Of a stretch of DNA of 64,000 bases, positions 1 through 64,000 are shown one piece after another. The translations under genes and the position numbers were made by a program. Source of the DNA: Phycisphaeraceae bacterium (GTDB lineage Bacteria > Planctomycetota > Phycisphaerae > Phycisphaerales > UBA1924); contig JAHBXB010000001.1 of assembly GCA_019636655.1 (NCBI GenBank), positions 930,001-994,000 on the forward strand. The letters run 5' to 3'. Position 1 is the stretch's first letter. Every line of letters begins with the position of its first letter. The notes under the pieces are model-generated. The model was not told where the DNA came from, searched no databases, and was given only the letters and a program-made list of their open reading frames with translations.

Positions 1-466
1 CATCCTCGATGTCGAAACCGGCGTAGTCCACGTCGACCTCTTCGTCCCGACCCTTGGGCTTGTGCTTGCGGAGCAGGACGGCGAGGCGCAAGCTGGCGGT
101 GCCCTGCGCCGCGATCATCCGGCGGATGACACCCAACGTTCGGCCGGAGTCGAGGATGTCGTCCACCACGACCACGTGGGTGCCGTGCAGATCGGTCGGG
201 AGCCCGCCGCGAATGTTGGCACCCTGCGAGGTCGTGGCCGCACCGGGGTAACTGCTGACGGTGATCGGGCGGATTGACATGCTCAGGGGCATGGCCCGGA
301 TGAGGTCGGCGACGAACACGACGGCGCCGGTCAGGATCGGAACGAGGACGATCGGGCCATCGCAGGCCGCGACGTTCTCCGCAAGATCGCGGGAGATCTC
401 CTCGCCCATCTCCTCGACTCGGGCGGCGATTCGCTGGCGATCAATGAGGATTCTGCCGACCTGCAT
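1..466 (-). CDS. hpt: Hypoxanthine/guanine phosphoribosyltransferase, 3' end cut by the window edge
   Basis: This is a purine salvage enzyme that joins hypoxanthine or guanine to PRPP to give IMP or GMP in the cytoplasm. The first 155 codons are visible and the frame is open to base 1, so the C-terminus is missing. The PRPP-binding loop VVVVDDILDSGRT sits at residues 97-109 and is diagnostic. The PILTGAVVF segment at residues 43-51 fits the core type I PRTase fold. The ATG at 464-466 lies 21 bases downstream of the ppa stop, with a weak purine stretch (GGGCAGG) before it, so the two genes are probably cotranscribed. The family is clear; the hypoxanthine versus guanine preference cannot be read. 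Confidence 0.9.
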   Translation of the reverse strand, partial: MQVGRILIDRQRIAARVEEMGEEISRDLAENVAACDGPIVLVPILTGAVVFVADLIRAMPLSMSIRPITVSSYPGAATTSQGANIRGGLPTDLHGTHVVVVDDILDSGRTLGVIRRMIAAQGTASLRLAVLLRKHKPKGRDEEVDVDYAGFDIED

Positions 467-487
467 GCGTGCCTGCCCGGTGGGGTG

Positions 488-1054
488 TCAGTTGATCAGG
501 CCCTTGATCCCGCCGCTGCGGCGGGCTTTCCAGTACCGCGCCAGGGAGTCTTCGATGATCGCGTGCGCCGCCTCGGCGGGCATGATCTCGTCAACATCGA
601 CCGCCTTCCCTTCGAGGTTCTTGTACTCCTCGAAGAACTGCCGGAGCATCCGGAAGATATGCCGAGGGAAGTCTGAGGCCTTGTTGAACTCGCTGTAGAT
701 CGGGTCGCCGATGAGGACGGAGATGACCTTGTGGTCCGGCTGCCCGTGGTCCACCATGGTCATGAGTCCGACGGCCCGGGCTTCGCACAGGCACAGGGGG
801 GGAATCTCCTCGGTGCAGTAGACCAGCACGTCCAGCGGGTCGTCGTCTTCGCCCAGCGTCTGGGGGATGAACCCGTAGTTTGCGGGGTAGTGGACCGCGG
901 ACGACAGAATACGGTCGAGCTTGAGCAACCCCGAGCCTTTGTCGAGTTCATACTTGTTGTTCGAGTTCTTGGGGATCTCGATTACGGCCTTGAAGCTCGA
1001 TGGCAAGCTGTTCTCGTCGATCCCGGGGGTAACGTCGTGCCAAGGGTGGACCAT
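488..1054 (-). CDS. ppa: Soluble inorganic pyrophosphatase (family I)
   Basis: The gene encodes a 188-residue cytoplasmic enzyme that hydrolyses pyrophosphate to phosphate and so pulls biosynthetic reactions forward. The family I signature EDDDPLDVLV lies at residues 69-78 and includes the Mg-binding aspartates D70, D72 and D75. The HYPANYGFIPQT segment just before it is also typical. Length is near the family norm. It is upstream of hpt on the same strand. Two integral-membrane pyrophosphatases are encoded elsewhere in this window (44056-46863 and 46992-49604), so the organism has both soluble and membrane-coupled routes for pyrophosphate use. Confidence 0.95.
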   Translation of the reverse strand: MVHPWHDVTPGIDENSLPSSFKAVIEIPKNSNNKYELDKGSGLLKLDRILSSAVHYPANYGFIPQTLGEDDDPLDVLVYCTEEIPPLCLCEARAVGLMTMVDHGQPDHKVISVLIGDPIYSEFNKASDFPRHIFRMLRQFFEEYKNLEGKAVDVDEIMPAEAAHAIIEDSLARYWKARRSGGIKGLIN

Positions 1055-1115
1055 GGGCGGAGGGTAGCGCCGTGGCCCCGGGTGCTCCGAGAGGCTTCAG
1101 ATGGAATGACTCCCG

Positions 1116-1796
1116 CTACTCAATCAGCCACAGGGTATTGGGTAGCTCATTTCGGCTGCCCTCCTCCCGGGGAAACTCCCTGGTGAGAGCCTGGCCGCAC
1201 CGCTCAACCGCTTCAATCAACCCGTCGGTAGGGTTGCCGTGGCGAAAAGCCCCAGCGATGCCAGCGCATGCCTTAACGAACAGGTCCTGGTTGACCCGAC
1301 GCTCGATTGCGACATCCCCGACGACCCAGCAGGTTCGCTCGAGCAGCGAGACGAAGATCAGCAGGCCGTTCCGGGCGTGCGTGCGCCCCACGTGGAACGT
1401 GTGGAAAGCCTCGAAGCCCCGGCGTCGCACCTCGGCCTCTCTTTCGCGACGTGAGATGAATGGGCGGATCAGCGCCGGAAACCGGGACGCAAGGGCCGCT
1501 CCAACGCCTGTCCCGATGGCCAGGACCAGCAGCACCGAGGTCAGCCCGAGCACGAGGGTTTGGCCACCCGACCACTCCCGGGTATCGGGCCGCAACCCCT
1601 GCCAGAGCGACCATGCGATGACAACGCCGATCATCCCCATCACAAGGCCGAAAAGATCCTCAACTCGGTCGTACCGGCCGCTGCGGCGGGCGACCACGAC
1701 AACGATCTGGGCCGAAGTGCCGGCCTCGGCTGCGGCGATCGCCGCCTCGATCCGGACACGGTCGTCGGCGGAGAAGACTTTCATCGCGGTCTCCAT
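1116..1796 (-). CDS. TPM-domain membrane protein
   Basis: The product has 226 residues. An N-terminal alpha/beta segment starts FSADDRVRIEAAI and continues SAQIVVVVARRSGRYD, as in TPM (YgcG/Psb32) domains. Two hydrophobic helices follow at about residues 48-66 and 80-103. A cytosolic part then contains RNGLLIFVSLLERTCWVVGD, the second half of the TPM fold. The gene starts only 3 bases after the stop of the neighbouring TPM gene, so the two are translationally linked. Paired TPM genes often accompany lemA, but no lemA is visible here. The biochemical role of bacterial TPM proteins is not settled; envelope maintenance is only a guess. Confidence 0.75.
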   Translation of the reverse strand: METAMKVFSADDRVRIEAAIAAAEAGTSAQIVVVVARRSGRYDRVEDLFGLVMGMIGVVIAWSLWQGLRPDTREWSGGQTLVLGLTSVLLVLAIGTGVGAALASRFPALIRPFISRREREAEVRRRGFEAFHTFHVGRTHARNGLLIFVSLLERTCWVVGDVAIERRVNQDLFVKACAGIAGAFRHGNPTDGLIEAVERCGQALTREFPREEGSRNELPNTLWLIE

Positions 1797-1799
1797 GTG

Positions 1800-2810
1800 T
1801 TACCACGAACCCGTGGCGCCACCGCCGCCGGAGAACCCTCCGCCAAAGGAACCGCCTCCGCCGCCAAACCCACCCCCTCCAGAGAAAAACGATGGCCCAG
1901 GTGAGCTCCCGCGAGCCCCCGCATTCGAGGAAGACCGCAATCCGGTCATCTGGCCGAGGATGAAGCCGGGCCAGAAACCTCCGAACACCTGAGAACCGGT
2001 CGTCATCTGGCCCTCTGTTGCATTCGCCGCAGGCCCGCCCAAGGGTGTAGTGGCGTAGTTCCGCATGGAACGACCGAACCGGCCTACCACAATGAGAATG
2101 AACAGGGCGGCGCCACCGACCACGATACAAGCGGCCGGGCCCAGGACGGCAGGACCTCGAAGCCAGGAAGACACTCCCCCCGAACTTGGCGACGTAGTGC
2201 TGGTCGGGGCTTGGGCAGGCGTCTGCGCCCGCCCTGTTGGCAGGCCTGTCGCGGGTTCAGCCGACGATGATCCGGCAAGCCGGTGCTGGCTGCCAAGCCT
2301 GGCAGCAAGGCCCGCCACACCTTGCTCGATGCCGCGGGAGAACTGGCCGCTCTTGAAGGCCGGAACGATCACGCCTGAAACGACCGCCGCCGCCGCGGCA
2401 TCGCGGTCTCGGTTCCACGCGGCCCCCATCTCAACGCGAACCTTCCGGTCACCCTTGGAGACCAGCAACAGCACTCCGCGGTTGTTCGCCGCGGAACCAA
2501 CCCCCCACTCATCAAAGAGATTGTGGGCGTACCGCTCGATGTGCCACCCGCTGGCCCCGTGGTCGGCCATCGACGTGATGGTGGCAACGGCGATCGCGAT
2601 GCCATCCTTCTCAAGGAGCCCCTGGGCGATCTCCCGTATGCGATCGGCATCCGTCGACGTAAGCAGGCCCGCCTCATCGGCGATCACATCCCCCGCCGCT
2701 GGCCGCTGCGGATAGGTTACATCGGCGAGCGATCGTTCGGAGCACAGGCTTCCAGCCAAGGCCGCGATCGCCACAACCACAACCCATCTCAGATCCGTAA
2801 GTACGACCAT
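1800..2810 (-). CDS. Secreted or membrane-anchored TPM-domain protein (YgcG type)
   Basis: The product has 336 residues. An N-terminal signal peptide ends near residue 29 (hydrophobic VVVVAIAALAGSL, then SLA). A TPM domain covers about residues 33-175, including DEAGLLTS and the NNRGVLLLVSKGDRKVRVE core. A Ser/Thr/Pro-rich linker follows, then one transmembrane helix around residues 222-245. The C-terminal tail is low-complexity and Gly/Ser-rich (GGGGFGGGGGSFGGG), exactly the architecture of YgcG proteins. The start is supported by GGGAGG 8 bases upstream of the ATG. It is coexpressed with the smaller TPM gene 3 bases downstream. Its function is unknown. Confidence 0.8.
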   Translation of the reverse strand: MVVLTDLRWVVVVAIAALAGSLCSERSLADVTYPQRPAAGDVIADEAGLLTSTDADRIREIAQGLLEKDGIAIAVATITSMADHGASGWHIERYAHNLFDEWGVGSAANNRGVLLLVSKGDRKVRVEMGAAWNRDRDAAAAAVVSGVIVPAFKSGQFSRGIEQGVAGLAARLGSQHRLAGSSSAEPATGLPTGRAQTPAQAPTSTTSPSSGGVSSWLRGPAVLGPAACIVVGGAALFILIVVGRFGRSMRNYATTPLGGPAANATEGQMTTGSQVFGGFWPGFILGQMTGLRSSSNAGARGSSPGPSFFSGGGGFGGGGGSFGGGFSGGGGATGSW

Positions 2811-2904
2811 CCGTTGATCCTCCCTTGCCTCGCCTCAACGGGCCTATCGCACACTTCATCGGGTACGTCCGGTACCGGTTTCAAGCACTCCCGATGTGAC
2901 TGGC

Positions 2905-3642
2905 TCACGATCCTCCGTACACCGGGACCAACGCGCTGCGAGTCGACGTGTTTTCTGGCGACGCCAGGAAACACACCGTCGCCGCGACCGAGTCGACACT
3001 CGGCCACTTCGAATGGTCCGCGTCCGGCATCGCCGCACGGTTGGCCGGCGTGTCCATGATGGATGGGACGACCGCGGACACCAGCACCCCCCTGCCGACG
3101 ACTTCCTCGCCCAACGCCTGGGTCATGGCGGCAACGGCCGCCTTGCTCGCGGTGTACGGCACCATGCCAACCCCAAGCCTTGGCTCGATTGCCGGTCGGG
3201 CGGCGACATTGACAATCCGTCCTCCCCCGCCGCGGGCCATTGCCCGAACCGCCTCGCGGCAGCAAAGGAAGCATGTGAGGGCATTCGTCTGCATCATCGA
3301 CACGAACTCGTCGCGCGACGTCTCCGCGACAGGCTTCATCCCGAATCCCCCGGCGATATGAATGGAGGCCCAGACCGGCCTCGGAGAACCCGCCGGAGAG
3401 CCCCATGCCATCGATTCGGCGTAGAACCGCTCGACCGCGCCCTCGTCGGTGAGTTCCACACCCATGCTCACCCGCACCCTCTCATGGGACTTGTGCGGGA
3501 ACCGATCGTGTTCCTTCGGGTGCACGCAGGGAACGCTGACCCTCGCCCCAGCCGCGAGCAGTCGGCCGACCACGGCCGAACCAAGCGCGCCGGTTCCACC
3601 GGTCACGATGACGAGGCGGTTCGTAAACACTTGTTCGGCCAT
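2905..3642 (-). CDS. Short-chain dehydrogenase/reductase family protein
   Basis: The product has 245 residues from an ATG preceded by GGAG with 6-base spacing; a TTG 12 bases further upstream is a less likely start. The Rossmann dinucleotide motif TGGTGALG is near residues 15-22. The active-site YTASK is present at mid-protein. Oddly, the position where most SDRs have the catalytic serine (NVSS) reads NVAA, so the usual Ser-Tyr-Lys triad is incomplete. The protein may use a variant mechanism or bind a substrate without turnover. The substrate cannot be inferred. It lies between the TPM pair and the divergent FmdB-like gene. Confidence 0.85.
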   Translation of the reverse strand: MAEQVFTNRLVIVTGGTGALGSAVVGRLLAAGARVSVPCVHPKEHDRFPHKSHERVRVSMGVELTDEGAVERFYAESMAWGSPAGSPRPVWASIHIAGGFGMKPVAETSRDEFVSMMQTNALTCFLCCREAVRAMARGGGGRIVNVAARPAIEPRLGVGMVPYTASKAAVAAMTQALGEEVVGRGVLVSAVVPSIMDTPANRAAMPDADHSKWPSVDSVAATVCFLASPENTSTRSALVPVYGGS

Positions 3643-3783
3643 ACGGCACTCCAATCCACCCCGCCCTCGGGTCAGCGATCACCCTCAGAGTACCGCCAAC
3701 GGTACCTGGCGGCACTCTCGGACCGAACCTCATTACCGAGCTACCGTTTCAAGCACCTTTGCGACGTTTCCGGAGTTGCTGCC

Positions 3784-4017
3784 ATGCCCCTATACGAATA
3801 CCACTGCCCCGAGACCGGCGAGACGCTGGAGTTGCTGCGACCGATGGCGGACGCCGACAAGCCGGTTGACGACCCTACCGGCCGGGGGCGGCGGTTTGTC
3901 CGGAAGCAGTCCACGTTCGCGGCCAAGGGAGGAAGCGCGGCGGCCTCGAGCGGGGCTGGCGGCGGGGCGTGCTGTCCCTGCGGCAAGTCGGCGGGTTCCT
4001 GCGGTTCGATGAACTGA
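3784..4017 (+). CDS. FmdB/zinc-ribbon-like small protein with a degenerate N-terminal ribbon
   Basis: The 77-residue product begins MPLYEYHCPETGE, the hallmark start of FmdB-type putative regulatory proteins, and keeps the ELLRPM strand. The usual CxxC pairs are damaged: the first knuckle has a single Cys (YHCPETG), and the second CP.CG is replaced by VDDPTGRGRRF. Five cysteines are instead gathered in the last 16 residues (ACCPCGKSAGSCG). A GGAG lies 8 bases upstream of the ATG. The cellular role of FmdB proteins is unclear, and whether this one still binds zinc is open. Confidence 0.7.
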   Translation: MPLYEYHCPETGETLELLRPMADADKPVDDPTGRGRRFVRKQSTFAAKGGSAAASSGAGGGACCPCGKSAGSCGSMN

Positions 4018-4482
4018 GGCACCGGCGCGGCCGGAGTTGCCGATCGGTGGCGCAATCTGTGCGCGGCAAACACGGAACGGGACTTCAGGAGACGCTGACG
4101 CCGCCGACGTCACCAGCGGCCAAATCTCCGAACCCTCCGCCTAAAAGATCATTCAGTTTGTCGGCCGCCCGCCCGTCGAATCAGCTCTGGCACGCCCCTT
4201 GATCTCCTGCTGACCAACCCCGGCGGAGTCCGGGTGGAAGCGCAGGAGTCGCGCCGTGGCACCACGAACCGAAATGTCGGAGGCGATCGGACCCAATGGA
4301 CTTGTGGTGGGCGCCGCGCTCGTGCGTTCGGCCAGGCTGGCGGTTTCTCTCCACTTGGCCGACTCGGCCGCTCAACGGACTTGCCCGGCCCCAATTCGGG
4401 ATGTCCGGGCGATCCTCTTTGCGGCCCCCCAGCGCTGCATTGATCAGAACCGGATGGGTCCGAGTGAGCGAGGGGACCACCA
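4018..4482. other. 465-base gap before the flagellar operon; no gene supported
   Basis: Several short open frames cross this stretch on both strands, but none has a convincing ribosome site, domain or consistent codon bias. A sigma-54-like sequence lies at 4187-4203. The gap probably holds the promoter and leader of the flgF operon. Nothing else was recognised. Confidence 0.5.
4187..4203 (+). promoter_or_regulatory. Possible sigma-54-type promoter upstream of flgF
   Basis: CTGGCACG, then CCCC, then TTGAT matches the -24/-12 consensus (YTGGCACG-N4-TTGCW) except that the -12 C is A. It lies 280 bases before flgF, on the correct strand. Sigma-54 control of hook and rod genes is common in flagellated bacteria, but the altered -12 element and the long leader keep this tentative. 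Confidence 0.3.
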
Positions 4483-5253
4483 ATGAACTATGGGCTTTAC
4501 CTCGCAGCGTCCGGTGTGCTGACGTCGATGTACCGGCAGGATGTACTCTCAAATAACCTCGCCAACGTGGACACCGCCGGGTTCAAGCCCGACACCCCCG
4601 TGTTCCGCAGCCGCAGCGCCGCCCGCATCGAGGATGGCCTTGCTCTCCCATCGAACGCCATGCTCGAGCGGCTCGGTGCCGGGGTCGCCCTTGGACCCGA
4701 CCGCATCTCGATGCTCCCGGGCCCTGTCGAGACGACCAATGACCAGTTCACCGCGGCGATCAGCGGGGACGGGTTCTTTGCGGTCTCGTTCAATGACGGC
4801 CAGTCGCCGCAGCTTCGCCTGACGCGGGACGGTCGCTTTGCCCGCCGGGCCGATGGCACACTGCTGCACGCCGCGAGCGGGGCGAGCATGCTCGACCCTC
4901 AGGACAAGCCCATCACGCTCGCCAACCGCCCGTTCACAATCAACCAGGATGGCGCCATCGTGCAGGACGGACGCGAGGTTGCTCGCCTCCAGGTCACCAG
5001 CGTGCCCGATGCCGGCTCGCTGGAGAAGGCCGGCCGAAACCTCCTTGGGATGTCTCCCGAGCAGGCTGCCCAGCGGCGTCCGGCGCCCGGCGGCGTGACG
5101 CAGCGCGCCCTTGAGAGGTCGGCAACCGATCCGATCCTGACCACGATGGGCATCACCGATGCCAGCATCGATGTCCAACTCAACTCCCGCGCCATTCAGA
5201 TCTTCGACGAACTGATGGGGCGGGCCATCAACACCTTTGCGCGGGTCGCTTGA
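4483..5253 (+). CDS. flgF: Flagellar basal-body rod protein FlgF
   Basis: The product has 256 residues and forms part of the proximal rod. The N-terminal rod/hook signature is intact: MNYGLYLAASGVL, then SNNLANVDTAGFK at about residues 23-35. The central FlgE/F/G-like region carries SGDGFFAVS and LTRDGRF. The C-terminal amphipathic segment (IQIFDELMGRAINTFARVA) is the expected heptad-rich export and assembly helix. It is shorter than and upstream of the FlgG paralogue, which starts 18 bases later. It is the first gene of a long same-strand flagellar run; GAGGGG precedes the ATG. Confidence 0.92.
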   Translation: MNYGLYLAASGVLTSMYRQDVLSNNLANVDTAGFKPDTPVFRSRSAARIEDGLALPSNAMLERLGAGVALGPDRISMLPGPVETTNDQFTAAISGDGFFAVSFNDGQSPQLRLTRDGRFARRADGTLLHAASGASMLDPQDKPITLANRPFTINQDGAIVQDGREVARLQVTSVPDAGSLEKAGRNLLGMSPEQAAQRRPAPGGVTQRALERSATDPILTTMGITDASIDVQLNSRAIQIFDELMGRAINTFARVA

Positions 5254-5271
5254 CGCAAGGAGCCTCACGCC

Positions 5272-6081
5272 ATGGCCGTTATTGCCCTTCAGTCCGCCGC
5301 CTCCGCCATGACGGCGCTGAACACGTCGATGGACGTCATCGCCAACAATCTGGCGAACGTCAACACTCCCGGATTCAAGTCCAGCCGGGCCAACTTTCAG
5401 GACCTGCTCTACTCCAAGGTCAAGCAGCCCGGCCTGGAGACGTCCACCGGTGATCGCCCGCCCTTCGGGCTCTTCGTCGGCCTGGGCACCCGAATCAGCG
5501 GCACGCAGCTCAACTTCACCGAAGGCTCTCCCATCACCAGCGATCGGCCCCTCGATGTGATGATCGACGGGCAAGGGTTCTTCCAGGTCCAGGTCCCCGA
5601 TTCGCAAGCGCCCGGGAACATCGCGTACACGCGCAACGGGCAGTTCGCCGTCAATGCCGATGGCGAAATCGTGCTCGCCTCGGACACGGGACGCCGCCTG
5701 ATCCCCAATATCACCATCCCGAGCGATGCAACGGGCATCAGCATCCAGAACGACGGCACGGTGCTGGTGACCCAGCCGGGATCGTTGGAGGCGACCCAGG
5801 TTGGCCAGATCGAGATCAGCACCTTCATCAACCCCCAAGGACTTCAGCAGGTCGGCGACAACTTGTACATCGCCACTGACGCCTCCGGACCACCGATCGA
5901 CGGCACGCCCGGGACCGACAACCGCGGTGTGCTCCAGTCCAACCAGTACGAAGCCTCGAACGTCGACCCCACCCGCGAACTGATCGACCTGATCAAGACG
6001 CAGCGAGCATTCGAGATGAACTCCAACACGATCCGTGCAGCGGATGAGTCGCTCCGCACGGTGGCCACTCTGAGGAGGTAA
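5272..6081 (+). CDS. flgG: Flagellar distal rod protein FlgG
   Basis: The product has 269 residues, close to the usual 260-265 for FlgG, which builds the distal rod crossing the periplasm. N-terminal motifs are ALQSAASAMTALNTSMDVIANNLANVNTPGFK (split here: ANNLANVNTPGFK at about residues 24-36), followed by the FlgG-typical SRANFQDLLY. The centre has IDGQGFFQVQ and AYTRNGQF; the C-terminus has QSNQYEASNVDPTRELIDLI and LIKTQRAFEMNS, both conserved in FlgG. AAGGAG lies 9 bases before the ATG. It is followed 4 bases later by flgA, whose ribosome site overlaps the end of this gene. Confidence 0.95.
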   Translation: MAVIALQSAASAMTALNTSMDVIANNLANVNTPGFKSSRANFQDLLYSKVKQPGLETSTGDRPPFGLFVGLGTRISGTQLNFTEGSPITSDRPLDVMIDGQGFFQVQVPDSQAPGNIAYTRNGQFAVNADGEIVLASDTGRRLIPNITIPSDATGISIQNDGTVLVTQPGSLEATQVGQIEISTFINPQGLQQVGDNLYIATDASGPPIDGTPGTDNRGVLQSNQYEASNVDPTRELIDLIKTQRAFEMNSNTIRAADESLRTVATLRR

Positions 6082-6085
6082 GTTG

Positions 6086-7150
6086 ATGACGCTCCGGATC
6101 GTGGCCATCCTGCTTGCGGCGATATGGCTTGCCACGCCTTTGCATGCCCAGACCACGGTCCAGCTCCGAACCTCTGCCACCGTCGCCGAGGTGAGGGTGA
6201 TCACGCTCGCCGACGTGGCTTCGATCACGGGGCCGGAGGCCGCGACCCTCGGGCAGATTGTCGTACGCTCCGCCGCGGAAGGCCGGGCCGGGGACTCCGA
6301 TCTCACCATTGCATCCGTGCGTGCTGCGCTGGACGCTGCCAAGGTCAACTGGGGCCAGGTAGCACTCCGCGGATCCGCGTGCCGTCTTCGCCTGGGCGAT
6401 GCCCCCGATGCTCTCGACACCGCGGGCAGCTCCCGCAGTCCTGTGCCCCACAACTCCCTCGAGCCCGTACACCAGCTCGTCGACCTCTCCGGACCGCCGA
6501 CGGTCCGCTCCGCGGTAGTGATGCGGCTCTGCTCGCTCCTGGGAGCGGAGCCCCAGGGCCTGCGAGTCAGGTTTCGGGCGGAAGACGAGCCCTTGCTAAG
6601 CCAGTCGATTGTCAGTCGGCGCGTCGACACCCAGACCGGCGCTACACGCTCATCTTCGCGCATGTCGGTGCAGGTCTATGTCTACGAGGGAGACCGTATC
6701 GCAATTTCCGGTACGATCGTGGTCGACGCCCTCGTGCTTCGCGAGGTGTTCAGCGCGACGACGCCGATCGAACGAGGCGATGTCATCCGAGCGGATCTGG
6801 TCGTCGCCGGGTCCCAGTGGATCGAGCCCAATGCCAGGACGCCCGCCCAGGGCGGCAACGTGATCGGCTCGGTGGCCAGGTCCAGGATCTCCGCCGGAGC
6901 GGTGATCAGCCTCACCGACATCGAGCCCGCTCTGATCGCGAAGCGCGGCGACTTGATCTGGGTGCACTGTCTCAGCGGTTCTGTGAACCTCAAGGCGAAG
7001 GCCCGGGTCGTCGCCGATGCTCATGACGGCGGCCTGGTCTCGCTCCGCCTCGAAGGCTCCAAGCAGACGTTCGATGCCCGCATGTCCGGCCCTGGCGTCG
7101 CCGTGATTGACATTGACAAGGCCACGCAGGCCGCCAGCACGTCCCGTTGA
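6086..7150 (+). CDS. flgA: Flagellar P-ring assembly chaperone FlgA
   Basis: The product has 354 residues. A signal peptide ends at about residue 21 (LLAAIWLATPLHA). The C-terminal third holds the SAF-type FlgA core: VFSATTPIERGDVIRADLV, then ISAGAVISLTDIEPALIAKRGD and GSVNLKAKARVVADAHDGG. FlgA works in the periplasm to assist FlgI polymerising into the P-ring. The ATG at 6086 is chosen over an in-frame TTG at 6083 because GAGGAGGT is correctly spaced upstream. The protein is longer than the enterobacterial form (about 220 residues), mainly through its N-terminal half. Gene order flgG-flgA-flgH-flgI supports the call. Confidence 0.9.
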   Translation: MTLRIVAILLAAIWLATPLHAQTTVQLRTSATVAEVRVITLADVASITGPEAATLGQIVVRSAAEGRAGDSDLTIASVRAALDAAKVNWGQVALRGSACRLRLGDAPDALDTAGSSRSPVPHNSLEPVHQLVDLSGPPTVRSAVVMRLCSLLGAEPQGLRVRFRAEDEPLLSQSIVSRRVDTQTGATRSSSRMSVQVYVYEGDRIAISGTIVVDALVLREVFSATTPIERGDVIRADLVVAGSQWIEPNARTPAQGGNVIGSVARSRISAGAVISLTDIEPALIAKRGDLIWVHCLSGSVNLKAKARVVADAHDGGLVSLRLEGSKQTFDARMSGPGVAVIDIDKATQAASTSR

Positions 7151-7165
7151 TCGTCAGGAGGAACC

Positions 7166-7984
7166 ATGCGGACAGTCGCCATCTCGATTGCAGTACTTCT
7201 CGCCGCCGCGGGCCAAGCCGCGGGCCAAGCACTGCTGCAGCGGCCCGTCTCATCGGGGCCGCAACCGGGGGTAATCACCCCATCAGGCCCGCAGGGGAAC
7301 CCGAATGTCGTGATCGCTCCCGGGAGCGGCCCCGAGTCCGCGGCTGCCTCGCCCCAGCCTGGTCCCGGGCCCGCGCAAGGCGTCACGCCCCCCCCGCAAC
7401 GCGAGCCGGATGGTGTCGCCGCGTCACTCCAACCCTACAGCTTGTTCGCCGTTGTTCCACCGCCGCCGCGCATCTACCAGAAACACGATGTGGTCCAGGT
7501 GGTGATCAACGAATCGAGCATCCAGAAGTTTGAGGCGACGCTGGACACCAAGAAAAAGGAGGCTCTGTCGGCCCAACTCCAGGGCCTCCCGAACCTTGAG
7601 AAACTCCTCGAAACACAGTTGCAGCCCTATGACACCCAGCAGTTGCTCAACCTCCTGCTCTCGGGCCAGAACAACTTCAAGGGCGACGGCTCGCTGGAGC
7701 GGTCAGACCGCTTCACCACCCGGATCAGCGCCACGGTCATTGATGTGAAGCCCAACGGGTCCCTGGTGCTGGAGGCGCGTAAGTCCACCTCGCACAACAA
7801 CGAGACCGTTTCCGTCGTTGTCGCCGGCGTGTGCCGCCCCGAGGACATCACGACCCCCGCCAACACCGTGCAGTCGTCGCAGCTGGCCGACCTGGTCATC
7901 CGCGTCGAGACCACGGGTGATGTCTCTGACACCGCCAGCAAGGGCTGGATTACTAAACTGTTCGACGCCATCTTCAACTTCTGA
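7166..7984 (+). CDS. flgH: Flagellar L-ring protein FlgH, without a lipobox
   Basis: The product has 272 residues. A signal peptide (ISIAVLLAAAGQAAGQA) is followed by a Pro/Gly/Ser-rich linker to about residue 85. The FlgH core then begins SLFAVVPPPPRIYQKHDVVQVVI and continues with DRFTTRISATVIDVKPNGSLVLEARKS and the QLADLVIRVET end. The L-ring sits in the outer membrane, so its presence implies a diderm envelope. Standard FlgH is a lipoprotein with an L-x-G-C box; no cysteine occurs near this signal peptide, so it is either cleaved by signal peptidase I or anchored another way. AGGAGG lies 4 bases before the ATG. Confidence 0.92.
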   Translation: MRTVAISIAVLLAAAGQAAGQALLQRPVSSGPQPGVITPSGPQGNPNVVIAPGSGPESAAASPQPGPGPAQGVTPPPQREPDGVAASLQPYSLFAVVPPPPRIYQKHDVVQVVINESSIQKFEATLDTKKKEALSAQLQGLPNLEKLLETQLQPYDTQQLLNLLLSGQNNFKGDGSLERSDRFTTRISATVIDVKPNGSLVLEARKSTSHNNETVSVVVAGVCRPEDITTPANTVQSSQLADLVIRVETTGDVSDTASKGWITKLFDAIFNF

Positions 7985-8058
7985 CCGACCCACCCGCCGC
8001 CCAGAGGGTGGCACGCCGCTCGCTTAGTACTGGCAGGACGCCGGAGTACCGCCGCAGG

Positions 8059-9237
8059 ATGCGCACCATGTTCCGTCTGAGCCTCGTGATTGCCGCAGTT
8101 CTTGCGCTCGCTACGCTGACGAGTGCGCAGCCCATCGGGCGCGATCCGTCAGGCGGCCAGTTCTCCGCGCCCGGCGCGGCGACGTCGTCCGCAGACCAAT
8201 CAGTCCCCGCCTCCATCAGCATCCAGGACGTCGTACGGATCCAGGGCCAGGGGCGATTCACCCTCCGTGGTCTGGGCATCGTCGTCGGCCTGAACGGCAC
8301 CGGTGACAGCGGCGCCGAGCTGGCCCTCGCCCGTCCACTGGCCCAGGTGTACGCCAACAACGGGAACCCGCTCCCCGAGCTCAAGGAGCTGGCCAAGGGG
8401 AACACCGCCGCGCTCGTGTGGGTCGATTGCGACATCCCCGAGACCGGCGCCCTCATCGACGACCGGTTCGACGTGCACGTCAGTGCGATGCACAGCGCCA
8501 AGAGTCTCGAAGGCGGCCGCCTGATCATCGCCCCACTCATGGGCCCGCTCGTGGGGAGCAAGCCCTACGCGATGGCATGGGGCTCGATCACCATCGAGGG
8601 TTCCGCCTCGCCGCGGACGGGAGTGATCCGCAGCGGCGCGCAGATGATCCAGAACACGCTCCGCAACCCCATCACCGATTCGCTCACGCTGATCGTCACC
8701 CCGGAGGCCCGCGGCTGGACCACCACGGGCACCATCGCCAACCAGATCAACGGCGCCGCCGGGCGGCTCGACGACGAGACCGCCGGGCCCCAGATCGCCC
8801 GCGCAATCGACGAAACGACCATCCACATCGTCATCCCCGACCAAGAGCGAGCCGACCCGGCGAACTTCATCTCCCGCATCATGACCATGCGCCTGAGCCC
8901 GACCCTTCTGGCCCTCCCGGCCGAGGTGCTGGTGAACGAGCGCGTCGGTCTGATCACAGTGACCGGCGACGTCGAGATCTCGCCCGTCGTCGTAGCGCAC
9001 AAGGACATGGTCGTCACCACGCTTACGCCACCCCTTCAGCCCACGGCACAGAACCCGCTCGTCGAGCGGGACGCATGGGTCTCTATGGCCACATCGGGGA
9101 GGCCTGTCGAGCGCGCCCGCCTCGACGACCTGCTGCGGATCTTCCGCACCCTCGATGTGCCGGTGAAGGACCAGATCCACATCATCAACCAGATCCACGC
9201 CTCCGGCCGGTTGCACGCCAAACTGAGGGCCCAATGA
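8059..9237 (+). CDS. flgI: Flagellar P-ring protein FlgI
   Basis: The product has 392 residues if it starts at 8059; an ATG at 8068 and a GTG at 8008 are alternatives, but only the first two place the signal peptide (LSLVIAAVLALATLTSA) correctly. FlgI hallmarks are VRIQGQGRFTLRGLGIVVGLNGTGDSG at the mature N-terminus (quoted in part: GLGIVVGLNGTGDSG), then ATLVVTA-like SLTLIVTPEARGWTT, and LLRIFRTLDVPVKDQIHI near the end. It forms the periplasmic P-ring bearing around the rod. The stop overlaps the next gene by 4 bases (ATGA), indicating translational coupling. Confidence 0.95.
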   Translation: MRTMFRLSLVIAAVLALATLTSAQPIGRDPSGGQFSAPGAATSSADQSVPASISIQDVVRIQGQGRFTLRGLGIVVGLNGTGDSGAELALARPLAQVYANNGNPLPELKELAKGNTAALVWVDCDIPETGALIDDRFDVHVSAMHSAKSLEGGRLIIAPLMGPLVGSKPYAMAWGSITIEGSASPRTGVIRSGAQMIQNTLRNPITDSLTLIVTPEARGWTTTGTIANQINGAAGRLDDETAGPQIARAIDETTIHIVIPDQERADPANFISRIMTMRLSPTLLALPAEVLVNERVGLITVTGDVEISPVVVAHKDMVVTTLTPPLQPTAQNPLVERDAWVSMATSGRPVERARLDDLLRIFRTLDVPVKDQIHIINQIHASGRLHAKLRAQ

Positions 9238-9641
9238 CGGGTATCACGCAGGAGATGCCGAGCCGGAACCCGCTGTTCTCGCCCGCGAGCCCGGCGGCGG
9301 CGATGTCGCTCGCAACCCGCCAGCGGGACTTTGCAGCGGCCATCTCGCGGGCGTCCATCCTGCATGGTGCGACGCCCGAGCAACAGGCCCGCGAGAGCGC
9401 CGAGGAGTTCGTTGCCATCGCCCTGGTTCAGCCCGTGCTCACCCACCTTCGCAACACGAACAACGCCGCCAGCCCGTTCCAGCCCACCAGCGCCGAGAAA
9501 AACTTCCGCGGGTTTGCTGACGCCCAGGTGGCTCGGCAGATCGTCCGCACCAAGCAGTTTCCCCTGGTCGACCGGGTCGCGCAGCAGATCCTGGACCATG
9601 TCACCAAGCGATCCCCGGGCGCCCTGGAGGCCTCCGCATGA
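9234..9641 (+). CDS. flgJ: FlgJ-type rod-binding protein (N-terminal domain only)
   Basis: The product has 135 residues and corresponds to the rod-binding half of FlgJ, without the C-terminal muramidase found in enterobacteria. The conserved helical pattern AEEFVAIALVQPVLTHLR at residues 54-71 and the later NFRGFADAQVARQIV fit this domain. It probably caps or scaffolds rod assembly. The ATG overlaps the flgI stop by 4 bases, and its own stop overlaps the next ATG in the same way, so three genes are read as one coupled unit. A separate peptidoglycan hydrolase must supply the missing activity. Confidence 0.8.
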   Translation: MTGITQEMPSRNPLFSPASPAAAMSLATRQRDFAAAISRASILHGATPEQQARESAEEFVAIALVQPVLTHLRNTNNAASPFQPTSAEKNFRGFADAQVARQIVRTKQFPLVDRVAQQILDHVTKRSPGALEASA

Positions 9642-10186
9642 TCATGCCACAACCGCCAGCATCGGCCGCGGTCGCCGCGGATGCGGTCGACCGTCTCGAG
9701 GACATCCTCGATCAGCTTGCCACGCACCACCAGACCCTGCTCGACCTTGCCCGCCGACAGCAGGCGGCGATTGCCACCGCCGATGCGCCAACCCTCCAGC
9801 GCCTCGTGACGCTCCAGAACCAGGCCGTGCAGCAGATCGCGGCGCTCGAGCATGACCGCGGCATGGCTGTGGCCAGCATCGCGAGGGCCACCGGCCGTCA
9901 ACCCTCTGCCCTCCCTGCCGCCGCCAGCCTCTCCTGGCTTGCGAGCGGGCTTGATGCTACTGCGCGGCAACGGCTCTCCGACGCCGCGTCCCGGCTGATG
10001 ACAATCCTCCGTTCGCTCCGGCACGAGCACGAGGTCATCAGGGCCGCGACCACGTCCCTGACCACCCACATGGACGGCATCATCCGCCAGATCGCTCGCC
10101 GTCTCTCCCACGCCGGCACCTATGCCCGGCACGGGGGCGTTGATGCCGGCCCGACCGTGCAGTCCGCACTCGACATGAGCCTCTAA
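9638..10186 (+). CDS. flgN: FlgN-like export chaperone for FlgK and FlgL
   Basis: The 182-residue, mostly alpha-helical protein has a long coiled-coil-like N-terminal half (RLEDILDQLATHHQTLL, then LQRLVTLQNQAVQQIAALE). This is the arrangement of FlgN, the cytosolic chaperone that holds hook-junction proteins before export. The identification rests on secondary-structure pattern and position, since sequence conservation in this family is low. It sits directly before flgK and flgL, the expected clients, with a 4-base overlap with the gene upstream. Confidence 0.75.
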   Translation: MIMPQPPASAAVAADAVDRLEDILDQLATHHQTLLDLARRQQAAIATADAPTLQRLVTLQNQAVQQIAALEHDRGMAVASIARATGRQPSALPAAASLSWLASGLDATARQRLSDAASRLMTILRSLRHEHEVIRAATTSLTTHMDGIIRQIARRLSHAGTYARHGGVDAGPTVQSALDMSL

Positions 10187-10201
10187 CCGCCGAGCGAAAC
10201 C

Positions 10202-11947
10202 ATGGGTCTGACGACCGCACTCCAGATCGGCCGATCCGCGCTGAACGCGAGCCAGATCGCGCTCCAGGTAACCGGCAACAACTTCGCCAACGCCGCCACA
10301 CCCGGGTATTCGCGCCAGATCGCCACCCTGGCCCCATCCGCGGGCGTCAGCGAGGGCGGCTTTATTTTGGGCCGCGGCGTCTTCGTGCAGGATGTCCGGC
10401 GTCAGACCGACGCGGCGCTCCTGGCCAGGCTCAACTCGTCGGTCTCCCACGAGTCCGCCGCGGGGATGGACCTCCAGCTCCTCTCGCGGGTCGAATCGGT
10501 CCTCAATGAACTGACCGACTCGGATATTTCCAGCGAACTCTCCCGGTTCTTCAACGCATGGTCCGAGCTGGCCAACAGTCCCGGGTCAGCCGGGGCCCGT
10601 TCGCTCGTCGTACAGCAGGGCAGCACGCTTGCCAGCTTCCTGCGCACCACACGCAGCGACCTCGTGCAGATCCGGAATCAACTCGACTCGGAACTCGATG
10701 CGAATGTCAGCCGCGCCAGCGACCTGCTCTCGCAGATCGCCGGTCTCAACAGCTCAATCGTCGCGGCGGAGGGGGGTAGTTCCCAGGCCAACAGTTTGCG
10801 GGACCAGCGGGACTCGCTCGTCCTTCAACTCTCCCAGTACCTTGACATCTCGACGGTCGAGCAGGCCAACGGAACGCTCGACGTGCTCGTTGGCTCGACC
10901 CCGGTGGTCCAGGGAGGCCGTTCGCTCGGACTCCAAGTGCGGCGAGAGTCCGACGGCACCCAATCAAGCGTTCGGATATCGACCATCGACAGCCCCCGAG
11001 ACGTTACAGTCCACTCCGGAACCATCGGCTCCCTGGTGTCTCAGCGAGGCAAGCTCGTTGATGGAACCATTGACTCGATCGACACGATCGCGTCCCAGCT
11101 CATCTTCCAGGTCAACAAGATCCACAGCGTCGGGTACGGCGCCACACCGATGACTTCGATTCGAGGCACGCAGAACGTCCCGGCTGCCGACCTCGTCCGC
11201 TCGCTCAATGACCCCGCCAACTCCACCTTCGCGGCACTGCCGTTTGCCGCGACGAACGGCGGATTCAGCGTTACCGTCACCAACTCACAGACCGGCGCGA
11301 CGCAGACCGTGCGGATCCCGGTGGACCTCGATGGCATCGACAACTCCGGCCAGCCGGGGTTTGCCAACGATACCTCTGTCCAGTCGCTCGCTGCCTCGCT
11401 TGGTTCGATCGCCAACCTTTCCGCCACCACTAACCCCGACGGCACGCTAAGCGTCTCGGCGGCCACCGGCTATTCATTCTCGTTCTCGGATGATTCCTCC
11501 GGCGTCCTCGCCGTTCTCGGTGTGAACTCCTACTTCACCGGCACTACGGCCCGCGACATTGACGTTCGGCAGGACCTCTCTTCGTCGCCGCAACTGCTGA
11601 GCGCCGGCGCCGTTGTCAACGGGCAGCCCAACGACAACGCCAGCGCCATGGGGATCGCCGCCCTCCAGGACGCCGCCAACGCGGCGCTCGGCGGCCAAAC
11701 CATCCGCGGAGCCTGGACGCAGTCCGTCCAGTCAATCGGCGCTCGCACCGCAGAAGCCCAAACCCGGTCGTCCGCCGCGACGCTCGTTCGACAGAATCTC
11801 GACGCCCAGAAGTCCGCCATCTCCGGTGTCAGCGTCGACGAGGAATCCATCAACCTCATTAACTACCAGCGCCAATACCAGGGCGCCGCCCGCTTCATCT
11901 CGGCCGTCGATGAACTGACTCAGATCCTGATCAACCTCATCCGCTAG
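10202..11947 (+). CDS. flgK: Hook-filament junction protein FlgK (HAP1)
   Basis: The product has 581 residues. The N-terminal motif QVTGNNFANAATPGYSRQ at about residues 23-40 and the following VFVQDVRRQTDAAL are typical of FlgK. Its FlgE-like C-terminus reads SVDEESINLINYQRQYQGAARFI and ends with a heptad-rich helix (VDELTQILINLIR). It forms the first of the two junction layers between hook and filament and is secreted by the flagellar type III apparatus. Length is close to the usual 550. flgL follows 41 bases later. Confidence 0.94.
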   Translation: MGLTTALQIGRSALNASQIALQVTGNNFANAATPGYSRQIATLAPSAGVSEGGFILGRGVFVQDVRRQTDAALLARLNSSVSHESAAGMDLQLLSRVESVLNELTDSDISSELSRFFNAWSELANSPGSAGARSLVVQQGSTLASFLRTTRSDLVQIRNQLDSELDANVSRASDLLSQIAGLNSSIVAAEGGSSQANSLRDQRDSLVLQLSQYLDISTVEQANGTLDVLVGSTPVVQGGRSLGLQVRRESDGTQSSVRISTIDSPRDVTVHSGTIGSLVSQRGKLVDGTIDSIDTIASQLIFQVNKIHSVGYGATPMTSIRGTQNVPAADLVRSLNDPANSTFAALPFAATNGGFSVTVTNSQTGATQTVRIPVDLDGIDNSGQPGFANDTSVQSLAASLGSIANLSATTNPDGTLSVSAATGYSFSFSDDSSGVLAVLGVNSYFTGTTARDIDVRQDLSSSPQLLSAGAVVNGQPNDNASAMGIAALQDAANAALGGQTIRGAWTQSVQSIGARTAEAQTRSSAATLVRQNLDAQKSAISGVSVDEESINLINYQRQYQGAARFISAVDELTQILINLIR

Positions 11948-11988
11948 CCATCCCGCGACCAGTCCCAGTACTCATCTCCGAGACCGCC

Positions 11989-14052
11989 ATGAGCTCGATC
12001 CCATCCAACCTGTCGCGTGTCCCGAACCTGCTCGCCTCACAGATCTACTACACCAATCTCAACCGCTCGAACCTTTCCATGCTCCACTTGCAGGAGCAAC
12101 TCGCTTCGGCCAGGTCCGTCAACCGCCCTAGCGACGACTCGGTCAAAGCCGCGTCCATCCTCGCCCTCGACGACATTCTCGAGCGGTCCGAGCAGCGTGT
12201 CCGGAACCTCGATTCCGCCAGCAACTCCCTGAATCTCCTGGATACGTCCATCGGTGAGGCCAACGACCTCGTTCTCCAGGCCAAGGATGTCGCCGCCAGC
12301 CAGATCGGCGCCACGTCCGATGCCGCGACGCGTCGCAACCAGGCCATCGTCATCGACTCGGTCATCCGCCAGCTCTCCTCCCTCGCCAATCGCGAGACCA
12401 ACGGCCTCTACCTCTTTGGCGGAGCAACACCGACCCAGGCGCCGCTCTCGGAGTTCCTCGGCGGGTACCGCTATACCGCGCGTGGCGATGGTCTCTACAC
12501 GGACCTGGGCGCGTCGATCAGGGTCCCGGTCACTCTCGGAGGGAGCAGTACGATCGGCCAGACCTCCGCCCGGCTCCGCTCTACAACGGACCTCAATCCC
12601 AGTCTGACACCCCAGACCCGCATCGCCGACCTCGGAGGTGCGCGAGGGCTTGGCGTCTCGCTCTCTCAACTCTCCTTCTCGTTCAACGGCGGCCCTGCCG
12701 CGACGGTCGACCTCTCCACGGCGGATTCCGTACAGAATGTTGCCGACTCGCTCACGGCCGCGATCCGCCAATACGAAACGGATCACTCGGTCACCATCCT
12801 CGGGCCCGGCGGCATCTCGCTCGTCGGCGGCTCCCTCGCGATCGACGTTGTCCCGGCCGGCAGCGGTCCCAATCCGACGCTGACATTCACCGACATTGGA
12901 GTTGGATCCGTAGCACAGGATCTAGGGCTCTCGGCGGCCCCCTTCTCGGCCACAAGCCCCACCGGGAGCGACCTGAACCCCAGGCTCTCTCTGCTGACTC
13001 CCCTGAGCGCCGTCCCCGGCCTTGCCCTTCCGCTCGGCTCGATCAACCTCCGCTTCACCGGCCCGAATACGTCGTCGCTGTCAACGGTCGACCTTTCCTC
13101 GGCTCAAACCATCGGCGATATCCGGAACCTCATCCAAACCGGTGCCCCCGGCGTCCGGGTCGAAATCAATGCGGCGGGCACCGGCATCGACCTGTTCAAT
13201 GAGGTCTCCGGCCCCCGCCTCTCCGTTGAAGAGGTTCCGCCACCCGCCGGCGGAACCACGGCTACTCAACTGGGAATTCGCTCATACTCCCTCGCAACAG
13301 CTCTCTCCGACTTCAACGACGGCCGCGGCGTACGAATCGTCGACGGAGCTACCAACCCCGTCACCGGCCTGCCCGATCCAGCGGCCAACGTCGATTTCAC
13401 GATCCGCCTTGGCGACGGCAGTTCCTTCTCCGTCGACCTGAGGCCCCAGGATCTCACCGATGTCCAGTCCGTGATCGCCCGGATCAATGCCGAGGCCGCC
13501 GCCGCGGTGACTGCAGGGCAGATCCCACCGGGGTCGTTCTCGGCCGGTCTCACGAACGGCCAGAACGGGATCGCGTTCTTTGACCCCCTCAACCTGGGGG
13601 CGATCACCGTAACCCGCCAGAACAACTCACCGGCGGCCGAGGACCTCGGCCTCGTCGGTGGAACGTACGACAGCGCAAGTGCGACGTATCTAGCGCAAGA
13701 TCGGGCGTCGGTGCGCGTGAACAACTTGTTCAGCACCCTCATTGATCTGCGCGATGCGCTCACCCGTGACGACAGCAATGGCATAGCGATTGCGGGTACG
13801 CAACTCGACGCCGCGGTGGAATCCCTCGCCTCCACCCGCGCCCTGGTCGGCGTGTACGCCAACCGGATCGAGAGGGCGAAGGAACGCCAGGAAGACCAGC
13901 GAGTGCTGGACGAAAAGACGAGATCCGAGCTCCGCGACCTTGACTACACGGATGCGGCAATCCGCTTCAGCCTCCTCCAGACCCAGTTGCAGGCGGGACA
14001 GCAATCCGCCTCACAGGTCCTGACCCGATCCCTCCTCGACTTCCTTGGCTAA
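11989..14052 (+). CDS. flgL: Hook-filament junction protein FlgL (HAP3), enlarged
   Basis: The product has 687 residues, about twice the length of E. coli FlgL (317). Flagellin-like D0/D1 helices are at both ends: LHLQEQLASARSVNRPSDD and SANSLNLLDTS-like NSLNLLDTSIGEANDLV at the start, and the C-terminal IRFSLLQTQLQAGQQSASQVL. The extra middle section (about residues 200-570) holds repeated beta-rich segments of the flagellin hook-IN type, for example TVDLSTADSVQNVADSLTAAI and STVDLSSAQTIGDIRNLI. These would project from the filament surface. It follows flgK and ends the hook-associated block. Confidence 0.9.
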   Translation: MSSIPSNLSRVPNLLASQIYYTNLNRSNLSMLHLQEQLASARSVNRPSDDSVKAASILALDDILERSEQRVRNLDSASNSLNLLDTSIGEANDLVLQAKDVAASQIGATSDAATRRNQAIVIDSVIRQLSSLANRETNGLYLFGGATPTQAPLSEFLGGYRYTARGDGLYTDLGASIRVPVTLGGSSTIGQTSARLRSTTDLNPSLTPQTRIADLGGARGLGVSLSQLSFSFNGGPAATVDLSTADSVQNVADSLTAAIRQYETDHSVTILGPGGISLVGGSLAIDVVPAGSGPNPTLTFTDIGVGSVAQDLGLSAAPFSATSPTGSDLNPRLSLLTPLSAVPGLALPLGSINLRFTGPNTSSLSTVDLSSAQTIGDIRNLIQTGAPGVRVEINAAGTGIDLFNEVSGPRLSVEEVPPPAGGTTATQLGIRSYSLATALSDFNDGRGVRIVDGATNPVTGLPDPAANVDFTIRLGDGSSFSVDLRPQDLTDVQSVIARINAEAAAAVTAGQIPPGSFSAGLTNGQNGIAFFDPLNLGAITVTRQNNSPAAEDLGLVGGTYDSASATYLAQDRASVRVNNLFSTLIDLRDALTRDDSNGIAIAGTQLDAAVESLASTRALVGVYANRIERAKERQEDQRVLDEKTRSELRDLDYTDAAIRFSLLQTQLQAGQQSASQVLTRSLLDFLG

Positions 14053-14181
14053 CGCCGAGGGGGTTGAGTTCAAAGAACGACTCGCCGCATCGGCCGCGGC
14101 GGGCCACGACGACAGGATGTCACCCCGTCGAGGATCGGCGGGATCCTTCAGGATGATCGGCCGACTGACCGGAGCGCACCG

Positions 14182-14637
14182 ATGCAAGTGCGGACCACGA
14201 GATTCGGAAGCCTCGAGATCTCCGACGAGCGAGTGATCTCATTCCCCAAGGGCCTGCTCGGCTTCGCCGATTGCCGCCGGTTCTGCCTGCTCGAGCCGGC
14301 GGAGGACGCGTGTTTTTTCTGGCTGCAGTCGCTCGATGAGCCGTCGCTCGCGTTCGTCGTCACCGATCCGTCGTTCTTCATCCCGGAGTACACCGTTCCG
14401 ATCCGGGAAGACCAGATGGTCGAACTCAAGCTCCCGCGCCTCGAGGACGCCCAGGTTTTCGTGATCGTCAACAAGGTTGATCTCACGCTGACCGGCAACC
14501 TCCAGGGCCCGCTGGTGATCAACACGCTGGACCGCGTCGCAGAGCAGTTCGTGCTCGCCGAGAAGCGGTGGACCACCCGCCACCCCCTCGTCAACCTGCA
14601 GTCCCAGGCGACCACCCCGGCCGCCATGTCCGCCTGA
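14182..14637 (+). CDS. fliW: Flagellar assembly factor FliW
   Basis: The product has 151 residues. Conserved FliW features are VISFPKGLLGFADCRRFCLLE near residues 18-38 (in part: FPKGLLGF) and the ending that includes NTLDRVAEQFVL. In other bacteria FliW binds both flagellin and CsrA; when flagellin accumulates it releases FliW, which then restrains CsrA's repression of flagellin translation. Finding fliW directly before csrA and two flagellin genes matches that partner-switch circuit. GGAG sits 7 bases before the ATG. Confidence 0.92.
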   Translation: MQVRTTRFGSLEISDERVISFPKGLLGFADCRRFCLLEPAEDACFFWLQSLDEPSLAFVVTDPSFFIPEYTVPIREDQMVELKLPRLEDAQVFVIVNKVDLTLTGNLQGPLVINTLDRVAEQFVLAEKRWTTRHPLVNLQSQATTPAAMSA

Positions 14638-14803
14638 CCCCTCTCCCCGGGCGGACCGCTGGCCTGCCCAAGCACCGTGATCCACAAGACCACCACGATC
14701 CCGGACCGCGTTCTACAGCCGCGTTGGCCATGGATGGCCGCGCGCCCATTCACCCCCGCTACCCCTCGCGCTAGCACGAACGGACCTAGGAAGGAGCCGA
14801 TGA

Positions 14804-15142
14804 ATGCTGGTTCTCTCACGTCAGCGCGACGAGACGATCATGATCGGCGACGAGATCGAGATCACCGTCGTCGACATTCGAGGCGACAAAGTTCGCCTCG
14901 GGATCACCGCACCCACTCGAATTGCCGTGCACCGCAAAGAGGTGTACGAGGCGATCCGGGCGGAGAACGAGCGGGCATCCCATCTCAACGCGCAGATGAA
15001 CAGCGGCGACATGGATGTCCTGCGCCGAACACTCGCACCTGGACCGCAGCGGACCCCCGGCAAGTCCAGGCCCCGCGGCATCTCCAGCCTTACCAACCCG
15101 CCACGGGCCGAGCCGCCGCCGGGCGATGCCCGAACCGCATGA
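14804..15142 (+). CDS. csrA: Carbon storage regulator CsrA with a long C-terminal tail
   Basis: The product has 112 residues. The RNA-binding core is [16 protein letters not shown] through the strand [22 protein letters not shown] (quoted in part: [16 protein letters not shown]), including the conserved Arg in the VHR segment. The core ends near residue 60. The remaining 50 residues are Pro/Arg-rich and not part of ordinary CsrA (about 60-75 residues). It represses translation by binding GGA motifs over ribosome sites; candidate targets are the two flagellin leaders downstream. AAGGAG lies 7 bases before the ATG. Confidence 0.93.
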
Positions 15143-15247
15143 CCCCTCCCCAGCACCAGCCGGCCACGCGCCGCAACCACCTCTATCAGATGCGCACGCT
15201 GGATTGCCGCGGCGCTTCAACGGCACTGTGTCACCCGCCCTTAGCCT

Positions 15248-15263
15248 CAATCACGGAGGATTG
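15248..15263 (+). promoter_or_regulatory. CsrA-type hairpin over the first flagellin ribosome site
   Basis: CAATC pairs perfectly with GATTG around the hexaloop ACGGAG, giving the classical CsrA target shape (ANGGAN in a loop). The loop GGAG is also the Shine-Dalgarno of the flagellin ATG at 15266, so CsrA binding would block initiation. An outer AGCC/GGCT pairing (15243-15246 with 15268-15271) could extend the stem past the start codon. Confidence 0.7.
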
Positions 15264-15265
15264 CA

Positions 15266-16819
15266 ATGGCTAGGATCAACTCGAATATTCCAAGCATGAT
15301 CGCCCGGGCCAACCTCAACCGGGCCAACAAGGACTTGGAAGTCCGCCTTCAGCGTCTCTCAACCGGGCTTCAGATCAACCGCGGCGCGGACAACCCGGCC
15401 GGCCTGATCATCTCCGAGCGCCTCCGCTCGGAGGTCTCGGGGCTCAACCAGGCCGTCGCCAACTCCGAGCGTGCCTCCTCGGTGATCGCGACGACCGAGG
15501 GCTCGCTCGCCGAGGTATCCGACCTCCTGAACTCCATCAAATCGCTCGTGGTTGAGGCCGCCAACACCGGCGCCATCTCCAACGAGGAGCGAGCCGCCAA
15601 CCAGCTTCAGATCGATTCGGCGATCGAGACGATTACCAGGATCTCCAACTCGGCCTCGTTCGGTGGGCTCAAACTGCTCAACGGCGAACTCGACTACGTG
15701 CTTTCCGGGGTCAGCACCTCGGCCATCTCCAAGGCCCAGATCCACGGCGCAAACTTCGCCGGGCAGCGGAACATCCAGGTCAACGTTCAGACCGTAGCAT
15801 CCGCTCAGACCGGCTCGCTCTTCCTGCGGGGCGATTACGCCTCGGCACCGGCCTTCAACGGCACGCTCCAGTCCTCGACGACCCTCGAAATCGCCGGCGT
15901 CCATGGCGTCCAGACCCTGGAGTTCCTCTCGGGAACCAGCCTGGCCCAGCTTGTCTCTTCCATCAACTCGTTCTCCGAATCGACAGGCGTCTCCGCGTCC
16001 CTCATCAACCCGGGCAACCCGTCCTCCGGTCTGGTTTTCTCCAGCACCGGGTACGGGTCCGCCTCGTTCGTCTCCGTCAAGCGGATCGGCGGTCCCGTTG
16101 ACGGCGGCTACTTCGCCACCTACGAGCTGCAGAATAACTTCGCCCGCCCGGCTGCCTTCTCGTTCTCTGACCCCACCATCGCCGCCCAACTCACGGTCTC
16201 CAACCGCGATGAGGGTCGCGACATCTCCGCCATCGTGAACGGCACCCTCGCGTCCGGCAGGGGCACCAACATCTCCCTGCAGAACTCGACTTCTCTCTCC
16301 CTCGACCTATCTCTGTCCACCGCGTTTGCAACCCGAAACAGTCAGACCTCCACCTTCTACATCACCGGTGGCGGGGCCTTATACCAGCTGGGCGGCGAGA
16401 TCAACACCTCTCAGCAGGTCAACATCGGTGTACAATCCGTGGCGGCCTCTCGACTCGGCGGCGCCATGGTGAACGGCGTCATGCAGTTCATCGCCTCTCT
16501 CAAGTCGGGCGGCGCCAACGACCTGCGATCGAGGAACTTCACCGGCGCCAGCACGATCCTCGACTCAGCCATCGACGAGGTCGCGATGATCCGTGGTCGC
16601 CTCGGCGCTTTCGAGAAGAACACGCTACAGACCAACGTCCGATCGGTACAGGCCGCCATCGAGAACCTCACCGCCTCGGAATCCAACATCCGCGACGCTG
16701 ACTTTGCCAAGGAAACCTCGGCCCTCACCCGGTCGCAGATCCTGACCTCCGCCGGCACTTCGGTTCTTTCTCTTGCGAACCAGCAGTCCCAGCAGGTCCT
16801 CCAGCTGCTCCGAGGTTGA
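15266..16819 (+). CDS. fliC: Flagellin, first copy
   Basis: The product has 517 residues. The N-terminal D0/D1 helices show NLNRANKDLEVRLQRLSTGL and INRGADNPAGLIISERL; the C-terminal helices show SAIDEVAMIRGRLGAFEKN and ESNIRDADFAKETSALTR. Both ends are needed for filament polymerisation. The middle (about 170-400) is a beta-rich surface domain with hook-IN-type segments such as STTLEIAGVHGVQTLEF. GGAGG lies in a CsrA-type hairpin just before the ATG. An intrinsic terminator follows at 16853-16895, so it is probably a separate transcript from the second flagellin. Confidence 0.95.
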   Translation: MARINSNIPSMIARANLNRANKDLEVRLQRLSTGLQINRGADNPAGLIISERLRSEVSGLNQAVANSERASSVIATTEGSLAEVSDLLNSIKSLVVEAANTGAISNEERAANQLQIDSAIETITRISNSASFGGLKLLNGELDYVLSGVSTSAISKAQIHGANFAGQRNIQVNVQTVASAQTGSLFLRGDYASAPAFNGTLQSSTTLEIAGVHGVQTLEFLSGTSLAQLVSSINSFSESTGVSASLINPGNPSSGLVFSSTGYGSASFVSVKRIGGPVDGGYFATYELQNNFARPAAFSFSDPTIAAQLTVSNRDEGRDISAIVNGTLASGRGTNISLQNSTSLSLDLSLSTAFATRNSQTSTFYITGGGALYQLGGEINTSQQVNIGVQSVAASRLGGAMVNGVMQFIASLKSGGANDLRSRNFTGASTILDSAIDEVAMIRGRLGAFEKNTLQTNVRSVQAAIENLTASESNIRDADFAKETSALTRSQILTSAGTSVLSLANQQSQQVLQLLRG

Positions 16820-16852
16820 TCCGCCCGGTAGAGCGTCCCAATAACCCGTACG

Positions 16853-16895
16853 CCGCCCCCGCATCGTCTCGATAACGGGGGCGGTTTTTATTTTT
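16853..16895 (+). terminator. Intrinsic terminator after the first flagellin
   Basis: A 9-base-pair perfect stem CCGCCCCCG / CGGGGGCGG with a 14-base loop is followed by TTTTTATTTTT. Confidence 0.9.
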
Positions 16896-17132
16896 GGGGC
16901 ATGTTCCGGCGCTGGTAATCGATTCCGCGCTCAACCCGCCCCCGGTTGCTTCCGATGCTCTTGGCCGTCACCCCGCCGCCTCGGCAGCGTGGGCACGACA
17001 CCGCGGACGGAGCGTGATCCGCCGCGGAGCCCCGGACCTGAGCCGCCCGGGGCACGTGTTACGAGCCGCACACCGCGGCCGGGTGCCCACGAACGAACGG
17101 GCCGCGTCCCATGGCAGGGACGCACGCAGAGC

Positions 17133-17142
17133 ACACGGAGGT
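17133..17142 (+). promoter_or_regulatory. CsrA consensus over the second flagellin ribosome site
   Basis: ACACGGAGGT matches the CsrA consensus ACANGGANGU at every fixed position and includes the GGAGG ribosome site of the ATG at 17147. Only a very short stem is possible around it, unlike at the first flagellin. Confidence 0.6.
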
Positions 17143-17146
17143 CCAC

Positions 17147-18676
17147 ATGAGCCGGATCAATACGAACGTCCAGTCACTGATCGCACAGCGCGTCCTGAGC
17201 CAGAACAATGCGAACCTCAGCCAGTCGCTCGAGCGGCTGTCCACGGGCCTCCGCATTAGCCGCGGCAAGGACGACCCCGCCGGCCTGATCGCATCGGAGA
17301 ACCTCCGATCTGAGAAGGCCGCCATCAACGCCGCGATCTCGAACTCCGAGCGCGCCGACCAAGTCGTCAACATCGCCGAGGGCGGCCTGCAGGAGGTCTC
17401 AAGCCTTCTGACCGAACTCCAGGGACTCGTCACCGGCACCGCCAACAAGGCCGGCATCAGCCAGTCGGAGCGTGAGGCCAACCAGCTCCAGATCGACTCG
17501 ATCCTCCAGACCATCGACCGCATCGCCTCGGCCACCTCGTTCCAGGGTGTCAAGCTGCTCAACGGCAACTATGACTACTCCACGACCGGCGTCTCCGCCT
17601 CGGTCGTCTCGTTCCAGGTTAACGGCGCCAAGCTCCAGCAGGGCCAGAACCTGAACGTCAATGCCGTCGTCACCACCTCTGCCCAGCAGGCCGGCCTCTA
17701 CCTCTCCACCAACGGCGCCCTGAACCTCAATGGTGGCGTCAACTCCGCCTTCACCATCGAGATCAGCGGCAACCTCGGCTCGCGCCAGCTCTCCTTCGCG
17801 TCGGGCACCACGGTGGCCACAATCGCCTCGCAGATCAATACCTTCACCGATGTCACCGGCATCCGCGCCTCCGCTGGCACCACCGGCATCTACCTCGAGT
17901 CCTCGGAGTTTGGCTCCGACAAGTTCGCCTCGGTCAAGGTGATCAACGCCGCCAACATCCAGGGCACCGGCGTGGGCATCTACAACCGCCAGGCCCAGAA
18001 CTTCTCTGCGATCAACACCACCATCGCCGCGGCCTACACCACTCCCGCCGCCCAGAACGGCTACAAGGACAACGGCCAGGACATCGTCGCCACCATCAAC
18101 GGTGTCGCTGCCACCGCCAAGGGCAAGACGTTCTCCATCAACACCGACTTCCTCAACGTCTCCCTCACCCTCAACACCACGCAGGCTCAGACCGTCGGCG
18201 TCAAGAATGCGTTCACCATCACCGGCGGCGGCGCCGACTTCCAGCTCGCCGGCGACGTGAACATCGGCTCCAAGGTCGCCATCGGTATCGGCGACGTTGC
18301 AGCCCGCAAGCTCGGCACCACTGATGTCTCTGGAAACCTCCGCTTCCTTTCCGACCTTGCCTCGGGCAAGACCCTCAACGTTGTCTCCGGTGACATCACC
18401 AACGCCCAGAAGGTGATCAGCCAGTCGATCAACCAGATCACCTCCCTCCGCGGCCGCCTCGGTGCGTTCCAGAAGAACACCGTCGGCGCCACGATCCGCT
18501 CGCTGGGCGTCTCCCTCGAGAACACGACCGCCGCCGAGTCCGTCATCCGCGACGCCGACTTCGCCACCGAGACGGCCAAGCTCACTCGCGGCCAGATCCT
18601 CGTCTCCGCGGCCACCCAGGTTCTCACCCTGGCCAACAGCTCGCCCCAGTCGGCCCTCCAGCTCCTCCGCGGCTAA
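17147..18676 (+). CDS. fliC: Flagellin, second copy
   Basis: The product has 509 residues. The start MSRINTNVQSLIAQRVL is preceded by GGAGG; an in-frame ATG 36 bases upstream has no ribosome site and is rejected. The N-terminal D0/D1 has SLERLSTGLRISRGKDDPAG; the C-terminus has SINQITSLRGRLGAFQKN and ESVIRDADFATETAKLTR. A middle beta-rich domain like that of the first flagellin is present but diverged. A single-species filament could therefore be mixed, or the copies may be used under different conditions. Its own promoter probably lies in the 250 bases after the upstream terminator. Confidence 0.95.
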   Translation: MSRINTNVQSLIAQRVLSQNNANLSQSLERLSTGLRISRGKDDPAGLIASENLRSEKAAINAAISNSERADQVVNIAEGGLQEVSSLLTELQGLVTGTANKAGISQSEREANQLQIDSILQTIDRIASATSFQGVKLLNGNYDYSTTGVSASVVSFQVNGAKLQQGQNLNVNAVVTTSAQQAGLYLSTNGALNLNGGVNSAFTIEISGNLGSRQLSFASGTTVATIASQINTFTDVTGIRASAGTTGIYLESSEFGSDKFASVKVINAANIQGTGVGIYNRQAQNFSAINTTIAAAYTTPAAQNGYKDNGQDIVATINGVAATAKGKTFSINTDFLNVSLTLNTTQAQTVGVKNAFTITGGGADFQLAGDVNIGSKVAIGIGDVAARKLGTTDVSGNLRFLSDLASGKTLNVVSGDITNAQKVISQSINQITSLRGRLGAFQKNTVGATIRSLGVSLENTTAAESVIRDADFATETAKLTRGQILVSAATQVLTLANSSPQSALQLLRG

Positions 18677-18713
18677 GCCACGGCACGCTGATAGGACTCT
18701 GAACTGATCCCCC

Positions 18714-18750
18714 CCGCCCCGGCCTCACCCGCCGGGGCGGTTTTCTTTTT
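18714..18750 (+). terminator. Intrinsic terminator after the second flagellin
   Basis: A 10-base-pair stem CCGCCCCGGC / GCCGGGGCGG with a 7-base loop is followed by TTTTCTTTTT. Confidence 0.9.
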
Positions 18751-18785
18751 CTGCATGCCTCCCCGACCGCCGATCTCATCATGCC

Positions 18786-19820
18786 ATGAGTCGCGCTGCG
18801 AGTTCCAACTTCTCCCCCGCCTCCCCACGTTCCCGCCTCGCGCGCCGGTCCGCTGCGCTTCCCCCCGCCTACGCCCGGATCCGAACCTCCTTCCTCGCCT
18901 TCATCCGCATCGAATGTGGCCTGGCCAAGAACACCGTTGAAGCATACGACCGTGACCTGAGCGAGCTGCTCTTGTCCGTCGTCGCTGCCGGGGCGTCAAC
19001 CCCCCAGCAGATCACGCCGCGACTCCTCTCCGGTCACCTCGCCTCGCTCAAGTCCGAACGCAGCCTCGCTGGATCGTCGGTCATCCGACACCTGGCCACA
19101 ATCAAGGTGTTCTGCCGATGGCTCCAATCCACGGGGGTGATCGACGACAACCCCGCCGCGGCCCTTGACCGGCCCACGCGATGGAAGAAGCTCCCGGGAG
19201 TTCTCTCCCCAAAGCAGATCCGTGCCCTCATCGAGGCGCCCTCAACTCTGGCAGGGTCCGGCAGCCGCCCGGAGAGTAAACGTACTGAGCCGCCGATGCA
19301 CCTCCGCGATCGCGCCCTGCTCGAGCTCCTCTATGCCTCCGGTCTTCGTGCTTCGGAGATTGCGTCACTGCCGCTCAGAGACTTCCATGAGACCCTCGGC
19401 ACGATCCTGGTCACCGGTAAGGGTGACAAGCAGCGCCTCGTCCCCGTCGGCGAGCCGGCGATCATCGCGGTCAGGATCTACCTGGACCAGTGCCGCAGCC
19501 GCCTCGAACGCCCGGACGGCCGCGACCGGGGCTGCCTTCTGCTCTCCCGAACGGGCCGCCCGCTCGAGCGAGTCGCCGTCTGGCAGATCGTCCGAAAGTA
19601 CGCGGCGATCGCCGGCCTGAGGATCGGCCGCGCCCAGGGTGGCGCCCACCCGCATGTCCTGCGGCATTCCTTCGCCACCCATCTACTCGCCGGCGGCGCC
19701 GATCTCCGTGTGGTCCAGGAACTCCTCGGCCACGCGGATATCGCCACAACGCAGATCTACACCCACGTTGATTCATCCCGTCTCAAGCACGTGCACCGCA
19801 CCTTCCACCCGCGGGGCTGA
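18786..19820 (+). CDS. xerD: Tyrosine recombinase XerC/XerD
   Basis: The 344-residue site-specific recombinase probably resolves chromosome dimers at dif. The core-binding domain spans about residues 30-125 (FLAFIRIECGLAKNTVEAY). The catalytic domain keeps the full set: R188 in GLRASEI, K212 in GKGDKQR, H290 and R293 in HPHVLRHSFATHLL, H316 in LGHADIATTQIYTHV, and nucleophile Y325. A 30-residue Ser/Arg-rich N-terminal extension precedes the domain. No att-like repeats or mobile-element genes flank it, which favours a housekeeping Xer role. Its stop codon directly abuts the gyrA stop on the other strand. Confidence 0.88.
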   Translation: MSRAASSNFSPASPRSRLARRSAALPPAYARIRTSFLAFIRIECGLAKNTVEAYDRDLSELLLSVVAAGASTPQQITPRLLSGHLASLKSERSLAGSSVIRHLATIKVFCRWLQSTGVIDDNPAAALDRPTRWKKLPGVLSPKQIRALIEAPSTLAGSGSRPESKRTEPPMHLRDRALLELLYASGLRASEIASLPLRDFHETLGTILVTGKGDKQRLVPVGEPAIIAVRIYLDQCRSRLERPDGRDRGCLLLSRTGRPLERVAVWQIVRKYAAIAGLRIGRAQGGAHPHVLRHSFATHLLAGGADLRVVQELLGHADIATTQIYTHVDSSRLKHVHRTFHPRG

Positions 19821-22664
19821 TTACGGCGCCATAGCCGTCTCACCGTCCGCATCCTCGTCCGTGTCGCCCTCTTCTCCAAGGACGCGAGCCGTCGCCACAA
19901 CCCGGTCGCCCTCGTCGAGTTTCACAATTCGGACGCCCTGGGCTCCACGCCCGCACAGCCGGATCTCCGCCGCGGGCATCCTCACCAGCATCCCCGACTT
20001 CGAAACGACGACGACGTCGTCCGCTTCGTGCACCGCAAGCGACACGACGGCGCGGCCGTTTCGCTCAGAAGTGTTGATATCCACACGGCCCTTGCCGCCG
20101 CGGGACTGGCTCCTTGCCTTGCCCGTCTCCGGCTGCACGCGGTACTCATCCACAAGCGTCCGCTTTCCGTACCCATTCTCGCACACGGTCAGCAGCGCGA
20201 TCGACGGATCGGCTGACACGCTGTCGCCATCGGCGTCCTTCGCCATCGGGACTCGAACCACACCGACAACCTCGTCCTCTTCGGCCAGCTCGATACCCTT
20301 CACACCTGCCGCGGCGCGGCCCATAAGTCGAACGTCCTCCTCGCTGAACCGGATCGCCATCCCGCCCGCAGTTGCCAGCAGGATGTCGTCGGTCCCGCTC
20401 GTGAGCGCCACGTCGAGCAGCCGATCGCCCTCCCGGATGTCCACGGCGATGATCCCGCCGCGGTTGACGTTCCTGTAGTCCTTGAGCGCCGTCCTCTTGA
20501 CGACCCCACCGGCGGACACGAACGTCAGGTAGTTGCTTCCTTCCTCGAAGTTCTTCACATTGAGGAACGCCCGAACGCTCTCCCCCTCCTTGAGATCCAG
20601 CAGGTTCACCATCGGCCTGCCCTTGCTCTGGCGAGGCAGCTCTGGCAACTCGTACACCTTGATCTTGAACACCCGACCGGTGTTCGTGAAGCACAGCAGG
20701 TCGTCGTGGGTGCTCGCCACGAACATGTGCGCGATGAAGTCGTCGTCCTTCGCGCTGGCGCCGATGATCCCCTTCCCGCCACGACCCTGCGCCCGGTATG
20801 TACTGACGGCGATCCGCTTCGCGTACCCCTGGTGCGAGATGGTGACCGCCATGTCTTCCACGGCAATGAGCGCCCCAATGTCGTAGTCGCCCGCTTCGGC
20901 ACCCTCGTCGATCCGCGTCAGCCTCGCCCCGGCCTTCGTGCCGATCCGCTGCTTCATCTCCTCGCAATCGGCCTTGATGATCGCGGTTACCCTTGCCTCG
21001 CTGGCGAGGATGCTCTCGTAGTCGTCGATCTGCTCGACGAGCTGCGAGTAGTCCCCCACCAGTTTCTCGATCTCCAGACCCACCAACTGGATCAGCCGCA
21101 TCGAGCCGATCTGTTCCGCCTGCACCCTCGTCAGCGAGACCCCCCGCTCGCCGGCACGGCGAACCTGCTCCATCAGCCTCGCGGGGATCGCCCCCACATG
21201 CTTGTGATCGACGGCGATCCGGAAGCCTCTCGCCATCAGTTTGTCGATCGCCTCCGGACGGGTCTGGCTCGACCGGATCAGCCTGATCACCTCGTCAATG
21301 TCACAGACCGCGAGGATCATCCCCTCCAGAACGTGTGCACGCTTGCGGGCCTCCGCCAGCAGGTGGGCTGTCCGCCGGCGGATCACTTCGACCCGGTGCT
21401 CGATGTAGTACCGGATCATCTCCTTCAGCGAGAGCGTCCGCGGCTGGCGGTTCACCAGGGCGATGCTGTTGATGCTGAAGGTCTGCTGTAACTGCGTGAA
21501 CTCGTACAGCTGCTTTTCCACCAGCGCCGCGTCCGCCCCCTTCTTCAGTTCGATCACCACCCGTACCATCGCCTCGCGCCCGGATTCGTTGCGGACGTCC
21601 GACACGTCGTTGATCTTGTCGTCCTTCACCGCATCCACGAGCCGCTCGACCAGGGTATCAAGACCTAGGTTGTACGGGATCGAATCGATCACGAGCTGCT
21701 CTCGCCCGTTCGCCATCGTCTCCACGCGGACCTCACCCCTCACCGCTACCCGCCCCCGCCCGGTCGCGTACGCCTCGACAATACCACCCTTGCCCAGGAT
21801 CACGCCGCCGGTCGGAAAGTCCGGCCCTCGGATCCCGCGACGCACTACGACTTCCCCCTCCTTCACATCCTCCATCAGTTCGCCCAGCGTGATCTCCGGG
21901 TTCTCCAGCACGCGCACGATCGCATCGAGGACCTCGATCGGGTTCTGAGGCGGCAGACTCGTTGCCATCCCGACCGCGATCCCCACCCCGCCGTTGATCA
22001 GCAGGTTCGGCAGCTTCCCCGGCAGCACGGTCGGCTCCTGCAGCCGATCGTCGTAGTTCGGGACGAAGTTCACGGTCTCCAGTTTCAGGTCGTCGAGCAT
22101 CTCCACGGCGGCCTGGAGCATCCTCGCCTCGGTGTACCGCATCGCCGCCGGGGGGTCGGGATTGATCGAGCCGAAGTTCCCCTGCGGATCAATCAGCGGC
22201 ACCCGCATTCGCCACTTCTGGGCCATCCCCACCAGGGTCGGGTAGATCACGGACTCGCCGTGTGGGTGGTAGTTGCCGGAGGTGTCACCGCAGATCTTCG
22301 CGCACTTGAGGTGCTTGCGCCCCGGCCTCAGGTTCAGGTCGTTCATCGCCACCAGGATGCGGCGCTGGCTCGGCTTGAGCCCGTCTCGGACATCGGGCAG
22401 AGCCCGGTCCATGATCGTGCTCATCGCATACGTCAGGTACGAGTCCTGCAGTTCCCGCTCGATCTGCAGGTCGACGATGTGGCCCCCGCCCTCGCCACTT
22501 CCTCCGTTCCCGCCCGCTTCTGTCGGGCCCGCGGGCGGTATGCCGGCGCCGCTTCCGCCGGCTCCGGTCGAGTTTGTGCTGTTCGCCTCGGTGGTGGCTA
22601 CGACATCAACAGGGGTTCGCCGCGAGCTCGTGGCGGACACCGGACGATCGGCGGAATCGGGCAT
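19821..22664 (-). CDS. gyrA: DNA gyrase subunit A
   Basis: The product has 947 residues from the ATG at 22664, which has GGAG 9 bases upstream; an in-frame GTG at 22781 lacks one. The first 60 residues are a low-complexity Ser/Gly/Thr-rich extension. The type IIA breakage-reunion domain follows, with catalytic Tyr177 in AAMRYTEARM. The gyrase-specific GyrA-box QGRGGKG is present, separating it from ParC. Six-bladed C-terminal repeats follow. It introduces negative supercoils together with GyrB. In the quinolone-resistance region (HPHGESVIYP) the position matching E. coli D87 is proline. The acidic C-terminus (EEGDTDEDADGE) is typical of GyrA tails. Confidence 0.95.
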   Translation of the reverse strand: MPDSADRPVSATSSRRTPVDVVATTEANSTNSTGAGGSGAGIPPAGPTEAGGNGGSGEGGGHIVDLQIERELQDSYLTYAMSTIMDRALPDVRDGLKPSQRRILVAMNDLNLRPGRKHLKCAKICGDTSGNYHPHGESVIYPTLVGMAQKWRMRVPLIDPQGNFGSINPDPPAAMRYTEARMLQAAVEMLDDLKLETVNFVPNYDDRLQEPTVLPGKLPNLLINGGVGIAVGMATSLPPQNPIEVLDAIVRVLENPEITLGELMEDVKEGEVVVRRGIRGPDFPTGGVILGKGGIVEAYATGRGRVAVRGEVRVETMANGREQLVIDSIPYNLGLDTLVERLVDAVKDDKINDVSDVRNESGREAMVRVVIELKKGADAALVEKQLYEFTQLQQTFSINSIALVNRQPRTLSLKEMIRYYIEHRVEVIRRRTAHLLAEARKRAHVLEGMILAVCDIDEVIRLIRSSQTRPEAIDKLMARGFRIAVDHKHVGAIPARLMEQVRRAGERGVSLTRVQAEQIGSMRLIQLVGLEIEKLVGDYSQLVEQIDDYESILASEARVTAIIKADCEEMKQRIGTKAGARLTRIDEGAEAGDYDIGALIAVEDMAVTISHQGYAKRIAVSTYRAQGRGGKGIIGASAKDDDFIAHMFVASTHDDLLCFTNTGRVFKIKVYELPELPRQSKGRPMVNLLDLKEGESVRAFLNVKNFEEGSNYLTFVSAGGVVKRTALKDYRNVNRGGIIAVDIREGDRLLDVALTSGTDDILLATAGGMAIRFSEEDVRLMGRAAAGVKGIELAEEDEVVGVVRVPMAKDADGDSVSADPSIALLTVCENGYGKRTLVDEYRVQPETGKARSQSRGGKGRVDINTSERNGRAVVSLAVHEADDVVVVSKSGMLVRMPAAEIRLCGRGAQGVRIVKLDEGDRVVATARVLGEEGDTDEDADGETAMAP

Positions 22665-22811
22665 GTTCAGCGGCTCCGAACCAGGGGGTTCCTGGGCAGT
22701 TTTCGGGACGGAACATTGTAGGCGAATCGGCGTCTTTTTGCCCGCTTTGGGGCGCGATTCCGACCCCGTTTCCAACCCCACAAGGGCCGTGAAAACCCCT
22801 CAAAAACAGGC

Positions 22812-24698
22812 CTATTCCGCCCTCCGGTCCGAACCCGACTCGGCCTCGTCACGCGGAGCCGACTCAAGGCTCGTCAAGACCTCGCACACGGCCATCAGGG
22901 TGAATGCCGAGGCCTCGACCGGCTGCCTCGAATCCCACACCGCAGCTCGAATACCTCCGATGGCCCTCGCCGGCTCCGGGTACATCCATGCATTCGATTC
23001 GTCCACCTGCAACTGCCTCATGAATCGCACTGCCTCCAGCAGCCGCACGAGCTCCCGGTTGAACTCCGCCCCCTCCGTCAAACGGGGGTCACCGAGCATC
23101 GTCGCGACAAACGCCAGCGGCCGCGCCGACTGCCATGTGGGCAGCGGATTCCGCGTCGAGGTGAACGTGACGCCACCGATCAGATCCTGGTTGTCAACAC
23201 CCGCATCAATAGCCTGCAGCTGATGCTGCCAGAGGCGTTCTCTCATCCGCCGAAGCGCCACACCAGCCGGGATCTCGCTCGCCCCGCCCCGTGGCGCCCC
23301 CACCGGTCGCTCCAGGTCTGCGAGTTTCAGCTCAGCCCAGCCAAGCCACGGCATCTGGCCAGCCAACTGCCCCTCCTCCACATCGCGGAACGCCGTCCGC
23401 ACCGCCGCCGGAGCGAGCACGGAAGCCGAGACCGGCCCGGTGTCGGCGCTCCCAGCTGCACGCTCCAGCCCGACAAGGGTCACCAGTGCGTATGCCACAG
23501 CACCCCGCGCCGCGGGGGGAAGATCCGATCGATACCCTTGCTTCGCATCGAACACACGTGAGAACGCCCGCGTTGTTGCCGTCCACGGGCTGATCGCCCG
23601 GCCGATCTCGTCCTGTCCAACCCCCTGTTCCCGCAAGACCGTCACCATCGCCGGCGCCGTCAGGCACACGCCGATTGCCTTGTCGATCGCATCCTCGACA
23701 TCCGATTCCGGACGCGAGAAGTCCATCACCAGCACCTTCGCGGTCTCCCGCTCCCGCTCGGTCAGCGGCCTCACCGACATCGAGAATCGCTGGAGCGCAC
23801 CTCCAATGAGGCCTCGCTCGGTCCGCGTCAGTTCACCCGCGGCATCCTCCTCCGCGGCCCGCCGCAGCAGGTGTGCGGTGATCCGTTCGGCCATCGCCCT
23901 CATCGCCCCGCGGCTGGAGACCTCCGACCGTCCAACCACCCGACCGCCCCGCTGCAGGAACACCGGCTCCTCTCCGGGCCCCGGTTGTGCGAGATGGGTA
24001 ACCCGGAACCGGAACGATGTGACTCCGTGCTTTTCCCTCAGTTCCGCCGGGCCGACCAGCCCCAACTGCGCATCTCCCCCCGCCATCGCTGCTGTTGCAC
24101 CGATCGCCTGTTGGGGCAGCGTGTTGGCGCTGAGCATCTGCGAGGGATAGATCGCCGCCATCGGGGCATCGGCTCCGCCACCGACCCTCGATGCAATCCC
24201 ATCCAACCCGGGCGCCAGCATCAACTCCGCCTCTGCCACCGTCGCTGGGGTGATTGGAGTCAGCCCGCCAGCCAGCTCCAGACTGATGGTGATCCGTTTC
24301 CAGGATTCTCGGACGGCCTCCTCCGCAAGCAGGTCCGACCCTTTGGGAATCCGCCTCTCAGCCTCGTTGATCGCCTCGGTCACCGCCCGGCGCACCACAT
24401 CTCGGCTGGCAGCCAGCGAGATGCTCGAGCCCCGGCCCACGATCTTGCCATCCAGCCGAAGCGTTACGCACGCGCCATAGCACTCCGGAAGCCCCTCGGC
24501 AGCATCCGCCGGGACCTCCGGCTTCCTGATCCAGGTCTCCAATGTCCGATAAGCCGCCATCGTCGATGCTGGAGGCGGCGGCTCGTCACCATCCGCCATC
24601 GCCGCACGCACGCTGACAGCGGCCAATAACACGCACAACAGGCCGATGCACCGGAGCAACGTCGCCAGACGACCACGGATCGTGTTGTCAACCGGCAT
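22812..24698 (-). CDS. Secreted protein with an AMMECR1-like N-terminal segment, function unknown
   Basis: The product has 628 residues. A signal peptide is visible (IGLLCVLLAAVSVRAAMA). Residues about 55-150 read YGACVTLRLDGKIVGRGSS, then alternating helices and ITISLELAGGLTPI; this pattern resembles AMMECR1 domains (GVFVTL..GRLRGC). The later half is helical with ARGAVAYALVTLVGLERAAGS and NAWMYPEPARAIGGIRAAVW, somewhat like alpha/alpha-barrel proteins. No catalytic set is recognised. The start is uncertain: GGGAGG lies 15 bases before this ATG but 4 bases before an in-frame GTG at 24710. The open frame continues upstream to 25070 but looks non-coding there. Confidence 0.6.
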   Translation of the reverse strand: MPVDNTIRGRLATLLRCIGLLCVLLAAVSVRAAMADGDEPPPPASTMAAYRTLETWIRKPEVPADAAEGLPECYGACVTLRLDGKIVGRGSSISLAASRDVVRRAVTEAINEAERRIPKGSDLLAEEAVRESWKRITISLELAGGLTPITPATVAEAELMLAPGLDGIASRVGGGADAPMAAIYPSQMLSANTLPQQAIGATAAMAGGDAQLGLVGPAELREKHGVTSFRFRVTHLAQPGPGEEPVFLQRGGRVVGRSEVSSRGAMRAMAERITAHLLRRAAEEDAAGELTRTERGLIGGALQRFSMSVRPLTERERETAKVLVMDFSRPESDVEDAIDKAIGVCLTAPAMVTVLREQGVGQDEIGRAISPWTATTRAFSRVFDAKQGYRSDLPPAARGAVAYALVTLVGLERAAGSADTGPVSASVLAPAAVRTAFRDVEEGQLAGQMPWLGWAELKLADLERPVGAPRGGASEIPAGVALRRMRERLWQHQLQAIDAGVDNQDLIGGVTFTSTRNPLPTWQSARPLAFVATMLGDPRLTEGAEFNRELVRLLEAVRFMRQLQVDESNAWMYPEPARAIGGIRAAVWDSRQPVEASAFTLMAVCEVLTSLESAPRDEAESGSDRRAE

Positions 24699-24791
24699 CA
24701 CGCGTGGCACAATACCTCCCGCATGGATGTAGTTTCCGGGCCCGCACCCCCTCTGGGAGCACGCGGCGCCCGGCTCGGGCGTGAGGCACGG

Positions 24792-24819
24792 AGGTTGTTT
24801 CTCTTCCGGCACACAACCT
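24792..24819 (+). promoter_or_regulatory. Hairpin before a possible small open frame
   Basis: AGGTTGT and ACAACCT form a 7-base-pair perfect stem with a 14-base loop. It ends 14 bases before the ATG of the 26-codon frame at 24834. It may be a leader structure, or chance. Confidence 0.3.
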
Positions 24820-24833
24820 GAGAGAAGAACACC

Positions 24834-24914
24834 ATGCTGACCTGGACCCTCCTGACCGACAACCGTAAGCGAATCGCCATGCTGGCCCTGCTGTCGTTCA
24901 TCGCCCTCTGCTAG
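24834..24914 (+). CDS. Possible 26-residue hydrophobic peptide
   Basis: The frame reads MLTWTLLTDNRKRIAMLALL and then SFIALC before TAG: a short polar centre (DNRKR) between hydrophobic ends, the second long enough to touch a membrane. A purine-rich AGAGAAG is 6 bases before the ATG. The frame is isolated on the strand opposite its neighbours, in the gap between rpsA and the secreted-protein gene. Only its composition and leader hairpin support it, so it may be spurious. Confidence 0.3.
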   Translation: MLTWTLLTDNRKRIAMLALLSFIALC

Positions 24915-25011
24915 GCCCTCAGAGCGTAGCCAGCAACACGTCCGATACGCCGGCCTCAGTGGACGTTGATATGCCCACAAACGCCGGCGACAACGGGCGT
25001 ACCCGCCACGG

Positions 25012-25051
25012 GTGACAAAAAGCAAAACGCCCGGATCCTTCGACCCGGGCG
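25012..25051 (-). terminator. Intrinsic terminator after rpsA
   Basis: On the minus strand CCGGGCG? pairing is seen as CGCCCGG (25028-25034) with CCGGGCG (25045-25051), separated by 10 bases and followed by TTTTGCTTTTTG. It ends transcription from rpsA. Confidence 0.85.
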
Positions 25052-25078
25052 ATTGCGTGTTCCAAATCACTCAGCGAA

Positions 25079-26857
25079 TCACTCCCCCCGGCTGAAAGTG
25101 ATCTTGTTCGTACCCATCGCGTCGTGAGCGTCCATGCCGCCACGTGTCGGCGCGGCTGGCCCGCTCCGGCTGCGCCCGGCGTCCTCGGTCTGGCCGCGGT
25201 CGGTATCGCCCCACTGCGCCCGCTTGAGTGACAGGCCGATCTTCCGCTCGTCGGTGTCGACGCGGAGGATCTTGACATCCACCTCTTCCCCGGCCTTGAC
25301 CACGTCCTGCGGGTTCTCCACCTTGTGGTCGGCCAGTTCGGAGATGTGCAGCAGACCCTCGAGGTCCTGCTCCAGCTCCACAAACACGCCGAAGTTCGTG
25401 ATCTTCGTCACCTTGCCGCGAACGACCATGCCCGGCTTGTAGTGCTCGGGGATCGCGTGGATCCACGGGTCCTCCGCCAGCTGCTTGAGGCCGAGCGCAA
25501 CGCGCTGCTTCTCGCGATCCACATCCACGACCACGCAGGTAACCTTGTCACCCTTCTTGAACAGTTCGTTCGGGTGCGTGACCTTCTTCGTCCACGAGAT
25601 GTCCGACACGTGTAGCAGCCCGTCGATCCCCGGCTCGATCTCCACGAACGCGCCGTAGTTCGCCAGGTTCCGCACGGTCCCCTCGATGACCGTCCCGGGC
25701 GGGTACTTCTCGGCCACGAGTTCCCAGGGGTTCACCTCGGTCTGCTTCATCCCGAGGCTGATCTCCTGCTTGTCCTTGTTGATGTCCAGGACGACGACGT
25801 CGACCTCCTGGTTCGGCTGGACGATCTCCGAGGGGTGGTTGATCCGACGGGTCCACGACATCTCGGAGATGTGCACCAGGCCCTCGATCCCGTCCTCAAG
25901 CCGCACGAACGCGCCGTACGACATGAGATTCACCACCGCACCGCGGACGCGCGACCCGACCGGGTACTTCTGTTCGATCTCCTCCCACGGGCTCGCCTCC
26001 TTCTGCTTGAGGCCCAGCGCGATCTTCTCCTTCTCCCGATCGATGTTGAGGACCTTGACCTCGATCTTCTGGCCGATCTTCAGCATCTCGCTCGGGTGGT
26101 TGATCCGGCCCCACGACATGTCCGTGATGTGCAGCAGCCCGTCGATCCCGCCCAGGTCGATGAACGCCCCGAAATCGGCGATGTTCTTCACCTCGCCCGA
26201 GACCATCTGGCCTTCCTTCAGCGTCTCCATCAGGCGCTTCTTCGCCGACTCCCGCTCCTCCTCGATCAGCTTCCGGCGCGAGATCACGATGTTCCGCCGC
26301 TCGGTGTCGATCTTCAGCACCGCCGCGCGGATGTCCCGCCCGATGTACTCCCCGATATCCCCGGGCCGACGGACGTCCACCTGCGAGGCCGGCAGGAACA
26401 CCGGCACGCCGATGTCCACCAGTAGCCCGCCCTTGATCTTCTTCATTACCCGGCCTTCAACCACGTCGCCCTCACGGGTCGTATCGACGATCCGCTGCCA
26501 GGAGAGCATCCGGTCGGCCTTGCGCTTCGACAGTTCAACAAGCCCGCCGTCCCCCTCGATCCGCTCCAGAAGGACCTTGACCTTGTCCCCGACCCGCGGA
26601 AGGTCCATCCCCTCGAACTCATTCTTCGGGATCAGCCCCTCGGACTTGAGCCCGACTTCAACGACCACGTCGTTGTCCGTGATCCCGATCACTTTCCCTT
26701 CCAGGATCGAGCCCGGGGTGAAATCCGCGATCTGAGTTCCGAGCAGTGAATCCATCGCGTCCGCATCGCCCGCCTTGGCCCCGAAGGCCTCGCGAAGCAG
26801 CGCGGAGGTGGCATCGTCGTCAACGCCCAATGAGGCGATGAGGTTTTCGTCGATCAT
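25079..26857 (-). CDS. rpsA: 30S ribosomal protein S1
   Basis: The 592-residue protein has six S1 RNA-binding repeats at about residues 48-118, 130-200, 212-285, 298-372, 385-458 and 472-545. Each repeat has the G-x-V-x-x-I/L..GAFV pattern, for example GEVKNIADFGAFIDLGGID. S1 helps load messages, especially weakly structured or leaderless-poor ones, onto the 30S subunit. The C-terminal tail is Arg/Gly-rich and disordered. AAGGA is about 10 bases before the ATG. A terminator follows at 25012-25051, so this looks like a single-gene unit. Confidence 0.95.
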   Translation of the reverse strand: MIDENLIASLGVDDDATSALLREAFGAKAGDADAMDSLLGTQIADFTPGSILEGKVIGITDNDVVVEVGLKSEGLIPKNEFEGMDLPRVGDKVKVLLERIEGDGGLVELSKRKADRMLSWQRIVDTTREGDVVEGRVMKKIKGGLLVDIGVPVFLPASQVDVRRPGDIGEYIGRDIRAAVLKIDTERRNIVISRRKLIEEERESAKKRLMETLKEGQMVSGEVKNIADFGAFIDLGGIDGLLHITDMSWGRINHPSEMLKIGQKIEVKVLNIDREKEKIALGLKQKEASPWEEIEQKYPVGSRVRGAVVNLMSYGAFVRLEDGIEGLVHISEMSWTRRINHPSEIVQPNQEVDVVVLDINKDKQEISLGMKQTEVNPWELVAEKYPPGTVIEGTVRNLANYGAFVEIEPGIDGLLHVSDISWTKKVTHPNELFKKGDKVTCVVVDVDREKQRVALGLKQLAEDPWIHAIPEHYKPGMVVRGKVTKITNFGVFVELEQDLEGLLHISELADHKVENPQDVVKAGEEVDVKILRVDTDERKIGLSLKRAQWGDTDRGQTEDAGRSRSGPAAPTRGGMDAHDAMGTNKITFSRGE

Positions 26858-27049
26858 GGATAGGTTGTCCTTGGGTGGCCCGGCGATACTTCAACCGGAC
26901 ACAAGTGCCCCACTGGGGCGGCAAGAGGGACACAGACCCCGCCCGTGCGATAGCACGAGTGAAACGGGCCAGCGAGCAGCTGGAGCGGCAAGGATAGCGC
27001 GGCCCGCCGCTCCGGACCATCCAAGCCGATTGCCAGAACCGCCCGATTG

Positions 27050-28282
27050 CTAGGCGATGGCGGCCCCGCGGGATTCACGCTTGCAAACCACGATGGCTTG
27101 CTCGCTCTTGCCCTCGAGTGCATCTCGGCGCATCAAGCCCATGATGGCTTCAGCCGCCGCACCCGCTGCCCCGCTGCGGCCGAACCCCCGGGCGGCTTCC
27201 CGCATGCGGGACATCTCGTCCTTGTCCGTCACGAGGCGGGCCGCCAACACGCCTGCGCGGTATGCATCTGGCTCCAGCATCGCCGCTCCCTGCTTCACAA
27301 ACACCGCCGCGTTCCGCTCCTCCTGCCCGGGGATCGGCCGCAGCAGCACCATCGGCAGCCCCACCGCGACGGCCTCGGCGGTCGTCAGCCCACCCGGCTT
27401 GCCGACCATCAGATCCGCGGCGGCCATCAACTCCCTCATCCTGCTGGTCTGACCGACAATCCGAATCCGTGCCGTTACGCCCGCCTCCCGCACCCTCCGG
27501 CTGAGCTGTACACGCAGATCCGCATTCCGCCCGCACACCACGACCACACGCGATCCACTCCCAGCCGCGATCAGCCCCTCCAGGGCTTGGTCCATTCCGC
27601 CCAATCCCAGACCGCCACCACAAAGCAGAATCACCGGCGACGTGCCGGCGAGCCCCTGCGACGCCCTCGCCGCCTCTTGCGACATCGGGCGAGCGAACCG
27701 CCCATCGATTGGTATGCCCGTGACGACGACCCGCTCGGCGGCGACTCCGTGCCGGATCATCTCGTTCCTTGCGCTCTCTGATGCGACCAGAAACCTGTCT
27801 GCGTGCGCGACGCGCCATACCGCGTGCGGATGCTGATCCGTCACCACGACCACAAGGCGCCCCCGCAGCCGTCCCGCTCCCCGCAACCTTGAAAGCACCC
27901 TCGCACACAGGAAGTGTGTGCACACGATCACATCCGCATCCCGCACCGCATCCATTGCCGTAAAGTGCGACAGCGCCCGGGCTTCCACCGCCGGCCCCAC
28001 ACCCCGCTGCGCCGGGATGCCATCGGTGTCCGTTGCCTTGTAGAACCACCCGCTCATCGCGGGCGTGTGCCGCGCCGCGGCCAAGTACGCGCCTCGATAC
28101 ACCGCGGTGAACCACCGCGGCGCTCCATCGAGGGCATCAATCACCGGAGACCGCACCCCCGGCCATCGCTCGCGGATCGCCAACGCCACTGCTGCCGCCG
28201 CCCTCGCGTGCCCGCATCCAACATCCGCCATGCACAGCACGATCTTGGGGCCAGCTTCCGCGCCCTGCAAACTGGTGTTCAC
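27050..28282 (-). CDS. Glycosyltransferase of the MGDG synthase / UgtP (GT28) type
   Basis: The 410-residue GT-B enzyme has an N-terminal MADVGCGHARAAAAVALAI, matching the G-x-GH start of diacylglycerol glycosyltransferases and MurG relatives. The C-terminal half has LCGGGLGLGGMDQAL, GQTSRMRELMAAADLMVGKPGGLTTAEA (in part: LMVGKPGGLTTAEA) and IPGQEERNA, the nucleotide-sugar site of the family. It probably adds a sugar to a lipid at the inner membrane. Its ATG overlaps the stop of the upstream phosphoesterase by 4 bases, which suggests a joint role in envelope lipid metabolism. Confidence 0.8.
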   Translation of the reverse strand: MNTSLQGAEAGPKIVLCMADVGCGHARAAAAVALAIRERWPGVRSPVIDALDGAPRWFTAVYRGAYLAAARHTPAMSGWFYKATDTDGIPAQRGVGPAVEARALSHFTAMDAVRDADVIVCTHFLCARVLSRLRGAGRLRGRLVVVVTDQHPHAVWRVAHADRFLVASESARNEMIRHGVAAERVVVTGIPIDGRFARPMSQEAARASQGLAGTSPVILLCGGGLGLGGMDQALEGLIAAGSGSRVVVVCGRNADLRVQLSRRVREAGVTARIRIVGQTSRMRELMAAADLMVGKPGGLTTAEAVAVGLPMVLLRPIPGQEERNAAVFVKQGAAMLEPDAYRAGVLAARLVTDKDEMSRMREAARGFGRSGAAGAAAEAIMGLMRRDALEGKSEQAIVVCKRESRGAAIA

Positions 28283-29112
28283 AGAAGGGACTCCAGGCCC
28301 CCGACTTCTTCGAGAACGACCGTCTCATCGCCGAGCCGCTTCACTTCAATCCCGGATTCCGCCAGCAGGTGTTCCACATCCACCACCTCCAGCCGCCCAT
28401 CCGCGCGCTCCACCAGGGCGCTCGCCCGCTCGATCCAGTCCCCGCAGTTCGCGTACAGACCGCTCGAATCCTCGAGGTCGACCATCCTCATCGCTGGCTG
28501 GTGGATGTGCCCGCAGACCACGCCATCCAGTCCTCGCCGTGCCGCTTCGGTCAGCAGTGCCCGCTCGTAGTTCGACATGAACGTGCACGCGCTCTTGACC
28601 CGCATCTTGATAGCCTGCGAAAAGCTCCATCGCTTGAGGCCGAATACCCCGCGCACCGCATTGACACCCCGGTTCAGGCCAACCAGCCTGTCGTACGCCC
28701 ACGTCCCCAGCAGGGCCAGCACCCGCGAATGCTGCACGACAAGGTCGTACTCATCCCCGTGTGTCACCAGCAGGGAACGACCGTCGGCCGTGCGGTGCAC
28801 CGCCTGCTTCGCCAGCCGCACCCCACCAAGGTCCAGCCCCGCGTACTGCCGGAGCGCATCGTCGTGGTTCCCGGGGACATACGTCACCACGGTCCCCTTC
28901 TTCGCAAGTTTCAGCACCCTCCGCACGACTTGGTTGTGCATCACGGGCCAGCGCCAGCGTTGTTTGAGCGCCCACAGGTCGATGATGTCGCCCACCAAGT
29001 ACAGCCGCTCGCACTCGAGATGCTTGAGAAACGCCGACAACTCCGCCGCACGAACCCCTGCAAAGCCCAGGTGCGTGTCGCTCAGGAACACGGTGCGGAA
29101 TGCGAATGCCAT
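28279..29112 (-). CDS. UDP-2,3-diacylglucosamine hydrolase-like metallophosphoesterase
   Basis: The product has 277 residues from the ATG with AAAGGAG at 6-base spacing; an in-frame start 30 bases upstream is less likely. Calcineurin-like metal motifs are in order: FLSDTHLGF, VGDIIDLW, PGNHDD, THGDEYD and CGHIHQP. These are as in LpxH/YbbF proteins, which cleave UDP-diacylglucosamine in lipid A synthesis. Other members of this group act on different nucleotide lipids, so the substrate is not certain. The 4-base overlap with the glycosyltransferase supports a lipid role. Confidence 0.8.
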   Translation of the reverse strand: MAFAFRTVFLSDTHLGFAGVRAAELSAFLKHLECERLYLVGDIIDLWALKQRWRWPVMHNQVVRRVLKLAKKGTVVTYVPGNHDDALRQYAGLDLGGVRLAKQAVHRTADGRSLLVTHGDEYDLVVQHSRVLALLGTWAYDRLVGLNRGVNAVRGVFGLKRWSFSQAIKMRVKSACTFMSNYERALLTEAARRGLDGVVCGHIHQPAMRMVDLEDSSGLYANCGDWIERASALVERADGRLEVVDVEHLLAESGIEVKRLGDETVVLEEVGGLESLL

Positions 29113-29272
29113 CGGCCGCTCCTTTCGCATCGGGCCACTCAAGTCCCATAAACCGAGTTACTCAGCTATCGACGCGCGGCGATCAATCAGTGCCGCAGAT
29201 TCCCCGTTCCTGCCCGGCGGCCGTGCGTTCTTCACACCAGCTTTGCAGTGCCCCTGGGTCCAAGCGGCCCGT

Positions 29273-29965
29273 TTAGCGAGCAGGTCGAGTATCTGCTGCG
29301 ACGCCCCCCTCGCCTGCCGGAGCCCGCTGCACGACAGCCTGCGAGCACAGCACCCCTAGGGCCGCCCCTGCGACCGGTGCGATCACATAGATCCACAGCC
29401 CCGCCAAATCCCCCGAGACCAGCGCCGGCCCGAACGACCGTGCCGGGTTCATCGATGCCCCGCTGATCGGTCCCGCAAACATCGCCTCGAACGCCACCAC
29501 GCCCCCCACAGCCACCCCCGCCAGCAACCCCTTCTCCTTCGCCCCCGACGTCACCCCCAGAATTGTGACCATCAGGAAACACGTCAGAATTACCTCGAAC
29601 ACAAACGTTTGAGCCACTGGTCCCGTCGGCGTCGTCGCCCCCAGCGTCTCACTTTCTGGAAACAGCACCCGCAGCGTTCCTGATGCTGCCACGGCTCCGA
29701 CGAACTGCGCGGCGGCATACGGCCCAACATCACGAAGCGGGAACCTCCCCGCCGCCCAGAACCCCAGCGTCACCGCCGGGTTCAGGTGGGCCCCCGACAC
29801 CTCGCCGAAGGCGTAAATCATGGACATCACCACAAGGCCGAATGTCAACGCGACACCGACGTGTGTCACTGCACCGCCGGTCTGCGCGTCGACAACGATG
29901 GCGCCGGTCCCTGCAAACACGAGCCCATAGGTTCCGAGAAACTCCGCCGCGAGCCTCCGTCTCAC
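29273..29965 (-). CDS. Aquaporin-family channel of the arsenic operon
   Basis: The product has 230 residues and six predicted membrane helices. Both NPA boxes are intact: HLNPAVT (residues 62-64) and SMNPARS (173-175), the second followed by the filter arginine. Its ATG overlaps arsM by 4 bases, which ties it to arsenic handling. In some ars operons an aquaporin replaces an ArsB/Acr3 pump and lets arsenite leave down its gradient. No arsB or acr3 is visible here, so this channel, or loss of volatile methylated arsenic made by ArsM, is the likely exit. Water or glycerol transport cannot be excluded. Confidence 0.85.
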
Positions 29966-30975
29966 GCCCGCGCCCCGGGCTTGCGGGCACTCACATCAAG
30001 GCTCGTGATGTAGTCGCTCGGTTTGCTGCCCCGCGGCAGCTTCTCCACGATCCTCCGGTACAGCGGGTCCTCCCAATGCTCCATCGCGTCGACGTACTGC
30101 GGCTTGATGACCAGCGAAACCCCTTCAAGCCCCGCCTCGGAGGCCATCCGCCGCGTCTCATCCACAAGCACCGCACCCGCGACACACCCCACAAGCGCCT
30201 CGACGTCTCTGGCCACATCTTCCGGCAGCGGCCGGAGGAGCGACAGGTCCGACACGGCCACCCGTCCCCCCGGCCGAAGCACTCTCGCGATTTCCCGCCA
30301 CACTCTCGCCTTGTCCGGCGACAGGTTCAGTACGCAGTTGGAGATCACGACATCCACGCTCGCATCCGCCACCGGCAGGTGTTCGATCTCGCCAAGCCGG
30401 AACTCCACGTTCTCAAGCCCGGTTTGAGCGTGGTACGACTCGGCGTTCCTCCTCGCCTTACTGACCATCTCCGGCGTCATGTCCACACCAATGACCCGGC
30501 CCTGCGCACCCACCTTCGGCCCCGCCACGAAACAGTCGAACCCGCCGCCCGCACCGAGGTCGAGCACCACTTCCCCCGGCCGAAGCGAGGCGATCGCCGT
30601 CGGATTCCCGCACGACAGCCCCATGTTCGCCCCATCCGGCGATGCCGCCACCTCTGCCTGCGAGTACCCGATCGCCCGAGCCAGCGCCTCGGGCGAGAAC
30701 GACGCCGGCCCGCAGCACCCTCCGGCGGACCCCGAGGCGCTCCCGCAACATCCCTCAGTGGAAGTCTCCTGGCCACCGCTCGGTACTGCCGCCCAACCGC
30801 CCGCCATCGCAATCTTCGAATACCCGGCACGCACCTTCTCTCGCACCGTTTCCGGGCTCGCCCCGGCGGCCCCCGCTCCCGCCGCCCCGCCGCAGCAATC
30901 CGGGCCGCAGCACCCGCTGTTGTCTTTCGCGTGAGCCGTGTTTTCTACCGCTGCATTGAAGTCTGTCGTGCTCAT
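29962..30975 (-). CDS. arsM: Arsenite S-adenosylmethionine methyltransferase ArsM
   Basis: The 337-residue cytosolic enzyme methylates As(III). SAM motif [12 protein letters not shown] is at residues 137-147. ArsM landmarks follow: [10 protein letters not shown] with Cys122, [11 protein letters not shown] with a second conserved Cys, and LVGCVAGAV. The first 90 residues add two unusual Cys-rich patches, [10 protein letters not shown] and EGCCGS..GGCCGP, which could bind arsenic before catalysis. It overlaps arsC upstream and the aquaporin gene downstream by 4 bases each, so the operon is read as one coupled unit. Confidence 0.93.
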
Positions 30976-31445
30976 CGTGTCGTCTCCTTTCGCACACCCG
31001 GTTGTCCGACCAGGCTCCCGGGCAGTGTCTCGACGAACCTTCGGATCTCATCCCGAACCCGCCGGTAATGCCCCATCGCTTCCTGTTCCGTCGCCGCCCC
31101 CTTCGCCAGCCGCGGCGGATCATCAAATCCGACGTGCACCACTCTTCTGGCGTTGTGCATCACAGGGCACGACTCGTGCGCCGAGTCGCACACCGTTACC
31201 ACCACGTCAAACTCCACCCCGCGAAGCGCATCAACGTGTTTCGACTCGTGACCAGAGATATCCGCACCCACCTCCGCCATCGCTTTCACGGCGTACTGGT
31301 TGAGTCCGTGCGGCGCGGTCCCCGCCGAATAGGCGTCGATCGCTTCCGATTTCAGCGCCCGAGCCCACCCCTCGGCCATCTGGCTCCGGCACGAGTTCCC
31401 GGTGCACAGGAAGAGCACTCGCATGCGCCCGTCATCGCCCGGCAT
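30972..31445 (-). CDS. arsC: Arsenate reductase, low-molecular-weight phosphatase type
   Basis: The 157-residue enzyme reduces As(V) to As(III). The P-loop nucleophile is C14 in LCTGNSCR (C-x5-R). Two resolving cysteines, C86 and C93, in [10 protein letters not shown] match the thioredoxin-coupled class typified by S. aureus ArsC rather than the glutaredoxin class. The ATG is supported by a strong purine tract (GGAAGGGGG) 6 bases upstream and lies within the end of arsR (14-base overlap). An internal ATG at 31424 is less likely. Its product feeds ArsM and the aquaporin. Confidence 0.93.
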
Positions 31446-31917
31446 CGTTTGCCCCCTTCCTTATCCGCTCCGCGGTTGCTGCAGCAGGCTCACACCCGCA
31501 TCCTGTCGAACACCCACTCCCGCCCGGGCAGCACTCGTCGATCGCGTCCGCCAGCGCCCGCAGCATGCCGCACACCTCGTTGTACCGGACGCGGTACAGG
31601 ACCGTCCTCCCCCGCTTGGTCGATTCCAGCACCCCCGCCGATTCGAGCATCGACAGGTGCCGCGAAACCACCGACAGGTCCACCGCGCAGCACTCGGCGA
31701 TCTCCGTCACCGAGCACGCACGCCCGCACTTGGCAAGACACGCCAGCAGGGCCACCCGAGTCGCGTCCCCCAGAGCCCGGAACAGGCCCGGCTGCAACAG
31801 CCCATCGATCGGCTTGCAGCACGCCGCCGCCATCCGCGGCGTCGCCGGCAGCACCGCGGCGGCTACCCGTCGCTCTCCCCGCCTTCGCTGGGCTCGCTTG
31901 CTTATTTGCGTCATCAT
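31432..31917 (-). CDS. arsR: ArsR-family arsenic-responsive repressor
   Basis: The 161-residue winged-helix repressor has a DNA-recognition segment VTEIAECCAVDLSVVSRHLSML and wing KRGRTVLYRV. Cysteines lie at C60, C64, C68, C76 and C77 in and beside the recognition helix region, and again at C129, C130, C136, C140 and C142 in the tail; the classical CVC box is replaced by this set, so metalloid binding is predicted but geometry differs. It begins ATGATG. The -10 box ends 3 bases before the first ATG, so the message is probably leaderless. It is first in the ars operon. Confidence 0.9.
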   Translation of the reverse strand: MMTQISKRAQRRRGERRVAAAVLPATPRMAAACCKPIDGLLQPGLFRALGDATRVALLACLAKCGRACSVTEIAECCAVDLSVVSRHLSMLESAGVLESTKRGRTVLYRVRYNEVCGMLRALADAIDECCPGGSGCSTGCGCEPAAATAERIRKGANDAGR

Positions 31918-31924
31918 GCAAGTA
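31903..31924. promoter_or_regulatory. Inverted repeat at the arsR start, likely ArsR operator
   Basis: TATTTGC and GCAAGTA are inverted halves (6 of 7 matching) separated by 8 bases. The site covers the 3' half of the -10 box and the start codon, the right place for repression by the product of the gene itself. Confidence 0.55.
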
Positions 31925-31948
31925 TAGATTGCTCGCCCGGCCTGTCAA
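31921..31948 (-). promoter_or_regulatory. Sigma-70-type promoter of the ars operon
   Basis: TTGACA (31943-31948, perfect -35) and TATACT (31921-31926, 5 of 6 for -10) are separated by 16 bases on the minus strand. The predicted start of transcription falls at or within the ATGATG of arsR. Confidence 0.7.
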
Positions 31949-31966
31949 CCCACTTGCGAAGAGGTT

Positions 31967-32344
31967 TCACGGCCCGGCGCCGCCCCCGATCTCTCTAATC
32001 ACGTCCGACAGTCTGCCAGCGAACGCCCCACGCGTCATCACACGGTCCGCCCCCGCGGCCCGCGCCCCCTCGAGCCGCTCGACATCGACGTGTGGACCGA
32101 AGGCGATGATCTTGATTCGGGTTTTGTTTGTATTGTGGTCGGATTCCGCGCGTCGCAACTCGGCGATCAACACCAGGGCCGCTTCCGTCTCCAAATCCAC
32201 AATGAAACCGGTTACGTCCGAGTCCCCTAGCCGCGCCCCGAGCATTTCGATCGACCTCACCGGGCGAGCCGAGATTCCCAGCCCATCGGCCGTCGACTTG
32301 ATACGTGTCGCCCAGATCAGGTCCGCCGCCAAGTAGAGGATCAT
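31967..32344 (-). CDS. Receiver-like protein with altered phosphorylation site
   Basis: The 125-residue product starts at an ATG with GGGAG 9 bases upstream; the open frame extends 24 codons further without support. Secondary structure alternates strand and helix like a response-regulator receiver: MILYLAADL, GFIVDLE with a possible phospho-accepting Asp, IKIIAFG and RVMTRGAF. The conserved acidic pair after strand 1 and the Lys after strand 5 (here Arg) are missing. It has no output domain. It lies upstream of the ars promoter and divergent from gdhA. It may be a pseudo-receiver that binds a partner; function unknown. Confidence 0.55.
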   Translation of the reverse strand: MILYLAADLIWATRIKSTADGLGISARPVRSIEMLGARLGDSDVTGFIVDLETEAALVLIAELRRAESDHNTNKTRIKIIAFGPHVDVERLEGARAAGADRVMTRGAFAGRLSDVIREIGGGAGP

Positions 32345-32583
32345 CCCGGGCGTCTCCCGCTCCACGCCGCCCCGGCTCCCCGCAGATCCTAGAGGCACGC
32401 CAAGGTTGCTGTTCACACCTCGATCGGCCTAGCGTTGAGGCCCTGACCGTGGGTCCACGGCCGGGGAGCCCGACCAGTGAATCCCCGGTCTCTCGACCCG
32501 GGACTTCGAGGGCGGTGGCCGTGACGCCGACCACCAACTCTGTTCGTTCGTAGGTCCCTGTCCGACACCTTCAGGCGAGAACC

Positions 32584-33975
32584 ATGAGCAACGCAGCAGC
32601 CACCCCAGCGAAGACCAAGACCAAAGCCAAGAAAGAGCCCTTCAAGAGCCCGATCCTCGACGAGATCGGCCTCCCCGTCGACGCCGACAACCTCTACCTC
32701 CAGACCGTCGACACGATGCTGACCGCCGCGGAGATGCTCGGCGTCTCCCACGAGGTCCAGCTCATCCTGGCCCAGCCCAAGAACGAGATCATGGTTCACT
32801 TCCCGGTCCGCATGGACGACGGGAAGTTCAAGCTCTTCAAGGGCTACCGCGTCCAGCACAACAACGCCCTGGGCCCCTACAAGGGCGGCCTTCGCTTCCA
32901 CCCCGATGTCCACCTCGACGACGTGAAGTCGCTCGCCTTCCTCATGACGATGAAGTGCTCCCTCGCCCGCCTCCCCTTCGGAGGCGGCAAGGGCGGCGTC
33001 AAGTGCGACCCCCGCAAGCTCTCGCGCGGTGAACTCGAGCGCGTCACCCGCCGGTTCTGCGCCGCCATCAGCCACGCCATCGGCCCCGACTACGACATCC
33101 CCGCCCCGGATGTGAACACCAACGCCCAGATCATGGCGTGGTTCGCCGACACCTACGAGTCGCTCACCGACTCCAACCGCTCCTCGTGGGACGCCATGCG
33201 CGTCGTCACCGGCAAGCCGGTTGAGATCGGCGGCTCCCTCGGCCGCGAGAAGGCCACCGGCCAAGGCGTCGTCGACGTCCTCGTCGAGATGCTCCCCGAG
33301 ATCGGCATCTCGGTGAACGGCATGACCTTCAGCGTCATCGGCTACGGCAACGTCGGCTCGTGGACCGCCCGCATCCTCGCGAAGCTCGGCGCCAAGCTCG
33401 TCGCCGTCATGGACCACACGGGCTCCATCCGCAACGACAAGGGCATCGATGCCGAGGCCCTGACCGAGCACTGCATCGCCACCGGTGGTGTCAAGGACTA
33501 CGGCAAGGCCGGCACCACCAACGGCAAGGGCTCCGGCGGCGGCGCCACCGCGATCTCCACGGAGGAGTTCTACAAGACCCAGGTCGATGTCCTCGTCCCC
33601 GCGGCCCTCGAGCAGATGATCAAGGAGCAGGAAGCCCAGTGGATCAACGCCAAGGTGATCGCCGAGGGCGCCAACGCCCCGACCACCCCGGGCGGCGACC
33701 GCATCCTCAACGACCGCGGCATCGAGGTCATCCCCGCCATCCTCGCCAACGCCGGCGGCGTTACCGTCTCCTACTTCGAGTGGGTGCAGAACAAGTCGTG
33801 CACCTCATGGAGCGAGGAGCGAGTCGACCGCGAGCTCAACGCCCACATGGTCGACGCCGCCCACCGCACCAAGAAGATGCGCCAGAAGTACGGCACCGAC
33901 CTCCGGCTCGCCGCCTACATGGCCGCCCTCGAGAACGTCGCCAAGGTCTACCACGTCCGCGGCATCTTCCCGTAA
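32584..33975 (+). CDS. gdhA: Glutamate dehydrogenase (Glu/Leu/Phe/Val family)
   Basis: The 463-residue enzyme interconverts glutamate with 2-oxoglutarate and ammonia. Substrate motifs YKGGLRFHPDV and PFGGGKGGV carry the conserved lysines, with catalytic Asp in PAPDVNTN. The Rossmann motif VIGYGNVGS follows. The C-terminal NAGGVTVSYFEWVQN is diagnostic of the family. A Lys/Ala-rich tail of about 25 residues precedes the domain. The inserted Gly-rich segment GKGSGGGA is a small oddity. Cofactor preference cannot be read. A strong terminator follows directly, so it is a one-gene unit. Confidence 0.92.
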   Translation: MSNAAATPAKTKTKAKKEPFKSPILDEIGLPVDADNLYLQTVDTMLTAAEMLGVSHEVQLILAQPKNEIMVHFPVRMDDGKFKLFKGYRVQHNNALGPYKGGLRFHPDVHLDDVKSLAFLMTMKCSLARLPFGGGKGGVKCDPRKLSRGELERVTRRFCAAISHAIGPDYDIPAPDVNTNAQIMAWFADTYESLTDSNRSSWDAMRVVTGKPVEIGGSLGREKATGQGVVDVLVEMLPEIGISVNGMTFSVIGYGNVGSWTARILAKLGAKLVAVMDHTGSIRNDKGIDAEALTEHCIATGGVKDYGKAGTTNGKGSGGGATAISTEEFYKTQVDVLVPAALEQMIKEQEAQWINAKVIAEGANAPTTPGGDRILNDRGIEVIPAILANAGGVTVSYFEWVQNKSCTSWSEERVDRELNAHMVDAAHRTKKMRQKYGTDLRLAAYMAALENVAKVYHVRGIFP

Positions 33976-34011
33976 CCTTCCTCCCCGCTGCGATCACGAC
34001 AGTTGCCCACG

Positions 34012-34042
34012 AACCCCCGGCCCGGTCCGGGGGTTTTTCTTT
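34012..34042 (+). terminator. Intrinsic terminator after gdhA
   Basis: CCCCCGG and CCGGGGG pair around a 6-base loop, with AA/TT extending the stem, and are followed by TTTTTCTTTG. Confidence 0.9.
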
Positions 34043-34077
34043 GTCTGCAAGGAGAAACCCGGCCTCTGCCCCCGCTC

Positions 34078-34539
34078 TCAGCCGGCTACCCGCGCCGGCG
34101 CAGGCGCCGCCTGATGGTCGCGCAGCATGGAGATCGCCCTCCGCACGCAGATCACCCGGTACAGCACGTACCCGCCGAACCCCACGAACAGCAGCCCCAG
34201 CCCCAGCAGGGCGATCAGCGGGATCCCGATCAGGATCAGCAGCACCGACAGCACCATCGGCATCACCGTCGGCGGCGCGTAGAACGCCTCGGTCGTGACG
34301 TTCTTGAGCACCAGCGCCTCGAGCGTCCCGTTCTTCTCGTGCCCCACCACCGCCACCACATCCCCTTCGCTGATCGACGGAAGTGTCCGCGTCCGGAACA
34401 GCACCGGCCGGCTCTCGATCCGGAGGCTCACCAACTGGTTCTTGATCGCCACCGGCCCATGGTTCGACGTCGCAGCATAGGAGTAGTCAGAACCCAGTTG
34501 AACATTCGAGGCGAGTCCGGATCGAAGCGTCAGGGCCAT
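34078..34539 (-). CDS. Hypothetical membrane protein
   Basis: The 153-residue product starts at an ATG with GGAGG at 6-base spacing. The N-terminal half is soluble and beta-rich (VAIKNQLVSLRIESRPVLFR, then EGDVVAVVGHEKNGTLEALVL); the latter part recalls an OB-like envelope domain. Two close transmembrane helices follow (VLSVLLILIGIPLIALLGL and GLLFVGFGGYVLYRVICV), with a short basic tail. No homologue family is recognised. It is convergent with gdhA and divergent from the zinc-ribbon gene. Confidence 0.6.
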   Translation of the reverse strand: MALTLRSGLASNVQLGSDYSYAATSNHGPVAIKNQLVSLRIESRPVLFRTRTLPSISEGDVVAVVGHEKNGTLEALVLKNVTTEAFYAPPTVMPMVLSVLLILIGIPLIALLGLGLLFVGFGGYVLYRVICVRRAISMLRDHQAAPAPARVAG

Positions 34540-34670
34540 GTGCATCCTCCACCCCCACCACCCCAACAGCCCCTCCCTTCCGCACATGGATGCGCAATGC
34601 GGCGGCGAGTCCGCACTGGCCCGTACCGCTATTGGGACCAGCAGGCACCCTTGGCTGGTATTCTCATCGC

Positions 34671-35390
34671 ATGGCTGCTCCCCGGTCAGCCCCGGTCCGG
34701 CGATGCATCATCGCGGTGGTGTGCTGTCTTGTCACCGGTGCACTCGCGACGCTCGCCACAACGTGGGGGCCGGGGCTGTTACAGATTGCGCCCTCGCTAG
34801 ATGCCACATTGATTGTGGACTCGAAACGGCACATCCTCGGTCATCTCAGGCGACGCCCCTCCTCTGACCTCTGGTTGCTTTACCCGAAAGCCTCTTCCGC
34901 CAGGACGGGGTCCGACACTCCATGGTTCGATATCGATGCCGTGCCGGGATGGGTCCCCCGGCCTCCGGAGGTCTTTGGTGATGGATCTGTCCCGAAAGAG
35001 GGCATTGCCATCCTTGTCACCGCCTACGGCTGGCCGCGGCGCTCCGGCCTTCATACCGAGGCGTTCGGGGAACTGGCTGATGGGGACTACAGGATCGAAC
35101 GCCGTCATCGCTGGGAACCTCGGATCTGGCCCAACCACACCGTCACCCTCCCATCCGCTCCAATCTGGCCGGGGATCATCGCCGACACGCTCTTCTGGTT
35201 CACGGCCGTCGCACTGGTCGCCGCCGTGCTGTTCGGCCCAGGACGCCTCCGCCGAAGCTGGCGGCGACGCCGCTCGCGGTGCGCCCACTGCGGCTATCCA
35301 CTCCAGGGCCTTGTCAGCGATGCCTGCCCCCAGTGCGGAACTTCATGCAACGCGACGGACAAGAGCACGCCTCCGGCGCGCGAGTCTTAG
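34671..35390 (+). CDS. Membrane protein with a C-terminal zinc ribbon
   Basis: The 239-residue product has an N-terminal membrane helix (CIIAVVCCLVTGALATLAT), a periplasmic beta-rich region, a second helix (ADTLFWFTAVALVAAVLFG), an Arg-rich stop-transfer (RRSWRRRRSR) and a cytosolic ribbon CAHCGYPL..ACPQCG. The ribbon pattern is frequent on small membrane proteins of Phycisphaerae. No ribosome site is evident; the frame upstream to 34590 lacks one too. Function is unknown. Confidence 0.6.
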   Translation: MAAPRSAPVRRCIIAVVCCLVTGALATLATTWGPGLLQIAPSLDATLIVDSKRHILGHLRRRPSSDLWLLYPKASSARTGSDTPWFDIDAVPGWVPRPPEVFGDGSVPKEGIAILVTAYGWPRRSGLHTEAFGELADGDYRIERRHRWEPRIWPNHTVTLPSAPIWPGIIADTLFWFTAVALVAAVLFGPGRLRRSWRRRRSRCAHCGYPLQGLVSDACPQCGTSCNATDKSTPPARES

Positions 35391-35409
35391 GTCAAGGTGT
35401 GGGGAGACC

Positions 35410-35808
35410 CTAGAACGCCGCCACCCCCGCCTCCGCCACCGCGTGATCCTGCTCACCCGAGCCCCCGCTCACCCCGATCGCTCCCACCACCTTTCCATCC
35501 CTCTTCAGCGGGATCCCGCCGGCGAAGATCATGATCCGCCCATCGTTCGACGCGTGGATCCCGAAGAACTGCTCCCCCGACTGGCTGTGAACCGCCAGGT
35601 CCTTGGTCGCAATATCGAACGCCCGCGAGGTGTATGCCTTTTTGATCGAGATGTCGATCGACCCCAGCCACGCCCCATCCATCCGCACGTGCGAGACCAG
35701 GTTCCCCCCCTCATCCGCCACCGCGATGTTCATCGGTTGCCCGATCGCCGCGGCCTTTTTCTCCGCGGCGGCGATGATCCGGCGGGCGTCGGCGAGCGTG
35801 ATGGTCAT
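35410..35808 (-). CDS. GlcG/HbpS-family small protein
   Basis: The 132-residue protein is of the heme-binding/GlcG fold: MTITLADARRIIAAAEKKA, then MNIAVADEGGNLVSHVRMDGAW, KKAYTSRAF and GGIPLKRDGKVVGAIGVSGG (in part) with a final DHAVAEAG. All of these are typical. AAGGAGG is 5 bases before the ATG, favouring it over an upstream in-frame start. Members bind heme or cobalamin or assist glycolate metabolism; no partner gene here points to one. No signal peptide, so it is cytosolic. Confidence 0.85.
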   Translation of the reverse strand: MTITLADARRIIAAAEKKAAAIGQPMNIAVADEGGNLVSHVRMDGAWLGSIDISIKKAYTSRAFDIATKDLAVHSQSGEQFFGIHASNDGRIMIFAGGIPLKRDGKVVGAIGVSGGSGEQDHAVAEAGVAAF

Positions 35809-35911
35809 GTCGGCCTCCTTGTCGTTGCAACCGGTCAAATCCGAGAGACGTCCGGGGAGTCTATCGAGCCGCGTGGCCATGGGCGGACGGTCCCTGTACC
35901 CTGTCGTGCAC

Positions 35912-35984
35912 GGCCCCGTAGCTCAGCGGTCAGAGCAGGCGACTCATAATCGCTTGGTCCTCGGTTCGAATCCGAGCGGGGCTA
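35912..35984 (+). tRNA. tRNA-Ile(CAT), the AUA-reading isoacceptor
   Basis: The gene folds as a full cloverleaf: acceptor GGCCCCG / CGGGGCT (with a G1-T72 wobble), D arm GCTC..GAGC, anticodon stem GGCGA / TCGCT, T arm CTCGG TTCGAAT CCGAG. The anticodon CAT is at 35945-35947. The anticodon arm and its variable loop start match E. coli ileX-type tRNA rather than tRNA-Met, so the C34 is expected to be changed to lysidine by TilS. CCA is not encoded. Confidence 0.85.
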
Positions 35985-36060
35985 TTGCAGCGCCGGGGGG
36001 GAGGGGTCGGGCTAGCGGCGAGGCGTGGGTGAAGAGCGAGGGGAGAGCGGGGGAGGGGGG

Positions 36061-38448
36061 TCAGCACGCGCCGCCGACCTGGGAGACCCAGGCGCTGATG
36101 AACGCGGCGATGTCGGAGGGCTCCAGCACGCCGTTGCCGTCAAAGTCCGCCTGCAGTCCGCCGGACCCAAGGCCGCTCGACCAAGCGTTCACAAAGCCGG
36201 CGATGTCGGCCGGTTCGACCGCACCGCTCTGGTCCCAGTCGGCGCTGCACGGCGCGACGAGCGACTGCACCGCAAAGGTCGCCACGAGCGATCCGCCCGG
36301 CAGGCCGTTGCCGGATGGCAGAGCCGCAGCGGCAACGACCTCGCCGTCGAGGGCGATCGACCCGGCGGTGATCGTGTCGGGAACCGTGATGGTGTACGCG
36401 CCGGGAGCGAGCGCGGGGAAGCTCAGCGTCGCGACATACGTCGCGGGTGAGTAGGAAACGGAGACCGGCACCGCGCCCGCGGGCCCGGTGAGCGTGATCG
36501 AGCCGGCCGGGATAGCGACGTTGTCGCTGAAGGCGATGGTCGCTTGAGACACCGGTGTGCCGCCGGGGAGGGTTGACCCGAGCGCCGGGGAGACCGCGAC
36601 CACCTTCGGGGGTCCGGCGACGTACGGCACCTGCGTGTTCGCTGTAGAGAGGATCCACGCGTTCTCATCGAACGCGATCCCGGTCGCCGGAGCGCTCAGA
36701 GGCAGAAGGAAGTGCTGCACCGGCGCATCGTTCCACACCGTGAACTGCTCGCTCCCGGCTCCCTCATCGACTCGGATGTCGATCGGCATGGTGAACACCG
36801 GGTAGGAGGCATTCTGCACCTGCTGCAGCGAGATCCGTGCGTAGGGCTGGCCGCCAATCGTCACCGGCTGGTAGCCGAAGTTGTACGCCGGGGCCCCGAT
36901 CTGCATCACCCACTGGTCGAAGAACCAGGAGAGGTCGGTCCCGGCCGTTGACGACGCGATCGCGGCGAAGTCCGCCGTGGTGGCCGCCGAACCCTCGTAG
37001 GCCGCTCGGTAGTTGGCCAGGATATTGAAGAACACCGAATCACCAACGACGTGGCGGAGTTGGTGCAGGACCCACGCGCCCTTGCGATAGGTAAACGTTG
37101 AGCTGAAGATGCGGTTCATGTCCGCCGTGTTGTAGCAGTAGACGCTGTCGTTCACCTGCGACGGGCGTCGCGCGGCCATCGCGGCGAACAGCGCCGGGAG
37201 ACCGGACGAACCGGGCTTGCGCTCGGCCCACAACGCCTCGGAGTAGGTCGCGAAACCCTCGTTCAGCCAGATATCGCTCCAGGTCCTGCACGTGACGTTG
37301 TCACCCCACCACTGGTGCCCCAGTTCGTGCGCCGTCACGCTCTCGTCAAAGGTCCCCTGCCCCGTGTTGGTCTGGTGCTCCATGCCGCCGCCGAACGGGA
37401 ACTGGTAGATGCCGTACTTCTCGTTGATGAACGGGTAGAGCCCGAAGATCGGGCGGTAGGTGTCGAGCATCTGGACGCACTTTTCCCAGGCCGCGCGGTT
37501 CGTGGAGTTGTCGCTGGCCGGGTAGATGTTGAACTCGACCGGCATCGACCCGGTCCCGCCGCCGGGGAGCGGGTAGGTGTACATCTGCGTCCACGTGTTA
37601 TAGTTCGTTGACGCGAAACACGCCAGGTACGTCGACATCGGGTAGTTGGTCGCCCAGCGGTGCCGCCTCCGGTTCCCGCTCAGCGTATCGACGCCCTGGA
37701 GAAGACCGTTCGCGACCGATCTCATCGCGGTCGGCGCGGTGATGAAGATCTCGAACGTCGACTTGTCGCTGTTGTCACCGGCCACACCGAAGTCGCCGTC
37801 CTTGCAGGGCCACCAGGTGTACGCGAAATAGGCCTCGCTCAGGCTGGCCACCAGGGGCTGGCCGTTCTGGGTCGTAAACTCGATCGACCCGAACCCGCGC
37901 GAGACCGGCGTGCCGGAGTAGTCGATGCGGAGCGTGAATACCTCCCCGCTGTTGTACGGCCGATCCAGCGTGACCTTCCGCGAGGTGGTGGTGAGGTTGG
38001 TAACCGGCACGGGCGTGGTGCCATTCAGGGTCGCCGCGCTGACCGTGAAGTTGCTCCGAAGCCGGAACGTGAACTCCGTCAGCCCGTTCATACGGCTTGC
38101 CACCGTAAACGTGTTGCTGCCAGCGATGTTCGGCGAGGCGGTCACGATCTCGATGTCGATCTTGTTGTGCAGGACGTCGGTCGCCTCGAGCGGCTCGCGC
38201 AGTCCGGGCGCTGAAGACGGAACCACCCCGTCCTCGTCGCTCGGCGACTGCCCCGCGAGGAACCTGGCTCGTAGCATGGCGGCCTTGCCGCAGCCGACAT
38301 GGTCGTCAAAGCCGAGGTGCGTCGGATCGTCGCATGGTGCTCCGGTCGCGACCGCCTGAGATTTCGGCCAGGGTCCGCCACCGACCAGTGTGGTTGCTGG
38401 AAACACAAGCCCGGCGAGGGCCACCAGGAGAACGGCACGGTTCGTCAC
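36061..38448 (-). CDS. Secreted M1-family metallopeptidase with dockerin-like tail
   Basis: The 795-residue product starts at GTG with AAGGA 6 bases upstream. A signal peptide is followed by an aminopeptidase N-like beta domain. The thermolysin-like domain has the zinc site HELGH (H374, E375, H378) and E397 in NEGFATYSEALW. The exopeptidase motif GAMEN reads GGMEH at 354-358. A bacterial Ig-like domain (PPKVVAVSPALGSTLPGG..) follows. The last 62 residues hold two repeats, DWDQSGAVEPADIAGFVNAW and DFDGNGVLEPSDIAAFISAW, ending GGAC. This tail recurs on the amylase at 55770, suggesting a shared sorting or anchoring signal. Confidence 0.9.
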   Translation of the reverse strand: MTNRAVLLVALAGLVFPATTLVGGGPWPKSQAVATGAPCDDPTHLGFDDHVGCGKAAMLRARFLAGQSPSDEDGVVPSSAPGLREPLEATDVLHNKIDIEIVTASPNIAGSNTFTVASRMNGLTEFTFRLRSNFTVSAATLNGTTPVPVTNLTTTSRKVTLDRPYNSGEVFTLRIDYSGTPVSRGFGSIEFTTQNGQPLVASLSEAYFAYTWWPCKDGDFGVAGDNSDKSTFEIFITAPTAMRSVANGLLQGVDTLSGNRRRHRWATNYPMSTYLACFASTNYNTWTQMYTYPLPGGGTGSMPVEFNIYPASDNSTNRAAWEKCVQMLDTYRPIFGLYPFINEKYGIYQFPFGGGMEHQTNTGQGTFDESVTAHELGHQWWGDNVTCRTWSDIWLNEGFATYSEALWAERKPGSSGLPALFAAMAARRPSQVNDSVYCYNTADMNRIFSSTFTYRKGAWVLHQLRHVVGDSVFFNILANYRAAYEGSAATTADFAAIASSTAGTDLSWFFDQWVMQIGAPAYNFGYQPVTIGGQPYARISLQQVQNASYPVFTMPIDIRVDEGAGSEQFTVWNDAPVQHFLLPLSAPATGIAFDENAWILSTANTQVPYVAGPPKVVAVSPALGSTLPGGTPVSQATIAFSDNVAIPAGSITLTGPAGAVPVSVSYSPATYVATLSFPALAPGAYTITVPDTITAGSIALDGEVVAAAALPSGNGLPGGSLVATFAVQSLVAPCSADWDQSGAVEPADIAGFVNAWSSGLGSGGLQADFDGNGVLEPSDIAAFISAWVSQVGGAC

Positions 38449-38533
38449 TCGGTTTCCTTTCGGTGATCAGACCCACCACCCGCCGAAGTAGACCCCATAC
38501 GAGGCAAATGTCCAGATGGATGCAAACGCTCTG

Positions 38534-41500
38534 CTACCGATAGCCGGCGTGCCGGTGCGGATCGGCCTCCATGGGTCCGCAACCCATCCCGGGAAGCCCG
38601 CACCCTGCGCAGCCGCCCGATTCAATCGATCGCATTCCGACCCCGCCCTGCAGCCCCTCGAAGAAGAACACAGGCTTGGGGAGCGCATCGGGGCCGAGCC
38701 GGGCCATCGTTCTTGAGTCGTACAGCCGACCGTTCAGCATCGTGTTCTGGATCGAGGTCGAGTTGCGGATGTCGTCGAGTGGGTTTGCCTCCAGCACGAT
38801 CAGGTCGGCGAGCTTCCCGGCCTCGAGCGAGCCCAGGTCGCCGTCCAGCCCCAGGTAGAACGCTCCATCAAGCGTTGCGGCCCGGATGCACTGCATGGGG
38901 GTGAGCCCGCCCTGGGCCAGCATCCACAGTTCCCAGTGGGCCCCCAGCCCGGCCAGTTGGCCGTGGGCGCCGAGCTGCACCCTGCACCCGCTATCGACGA
39001 GCTCCTTACATATCGCCGCGCTTCGCAGCGTGTTGTAGTCCTCATCGGGCGCCTTGGTGCGGCGGCGCGAGCGAGGGTCGACGATCGCCTTCGGCACGAA
39101 CGTGAGCAGGTGCTGATCCTCCCAGACGTTGGTCCTGTCGTACCAGTAGTTCTCTCCCATGATGCCGCCGTAGCCAACGATCAGGGTGGGTGTGTAGCCG
39201 GTCTGGCTCGCGGCCCAGAGCTGGGTTACATCGGAGTAGACCCGCTCCACGGGGAGGGAGTGCTCGACCCCCGTGTGTCCGTCGACCACCATGGTCAGGT
39301 CGTGCTCCAACAACGAACCGCCCTCCGGCACGACCATCATGCCGAGCCGTCGGGCGGCCTCAATCACCTGCTGACGCTGGTCGCGGCGAGGCTGGTTGTA
39401 GCTCTTGACCGAGAACGCCCCGACCGCCTGCATGCGCCTGAGATGGAACATCGCATCATCAAGGGAGTCGATCTCCGCTTTGGCCGTGCCCGCAGCGCCG
39501 TACAGGATCGTTCCGGTCGAGAAAATGCGCGGCGCCACGACCATCCCCGCCTTCGCGAGTTCGCTGGCCGCAAACGTGGCGCCGGTGTCGTTCGACGGAT
39601 CGTGGATCGTGGTCACACCGAATGCCAGGTTCGCGTACTGCCCCCAGTTCTTCTGCGGCGTCATCCCGTTTTCGCCCAGCGCACCGTGGGCGTGGACATC
39701 GATCATGCCAGGCATGATCGTCTTGCCGGAGACGTCTACCGTCAGAGCACCGGCGGGCACTGCGACGCTCGACGAGGGCCCGATCGCCGCGATTCGGTTT
39801 CCCGCGACAACAACCGTGCCATTCTCGATGACCTCATCGCCCCGCATCGTGACAAGCCTGGCGCCGACGAGCGCCATCGTCCCCTCGGGCGCGTCGTACC
39901 GCTGTTGAAAGCCGATATTGACCCCTGTCGCCGGTGCCTCAGGGAGAGGATCGGGAGCTCTATCAACAAACGCGAGCGAGTCTTCCAGCCGCCGCGTGAA
40001 CAGCTCCGGCCCGAGCGCCCAGAGGAGCGCCCGCGAGTCACCGGACCAGTGCAGGTCCATCCCCGCCTCCGAGGATACCCGGGCGATCGGCAGCGACGTG
40101 GCCTTGGGCCCGATGCTGACTTCGCGCCCGGTCGCGACCAGCGGGGCGACGTAGGCGTTGAACCGCTCCGCGAACGCCACCCACTTCCCGTCCGGCGACA
40201 CCGCGAACTCCGTCGCGTTCTCGCTGACGAGGTGCGTCCGTTCTTCCCCGCCGTCAAGGTTCATGCTGATCAGGCACCGCCGGTCTGCGTCCTTCTGCTC
40301 CTCGACGGTCATCACGTAGACGCGGTCACTCGCAGCAGCGAACTGCGGATGCGTACCCCGTTTGCTGATCAGTTTCGGCTCCCCGCCGTCAATGCGAACG
40401 CGGTAGAGTCCGGCATCGCGCGACCACACCGGTGTCGTCAGCCAGCCGCCGGATACCTTGCCATACACCACTTGGCTGCCGTCAGGCGTAAACACCGGGT
40501 CCACGTAATGGCCGGGCTCCCTTGTCACGACCCGCCCATCGCCGCCAGAGGCGGGCGCCGCCCGCACGGTGCCGAACGCTTCATCGTTCCACGTCGCGTA
40601 GACGATCCATTTGCCATCGCGGGAGAACGAGGGGAAGAACTCGAAGTGATCGCTTTGCGCCGTCAGCCGCCGCGGGGAACCATCCGGGAGGTCCCGGACA
40701 TAGATGTGGCCCAGCGCCTGGTAGGCGACCCGATCCCCCGCCGGTGACACCCTCACGCCGCGCAGCATCTTCACATCGAAGGTCAACGGGGCCACCTCGA
40801 TCGGCCGGCGCAGCGACTTGGCGACTTGGCGCGACGACGTGACATGGAACGGGATCGCCCGCACCTCGCCGGTCGCCGCGTCGATCCGGTGAAGCCCCCC
40901 TCCGGCCCAGAAGACAATCTCCCGACTGTCCGGCGTCCAGGCCATAGTCGGATAAACACCGTGCACCGCCCAGGTCTCCTGCATGTCCCGCTCGAGCGAG
41001 TCGTACAGCTTCCTCGGTGTGTTAGAGGCGAGGTCCAGAACATACAGACACGTCTTGAACCGATCCCGCCGGATGAACGCCAGCGATGCGCCGTCCGGTG
41101 ATGGCGTCGGCCGGATGGCGCCGCCCGGCCCGGTGATCAGCCGCTCCGTGACCCCCTTCACCCGATCGAGCCTGTCGATGGAGTAGATGCCCTGCCCCGC
41201 GTCGCGGTTGTAGTCGAAGGCCCCTCCTGGAGTCGAGTCGAGGCTGTAGTAGAGGTAGCGGCCGTCCGGAGAAAACGCGGGCTCTCCGACGTCCTTCTGC
41301 TCGGTGGGTCGCGTAGTCATCTGCAGGCCATCACTCCCGGTGCGGTGGTAGAGCCAGATCTCTCCCGCGCCGAGCGAACGACGCGAAGTGAAATGCTTCC
41401 TCGCTGCGATGTACTCGCCGTCCGGCGTCCAGCAGGGGCTGTTCAACAGGCGAAACGTTTCCTTGGTGACCTGCCTGGGTTCGGTCCCGTCACGATTGAT

Positions 41501-41929
41501 TACCCAAATGTTGTCGCCCCCCTTGCCGCCCTCTCCGGTACGATCGCTTGTAAACGCGATCCGCTTCCCATCGGGGCTGTACCGCGGCTGCATGTCCCAC
41601 TCGATCCCCGACGTGAGCGCCCTGGCTTCGCCGCCGGTCATCGGGATGGTGTACAGATCGCCAAGCAGATCAAAGACGATCTCGTTCCCATCCGGGCTGA
41701 CGTCCAGGTTGACCCATGTCCCCTCGGAGGTATCGATCACCGCCTCGACCATCTCTCCAGGAGGGGACGAAACACTCCACGGCGCAGTCTCGACCTTGGC
41801 CCCGGCTGTGACGGCGCCCGCCTTGTCGTCCGCCTGCGCCACCTGCGCCGGCTGCCCGCTGGCCGAAGCCACAAGAACCAGAATCGCCGTCGACCATTCG
41901 ATTCCGAAACGACTTTGAGCTGACGTCAT
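38534..41929 (-). CDS. Secreted beta-propeller amidohydrolase
   Basis: The 1131-residue product has a signal peptide (TAILVLVASASG) and a TolB/WD40-like propeller over about residues 60-690, with repeated 'SPDG' blade motifs such as FSPDGRYLYYS. A C-terminal amidohydrolase/TIM-barrel domain follows: GKTIMPGMIDVHAHG with the first metal histidines, GVTTIHDPSND, and a closing KLADLIVLEANPLDDI. The last 30 residues are Cys/Gly-rich (SGGCAGCGLPGMGCGP). Similar proteins are annotated as periplasmic peptidases or amidohydrolases of unknown substrate. GAGGA lies 6 bases before the ATG. Confidence 0.85.
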   Translation of the reverse strand: MTSAQSRFGIEWSTAILVLVASASGQPAQVAQADDKAGAVTAGAKVETAPWSVSSPPGEMVEAVIDTSEGTWVNLDVSPDGNEIVFDLLGDLYTIPMTGGEARALTSGIEWDMQPRYSPDGKRIAFTSDRTGEGGKGGDNIWVINRDGTEPRQVTKETFRLLNSPCWTPDGEYIAARKHFTSRRSLGAGEIWLYHRTGSDGLQMTTRPTEQKDVGEPAFSPDGRYLYYSLDSTPGGAFDYNRDAGQGIYSIDRLDRVKGVTERLITGPGGAIRPTPSPDGASLAFIRRDRFKTCLYVLDLASNTPRKLYDSLERDMQETWAVHGVYPTMAWTPDSREIVFWAGGGLHRIDAATGEVRAIPFHVTSSRQVAKSLRRPIEVAPLTFDVKMLRGVRVSPAGDRVAYQALGHIYVRDLPDGSPRRLTAQSDHFEFFPSFSRDGKWIVYATWNDEAFGTVRAAPASGGDGRVVTREPGHYVDPVFTPDGSQVVYGKVSGGWLTTPVWSRDAGLYRVRIDGGEPKLISKRGTHPQFAAASDRVYVMTVEEQKDADRRCLISMNLDGGEERTHLVSENATEFAVSPDGKWVAFAERFNAYVAPLVATGREVSIGPKATSLPIARVSSEAGMDLHWSGDSRALLWALGPELFTRRLEDSLAFVDRAPDPLPEAPATGVNIGFQQRYDAPEGTMALVGARLVTMRGDEVIENGTVVVAGNRIAAIGPSSSVAVPAGALTVDVSGKTIMPGMIDVHAHGALGENGMTPQKNWGQYANLAFGVTTIHDPSNDTGATFAASELAKAGMVVAPRIFSTGTILYGAAGTAKAEIDSLDDAMFHLRRMQAVGAFSVKSYNQPRRDQRQQVIEAARRLGMMVVPEGGSLLEHDLTMVVDGHTGVEHSLPVERVYSDVTQLWAASQTGYTPTLIVGYGGIMGENYWYDRTNVWEDQHLLTFVPKAIVDPRSRRRTKAPDEDYNTLRSAAICKELVDSGCRVQLGAHGQLAGLGAHWELWMLAQGGLTPMQCIRAATLDGAFYLGLDGDLGSLEAGKLADLIVLEANPLDDIRNSTSIQNTMLNGRLYDSRTMARLGPDALPKPVFFFEGLQGGVGMRSIESGGCAGCGLPGMGCGPMEADPHRHAGYR

Positions 41930-41971
41930 GGACAGTCCTCATCAGGTGGAATGGGCGCAGTAAACAAGAGT

Positions 41972-44038
41972 TTATGCCCCGACACGCCCCAAGCCTCCCG
42001 AGCTCAATCCCGAAAAGGCCGATGCGGCGCAGTGAACACCGCCGCTTCGCCGCTGCGATTCCCCGCACAGTACAGGCAGAACGGTCACCGCGGGCCCCAG
42101 AGCGCGTCTGACCACCGAGCCGGCAGCGGCGTCGAGCGGCGCGTACAAGCCTCCATAGGCAGGCATAAGAAACCGCGTTCGATCGCGCACGCCGTTGATC
42201 GGGCACAGGCTCTTGGCTTCCTCCGACAGACCGGGCACAGCCACGACTCTCCATCCAAGCTCCTCGCACCGCGCTCGAATGGCCGTTCGATCGCTGTCCC
42301 GCCTCTCAAAGGACCGCAGGTACGCAGCATCGGACGGCGGCAACCCGCGCGGATCAAGCGCCCCCGACCGCGCAGCCGCACCGGCAACGAGATCCATCGA
42401 GAGCATGAACCGCTGGAAGTTGCCCATGCCCGAATCCGCCTTCCCAGCGGCAAACAGGTTGGCGAAAGACTCGGACCATCGCCCGCTTTCGTCGCGGCGT
42501 GCGTACACCGCCCCGCCAACCACGGACAGGAACCCGGCCGCTCGCTCGGCGACCAGGTCTTCGCGCGCTCGCCGCGCCTGGGCGGCATTCAGAATCCCAC
42601 TGCGCTGCAGCACGCCGAGCCCTGCCGAGAGCACGAGTGCGGTTGCCGCGGCCGAGTCGTTCATCAGCACCACCGTCTCGCGACCCGAGGTGTGTACGCT
42701 CAGTTCGAAATCGATGTGGAACGACGCCGCCGGAAGGACCTCGATCCGGTCTGCACCGAACTCGATTCGGAGCGCCTCCGCCGCCTGTTCCCGCGAAAGC
42801 CCCAGGCCGATGTTCCGGTAGACCTCGGCCTCGCCAGTGATCACGACTCGCTTGCCGGTTGCTCCCTCGCGGATGACCAGCGTGTTTCCGCCCTGGAACA
42901 GAAGCGGTGAGTGTCGAACAACAAGCCCGGCATCCCGCAGGCCGTCGGCGAGGAGGCTCTCGCCCGGGACATGGATCGATCGCTCCTCGCCGCGGCTGGC
43001 ATAACGCGGCACGAGAACAGCCCGTTGCGGCCCGCCGCGGCCTTCAACCGCACCCGCCTTTCCGTTGTCTTGTGCCCATTGGGCGACCGTGAGCGATTCC
43101 GGGATGATCCGGAGCCTATCCGGCCTGCCAAGAGCCCAACCGGAGGCGACTCGCCGGAACGCGTCGGCATGCGATTCCTCGATGCTGACCAGAAACTCGA
43201 CGTCAGGCAGGTGAGAGACCATCTGACGGATGACATCCAATGACCCGCCGGCGCCCACCCCTCCCCAGTACCCCGTCCCGGTTGCCTGAAGCCGCACCAT
43301 CTCGAGATCTGCATCGCCGGACTCGGTAGATGCCTCAAATCGATCCTCACCGCACTGCCGGAATGTCATCGGCGTCGCCGAGAGGTTGCTTGCCAGCGAC
43401 CCGGGGGCATCGCCGGCGGTGAGCCGGTCCACAATGTAGTGGAGAATGTCGGAGCCCGACGCCGCGGCTGCGCCGACCGCAAAGTGGGAAAGCAGGTCAA
43501 CGGGCATCCCGGCGTGACGGAGGTGCACAGCCACGCCGTTTCCATGAACGGCTTGCGTCTGCTTCAGCGCCGCGATGGCGTGTACTAGTGTGGCGAGCAG
43601 TCCGTCGCGGGCCAATCCCTGACGCACAATGCGCGACACCTCCGGGGTTGGCGAGTCTGCCACCGTCGCCCGGGCTCCCTCGGCGTACGTGTTTCCAGTT
43701 GGCGCAGTGAAGTTCCGAAGTCGCGGGCATTCCTCCCGCAGGTCCCTTCGAGCCTGCGCCAGAGAATCTGAAACCCTCCCGCGGCCCACCACCATCGGCG
43801 CCACTATTCCGGGAGCCCCTGACTGCTCGCTCACCGGCGAAGGCGTGGCCCCATCTGCAACGACCGCCCGGAATCGCTCTTCGAATGAACTTCGAAGCAC
43901 CCGATCCGCCACCCGACCAAGGAACTCTCCTGGCAGCGCCAGGTCGGCAACCGTGCCATCGCCGAGCGGCTGGGCGGCGAGGTTCGCGATCACCTCCTTG
44001 CGCACCGGATCCGTTGCATGGTCCTGATCGGCGTTCAT
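41972..44038 (-). CDS. Guanidine-modifying-enzyme-like protein (deiminase superfamily)
   Basis: The 688-residue protein carries, in the right order for the arginine deiminase/agmatine deiminase fold, W321-A-Q-D324 (substrate Asp), FQGGN (381-385), H441-I-D443, and a final GGVHC with Cys670 as the presumed nucleophile. About 250 extra N-terminal residues have no recognised domain. No signal peptide is seen. It would act on a guanidine-containing substrate, perhaps a protein arginine. It follows the pyrophosphatase gene by 17 bases, so the two may be cotranscribed. The specific reaction is inferred only from motif order. Confidence 0.65.
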   Translation of the reverse strand: MNADQDHATDPVRKEVIANLAAQPLGDGTVADLALPGEFLGRVADRVLRSSFEERFRAVVADGATPSPVSEQSGAPGIVAPMVVGRGRVSDSLAQARRDLREECPRLRNFTAPTGNTYAEGARATVADSPTPEVSRIVRQGLARDGLLATLVHAIAALKQTQAVHGNGVAVHLRHAGMPVDLLSHFAVGAAAASGSDILHYIVDRLTAGDAPGSLASNLSATPMTFRQCGEDRFEASTESGDADLEMVRLQATGTGYWGGVGAGGSLDVIRQMVSHLPDVEFLVSIEESHADAFRRVASGWALGRPDRLRIIPESLTVAQWAQDNGKAGAVEGRGGPQRAVLVPRYASRGEERSIHVPGESLLADGLRDAGLVVRHSPLLFQGGNTLVIREGATGKRVVITGEAEVYRNIGLGLSREQAAEALRIEFGADRIEVLPAASFHIDFELSVHTSGRETVVLMNDSAAATALVLSAGLGVLQRSGILNAAQARRAREDLVAERAAGFLSVVGGAVYARRDESGRWSESFANLFAAGKADSGMGNFQRFMLSMDLVAGAAARSGALDPRGLPPSDAAYLRSFERRDSDRTAIRARCEELGWRVVAVPGLSEEAKSLCPINGVRDRTRFLMPAYGGLYAPLDAAAGSVVRRALGPAVTVLPVLCGESQRRSGGVHCAASAFSGLSSGGLGRVGA

Positions 44039-44055
44039 GGCTGTCGAGCGATCGC

Positions 44056-46863
44056 TCAGTGAGCCCCCCCACCCCCCGTGATCCCGAGCCAGTCGCCAAC
44101 AGCCGGTCCGAACTTCACGGTGAGCCCGGCGAACACCACCGAGACGATCGAGATGAGCTTGATCAGGATGTTCAGCGAGGGGCCCGAAGTATCCTTGAAT
44201 GGATCGCCGACCGTGTCGCCGACTACCGCCGCCTTGTGGTCGTCCGAGCCCTTGCCGTACACGACCTCACCGCCCCGGCCGGTTCGCTGCAGCTCTGTGG
44301 CCTTCGCGACGAGCTGCTCGCGGATTTCCGGTGGGATCCGCTCCCGGACGTCGCTGCTCCGCAGGAACTCGTCGGCCGAGATCTTGCCGTATGACTCGAT
44401 GAGCTTTTTCGCGTTGTCCCACGCCCCGCCCGCGTTCGCCATAAACACGGCCACCGCGAAACCCGCGGTCAGCCCCCCGGCGAGCAGGCCGACGACTCCG
44501 GGCACCGAAAGGACAACCCCCGTCGCGATCGGCGCCAGGATAGCGATCAGCGCCGGCACCACCATCTCCCGCTGCGCTCCCCTCGTCGAGATCCGCACGC
44601 AGGTCGCGTAGTCCGGGTAGCGGTCCCCGTTCAGTTCGATGCTCCGCGGCCAGTTCGCCGGGTCCATGACATCCCCCTCCCCCATCCCGTCGTCACGCAG
44701 CACGCGGCGGATGATGCCGAACTGCCGGCGGCATTCGCCCATCATGGCGTAGGCAGCGCGACCGACCGCTGACATCGTCATGGCACAGAACAGGAACGTG
44801 AGCATCACTCCGAGGAACAAACCCCCGAGGACGCTCGGGTTGATCAGCGTAACACCGTAGAACGTCATCACAGAATGCAGGTCCACCTCGGATGTCCGCA
44901 CGAGGTCGAACTCGACGGAATCCACGTGATCACCGTGCTGCTGAGAATGGTGCACGCGGATTGCACCCCGGCCCCGATGGGCGGAATCCTCGCCATCATC
45001 GTCGTGGCCGTGGTCATGATCGTGGTTGTGATTCTCTCCTGCGACAGCGGACTCAAGCTGAAAGACCTGCCCCACACGAAGCTGCGGATACAGATGCCCG
45101 AGCGATTGAGGATCAAACAGCAGCGCTCCGTCGTACACCGGACCGCCGCCACTCCCAGCGCCGGGTAGGACGAGCGCGAACTTCTGGTACCCCATGAAGA
45201 CCGCGCACGGCGCCTTCTCGGCAAGTCGAAGGGTCGATTCATTGGCACGGGCAAAGTCAAGCGCCTGGCTTGTGAGCTGCGTCTGAACGACCTGGACGTA
45301 CGCCGCGAGAAGGGCCAGCGCCGTCAGGGCCGCGGAGCCGATCGCGAACCCCTTCCCTGTCGCGGCGGTGGTGTTACCCAGCGAGTCGAGCATGTCGGTG
45401 CGCTGCCGCACCTCGGGCGGCTGGCCCGACATCTCGGCGTTACCGCCGGCATTGTCCGCGATTGGGCCGTACGCATCCGTCGCCAGCGTGATGCCGAGCG
45501 TCGAGAGCATGCCGACGGCAGCGATCGCCACGCCATACAGCCCCAGCAGGATGTTGTCGCCTCCGCCACCAAGCACGAACGCTGCCAGAATCCCAGCGAC
45601 GATTGTCGCGAGAGCGGCCCACGTTGATCGCATGCCCTCGGAGATACCCGCAATGATCAGCGTTGCGGAGCCGGTCCTCGCCTGCACAGCGATCCGTCGG
45701 GTTGGCGTGTGCTCGTACGACGTGTAGTACTCCGTCGAACGGGCGATGATCAGCCCCGCCAGCAGGCCGGACATGATCGAACCCCACAAGCCAAGCCACG
45801 AAACCTCCGGCACTTCGCGGAGGAGCCAGTACAGCACACCCATGGCCCCGATCGCGATGAGCCCGGCCGCGATCCACACACCCCGGGTGAGCGCTGACAG
45901 CAGCCCGGCAAACGACGTCCCCTCGCTGGTCCGGACCGAGAGAATCCCGACGATTGAGCACGCGATCCCCAATCCGGCGATTGCCGCTGGGACCGCTATG
46001 AGCCGCATCGCGAGCCCGACGGATTCACCAGCCGAAATCGCCGGGATTGTGGCCGCCGCGGCCGCGCCGAGGGCAAACGTGGAGAGCAGCGACCCGTAAT
46101 ACGACTCGTAGAGGTCGGCGCCCATGCCGGCGACATCGCCAACGTTATCGCCGACGTTATCGGCGATGACCGCGGGGTTCCGGGGATCGTCCTCGGGGAT
46201 CCCGGCCTCGACCTTGCCGACCAGGTCGGCCCCGACGTCCGCGGCTTTGGTAAAGATGCCCCCGCCAACTCGGGCAAACAGGGCCTGCGTCGAAGCGCCC
46301 ATCGCGAACGAGAGCATGACCGTGGTGATCACCGCGGGACCCGACACACCCGGCACCACACCCGAGTTGAGGATGACAAACCAGGCCGAGACATCCAGCA
46401 GCGCGAAGCCAACCACACTTAGGCCCATCACTGCCCCGGACCGAAGAGCGACCGTCAGTCCATCATTCAACGAGGTCTTCGCGGCAAAGGCCGTTCGCGC
46501 GGACGCGTTCGTTGCGATCCGCATGCCAAGCCAGCCGCACAGGCCCGAGAGAAACCCGGCCACCGGCACGCCGATCATCGACAGCGCGGGCTGCAGCCCC
46601 AGTCCCATCGAGAGGACGCCGAGCACCGCGATGATCACCAGGAACACAACCGCCACGACCCGGTACTGCCGCGACAAGTACGCCATTGCTCCATCGCGCA
46701 CCGCCTGCGCGATCCGAATCATCTCCGGCTCGCCTTCGGCTCGGCTCATCACCGACGACGCGAACACCCACGCCGCGGCGAGCGCAAGCACGCCGCCGGC
46801 GGGAGCGGCCCAGAAGGCGGCGGGAATCTCTTGAATGGAAGCCAGGGTCGCTGGAATCACCAT
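44056..46863 (-). CDS. hppA: Membrane pyrophosphatase, K+-dependent type, with His-rich insert
   Basis: The 935-residue integral-membrane pump couples pyrophosphate hydrolysis to H+ or Na+ export. Active-site motifs include DDPRNPAVIADNVGDNVGD, GNAEMSG and AAVVGDTVGDPFKDTSGPSLNI (in part). The GNTTAATGKGFAIG segment has Ala where K+-independent enzymes have Lys, so K+ dependence is predicted. Unusually, about 140 residues are inserted (near 525-665), with His/Asp clusters such as NHNHDHDHGHDDDG and HHSQQHGDH. The ATG has GGGAG 10 bases upstream; an upstream extension of 24 codons is not supported. A sister gene follows upstream at 46992. Confidence 0.9.
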   Translation of the reverse strand: MVIPATLASIQEIPAAFWAAPAGGVLALAAAWVFASSVMSRAEGEPEMIRIAQAVRDGAMAYLSRQYRVVAVVFLVIIAVLGVLSMGLGLQPALSMIGVPVAGFLSGLCGWLGMRIATNASARTAFAAKTSLNDGLTVALRSGAVMGLSVVGFALLDVSAWFVILNSGVVPGVSGPAVITTVMLSFAMGASTQALFARVGGGIFTKAADVGADLVGKVEAGIPEDDPRNPAVIADNVGDNVGDVAGMGADLYESYYGSLLSTFALGAAAAATIPAISAGESVGLAMRLIAVPAAIAGLGIACSIVGILSVRTSEGTSFAGLLSALTRGVWIAAGLIAIGAMGVLYWLLREVPEVSWLGLWGSIMSGLLAGLIIARSTEYYTSYEHTPTRRIAVQARTGSATLIIAGISEGMRSTWAALATIVAGILAAFVLGGGGDNILLGLYGVAIAAVGMLSTLGITLATDAYGPIADNAGGNAEMSGQPPEVRQRTDMLDSLGNTTAATGKGFAIGSAALTALALLAAYVQVVQTQLTSQALDFARANESTLRLAEKAPCAVFMGYQKFALVLPGAGSGGGPVYDGALLFDPQSLGHLYPQLRVGQVFQLESAVAGENHNHDHDHGHDDDGEDSAHRGRGAIRVHHSQQHGDHVDSVEFDLVRTSEVDLHSVMTFYGVTLINPSVLGGLFLGVMLTFLFCAMTMSAVGRAAYAMMGECRRQFGIIRRVLRDDGMGEGDVMDPANWPRSIELNGDRYPDYATCVRISTRGAQREMVVPALIAILAPIATGVVLSVPGVVGLLAGGLTAGFAVAVFMANAGGAWDNAKKLIESYGKISADEFLRSSDVRERIPPEIREQLVAKATELQRTGRGGEVVYGKGSDDHKAAVVGDTVGDPFKDTSGPSLNILIKLISIVSVVFAGLTVKFGPAVGDWLGITGGGGAH

Positions 46864-46936
46864 CAGTCGGGCACTCCCTGCTCCCCCGCCCCGCCGAGGC
46901 ATGATAGCGGAAACCCCGCGGGTTCCTCCCCGCAAT

Positions 46937-46967
46937 GAAAAACGGGCCCGCGCCGTGCGCGAGCCCG
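46937..46967 (-). terminator. Intrinsic terminator between the two pyrophosphatase genes
   Basis: On the minus strand CGGGCtCGCGC pairs with GCGCGgGCCCG (one mismatch) around a 3-base loop and is followed by TTTTTC. It lies after the gene at 46992 and before the ATG of the second. Confidence 0.85.
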
Positions 46968-46991
46968 TCGGGTCTCATCATGGATCGCCGA

Positions 46992-49604
<2,613 letters not shown>

Positions 49605-49779
49605 GAGGTAGTCTCCGAATCCGCGACCGGGCAGACCGACTTGGACGCCCGGTCGTTTGTTCTCACCACGCCCGCGGCGGGCCGCCGCGTGGACAATCAG
49701 CCTGACCTGCACGAACCCCTGTTCACCCCGCCCGTCGCGGCGATCTGATTCATCCGCCGCGCCCGCCCCCGAATCAAGC

Positions 49780-49822
49780 AAAATTGCACAAGCGGGCGGC
49801 CGGGTTCACCCGATCCGCCCGC
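49780..49822 (-). terminator. Intrinsic terminator after rpsU
   Basis: On the minus strand GCGGGCGG / CCGCCCGC encloses an inner CGGGT / ACCCG hairpin and is followed by TTGTGCAATTTTGC. It separates rpsU from the pyrophosphatase gene. Confidence 0.65.
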
Positions 49823-49833
49823 GATGAACCGGC

Positions 49834-50136
49834 CTACCTGGACGGGGGTCCCCCCGACCCCCTCCCGCCGCCCGCGCCGGGTCGCCCGCCGCGCGGACCA
49901 CCCTTTCCAGCCTTGCCCTTCGGGCCCTTCGCCTCTCGCTCCACAGGCCCCATGGCCTCACGAACCCGACGGGCCACCGACTTGCGCGCCGCACGACGGC
50001 TTCGCTCCGAGGGCTTCTCGTAGAACTCTTTGCGCTTGATGTCCTTCGTCAGGCCCTCTTTCTCGCACAGCTTCTTGAACCGCCGCATCATCTGCTCGAC
50101 GGTCTCACCGCTGCGCGCCTTGATTCGGATCGACAT
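49834..50136 (-). CDS. rpsU: 30S ribosomal protein S21 with Gly-rich tail
   Basis: The 100-residue protein starts MSIRIKARSGETVEQMMRRF and continues KLCEKEGLTKDIKRKEFYEK, which is typical S21. GAGGAG precedes the ATG by 4 bases, ruling out the longer frame upstream. Ordinary S21 is about 65-71 residues; here the last 30 are Gly/Arg/Pro-rich (GPRGGRPGAGGGRGSGG), a low-complexity extension. S21 aids start-site recognition on the 30S subunit. It lies downstream of the ATPase gene, separated by about 150 bases. Confidence 0.92.
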   Translation of the reverse strand: MSIRIKARSGETVEQMMRRFKKLCEKEGLTKDIKRKEFYEKPSERSRRAARKSVARRVREAMGPVEREAKGPKGKAGKGGPRGGRPGAGGGRGSGGPPSR

Positions 50137-50283
50137 GTGGCTCCTCGGGATTGGTCGCGAGTGGGCCCCAGTTTGGGGCGTGCATAGGAATCTCGGCCGA
50201 CGGGCGGCCGAAGGGCCACAAGTAAAGCACGGGTGCCCGGAACGATCAAGTCCACGACCCGAACGCCGCCCGGAACGCACCGA

Positions 50284-53200
50284 CTATCGTGGCGCCGCCG
50301 CGCCGGCCCCCCCCGCTGCCCCCTCCGCGAGCCTGCGGGCAACCTCGGCAATAAACCCATCCGAGGGCATCGCATACGGCCGGAACTTCTCGGTCAGGCC
50401 CTGTTCCTCATTGAAATACAACGCACGGTGCTGTCCCAGGACGCTTGCCGCGGGGCTGTCGATCAGGCTGCTCGAGTCCGATGCACTCATCTGGAACGCA
50501 ACCCGATGGTCAAACCCGCGGATCGCCTGCCGGTCCAAGGTCCGGTTGAGCGTTGCCACCGTGTCGCACCAGACGATTGCGTGGATGCCCACGGAGGGGC
50601 CCTCCCGAAGGATCGCAGCAAAGTGCTTGTCCGCAGTCGCCTCGCCGCTGGAATCGCTCGAGAAGTCAAACTCGTTTTCCGGGCGACGCAGCGCCCGGTA
50701 CCGCTGCAGCCCAAGGACCAGGAGGTACACCGGCGGATACCCCAGCCGATCCTCATCCTGCCGTCGAGCCAACTCCGCGGCCAGCGAAAGGACGGCGCCA
50801 GGCGTGTCCTTGTACTCCACGACGTCGGACCGAATCCCAAGCCTTTGGGCGACCCCGGCGATCAGCCCCGCCGAGGCCGAGTCCGGCGTGCTGCCATCAA
50901 ACACCACAAATCTCGCGGCTGCGCCGGTCCCATCCACGACGCCAAGCCCGTGCTGCGCGGCGAGCCCCACCATGGCTGATGCGAGCATGGCGACCGCCGC
51001 TTCATCGCGCTGCCCGACGATCAGCACATTGCCCCCCTCCTGCCGTCGAAGGACCGGACCCGTCGGATCCTTGATCGCAATCGGCTCACCCAGCCAGGCA
51101 ACCGCACCCGACGCCGCCGCGCTCCCCTTGGCGGCCAGCGCGGCATCGAGCGCCCGATTCCTCGATATGTCGGCGGGAGCGTGACCCTCGAACACGATCA
51201 TGCTGCCGGGACGGTGGCCCTGGTTCTCCCACCGGCGCCGCACGGCCTCGAGCCGAATCTCCCGCTCCTGGTCTTCCAGCCACGAGATCTGGAACGGGCT
51301 GTTTCCCTGCACCGCGCCGCTCGCGTCGTTGTAGATCGCCTCACCGGGACGCGTGAGCAGCCTCGCCGCCGAGTTGTCGTCGCTGAGGATCAGGTAGGAG
51401 TCCGCCTCGCTGCACTGCAGCGCGATGCGCACCGCCATCTGCCCCATCGTGCTTCGGGCAAGGCTGAAAGCACCGCCCAGCGTCTGCGATCCGAGCACCA
51501 CGTGCATCCCGAACGCGCGGCCCTGACGCACGAGGCGATCCAGCAGCAGGGCCGCTTCCTGGCCCAGCTTGTCGTCTTCGACAAACATCTCCTGGAACTC
51601 GTCAACGATGAGCAGGATCCGTGCCAGCTTGCGCCCCGAAACCTCCCGATACCCGGCAACATCCTGGACGATCAGTTCACGGAACATCTCGCCGCGTCGC
51701 TTCATCTCCGCGTCAAGTCGGCGGAGAACGCTGATGCCGAACTCCCGTTCGCTCTCGATCGCCACCACACGTGCGTGGGGCAACTCAAGCCTCGCGTACG
51801 TCTTGAACTCAACTCCCTTCTTGAAGTCGACAAGGTACAGCTCGACCTCGTCGGGGCTGTACCACAGCGCGAGGTTGGTGATCAGCACGTGCAGCAGGGT
51901 CGACTTGCCGGACCCCGTGCGGCCCGCGATGAGCGCGTGCTGCGCCGTGCCCCGGCCCAGTGTGATGTACTGGAGCTTGGTCGCCCCTGCCCGCCCAAGA
52001 GGGATCCGTACCTCGTCGGCGGTAGAGAGCGGCCAGAGTTGCTCCGGCGGAGCCACGTGCTTGAACGGCACCTGCACCCGCCCCGCGTCCTTCGATCGAC
52101 TCCCCACTGCATGAACCACCCGCGTGAACTCGTTCGTCGCGGCGGGCGCATCCAGCGCCAGCGGAAGGTCTGCAAAGTCGGGATCCTCCAACACCATTGT
52201 CCCCCGCTTCCACACGACGCGCACGCACGCCCGCTCGAGGTCCGCGATCGGCAGACCCGGGGGTGCGGGCCGACGCGTGTCCATCGCGATCAACGCGTGG
52301 ACGCCGCACCGGGGACCGCTCGTGATGATGCTCGCCAGGCGCTTGGCGGCGGCCTCGTCGAAGCTCACCGGATAGTCCGCGATCACGAGGAACCGGAACG
52401 GCTCAGCGACCTCGCCCGCGTGCCGGTTGTACTCGTCGATGCTCGCGAACTCGTTGCGGAGATACTTCTGGATCACCGTTTCCATGTGCTCGGTCAGATC
52501 GGCAAGCCTCGCTTCGATGTGACGCGGCTCGGTCCAGATTCGGTCCGAAACCAGCAGCGGCTCGAAGTCCGCCAAGTGCATGAACCCGGCGAAACTCTCG
52601 CCAAGGCCGACCGGATCGATGATCGTGAACCTCACCTTCCCCGGGGGGAACGTCGCCAGCAACCGCAGCATCGTCGCCTGCAGCGTGCCGATCGCCTCCG
52701 CTCGCCCCTCGCCCCCGGTGCGGATCAGCAGCGACCCGCGTTCCGGAAGTTCGAGCAACACGGGCAGCGCGAAGTTCGCCGGCCCCGCAAGATCAAGCCG
52801 GAGATCGCCGGGTACCCCCCCCGGCATCGCGGTCAAGTCTATCTGCACCGATCCGATCCTCGCGAGGCGCTCCCCAACCTCGGTCGTTGAGTAGTCATCA
52901 CTCAACACCTCCGACCACGCCGGGGCGCTTCGTCGCTCGGCTCGCCCAACCTTCTCGAGATCGGCCCTGATGCTCGCTATCCGAGTCCGCCAATCCGCCT
53001 CCAAAGCGGCCCATCCCTCGACCTCCGCCGCGCGTGCCTGCTCACGCCGCGCGCCGGCCGTCGCCCGCACTCGCGCGGTGACCTCGGCGTGCGTTTGCTC
53101 CGCAAGCCGAATCGCCAGTTCACCCTTCTCCTGAGCGGCGGCCACCTCCGCATCCCGCTCCGCCGTGATCGCCTCCTCCGCCGCGAGGTGTCTCGCACGG

Positions 53201-54210
53201 ATCTCCGCGATCCGCTCCGCCGAGACCCTCCGGACTTCAACGGCAGCGAGTTCGTGCTTCTCGCGAGCCGATCGGATCTCCCGATCGCGCGGCTCCCGCA
53301 ACGCCGCCTCCTCCTGCTGCCGCGCCCGCATCGCCTGCTCGACCGCTATCGGGGCCAATCGCCGGATCCGCGCAACAGAACCAGCAATCCGGCCCGCCGC
53401 TCGCGCGACCTGCCTCGACGCCACGCGGCTGAGCAGCACAAGGAGCCCGGCGATCAGGAGCGTCGCGCCGGATCCCGCGGCCCCAATTACTGCCGGCGTC
53501 GCGCCCTTGAGGTAGACCCAGGTCAGGGCCGCGCCGCCTGCCGCGGCCCCCAGCACATACACGACCAGGAGCGGCGTGATCGTCATGCGCGCCAGCACGA
53601 GCGAATCAAGCCGCCGAAACCCATACTGGGCCGCCTCGACCTCCCGTTGAATCGCGTCGACAGCGTCCCCCGCTTGGTCCAGTTCCCCCGTCGGAGCCAC
53701 CAGCAGGCGGTCGGGTCGGCGTCCTAGTCGGGCAAGCGATTCCGCGGCGCTCCGCTCAACCACCAGGGCATCAGCCACCGCCTGATCGATCACTTTGCGC
53801 GACTGCTCGAACTTCTCGCGGGGCTTGTGCGCGTGCGGCTCGTACAGCGTTTCGGCCATCCAGGTCGATTCCTGCAGCCGCTTCTCCGCCCGTGATCGCT
53901 CGTGGTCGGCCCGCTCGGTGATGTCAGCAACCGCAGCGTCCCGACTCCGGTCGTTCGCCGCGAGCGCCGCGGCCGCGCGCCGCTGCACCTCGTCGGCCCG
54001 CCTTGACGCCTCGTCACCGGCCGCCAGTCGTACCTGGGAGGCCTCCTCGTCCGCCTGCTCGAGCTCGCGCCGAAGCTGGGCCTCGGCTCCAGCTGTTCCG
54101 GCTTCGGCTTCGCTCTCGATCGCCGCCTGCCGCTCGGCGCGCTCGCGCAGCAGCGCTCGAAGGTCACCGAGCACGCGACGCTCCAGACTGGTCAGGGGTC
54201 CATCGGGCAT
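50284..54210 (-). CDS. FtsK/EssC-like ATPase of a type VII-secretion-like cluster
   Basis: The product has 1308 residues from the ATG at 54210; a TTG at 54270 would overlap the upstream gene. Order: coiled coil (about 5-175), two membrane helices (209-234 and 239-261), second coiled coil (280-425), then three FtsK-like modules. Module 1 (about 480-720) has a degenerate Walker A (RTGGEGRAEA). Module 2 has canonical GRTGSGKST (763-771) and ILLIVDEF (865-872). Module 3 has VGQRDEAA in place of Walker A. Three-module architecture matches EccC/EssC motor proteins of type VII secretion, but the coiled coils replace the usual FHA or short N-terminus. It lies downstream of two WXG100-like genes. Confidence 0.85.
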   Translation of the reverse strand: MPDGPLTSLERRVLGDLRALLRERAERQAAIESEAEAGTAGAEAQLRRELEQADEEASQVRLAAGDEASRRADEVQRRAAAALAANDRSRDAAVADITERADHERSRAEKRLQESTWMAETLYEPHAHKPREKFEQSRKVIDQAVADALVVERSAAESLARLGRRPDRLLVAPTGELDQAGDAVDAIQREVEAAQYGFRRLDSLVLARMTITPLLVVYVLGAAAGGAALTWVYLKGATPAVIGAAGSGATLLIAGLLVLLSRVASRQVARAAGRIAGSVARIRRLAPIAVEQAMRARQQEEAALREPRDREIRSAREKHELAAVEVRRVSAERIAEIRARHLAAEEAITAERDAEVAAAQEKGELAIRLAEQTHAEVTARVRATAGARREQARAAEVEGWAALEADWRTRIASIRADLEKVGRAERRSAPAWSEVLSDDYSTTEVGERLARIGSVQIDLTAMPGGVPGDLRLDLAGPANFALPVLLELPERGSLLIRTGGEGRAEAIGTLQATMLRLLATFPPGKVRFTIIDPVGLGESFAGFMHLADFEPLLVSDRIWTEPRHIEARLADLTEHMETVIQKYLRNEFASIDEYNRHAGEVAEPFRFLVIADYPVSFDEAAAKRLASIITSGPRCGVHALIAMDTRRPAPPGLPIADLERACVRVVWKRGTMVLEDPDFADLPLALDAPAATNEFTRVVHAVGSRSKDAGRVQVPFKHVAPPEQLWPLSTADEVRIPLGRAGATKLQYITLGRGTAQHALIAGRTGSGKSTLLHVLITNLALWYSPDEVELYLVDFKKGVEFKTYARLELPHARVVAIESEREFGISVLRRLDAEMKRRGEMFRELIVQDVAGYREVSGRKLARILLIVDEFQEMFVEDDKLGQEAALLLDRLVRQGRAFGMHVVLGSQTLGGAFSLARSTMGQMAVRIALQCSEADSYLILSDDNSAARLLTRPGEAIYNDASGAVQGNSPFQISWLEDQEREIRLEAVRRRWENQGHRPGSMIVFEGHAPADISRNRALDAALAAKGSAAASGAVAWLGEPIAIKDPTGPVLRRQEGGNVLIVGQRDEAAVAMLASAMVGLAAQHGLGVVDGTGAAARFVVFDGSTPDSASAGLIAGVAQRLGIRSDVVEYKDTPGAVLSLAAELARRQDEDRLGYPPVYLLVLGLQRYRALRRPENEFDFSSDSSGEATADKHFAAILREGPSVGIHAIVWCDTVATLNRTLDRQAIRGFDHRVAFQMSASDSSSLIDSPAASVLGQHRALYFNEEQGLTEKFRPYAMPSDGFIAEVARRLAEGAAGGAGAAAPR

Positions 54211-54241
54211 ACGGGCAACTGTTGGCAGCCTACCACCACGC

Positions 54242-54454
54242 TCACTCGCAATCACGTCGGCTCTGGGCAATCACTTCGGCCAGTCGGTTCATCGCGGCCA
54301 TCGCTCCTCGAACCTTGGAATCCAGTTGCTGCAGGTAGTCCTCTTCAAACTTGGCCCGCGCCGCATCGTCCCACTGGTCCTTGACCTGGGCCCAGGCGAA
54401 CTTCAGTTCCTTGAGCCCGTCCCTCAACCTGACCTGCGCCACACTCACGCTCAT
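54242..54454 (-). CDS. WXG100-like small helical protein B
   Basis: The 70-residue product is predicted to be two helices joined by a turn around W28-D-D. The pattern FAWAQVKDQWDDAARAKFEEDY resembles WXG100/Esx proteins (Leu..Trp-x-x..Phe), although the Gly of WXG is Asp. GGGAG lies 6 bases before the ATG. It is 31 bases before the ATPase gene and 22 bases after the coiled-coil gene. A substrate or adaptor of the ATPase is the likely role. Family assignment is by eye only. Confidence 0.65.
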   Translation of the reverse strand: MSVSVAQVRLRDGLKELKFAWAQVKDQWDDAARAKFEEDYLQQLDSKVRGAMAAMNRLAEVIAQSRRDCE

Positions 54455-54476
54455 CGTCCGCTCCCGCAAGCCATGA

Positions 54477-55463
54477 CTACCGCCCCGCAAGAAGATCCCT
54501 GTTGTGAACGTCCAGCACCGCGGCGACCCCCCCGGATACCACGACGCACACCCATCCCTCGGGCAGTTCCAGAACTTCGCTGCTGCGTGGTACAAGACGC
54601 ACCAGATCGCCGAGTGTGATGGTCTCGTACACGCCCGCCTCCGAATCGGCCACCATCGAGCCGACAAACCACCCGCTGTCCTCCGGACACGCCGGGCACC
54701 GACGCTCGAAGTACACGTCCCTCCCGTCGAGACTCCCCGCACTGACCACAGCAAGCAGCCCCGGCTGGATCGCTTCACCCCCGAGTCCCAGCCTCGCGAG
54801 CAGCCCCCCCTCAATCGCATCGATTACCAGGGCAATCCTCCCGACAACGCCCGCCTCTCCCGACTTGACCGCACGCATCCGTGCCTCGTCGCTCGGGGTC
54901 CGCCGACGGAGCCTCGCATGGTCACTGGCTTGGACCCCTTGCCCACCGGATTCGGTGCTGGCCGCGGCTGTTCCGCCCGTCCCCTTCGAAACCATCGCAT
55001 AAGCCTGCAGATGCTCGATCATCTTTCCCAGACGGCTCATCGCTCCCGGCATCTCGCGGGCGACCACATCCTGCATGGTCTGGCTGGCGCCACGGTACAG
55101 CGCGAACTCGCGGTCGAGCACTCGAGCCCACTTCTTCACCGCCTCGACCTTGCGCTCGGCCTCCTCCAAGCCACGTTTGGCCGCATCGAGAGCATCCCGC
55201 TCCTCGAATGCCCTCGCTCGCTCCGGTAGCGCCGTCAGTTCCTTCCGGTACACCGCGCTCTTGGCCTGCGCCACCCGTTCCTGCCGCTTCCGAACCTCCC
55301 GCTGCCAATGGGCCAACTGCTCGTGAGTAAGCCATTGCATTGCCCGCTCGGCTTCCGAATCGCACTCCGCGAGCGCCGCCGAGGCCGCTTCGCCGAACTT
55401 GGACACGGCGCTCCGGAAGCGGTCCAGCGCCTCGACCGACATGACCCGTGCACCGCCCGCCAT
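54477..55463 (-). CDS. Coiled-coil protein of the WXG100/ATPase cluster, function unknown
   Basis: The 328-residue protein has a long helical N-terminal half (about 8-170) with heptads and many charged residues (WQREVRKRQERVAQAKSA, RKVEAVKKWARVLDREFALY). This spacing is like LXG-type or Esx-linked adaptors. A low-complexity linker (TGGTAAASTESGGQG) follows. The C-terminal domain (about 205-328) is beta-rich, with CPACPEDSGWFVGSMVADSE and SEVLELPEGWVCVVVSGGVA. No signal peptide or membrane helix is seen. GGGAG lies 9 bases before the ATG. It sits between the two WXG100-like genes, so it is probably an adaptor, chaperone or secreted partner. Confidence 0.65.
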   Translation of the reverse strand: MAGGARVMSVEALDRFRSAVSKFGEAASAALAECDSEAERAMQWLTHEQLAHWQREVRKRQERVAQAKSAVYRKELTALPERARAFEERDALDAAKRGLEEAERKVEAVKKWARVLDREFALYRGASQTMQDVVAREMPGAMSRLGKMIEHLQAYAMVSKGTGGTAAASTESGGQGVQASDHARLRRRTPSDEARMRAVKSGEAGVVGRIALVIDAIEGGLLARLGLGGEAIQPGLLAVVSAGSLDGRDVYFERRCPACPEDSGWFVGSMVADSEAGVYETITLGDLVRLVPRSSEVLELPEGWVCVVVSGGVAAVLDVHNRDLLAGR

Positions 55464-55482
55464 CCGCCGCGTCTCCCGTGTT

Positions 55483-55755
55483 CTACCGCTGGTGCAGGTA
55501 CTCCTCGATCTTCTCGGCCTTCTTCAACAAGAACGGGATGTGCTGCGCCGACAGATCGACAAACCGCCCAAGCACCCGCATCGTCTGGTCGAACTCCTCC
55601 GCGAACTTCTGCTGCTCCTGGTCCCTCCAGGTTTGGCCCAGCGTGGTCAGACGCCCCTGCAGAACGCCCATCTGGTTCTGCAGGTTCGCATTGAATCGCT
55701 TGAGATCCTGCGCAAACCGCCTGAGTTCTTCCGGATCGACGATCGCCTTGCTCAT
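55483..55755 (-). CDS. WXG100-like small helical protein A
   Basis: The 90-residue protein forms a helix-turn-helix with the turn TTLGQTWRDQEQQKFAEEF centred on W43; WRD replaces the usual WXG, but the Leu..Trp..Phe spacing fits. The second helix ends in RKAEKIEEY-like KKAEKIEEYLHQR, similar to the acidic export tail region of Esx proteins. GGAGGG lies 6 bases before the ATG, within 14 bases of the amylase stop, so translation may be coupled to that gene. It is the first member of the secretion-like cluster. Confidence 0.75.
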   Translation of the reverse strand: MSKAIVDPEELRRFAQDLKRFNANLQNQMGVLQGRLTTLGQTWRDQEQQKFAEEFDQTMRVLGRFVDLSAQHIPFLLKKAEKIEEYLHQR

Positions 55756-55769
55756 GGCCAACCCTCCAA

Positions 55770-58310
55770 TCAGCATCCGCCCGTGAGCGCCGACAACCAG
55801 CTATTCACCATCCCGGCAACGTCCGAGGGCGTCACCGCGCCGTCCCCATCGAAGTCCGCGGCGAGCCCCCCCGATCCCACACCCGACGACCACTCATTGA
55901 TAAACGCCGCCAGATCACCGGGCGTGATCTGTCCGTCGAGATCCCAGTCGGCCGGTCGACCGATCGGAACGACAGCGAACTGATTCCCGGGCCTGATCGT
56001 CATGTCCGGTGAGGTTCCCAGGGAGCCCGTGCCGAACAGCACCCCGGGCAGCCACTGGTTCGAGACCTCACCACTCCCCCGAACCAGCATCGCCGCGATC
56101 CCCAGATCCCGGCAGGGGGATCCAGCGAAGCCCAGCTCCGCCTTGCTGATGAACACCTCGAACCCGGTCGTTGCTCCCGCCGCATCGGCCACCGACACCC
56201 TGGTCACGCCCGAGCTATTGGAGTTGTCGCACGCCACCTTGAGCCCGTTCGGGTTGCTGCCTCCGGACAGCACCCCGAGCCCGGAGTTCACCAAGCCCGC
56301 CCCGCGGTACGTCTTGGTGGCCGCGCCGCCCGCGGGGAGAACAAGGCCGTCGACAAAGATCGAGCCGCCGAAGGTGTTGATGTACCACATCCGGTCCGGC
56401 CGGAATCCGGCATCCAATCGAGTCCCGGTCAACTGCTGCAATCCGGCGGGCGGCGAAGGCAGCGGCGTGTTCAGCACATCCTGGCCAGCCGGTCCGCCCA
56501 CGTCCGTATCGATCATGATCGCGATCGACGTCCCATCAATCGCGAGGTTGCCCGCCACCCCAACCACTACACCGCCGGCGACGGGCCTGACATACAGCGC
56601 ATCCAACTCGGAGACATTGTCACCGAGCCCCGTCGCGCACGTCTGCACCGCCACCCGCGCCGAAGCGCCAAGATCGGCCGGGATGTTCCTCCCATCCGTC
56701 CTCTGCTCGGGGGCCGGTGGGAGCACGTCAGCCGCGAGAACCACATACCCGTATCCGGGCACCGTCACCGAATACGCGCCCTGATTGGCCGAGGTCACCG
56801 GCGGCAGGACCGATCCGGTGATCGCGTTCGTCACCGTCGCACTTCCGCCCGCAATCCGGAAGCCCGCCATGTTCAGGCTCGTCACCTGTGCGGACCCCGC
56901 GAGGTTGATCGCCACGATCACGTTCTGCAACGCATGCGACTTGTGGAACGCCCACACGCGGGAGCTCGTGCTGACAATCGGCGTGTACTCGCCGCGGCGG
57001 AGCGCGATGTTCGCGCGCCGGGCCGCGATCAGCGTGCGATACGTCTCCAGCAACGACCCCGAGATTCCGGACTGTTCCTCGACGCTCCGCCCGTCGTTAT
57101 CCTGCGAGAATCGCCCGTTGTACGCACCGCTGTTGAGCACCCAGTAGTTCGACATCGGCGGTCCAGCCAGCCGGTTCCACTTGAACGGCTCCCGCATCGG
57201 GATGTCGTCCGCATCCGATCCGTAACTCTGCTTCGTCCCCAGCATGCCGATCTCGTCGCCGTAATAGATGATCGGTGTCAGCGGCTGCAGAAGCAGGACG
57301 GCCGCGGCGGCCTTCGCCTTGTTCATGCTCCCGCCGATCTCGCTTGTCAGCCGGTTCACATCGTGGTCGTTCACGATCGCCAGCGACGTCCGGCCCGCCG
57401 GGATCGCGGCGAGCGTCGCCCGCATCGACGAGTACAGACCCGCCGCCGTCTCGCTGTTCACCGCGTCCCGCGCTGCGAACTCGAACGGCTTCGTAAACGC
57501 TGCATCCATTGCCGGCAGCAGATCAGTCCCGTAATTCCCCCAGTCCCCCTGCTCCGCGAAGTTGAATACGGTGGGCTTGAGCTGCTTCAGGCTGCCCGTC
57601 CATTGCTCCCAGAACTCGATGTTGGCGCCCCACCCGTTCGGGCCGTCGGGCGACTGTGCATACGCGTGGTCAAGCCGGTACCCGTCGATCCCGTCCGACG
57701 GGTTTCCATCCGAGTTGGGATCCAGCCAGTGCCGCGCCCAACCCGTCACCAGTCCCACCGGGCCGGGATTCGCCAGGTTCCAGTGGATGAAGCCGACACT
57801 CTGCCCGTTCCACGTGGAATAGATGCTCCCCGTGTACTGCGTGTTGCTGCCGTTGGTAAACCCGAGCCACAGGTCGTACGGGCTCGACGGGTTGGACCGT
57901 GCTGACTGGTACCACGTTGACGTATGGCTGATCCCGTACGCCACAAAGTCGACGAACACCTTGATCCCACGCGCATGCGCCTGGCCCACAAAGTTCACGA
58001 ACTGCGCCTCGGTCCCGAACCGTGGGTTGACCTGATCCGCCGCGCCGTGCTGGTAGCCGTGGTACGCATTCGTCGGGAAGATCGGGTTGATCCACACCGC
58101 GGTTACCCCCAATGACTGCAGGTAGTCCAGCGAGGCGGTCATCCCACCAAAGTCGCCGAATCGCTGGGCATCACCGTCCGAATCGCGCCACGCGATGGGC
58201 ATGAAGTGGTAGAAGACGTCGTCCCGACAGTCAGGGTCCGTGAGCGACTGTCCACTCGCCGCTCCTGCTGCCGCCGACACCACCACAACGCTCCAACGCA
58301 TCAAGCCCAT
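55770..58310 (-). CDS. Secreted alpha-amylase-family enzyme (GH13) with dockerin-like tail
   Basis: The 846-residue product starts at an ATG with AGGGAG 4 bases upstream. A signal peptide (VVVVSAAAGAASG) precedes the GH13 barrel: nucleophile D214 in DGYRLDHA, acid E253 in FNFAEQG, and D317 in VNDHD. It acts on alpha-glucan outside the cytoplasm. After the barrel come a beta-sandwich domain and a solute-binding-like region. The last 60 residues carry two EF-hand-like repeats (DWDLDGQITPGDLAAFINEW and DFDGDGAVTPSDVAGMVNSW) and end GGC, like the M1 peptidase at 36061. It is divergent from the GH31 gene. Confidence 0.9.
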   Translation of the reverse strand: MGLMRWSVVVVSAAAGAASGQSLTDPDCRDDVFYHFMPIAWRDSDGDAQRFGDFGGMTASLDYLQSLGVTAVWINPIFPTNAYHGYQHGAADQVNPRFGTEAQFVNFVGQAHARGIKVFVDFVAYGISHTSTWYQSARSNPSSPYDLWLGFTNGSNTQYTGSIYSTWNGQSVGFIHWNLANPGPVGLVTGWARHWLDPNSDGNPSDGIDGYRLDHAYAQSPDGPNGWGANIEFWEQWTGSLKQLKPTVFNFAEQGDWGNYGTDLLPAMDAAFTKPFEFAARDAVNSETAAGLYSSMRATLAAIPAGRTSLAIVNDHDVNRLTSEIGGSMNKAKAAAAVLLLQPLTPIIYYGDEIGMLGTKQSYGSDADDIPMREPFKWNRLAGPPMSNYWVLNSGAYNGRFSQDNDGRSVEEQSGISGSLLETYRTLIAARRANIALRRGEYTPIVSTSSRVWAFHKSHALQNVIVAINLAGSAQVTSLNMAGFRIAGGSATVTNAITGSVLPPVTSANQGAYSVTVPGYGYVVLAADVLPPAPEQRTDGRNIPADLGASARVAVQTCATGLGDNVSELDALYVRPVAGGVVVGVAGNLAIDGTSIAIMIDTDVGGPAGQDVLNTPLPSPPAGLQQLTGTRLDAGFRPDRMWYINTFGGSIFVDGLVLPAGGAATKTYRGAGLVNSGLGVLSGGSNPNGLKVACDNSNSSGVTRVSVADAAGATTGFEVFISKAELGFAGSPCRDLGIAAMLVRGSGEVSNQWLPGVLFGTGSLGTSPDMTIRPGNQFAVVPIGRPADWDLDGQITPGDLAAFINEWSSGVGSGGLAADFDGDGAVTPSDVAGMVNSWLSALTGGC

Positions 58311-58411
58311 GATTCTCCCTTCGTTCAAGCATCCCCGCCGGTTTGAATATACTCCCGCGGTCCGCGTTGTCCCGTGAGCGGCGCCGTGTTCGACCAATTT
58401 GGAGCCCTTTG

Positions 58412-60508
58412 ATGCCCTTGCCCCGGATCACCCTTGCCTGCCTGATCGCCATGCTGACGACCGCCGCTTCCGCCTCGCCACCTGTCGCCCAACACCTTGG
58501 CAACGGGGTGGTCCGCTTCCATCGGGACAGCGCCGCCGCGGCGGACGCACTTCCCTCGTTCGCCCTCGTCGTTGACCGGCCCTCCAAGGGCCCCGCCCCA
58601 GCCGACTTTCCCATCACGCCGGAATTCTCGACTTCGGCGGACGGCAAGCAATCGGCCGCCGTCTCGATTACCCCGGGCACCTCGCTCTACGGCACCGGCG
58701 AGGTCTTCGGCCCGCTGCTGCGAAACGGGAAGACCACCGTCTGCTGGAACACCGACGCCTACGGCTACGGGGACACCAATCCCTCCCTCTACCAGTCCCA
58801 TCCATGGGTGCTCGCGGTCCGGCCCGATGGCACGGCGTTCGGCCTCCTGGCCGACACCACGTGGCGCTGCGAGATCGATCTCAAGGATGGCATCACCTTC
58901 ACAGCCGACGGACCCGCCTTCCCCGTGATCGTCATCGATCGCCCCTCGCCCCAGGAGGTGCTCACCAGCCTCGCTTCGCTCATCGGCACCATCCCGATGC
59001 CGCCCAAGTGGGCCATCGGCTACCACCAGTGCCGCTACTCGTACAACCCCGACGCCCGGGTCCGCGAGATCGCAAACGGCTTCCGCGACCGCCAGATCCC
59101 CTGCGACGTCATCTGGTTCGACATCGACTACATGGACGGCTACCGAGTCTTCACCTTTGACAAGGTGCAGTTCCCCGACCCCAAGGGCCTCAACGCCGAC
59201 CTCAAGGCGCAAGGCTTCCATTGCATCTGGATGATCGACCCCGGCATCAAGGCCGAACCCGGCTACCCGGTGTACGACACGCTGATGTCCGGCGACATGG
59301 CCGTCAGGACCGCCACGAACGAGGTCTACAAGGGTGAAGTCTGGCCCGGCTGGTGCGTCTTTCCGGACTACACCAGGCCGGATGCACAGGAGTGGTGGGC
59401 GACCCTCTACCAGGGCTTCATGGCCCAGGGTATCGACGGCGTGTGGAACGACATGAACGAGCCAGCCATCTTCAACGTCGCGTCCAAGACGATGCCCGAG
59501 GACAACCGCCACGCCGGCGGGATCCACCTCCCAACCGGCGTTGTCTCCGCCGGGCCGCATGCCCGCTTCCACAATGTCTACGGCATGCTCATGGCCAGAG
59601 GAACCTTCGACGGCATCACCGCCGCCGCTCCCAGCAAGCGACCGTTCGTCCTCACCCGCGCCGGCTACATCGGATCGCACCGCTACGCGGCGACCTGGAC
59701 CGGCGACAACTCCGCCGAGTGGGACGATCTCGAAGCCTCAATCCCCATGGCGCTGAACCTAAGTCTCTCAGGCCAACCCTTCTGCGGCCCTGATATCGGC
59801 GGCTTCAACGGCAACGGCGACGCCAAGCTCTTTGCCCGATGGATGGGAATCGGAGCCTTGCTCCCCTTCTCCCGAGGCCACACCGGCAAGGGGAACATCA
59901 ACAAGGAGCCCTGGGCCTTCGACGCCGCCACCGAGTCCACTTGCCGCCTCGCCCTGCAGCGCCGCTACCGCCTGATCCCCTATCTTTACACCCTCTTCCG
60001 CGAGGCATCGATCAGCGGCCTCCCCGTCGCTCGCCCGGTCTTCTTTGCCGACCCCACGGACCCGGCCCTGCGGTCCGAGGACGACGCCTTCCTGCTCGGC
60101 TCCGACCTCCTGGTCGTCGCGGCGACAACACCGCTGCGCGACCGCGTCCCCGCCCTCCCCAAGGGCGAATGGCGTTCCCTTTCCCTCGTCGATGGGGATT
60201 CCGCCGACCCGGACCTCCCGGCCCTCCGTGTCCGCTCCGGCGCCATCATCCCGGTCGGCCCGATCATCGAGTACACCTCCCAGAAGCCCCTTGACCCCCT
60301 CACCCTGATCGTGAGTCTTGACGCCGACGGCAAGGCCAGCGGGACCCTCTATGAAGATGCTGGCGATGGGTACGGATTTCAGACCGGCGACTACCTCCTG
60401 ACCACCTTCGAGGCGACCACGGAAGGCGGGCAACTGGAGATCAAGGAGAGGCACGAAGGCAGGATGGCCAAGCCCAGCCGCAAGGTCGAAGTCATCCTGC
60501 TCAAGTAG
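58412..60508 (+). CDS. Secreted alpha-glucosidase (GH31)
   Basis: The 698-residue product starts at an ATG with GGAG 7 bases upstream; an in-frame ATG 69 bases earlier has no ribosome site. A signal peptide (ITLACLIAMLTTAASA) is present. The GH31 barrel has nucleophile D347 in DGVWNDMNEP and acid/base D432 in TWTGDNSAEW, plus SGQPFCGPDIGGF. It releases glucose from maltose-type sugars or side branches. It sits in a divergent position between two GH13 genes, forming an alpha-glucan utilisation cluster. Confidence 0.93.
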   Translation: MPLPRITLACLIAMLTTAASASPPVAQHLGNGVVRFHRDSAAAADALPSFALVVDRPSKGPAPADFPITPEFSTSADGKQSAAVSITPGTSLYGTGEVFGPLLRNGKTTVCWNTDAYGYGDTNPSLYQSHPWVLAVRPDGTAFGLLADTTWRCEIDLKDGITFTADGPAFPVIVIDRPSPQEVLTSLASLIGTIPMPPKWAIGYHQCRYSYNPDARVREIANGFRDRQIPCDVIWFDIDYMDGYRVFTFDKVQFPDPKGLNADLKAQGFHCIWMIDPGIKAEPGYPVYDTLMSGDMAVRTATNEVYKGEVWPGWCVFPDYTRPDAQEWWATLYQGFMAQGIDGVWNDMNEPAIFNVASKTMPEDNRHAGGIHLPTGVVSAGPHARFHNVYGMLMARGTFDGITAAAPSKRPFVLTRAGYIGSHRYAATWTGDNSAEWDDLEASIPMALNLSLSGQPFCGPDIGGFNGNGDAKLFARWMGIGALLPFSRGHTGKGNINKEPWAFDAATESTCRLALQRRYRLIPYLYTLFREASISGLPVARPVFFADPTDPALRSEDDAFLLGSDLLVVAATTPLRDRVPALPKGEWRSLSLVDGDSADPDLPALRVRSGAIIPVGPIIEYTSQKPLDPLTLIVSLDADGKASGTLYEDAGDGYGFQTGDYLLTTFEATTEGGQLEIKERHEGRMAKPSRKVEVILLK

Positions 60509-60627
60509 CCCACTGGGGTCTTCCCCCGGTTCGCCCGGCTCCTTCGTCCACTCGCGCGTCACTCTGGCACGGTCTCATTCGTGACTTATGATCTTGCAGG
60601 AGACGCTCTTTCTGTGCGCGCCAGGAG

Positions 60628-63384
60628 ATGCCGGTGATATCGGACCTGCTACACGCCGCCGGACAGCCCCTCGCCTGGCGTCGCTCGCTCGCCGCGGCTG
60701 TGCTTCTGGCCCTCCCCGCTGGCGCCCTGGCAGATGACAACCCGGTAATCCTGGAGTGGTTCGAGACCAGGTGGCAGACCATCGAAGCTCGGATGCCCGA
60801 CTACTTCGTCTCGGGCTACGACGCCGTGTGGCTTCCCCCAGTGTCAAAAGCGTCCGATCCAACCAGCCCCGGCTACGACCCCTTTGACCGCTTCGACCTG
60901 GGCACACCCAACTCGCCCACGCTCTACGGCACCGAGGCGGACTTCCGGGCGATGATCGCCGAGTTCCATCGCGCCGGCGCTCAGGTGTACGTCGACTCGA
61001 TCATGAACCACAACTCCGGCCGCACGTCCAACTCCGGCTTCATCGCCGCGGGAGCCTGGCCAGGGTTCTACCTGCCCGGAACCGGCCCGGATTTCTGGGG
61101 TGACTTTCACGACGGCACCCAGCAATCCGAGAACCCCGGCGGCGCCAACTACAGCCTCTGGAACGGCGATCTCGTGGGCCTGATCGATATCGCGCACGAG
61201 AAGAACTACCAGTACATCCGTCACCCGATCGCGGCCGACCCGCTCAACATCCCGGCGGGCACCGTATACAACCGCCCCAACGCGGCCAACACCCGCCTCT
61301 ACCCCGACTTGCAACTGGTCCCCTCCCCGGGCATCCAGGACCCTGGCCTCCCAACCAACCAGTTCAGGAACCCCGCGACAAACCAGGTCCTCAACTTCAC
61401 GGTCTTCAACACCGCCGACCCCGCGGCGGGCGACCCGGTCGCCGAAAACGCCGTCGGTCTGCTCATCCGCTGGACACAGTGGATGCTCGACGATCTGAAG
61501 GTCGACGGCTTCCGCCTTGACGCCGCCAAGCACATCCCGCCGTGGTTCTGGACCAACTACTGGGACAACGCTCCGTACAAGCGGCGTCTCACCCCCGGCG
61601 GGTCGCGTGCCACCGCGTTCTCATTTGTCGAGTCGGTCGAGAGCAACTCGTTCACGTACTCCAACTACATCCGCAAGGACGGCTTCGGCAACCGCGATGC
61701 CCTCGACCTCAACGGGGCAGGCGCCCTTCGCGACATTCACGGCGCCGGCGGCTTCGGGTCGTGGCAGAACGTGCTGAGCGCCTTCATCGACCTCACCGAC
61801 GACGGCTTCCAGAACGGCTCGATCGGCATCACACACGTGTACTCGCACGACAACGGCTCGACGGCCGGCTCCCCCCCGCCGCTCCCCGGCCCCTCGTCGT
61901 ACGCCCTCCCCGAGCACGCCTTGATCCTGACCCGCCCCGGGATCTCCATCGTCTACCACAACGGCCGCGAGTTCACGTCGATCCCCTCCCGCGGCTTCTG
62001 GCCCAAGGAGGGCAACCCCACCGCGCTCGGGTCCGATCCGAATCTCGTCCGGCTTGTGCAGGTCTCCAACGGGTACGCCCGGGGCGAGTACAACCCTCTC
62101 AACAGCACCGATCCGGTCAACTCGTCCCTTGCCGACGTCCTCGTGTTCGAGCGCCGCACCCCGCTGGGCGGCGGCGGTTACGCGGGCAACCTGCTGGTCG
62201 CGGTGAACGACCGCGCCGATGCCGGCGTGCAGCAGCGGAGCGTGCAGACATCGTTCCCGCCGGGCACCCGCCTCCACGAACTCACTGGAGCCTGGAACGA
62301 CCCGGTCGTCAATCCAGCGGCCCAGATCCCCGAGCTGCTGGTAACCGATGCGAACCGCCGCGTGCTCATCACCGTCCCGAACAACACTTCGACCGCCGGC
62401 GCCCACTACCGCGGGTATGTCGCCTACGGCCCGTCGGCTCCCGCAGGAACCCTGACGATCCAGGGCGCCACGGCCGTGATCCCGCCGGATTCCGCCTCGG
62501 TCCCGTCGTACTCCCGGCGGCTTACGCCGGTCGACGTCGTCACCGGCCCGTCCTTCAGCATCCTGTTGTCAACGACCAAGGCCGACCCATCGGACCCCAA
62601 CTGGGACGACAACGCCTTGTTCCGTATCGACGGCGGATACGCCGACTACAACGGCAACGGCCAGATCGACTTCGGCGAGGGCGCGGGTGTCGCCGCGGGC
62701 TACGAGCAGTTCCTGACTTTTAACCGACCGCTCTTCACCAACCCGACACTCCCCGGCGGCTCCTACATCCAGTCGATCAACGCGGCCGCTCTCGACGAGG
62801 GGATGCACTATCTCTCCGTCATCGCGTTCCGCCACCGCTCCGATGGCGGCGCCCCGATCTACACGGACTTCCGCAAGGCAATCTACATCGATCGCTCCCC
62901 CCCGCAGGTCTCCCTGGCCCTCCCCCCCGCGGGCGAACTGGCCTCAACAACTTACACATTCTCCGTCACCGCGGCCGACCGCGGCACCAACCGTGTCCAC
63001 ATCATCCTGGACCTGCCGCAGGGCAGCGACCCGTACCTTGCCGCGAACGCCGGCAACCAGGCCTCCCGCCCGGATCGGATGGAATACCGCCGCACGATCT
63101 CCGGCATGTCCCTGGGACCCCACACGGTGACGGTCGTTGCCTTCGAGCCCTCGGGCAACAAGTCGGCCCAGACCTACAACATCGACGTCGTCATCGGCAA
63201 CCGCGACGTGAACCGCGATGGGTTCGTCACGATCGACGACATGTGGGACTTCTTCACGCTCACGTCGTACGTCCCGCAGGCGGACCTCGACGCCGACGGC
63301 GACAACGACTCTCGCGACCTTCGGTTCCTTGAGTTGTTCTTCCGCGCCTCCGAGGCCGCGAACATGGTCGGTGGTCAGCGGTAG
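60628..63384 (+). CDS. Secreted alpha-amylase-family enzyme (GH13), second copy
   Basis: The 918-residue product has a signal peptide (RSLAAAVLLALPAGALA). The barrel has YVDSIMNH (121-128), nucleophile D298 in DGFRLDAAKH, Glu335 or Glu338 in FVESVE, and H407-D408 in YSHDNG. Beyond it lie two or three beta domains and a C-terminal dockerin-like segment (RDVNRDGFVTIDDMWDFF, then DLDADGDNDSRDLRF). The ATG is immediately after GGAG; the GTG six bases later has ideal 6-base spacing, so the true start may be 60634. The dockerin-like form here differs from the GC-ending form at 36061 and 55770. Confidence 0.88.
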   Translation: MPVISDLLHAAGQPLAWRRSLAAAVLLALPAGALADDNPVILEWFETRWQTIEARMPDYFVSGYDAVWLPPVSKASDPTSPGYDPFDRFDLGTPNSPTLYGTEADFRAMIAEFHRAGAQVYVDSIMNHNSGRTSNSGFIAAGAWPGFYLPGTGPDFWGDFHDGTQQSENPGGANYSLWNGDLVGLIDIAHEKNYQYIRHPIAADPLNIPAGTVYNRPNAANTRLYPDLQLVPSPGIQDPGLPTNQFRNPATNQVLNFTVFNTADPAAGDPVAENAVGLLIRWTQWMLDDLKVDGFRLDAAKHIPPWFWTNYWDNAPYKRRLTPGGSRATAFSFVESVESNSFTYSNYIRKDGFGNRDALDLNGAGALRDIHGAGGFGSWQNVLSAFIDLTDDGFQNGSIGITHVYSHDNGSTAGSPPPLPGPSSYALPEHALILTRPGISIVYHNGREFTSIPSRGFWPKEGNPTALGSDPNLVRLVQVSNGYARGEYNPLNSTDPVNSSLADVLVFERRTPLGGGGYAGNLLVAVNDRADAGVQQRSVQTSFPPGTRLHELTGAWNDPVVNPAAQIPELLVTDANRRVLITVPNNTSTAGAHYRGYVAYGPSAPAGTLTIQGATAVIPPDSASVPSYSRRLTPVDVVTGPSFSILLSTTKADPSDPNWDDNALFRIDGGYADYNGNGQIDFGEGAGVAAGYEQFLTFNRPLFTNPTLPGGSYIQSINAAALDEGMHYLSVIAFRHRSDGGAPIYTDFRKAIYIDRSPPQVSLALPPAGELASTTYTFSVTAADRGTNRVHIILDLPQGSDPYLAANAGNQASRPDRMEYRRTISGMSLGPHTVTVVAFEPSGNKSAQTYNIDVVIGNRDVNRDGFVTIDDMWDFFTLTSYVPQADLDADGDNDSRDLRFLELFFRASEAANMVGGQR

Positions 63385-63407
63385 GCCTCTGAAGTCATTT
63401 CCCCCCA

Positions 63408-63446
63408 GCGCAAAGAAAGAGGGTCGCACCCGAGAGCGCGACCCTC
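63408..63446 (-). terminator. Intrinsic terminator after the PEP-CTERM-like gene
   Basis: On the minus strand GAGGGTCGC pairs with GCGACCCTC around a 10-base loop and is followed by TTTCTTTG. The plus strand lacks a T-run, so it serves the gene at 63476. Confidence 0.75.
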
Positions 63447-63475
63447 CATGCGTCCTGCGCGGTTTGGATCGAGGA

Positions 63476-64000
63476 TTACCGCCGGCGGCGGGCGACGAGC
63501 AGACCGCCGAGGCCCAGCAGCGCGGCCGCACCCGGGGTCGGGACTGTCGTGAAGCGGTCGTACGCCGAGTAGCCGCTGGCCGGTGGCGGGTCGAAGCCGA
63601 TGTTCGGACCGGCGTTGAACGCCTGGGCCGGGATCGACTCATTCGAGCCGTAGCCGGAATCAGCGATATACGCGACGAAGAAATCGATGTTGCCGCCGGG
63701 CAGCACGCCCAGCGTCGCCAGCGGGATCGCGTACTCGCGAACCGGCTGGGAGCCTCCGCCGTCAAAGGCCACGAAGTTCAGGTGGTTCGGCGTGTTGCCC
63801 GCGTTGAGTTCGAACATCACCGTGCCCCAGCTCGCAAAGACGAGCGAGAAGTCCGGGAGGATGCCCATGACATCATCGCCGCCGCCGTTGAGGTTCGACG
63901 AAGCGCGCCGGGCGCCGTCACCCTGATCGTCCATCTGGGCGTCGGTGAACCCACCCGCTCGGGTGTCGAGCATGATCGTGATCAGGTCGTTCATCGCACC
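63476..64000 (-). CDS. 3' part of a secreted PEP-CTERM-like protein
   Basis: The frame is open to the window edge, so the 5' end is missing. The visible 175 codons encode a beta-rich domain (FSLVFASWGTVMFELNAG, NIDFFVAYIADSG) and a C-terminal tail VPTPGAAALLGLGGLLVARRRR (in part VPTPGAAALLGLGG). This is a short Pro motif, a helix and Arg cluster, as in PEP-CTERM/exosortase-type sorted proteins. It would be exported and then processed. The ATG at 63994 is probably internal. It is downstream of the glucan locus but on the opposite strand. Confidence 0.7.
   Translation of the reverse strand, partial: GAMNDLITIMLDTRAGGFTDAQMDDQGDGARRASSNLNGGGDDVMGILPDFSLVFASWGTVMFELNAGNTPNHLNFVAFDGGGSQPVREYAIPLATLGVLPGGNIDFFVAYIADSGYGSNESIPAQAFNAGPNIGFDPPPASGYSAYDRFTTVPTPGAAALLGLGGLLVARRRR

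Follow-up and report, generated by a model that had tools for sequence, protein, structure and literature searches.

A conserved planctomycete gene set of WXG100-like hairpins, a coiled-coil protein and a three-module FtsK/EccC-type ATPase: a possible minimal type VII-like exporter

Introduction

The type VII export machine is known from Gram-positive bacteria. The genome of a Phycisphaeraceae bacterium (Planctomycetota; assembly GCA_019636655.1) raises the question of whether a reduced form of such a machine may operate in a cell with two membranes. A stretch of 64,000 nucleotides of its contig JAHBXB010000001.1 (the window, whose positions are used throughout) encodes two small WXG100-like proteins, a coiled-coil protein and an FtsK/EccC-type ATPase. 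A sequence-only reading of this DNA had called a minimal machine of this kind unusual in a two-membrane cell. Earlier statements on the pairing of WXG protein and ATPase in diderms exist, and the idea that the pairing is unreported there is rejected. Footnote 6 to a table in Zhang 2012 (PMC3482391) mentions solo WXG proteins with a distinct three-domain YueA-like ATPase in planctomycetes and other diderms, giving the ATPase three FtsK/HerA domains of which the middle one alone is active, and calling the systems mobile. The pairing is also briefly in print in PMC10765036 and, for HP0062, in PMC3397514. A 2023 review regards Gram-negative WXG/ATPase pairs as still unconfirmed as secretion systems, and passages of PMC7159879, PMC4631099 and PMC12419801 do not name such a planctomycete system. 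Searches of the open PMC literature yielded no account of the four genes as a set or of their co-occurrence; subscription papers may hold more. What appears to be new here is the four-gene set and its retention in planctomycetes even when scattered, the pairing being already known.

The locus and its host cell

The four genes lie on one strand between 50284 and 55755, separated by 19, 22 and 31 bases, and this layout, described in the sequence-only reading, was reproduced with homologue-guided starts for all four genes. The features are as follows:

55483..55755, (-): hairpin 1 (Esx1), a WXG100-family helical hairpin of 90 aa with W-R-D-Q-E at the turn
54477..55463, (-): coiled-coil protein, 328 aa, a helical hairpin of ~150 aa followed by a C-terminal Imm33-like beta domain
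54242..54454, (-): hairpin 2 (Esx2), a shorter WXG100-like hairpin of 70 aa with W-D-D at the turn
50284..54210, (-): FtsK/EccC-type ATPase, with a coiled coil, two hydrophobic segments, a long stalk helix and three NTPase modules
53404..53610, (-): predicted membrane region of the ATPase, two hydrophobic segments by hydropathy, residues 216-284 of the 1323-aa form
51895..51927, (-): Walker A of the middle ATPase module, AGRTGSGKSTL, residues 777-787 of the 1323-aa form
7166..7984, (+): flgH, flagellar L-ring protein (PF02107, 121.7 bits), an outer-membrane marker separate from the module

The ATPase start at ATG 54210 yields 1308 aa and the alternative GTG 54255 yields 1323 aa; the structural model and the residue numbering of the ATPase refer to the latter form. 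The coiled-coil protein was analysed from an internal ATG at 55442, 7 residues short of its full form.

The host cell is a diderm, because its genome encodes both FlgH and an Omp85/BamA-type protein (150.7 bits). The flgH gene, earlier read as a sign of an outer membrane, is real. A search of the genome for LptD, with working controls, found no match, and the diderm assignment rests on Omp85 and FlgH. The GC content of the cluster is 0.671, compared with a window mean of 0.658 (sd 0.007, maximum 0.676, in 5,472-base steps).

Distribution and conservation

Conservation was assessed in 81 loci, consisting of the window and the best 80 of at least 583 relatives. All four genes are present in 62 of these loci; among the other 19, the sequence available before the ATPase is shorter than 1.5 kb in 15, too little for partners to be judged, and four have at least 7 kb but lack the partners. 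Gene order and strand are the same in 57/57 full-length four-gene sets, the remaining five of the 62 carry a truncated hairpin 1 or ATPase and were left out of this count and of the co-variation analysis. Across 392 genomes of the phylum, Esx1, the ATPase and the coiled-coil protein find matches in 61, 61 and 61 genomes, respectively, and all three in 57, a co-occurrence that holds even where the genes lie far apart; in one genome, G076, the ATPase occurs twice at full length. Among the four proteins, distances correlate with r of 0.61-0.85, against permutation maxima of 0.10-0.15. The neighbourhood, for which the earlier reading had proposed a survey, is therefore conserved, and the four-gene cluster is not due to chance. 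Complete genomes with all four genes include those of Singulisphaera acidiphila DSM 18658, Limnoglobus roseus PX52 and Planctomycetales bacterium 10988.

Outside the four-gene span, no ORF family occurs in more than 6/81 loci, counting ORFs of 60 aa or more up to 8 kb away where the contig allowed. A recent genomic island was considered and rejected, given a GC content near the window mean and no widely common flanking ORF family. The signs of mobility are thus mixed, as the module is nevertheless patchy (61/392) and has relatives on plasmids.

The small hairpin proteins

Esx1 matches the Pfam WXG100 family at 38.8 bits, above the cut-off of 27.3, and Esx2 scores 21.4 bits, below it. Esx2 is tied to the family by profile search, in that its profile also finds Esx1 in most loci, with the Esx1 profile finding Esx2 weakly in six. 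The earlier claim that both proteins are WXG100-like thus stands directly for Esx1 and by way of these profiles for Esx2, and by sequence comparison both belong to the WXG100 superfamily. The turn motif is W-x-D rather than W-x-G in every homologue of Esx1 (59/59) and of Esx2 (67/67). In Esx1, W43, D45, E47, F51, F55 and Y86 are invariant (59/59); in Esx2, the W and D are invariant in all 67 homologues and a Cys lies near the C-terminus in 59 of them.

Among PDB entries, the Esx1 profile scores highest with HP0062 of H. pylori (PDB 3fx7, 50.7 bits), making this protein, as judged from profile scores, the closest solved relative of Esx1. HP0062 is similar in length, carries the same W-R-D at its turn and is encoded in a cluster with an FtsK/SpoIIIE gene (PMC3397514).

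In the genome-wide profile search Esx1 was the sole WXG100 match, leaving no obvious cargo for an exporter; Esx2 was missed by the same search, so that other divergent hairpins could escape it as well.

The ATPase

The ATPase matches Pfam FtsK_SpoIIIE at 119.6 bits (cut-off 24). Its NCBIfam scores (EccCa 114.8, EssC 99.7, FtsK 25.1) all fall below the family cut-offs, which for EccCa is 509.15. The structural model (pLDDT 82.8) has three NTPase modules after the stalk, not four, and the Walker motifs are intact in one of them, the middle. Among 68 planctomycete homologues (sequences under 1250 aa left out), a Walker A pattern is found in modules 1, 2 and 3 of 0, 65 and 0, respectively, that of the middle module reading GxTGSGKST in 65/68, and hydrophobic segments precede the modules in 68/68.

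The nearest Foldseek matches of the model are EccC and EssC, ranked above FtsK, and the same two also lead FtsK in PDB sequence searches. The N-terminal part of EccC5 aligns with residues 213-534 of the model, comprising stalk and module 1 (Z 15.6, 268 aligned, rmsd 5.7), and EssC D3 aligns with module 3 (Z 18.0, 221 aligned, rmsd 3.6). The highest VIA-align Z, however, belongs to FtsK motor domains (31.7, versus 27.8-28.4 for EccC/EssC chains). A small tree of module 2 places the ATPase and its plasmid- or phage-borne three-module relatives in a clade of their own, outside the EccC/EssC and FtsK rows, with support of 97/97 and apart from the genome's own FtsK and conjugation-type ATPases; E. 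coli FtsK, whose match fell into two short pieces, was left out before tree building, so that the FtsK group consists of the own-genome FtsK alone. This second, separate FtsK (contig C7, 202.8 bits) rules out the ATPase as the cell's only FtsK.

The three-module, FtsK/EssC-like architecture of the sequence-only reading is therefore borne out by the model and by Foldseek. Affinity to EccC/EssC is seen in the structural and sequence rankings but not in the NCBIfam cut-offs or the tree. The earlier reading had also considered an ATPase grouping with FtsK in an unconserved neighbourhood; what was found is a separate clade and a conserved neighbourhood.

The coiled-coil protein and other type VII parts

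The model of the coiled-coil protein from ATG 55442 (pLDDT 89.3) has helices at 3-70 and 75-153. Its fold has no PDB match in Foldseek at E 0.001 or better, and structural alignments recover generic coiled coils only, with Z at most 11.4. The C-terminal domain is Imm33-like (PF24719, 32.1 bits, cut-off 27). The N-domain has a single match, weak in one case, in each of 61/392 genomes of the phylum. Most copies (49/64) are shorter than 300 aa, comprising the helical domain and a tail, and an SGW motif recurs towards the C-terminus of 14/15 of the longer ones, indicating tips that are alike rather than varied. A variable toxin was rejected on these grounds for the phylum sampled; with a single match per genome and its co-occurrence with the others, the protein looks like a core part of the module and not like a swappable toxin.

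Genome searches for YukD, YukC/EssB and the LXG domain (PF04740) were without match and positive in the B. subtilis control, and the search for EccB was blank in the control genomes too. Of the type VII parts reported missing in the earlier reading, the absence of EssB/YukC is thus supported, and the blank EccB search came without a working control.

Comparison with known systems

Type VII ATPases in general have two transmembrane helices and four cytoplasmic NTPase domains; the module ATPase has hydrophobic segments and three modules. The EsaB/YukD-like ubiquitin-fold protein is not found in T7SSd and is a domain of EccD in T7SSa. As in type VIIa/VIIb and VIIc-j (EccC/EssC/TsxC with EsxA/TsxA; PMC11217815), a WXG100 protein and an EccC/EssC-like membrane ATPase are encoded together. 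The module differs from these systems in having three ATPase modules instead of four, W-x-D instead of W-x-G, no YukD match, no further conserved neighbour and another phylum as host. With the systems of the PMC3482391 footnote it shares the three modules and, by the Walker A pattern, a middle one that alone is active, but two hairpins and a fixed coiled-coil protein set it apart from their solo WXG, as do its window-like base composition and near-complete sets even when scattered, where those systems are called mobile. In LXG-Lap1-Lap2 complexes (PMC10765036), too, two small WXG100-like hairpins are encoded alongside a longer helical protein, whereas this genome has no LXG match and its helical protein is single-copy with an unvaried C-terminus.

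Three-module relatives of the ATPase outside the phylum occur on plasmids. By crude hydropathy, five of six such relatives lack a membrane segment before the modules. In a Deinococcus relative no plain match to Walker A is seen, indicating that activity of the middle module alone is not a rule for every relative. A Helicobacter plasmid cluster has the order hairpin, large helical protein, hairpin and ATPase; its middle gene is a nuclease and the ATPase (L086) has 823 aa and lacks the N-terminal membrane segment, unlike the module.

Possible functions of the module

The module is perhaps a minimal type VII-like exporter of the inner membrane, a reading to which we give about even weight. In its favour count the WXG100 membership of Esx1, the EccC/EssC rankings and the EccC5 and EssC D3 alignments, together with the conserved gene order, the co-occurrence, the distance correlation, the hydrophobic segments and the separate FtsK. 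Against it count the FtsK-like Z, the tree position outside EccC/EssC, the three modules, the lack of YukD, YukC or LXG matches in the genome, and the five of six outside relatives without the membrane segment. In such an exporter, the ATPase would form a working ring in the inner membrane, Esx1 and Esx2 would bind each other in a folded four-helix bundle, and the coiled-coil hairpin protein would join this pair as its fixed partner. By the example of LXG-Lap and PE-PPE complexes, it could be an adaptor or a carrier that is exported along with the pair. Driven by ATP turnover in the middle module, the complex would move into the periplasm. The product may act there, since no component crossing the outer membrane was found.

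The FtsK-like active module with its top Z for FtsK motor domains, and a tree in which the three-module clade is no closer to EccC/EssC than to FtsK or conjugation-type ATPases, would also suit a membrane-anchored translocase of DNA or nucleoprotein, or a chromosome-handling factor, in which the hairpins would not be cargo but would serve as regulators or adaptors. This explanation is unlikely, as sequence and Foldseek rankings favour EccC/EssC, the genome holds another FtsK, and a patchy presence (61/392) speaks against an essential chromosome role; FtsK is also not known to have WXG100 partners. The module could instead serve intracellular conflict or defence. Its plasmid relatives would then be soluble ATPases that deal with nucleases or invading DNA, and the planctomycete version would have descended from such ATPases as an anchored form. 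In the Helicobacter plasmid cluster, the two small genes are separated by a gene for a WHH/colicin-type DNase and, after it, a SUKH immunity gene; the Caballeronia cluster adjoins VWA, PP2C and kinase genes and the Rhodococcus cluster TerD genes; most outside relatives lack the membrane segments; and the best PHROG matches of the ATPase are phage FtsK-like families, the other three proteins having none. This reading nevertheless appears improbable for the planctomycete module, considering the hydrophobic segments of all 68 ATPases, flanks without a widely shared ORF family, and scattered yet complete sets that are unlike mobile islands. PADLOC gives FtsK/HerA-type matches for the ATPase (SspH, mad8 and HerA) together with a weak coiled-coil one (LeoBC), and none for the other three proteins.

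The gene order shared with the Helicobacter cluster, where the large protein has a nuclease domain at its end, and a coiled-coil profile that reaches a Rhodococcus protein (E 9e-7) and weakly a Caballeronia one (E 0.001) could further be taken to mean polymorphic-toxin delivery, with the coiled-coil protein as effector and the hairpins as its Lap-like export partners. The one match per genome with near-strict co-occurrence with the ATPase, the predominance of short copies, the shared SGW motif, and flanks of the 81 loci in which no immunity-type gene recurs make this very unlikely.

A more far-reaching form of the exporter reading, in which the four components are self-sufficient, vertically kept though scattered, need no other envelope part and serve a periplasmic or cell-surface role novel among type VII systems, is somewhat doubtful. 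With four defined genes and environmental carriers whose genomes are complete, the question of export is directly testable. If the hairpins are exported, a type VII core would work with one membrane protein inside a two-membrane cell, which would bear on where type VII secretion arose.

The four-gene cluster and its conservation

Four same-strand genes, separated by 19, 22 and 31 bases and with starts chosen from homologues, bear out the cluster that the sequence-only reading had described as type VII secretion-like:

55755-55483, minus strand, Esx1 hairpin gene (90 aa)
55463-54477, minus strand, coiled-coil gene (328 aa)
54454-54242, minus strand, Esx2 hairpin gene (70 aa)
54210 (or GTG 54255) to 50284, minus strand, large ATPase gene

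A genome-contig scan with the ATPase gave at least 583 relatives, and when the best 80 of these are taken together with the window, all four genes are found in 62/81 loci, a conserved neighbourhood. Of the other 19, 15 have less than 1.5 kb before the ATPase, and four (L014, L023, L026, L057) have at least 7 kb upstream of it, yet lack partner genes there. Gene order and strand are identical in all 57 sets in which both Esx1 and the ATPase are full-length. The sequence distances of the four proteins track one another (r 0.61 to 0.85; at most 0.15 in 500 permutations), most strongly between the coiled-coil protein and the ATPase, which can be explained by shared descent alone. By name, nearly all of these best 80 relatives belong to Planctomycetota, chiefly as bins of Phycisphaerales or other planctomycetes; the rest are an Alphaproteobacteria bin (L031), a Lentisphaerae entry (L047) and a few labelled bacterium only. 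The window, and with it the 392 genomes of its phylum considered below, are thus probably Planctomycetota.

The surroundings are not shared in this way: beside the cluster elsewhere, no widely recurring flanking ORF family was found, the maximum being 6/81 loci outside the four-gene span. In the window, the cluster is preceded on its own strand, at a distance of 14 bases, by an alpha-amylase gene that has a dockerin match. The ATPase gene is closely followed by one for ribosomal protein S21 (49834-50136), whose C-terminal tail is long, basic and rich in Gly and Pro. A H+-translocating pyrophosphatase gene (46992-49781; PF03030, 597 bits) is on the same strand as the cluster. Downstream of the cluster in another locus (L080:15171-18869) is a gene for a 1233-aa fusion of a protein kinase and a tubulin-like domain; its ORF family is represented in 8 loci, and lies outside the cluster span in 6 of these.

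Co-occurrence without linkage

Among 392 phylum genomes, Esx1, the ATPase (E up to 1e-60) and the coiled-coil N-domain are each matched in 61. Esx1 and the ATPase share 58 genomes, Esx1 and the coiled-coil protein 59, and the ATPase and the coiled-coil protein 58; all three are together in 57, and at least one is found in 65. Some exceptions are weak matches (G362, G256) or fragmented bins. In six genomes a single contig carries both Esx1 and the ATPase, 186 to 3,415 kb apart, and in at least five more the two are on separate contigs. Six genomes (G024, G105, G087, G137, G194, G356) carry Esx1, the coiled-coil gene and the ATPase at three separate places; in four of these six, Esx2 adjoins the coiled-coil gene (L121, L123, L125, L126), and none was seen beside it in L122 and L124. 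Three loci (L103, L105, L107) keep Esx1, the coiled-coil gene and Esx2 clustered but lack the ATPase. No Esx1 partner was detected within 15-17 kb around L099, L101 and L113 (G024, G105, G137), where Esx1 matches its profile along all 90 positions and the partners are hundreds of kilobases off or on another contig.

Scattering thus leaves the set almost whole, which points to a single function and to a core role of the coiled-coil protein in it. Purely mobile systems would not be expected to look like this, although the distribution has gaps (3/10 of the genomes listed for the window's own family).

The component proteins

Of the two proteins that had been read as WXG100-like, Esx1 passes the Pfam WXG100 cut-off of 27.3 bits (38.8 bits), whereas Esx2 falls under it (21.4 bits) and is linked through profiles: the Esx2 profile also picks up Esx1 in most loci, and the Esx1 profile picks up Esx2 weakly in six. 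Both have W-x-D at the position of the family's W-x-G, with W and D unchanged in 59/59 Esx1 (W43 and D45) and 67/67 Esx2 sequences. Against the PDB, the Esx1 profile puts H. pylori HP0062 first (50.7 bits, E 1.6e-12) and the EsxB and EsxA chains of Gram-positive bacteria below it. The W-R-D turn of Esx1 aligns with an identical turn in HP0062, and an FtsK/SpoIIIE-type gene is clustered with each; for HP0062, a passage of an H. pylori structure review (PMC3397514) already remarks on both features.

In the model of the coiled-coil protein (321 aa, pLDDT 89.3), two long helices (3-70, 75-153) form a hairpin, and the C-terminus is a beta domain that matches Imm33-like PF24719 (32.1 bits, cut-off 27). 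PDB fold searches with this protein returned generic coiled coils only. Of its 64 homologues, 15 have at least 300 aa and 49 are shorter; the C-terminal part carries an SGW motif in 14/15 long and 0/49 short ones. The Imm33-like domain, at window 54477-54800, is missing from homologues below 300 aa. PF24719 is matched in 24/392 phylum genomes, inside the coiled-coil gene in four (G000, G325, G368, G384). Because it also occurs in genomes without the four-gene module, the domain, identified by profile match, may not signify immunity here.

The ATPase model covers the C-terminal 1134 residues (47 sequences, pLDDT 82.8). Besides long helices it shows three alpha/beta modules, roughly residues 464-724, 749-1009 and 1056-1318 of P0004, the form starting at GTG 54255. 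All 68 full-length planctomycete ATPases have hydrophobic segments before the modules; GxTGSGKST is found in module 2 of 65/68, and GK[ST] in modules 1 and 3 of 0/68. Foldseek places EccC/EssC chains on top (4nh0, E 2.3e-31) and FtsK motor domains behind (6t8b, E 1.2e-15). In VIA-align, the top Z belongs to FtsK motors on the middle module (Z 31.7, 277 residues, rmsd 2.5); EccC/EssC chains reach Z 27.8-28.4, mostly with more residues aligned and a large rmsd, and the EccC5 N-terminal part matches the stalk and module 1 (Z 15.6), as EssC D3 does module 3 (Z 18.0). In a tree built from 27 rows of the active module, the three-module ATPases fall into one clade (97/97), with the planctomycete ones within it (98/95). 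Outside it are the domain-1 rows of EccC and YukB, weakly grouped with one Embleya row (85/43), and likewise the FtsK/conjugation rows (90/90). The three modules described earlier are borne out; the ATPase is not an ordinary FtsK, and with the rows sampled it does not belong to the EccC/EssC group either.

Searches of the host genome gave no match to YukD, YukC/EssB or LXG, each with a working control, in agreement with the proposed absence of YukC/EssB; a search for EccB likewise gave nothing, though control genomes gave no match either. Esx1 is the one WXG100 match, in a search that missed Esx2 and could thus miss other divergent hairpins. Judged by its genes, the host cell is one with an outer membrane, as had been proposed, because Omp85 is found in the genome (150.7 bits) and FlgH and FlgI genes sit in the window. 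The flagellar genes at window 7166-18676 include those for FlgH, FlgI, FlgN, FlgK and two flagellins.

Relatives outside the phylum and possible roles

Related ATPases, 28-31% identical over two or three aligned modules, are encoded on plasmids of Rhodococcus, Caballeronia, Deinococcus and Helicobacter and on a phage scaffold from faeces. Five of six outside-phylum ATPases have no membrane segment before the modules, Rhodococcus L082 having one, and the Deinococcus ATPase has no plain Walker A match. Scores of the Esx1 profile are 81.4 bits for Caballeronia, 54.7 for Helicobacter, 42.9 for Rhodococcus L082 and 27.0 for Deinococcus; the coiled-coil profile, across the six loci searched, matches in Rhodococcus L082 (E 9e-7) and weakly in Caballeronia (E 0.001). 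The wider family may therefore have more than one role.

For the planctomycete module, the favoured reading is a predicted export of the hairpin complex across the inner membrane, at about even odds. A role in DNA handling is rather unlikely. Intracellular conflict is more doubtful still. The Caballeronia plasmid gene order is WXG100, 436-aa, 113-aa, 76-aa and ATPase genes, with VWA, PP2C and kinase genes nearby, surroundings that by analogy are reminiscent of regulated conflict systems; this locus (L083:4870-14853) sets the WXG100 and three-module ATPase genes amid VWA, CARF, PP2C phosphatase and kinase genes. Toxin delivery is improbable. On the Helicobacter sp. plasmid (L086:5740-10142), a cluster in the same order consists of a small gene, a WHH/colicin-type DNase gene, a SUKH immunity gene, a further small gene and the ATPase gene, and resembles a toxin-immunity cassette associated with this family of ATPases. 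The L086 ATPase is of the three-module family and has no N-terminal membrane segment.

A table footnote in Zhang et al. 2012 (PMC3482391) already records this kind of ATPase, three-domain and active in the middle domain only, together with solo WXG proteins in planctomycetes and other diderms, and a passage of a 2023 review (PMC10765036) treats Gram-negative WXG100 genes beside FtsK/SpoIIIE as not confirmed secretion systems. Types VIIc-j, as defined by Garrett et al. 2024 (PMC11217815), are from Bacillota and Actinomycetota only and have four NTPase domains each, whereas the window ATPase model has three modules. The present analysis adds to these that the set comprises four genes, that the coiled-coil protein looks to be among its core parts, that the genes occur together even when unlinked, that the planctomycete ATPases carry membrane segments, and that HP0062 is related in sequence. 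The module is real and conserved; it is type VII-like, belongs to a phylum of two-membraned cells and had been touched on in print before.
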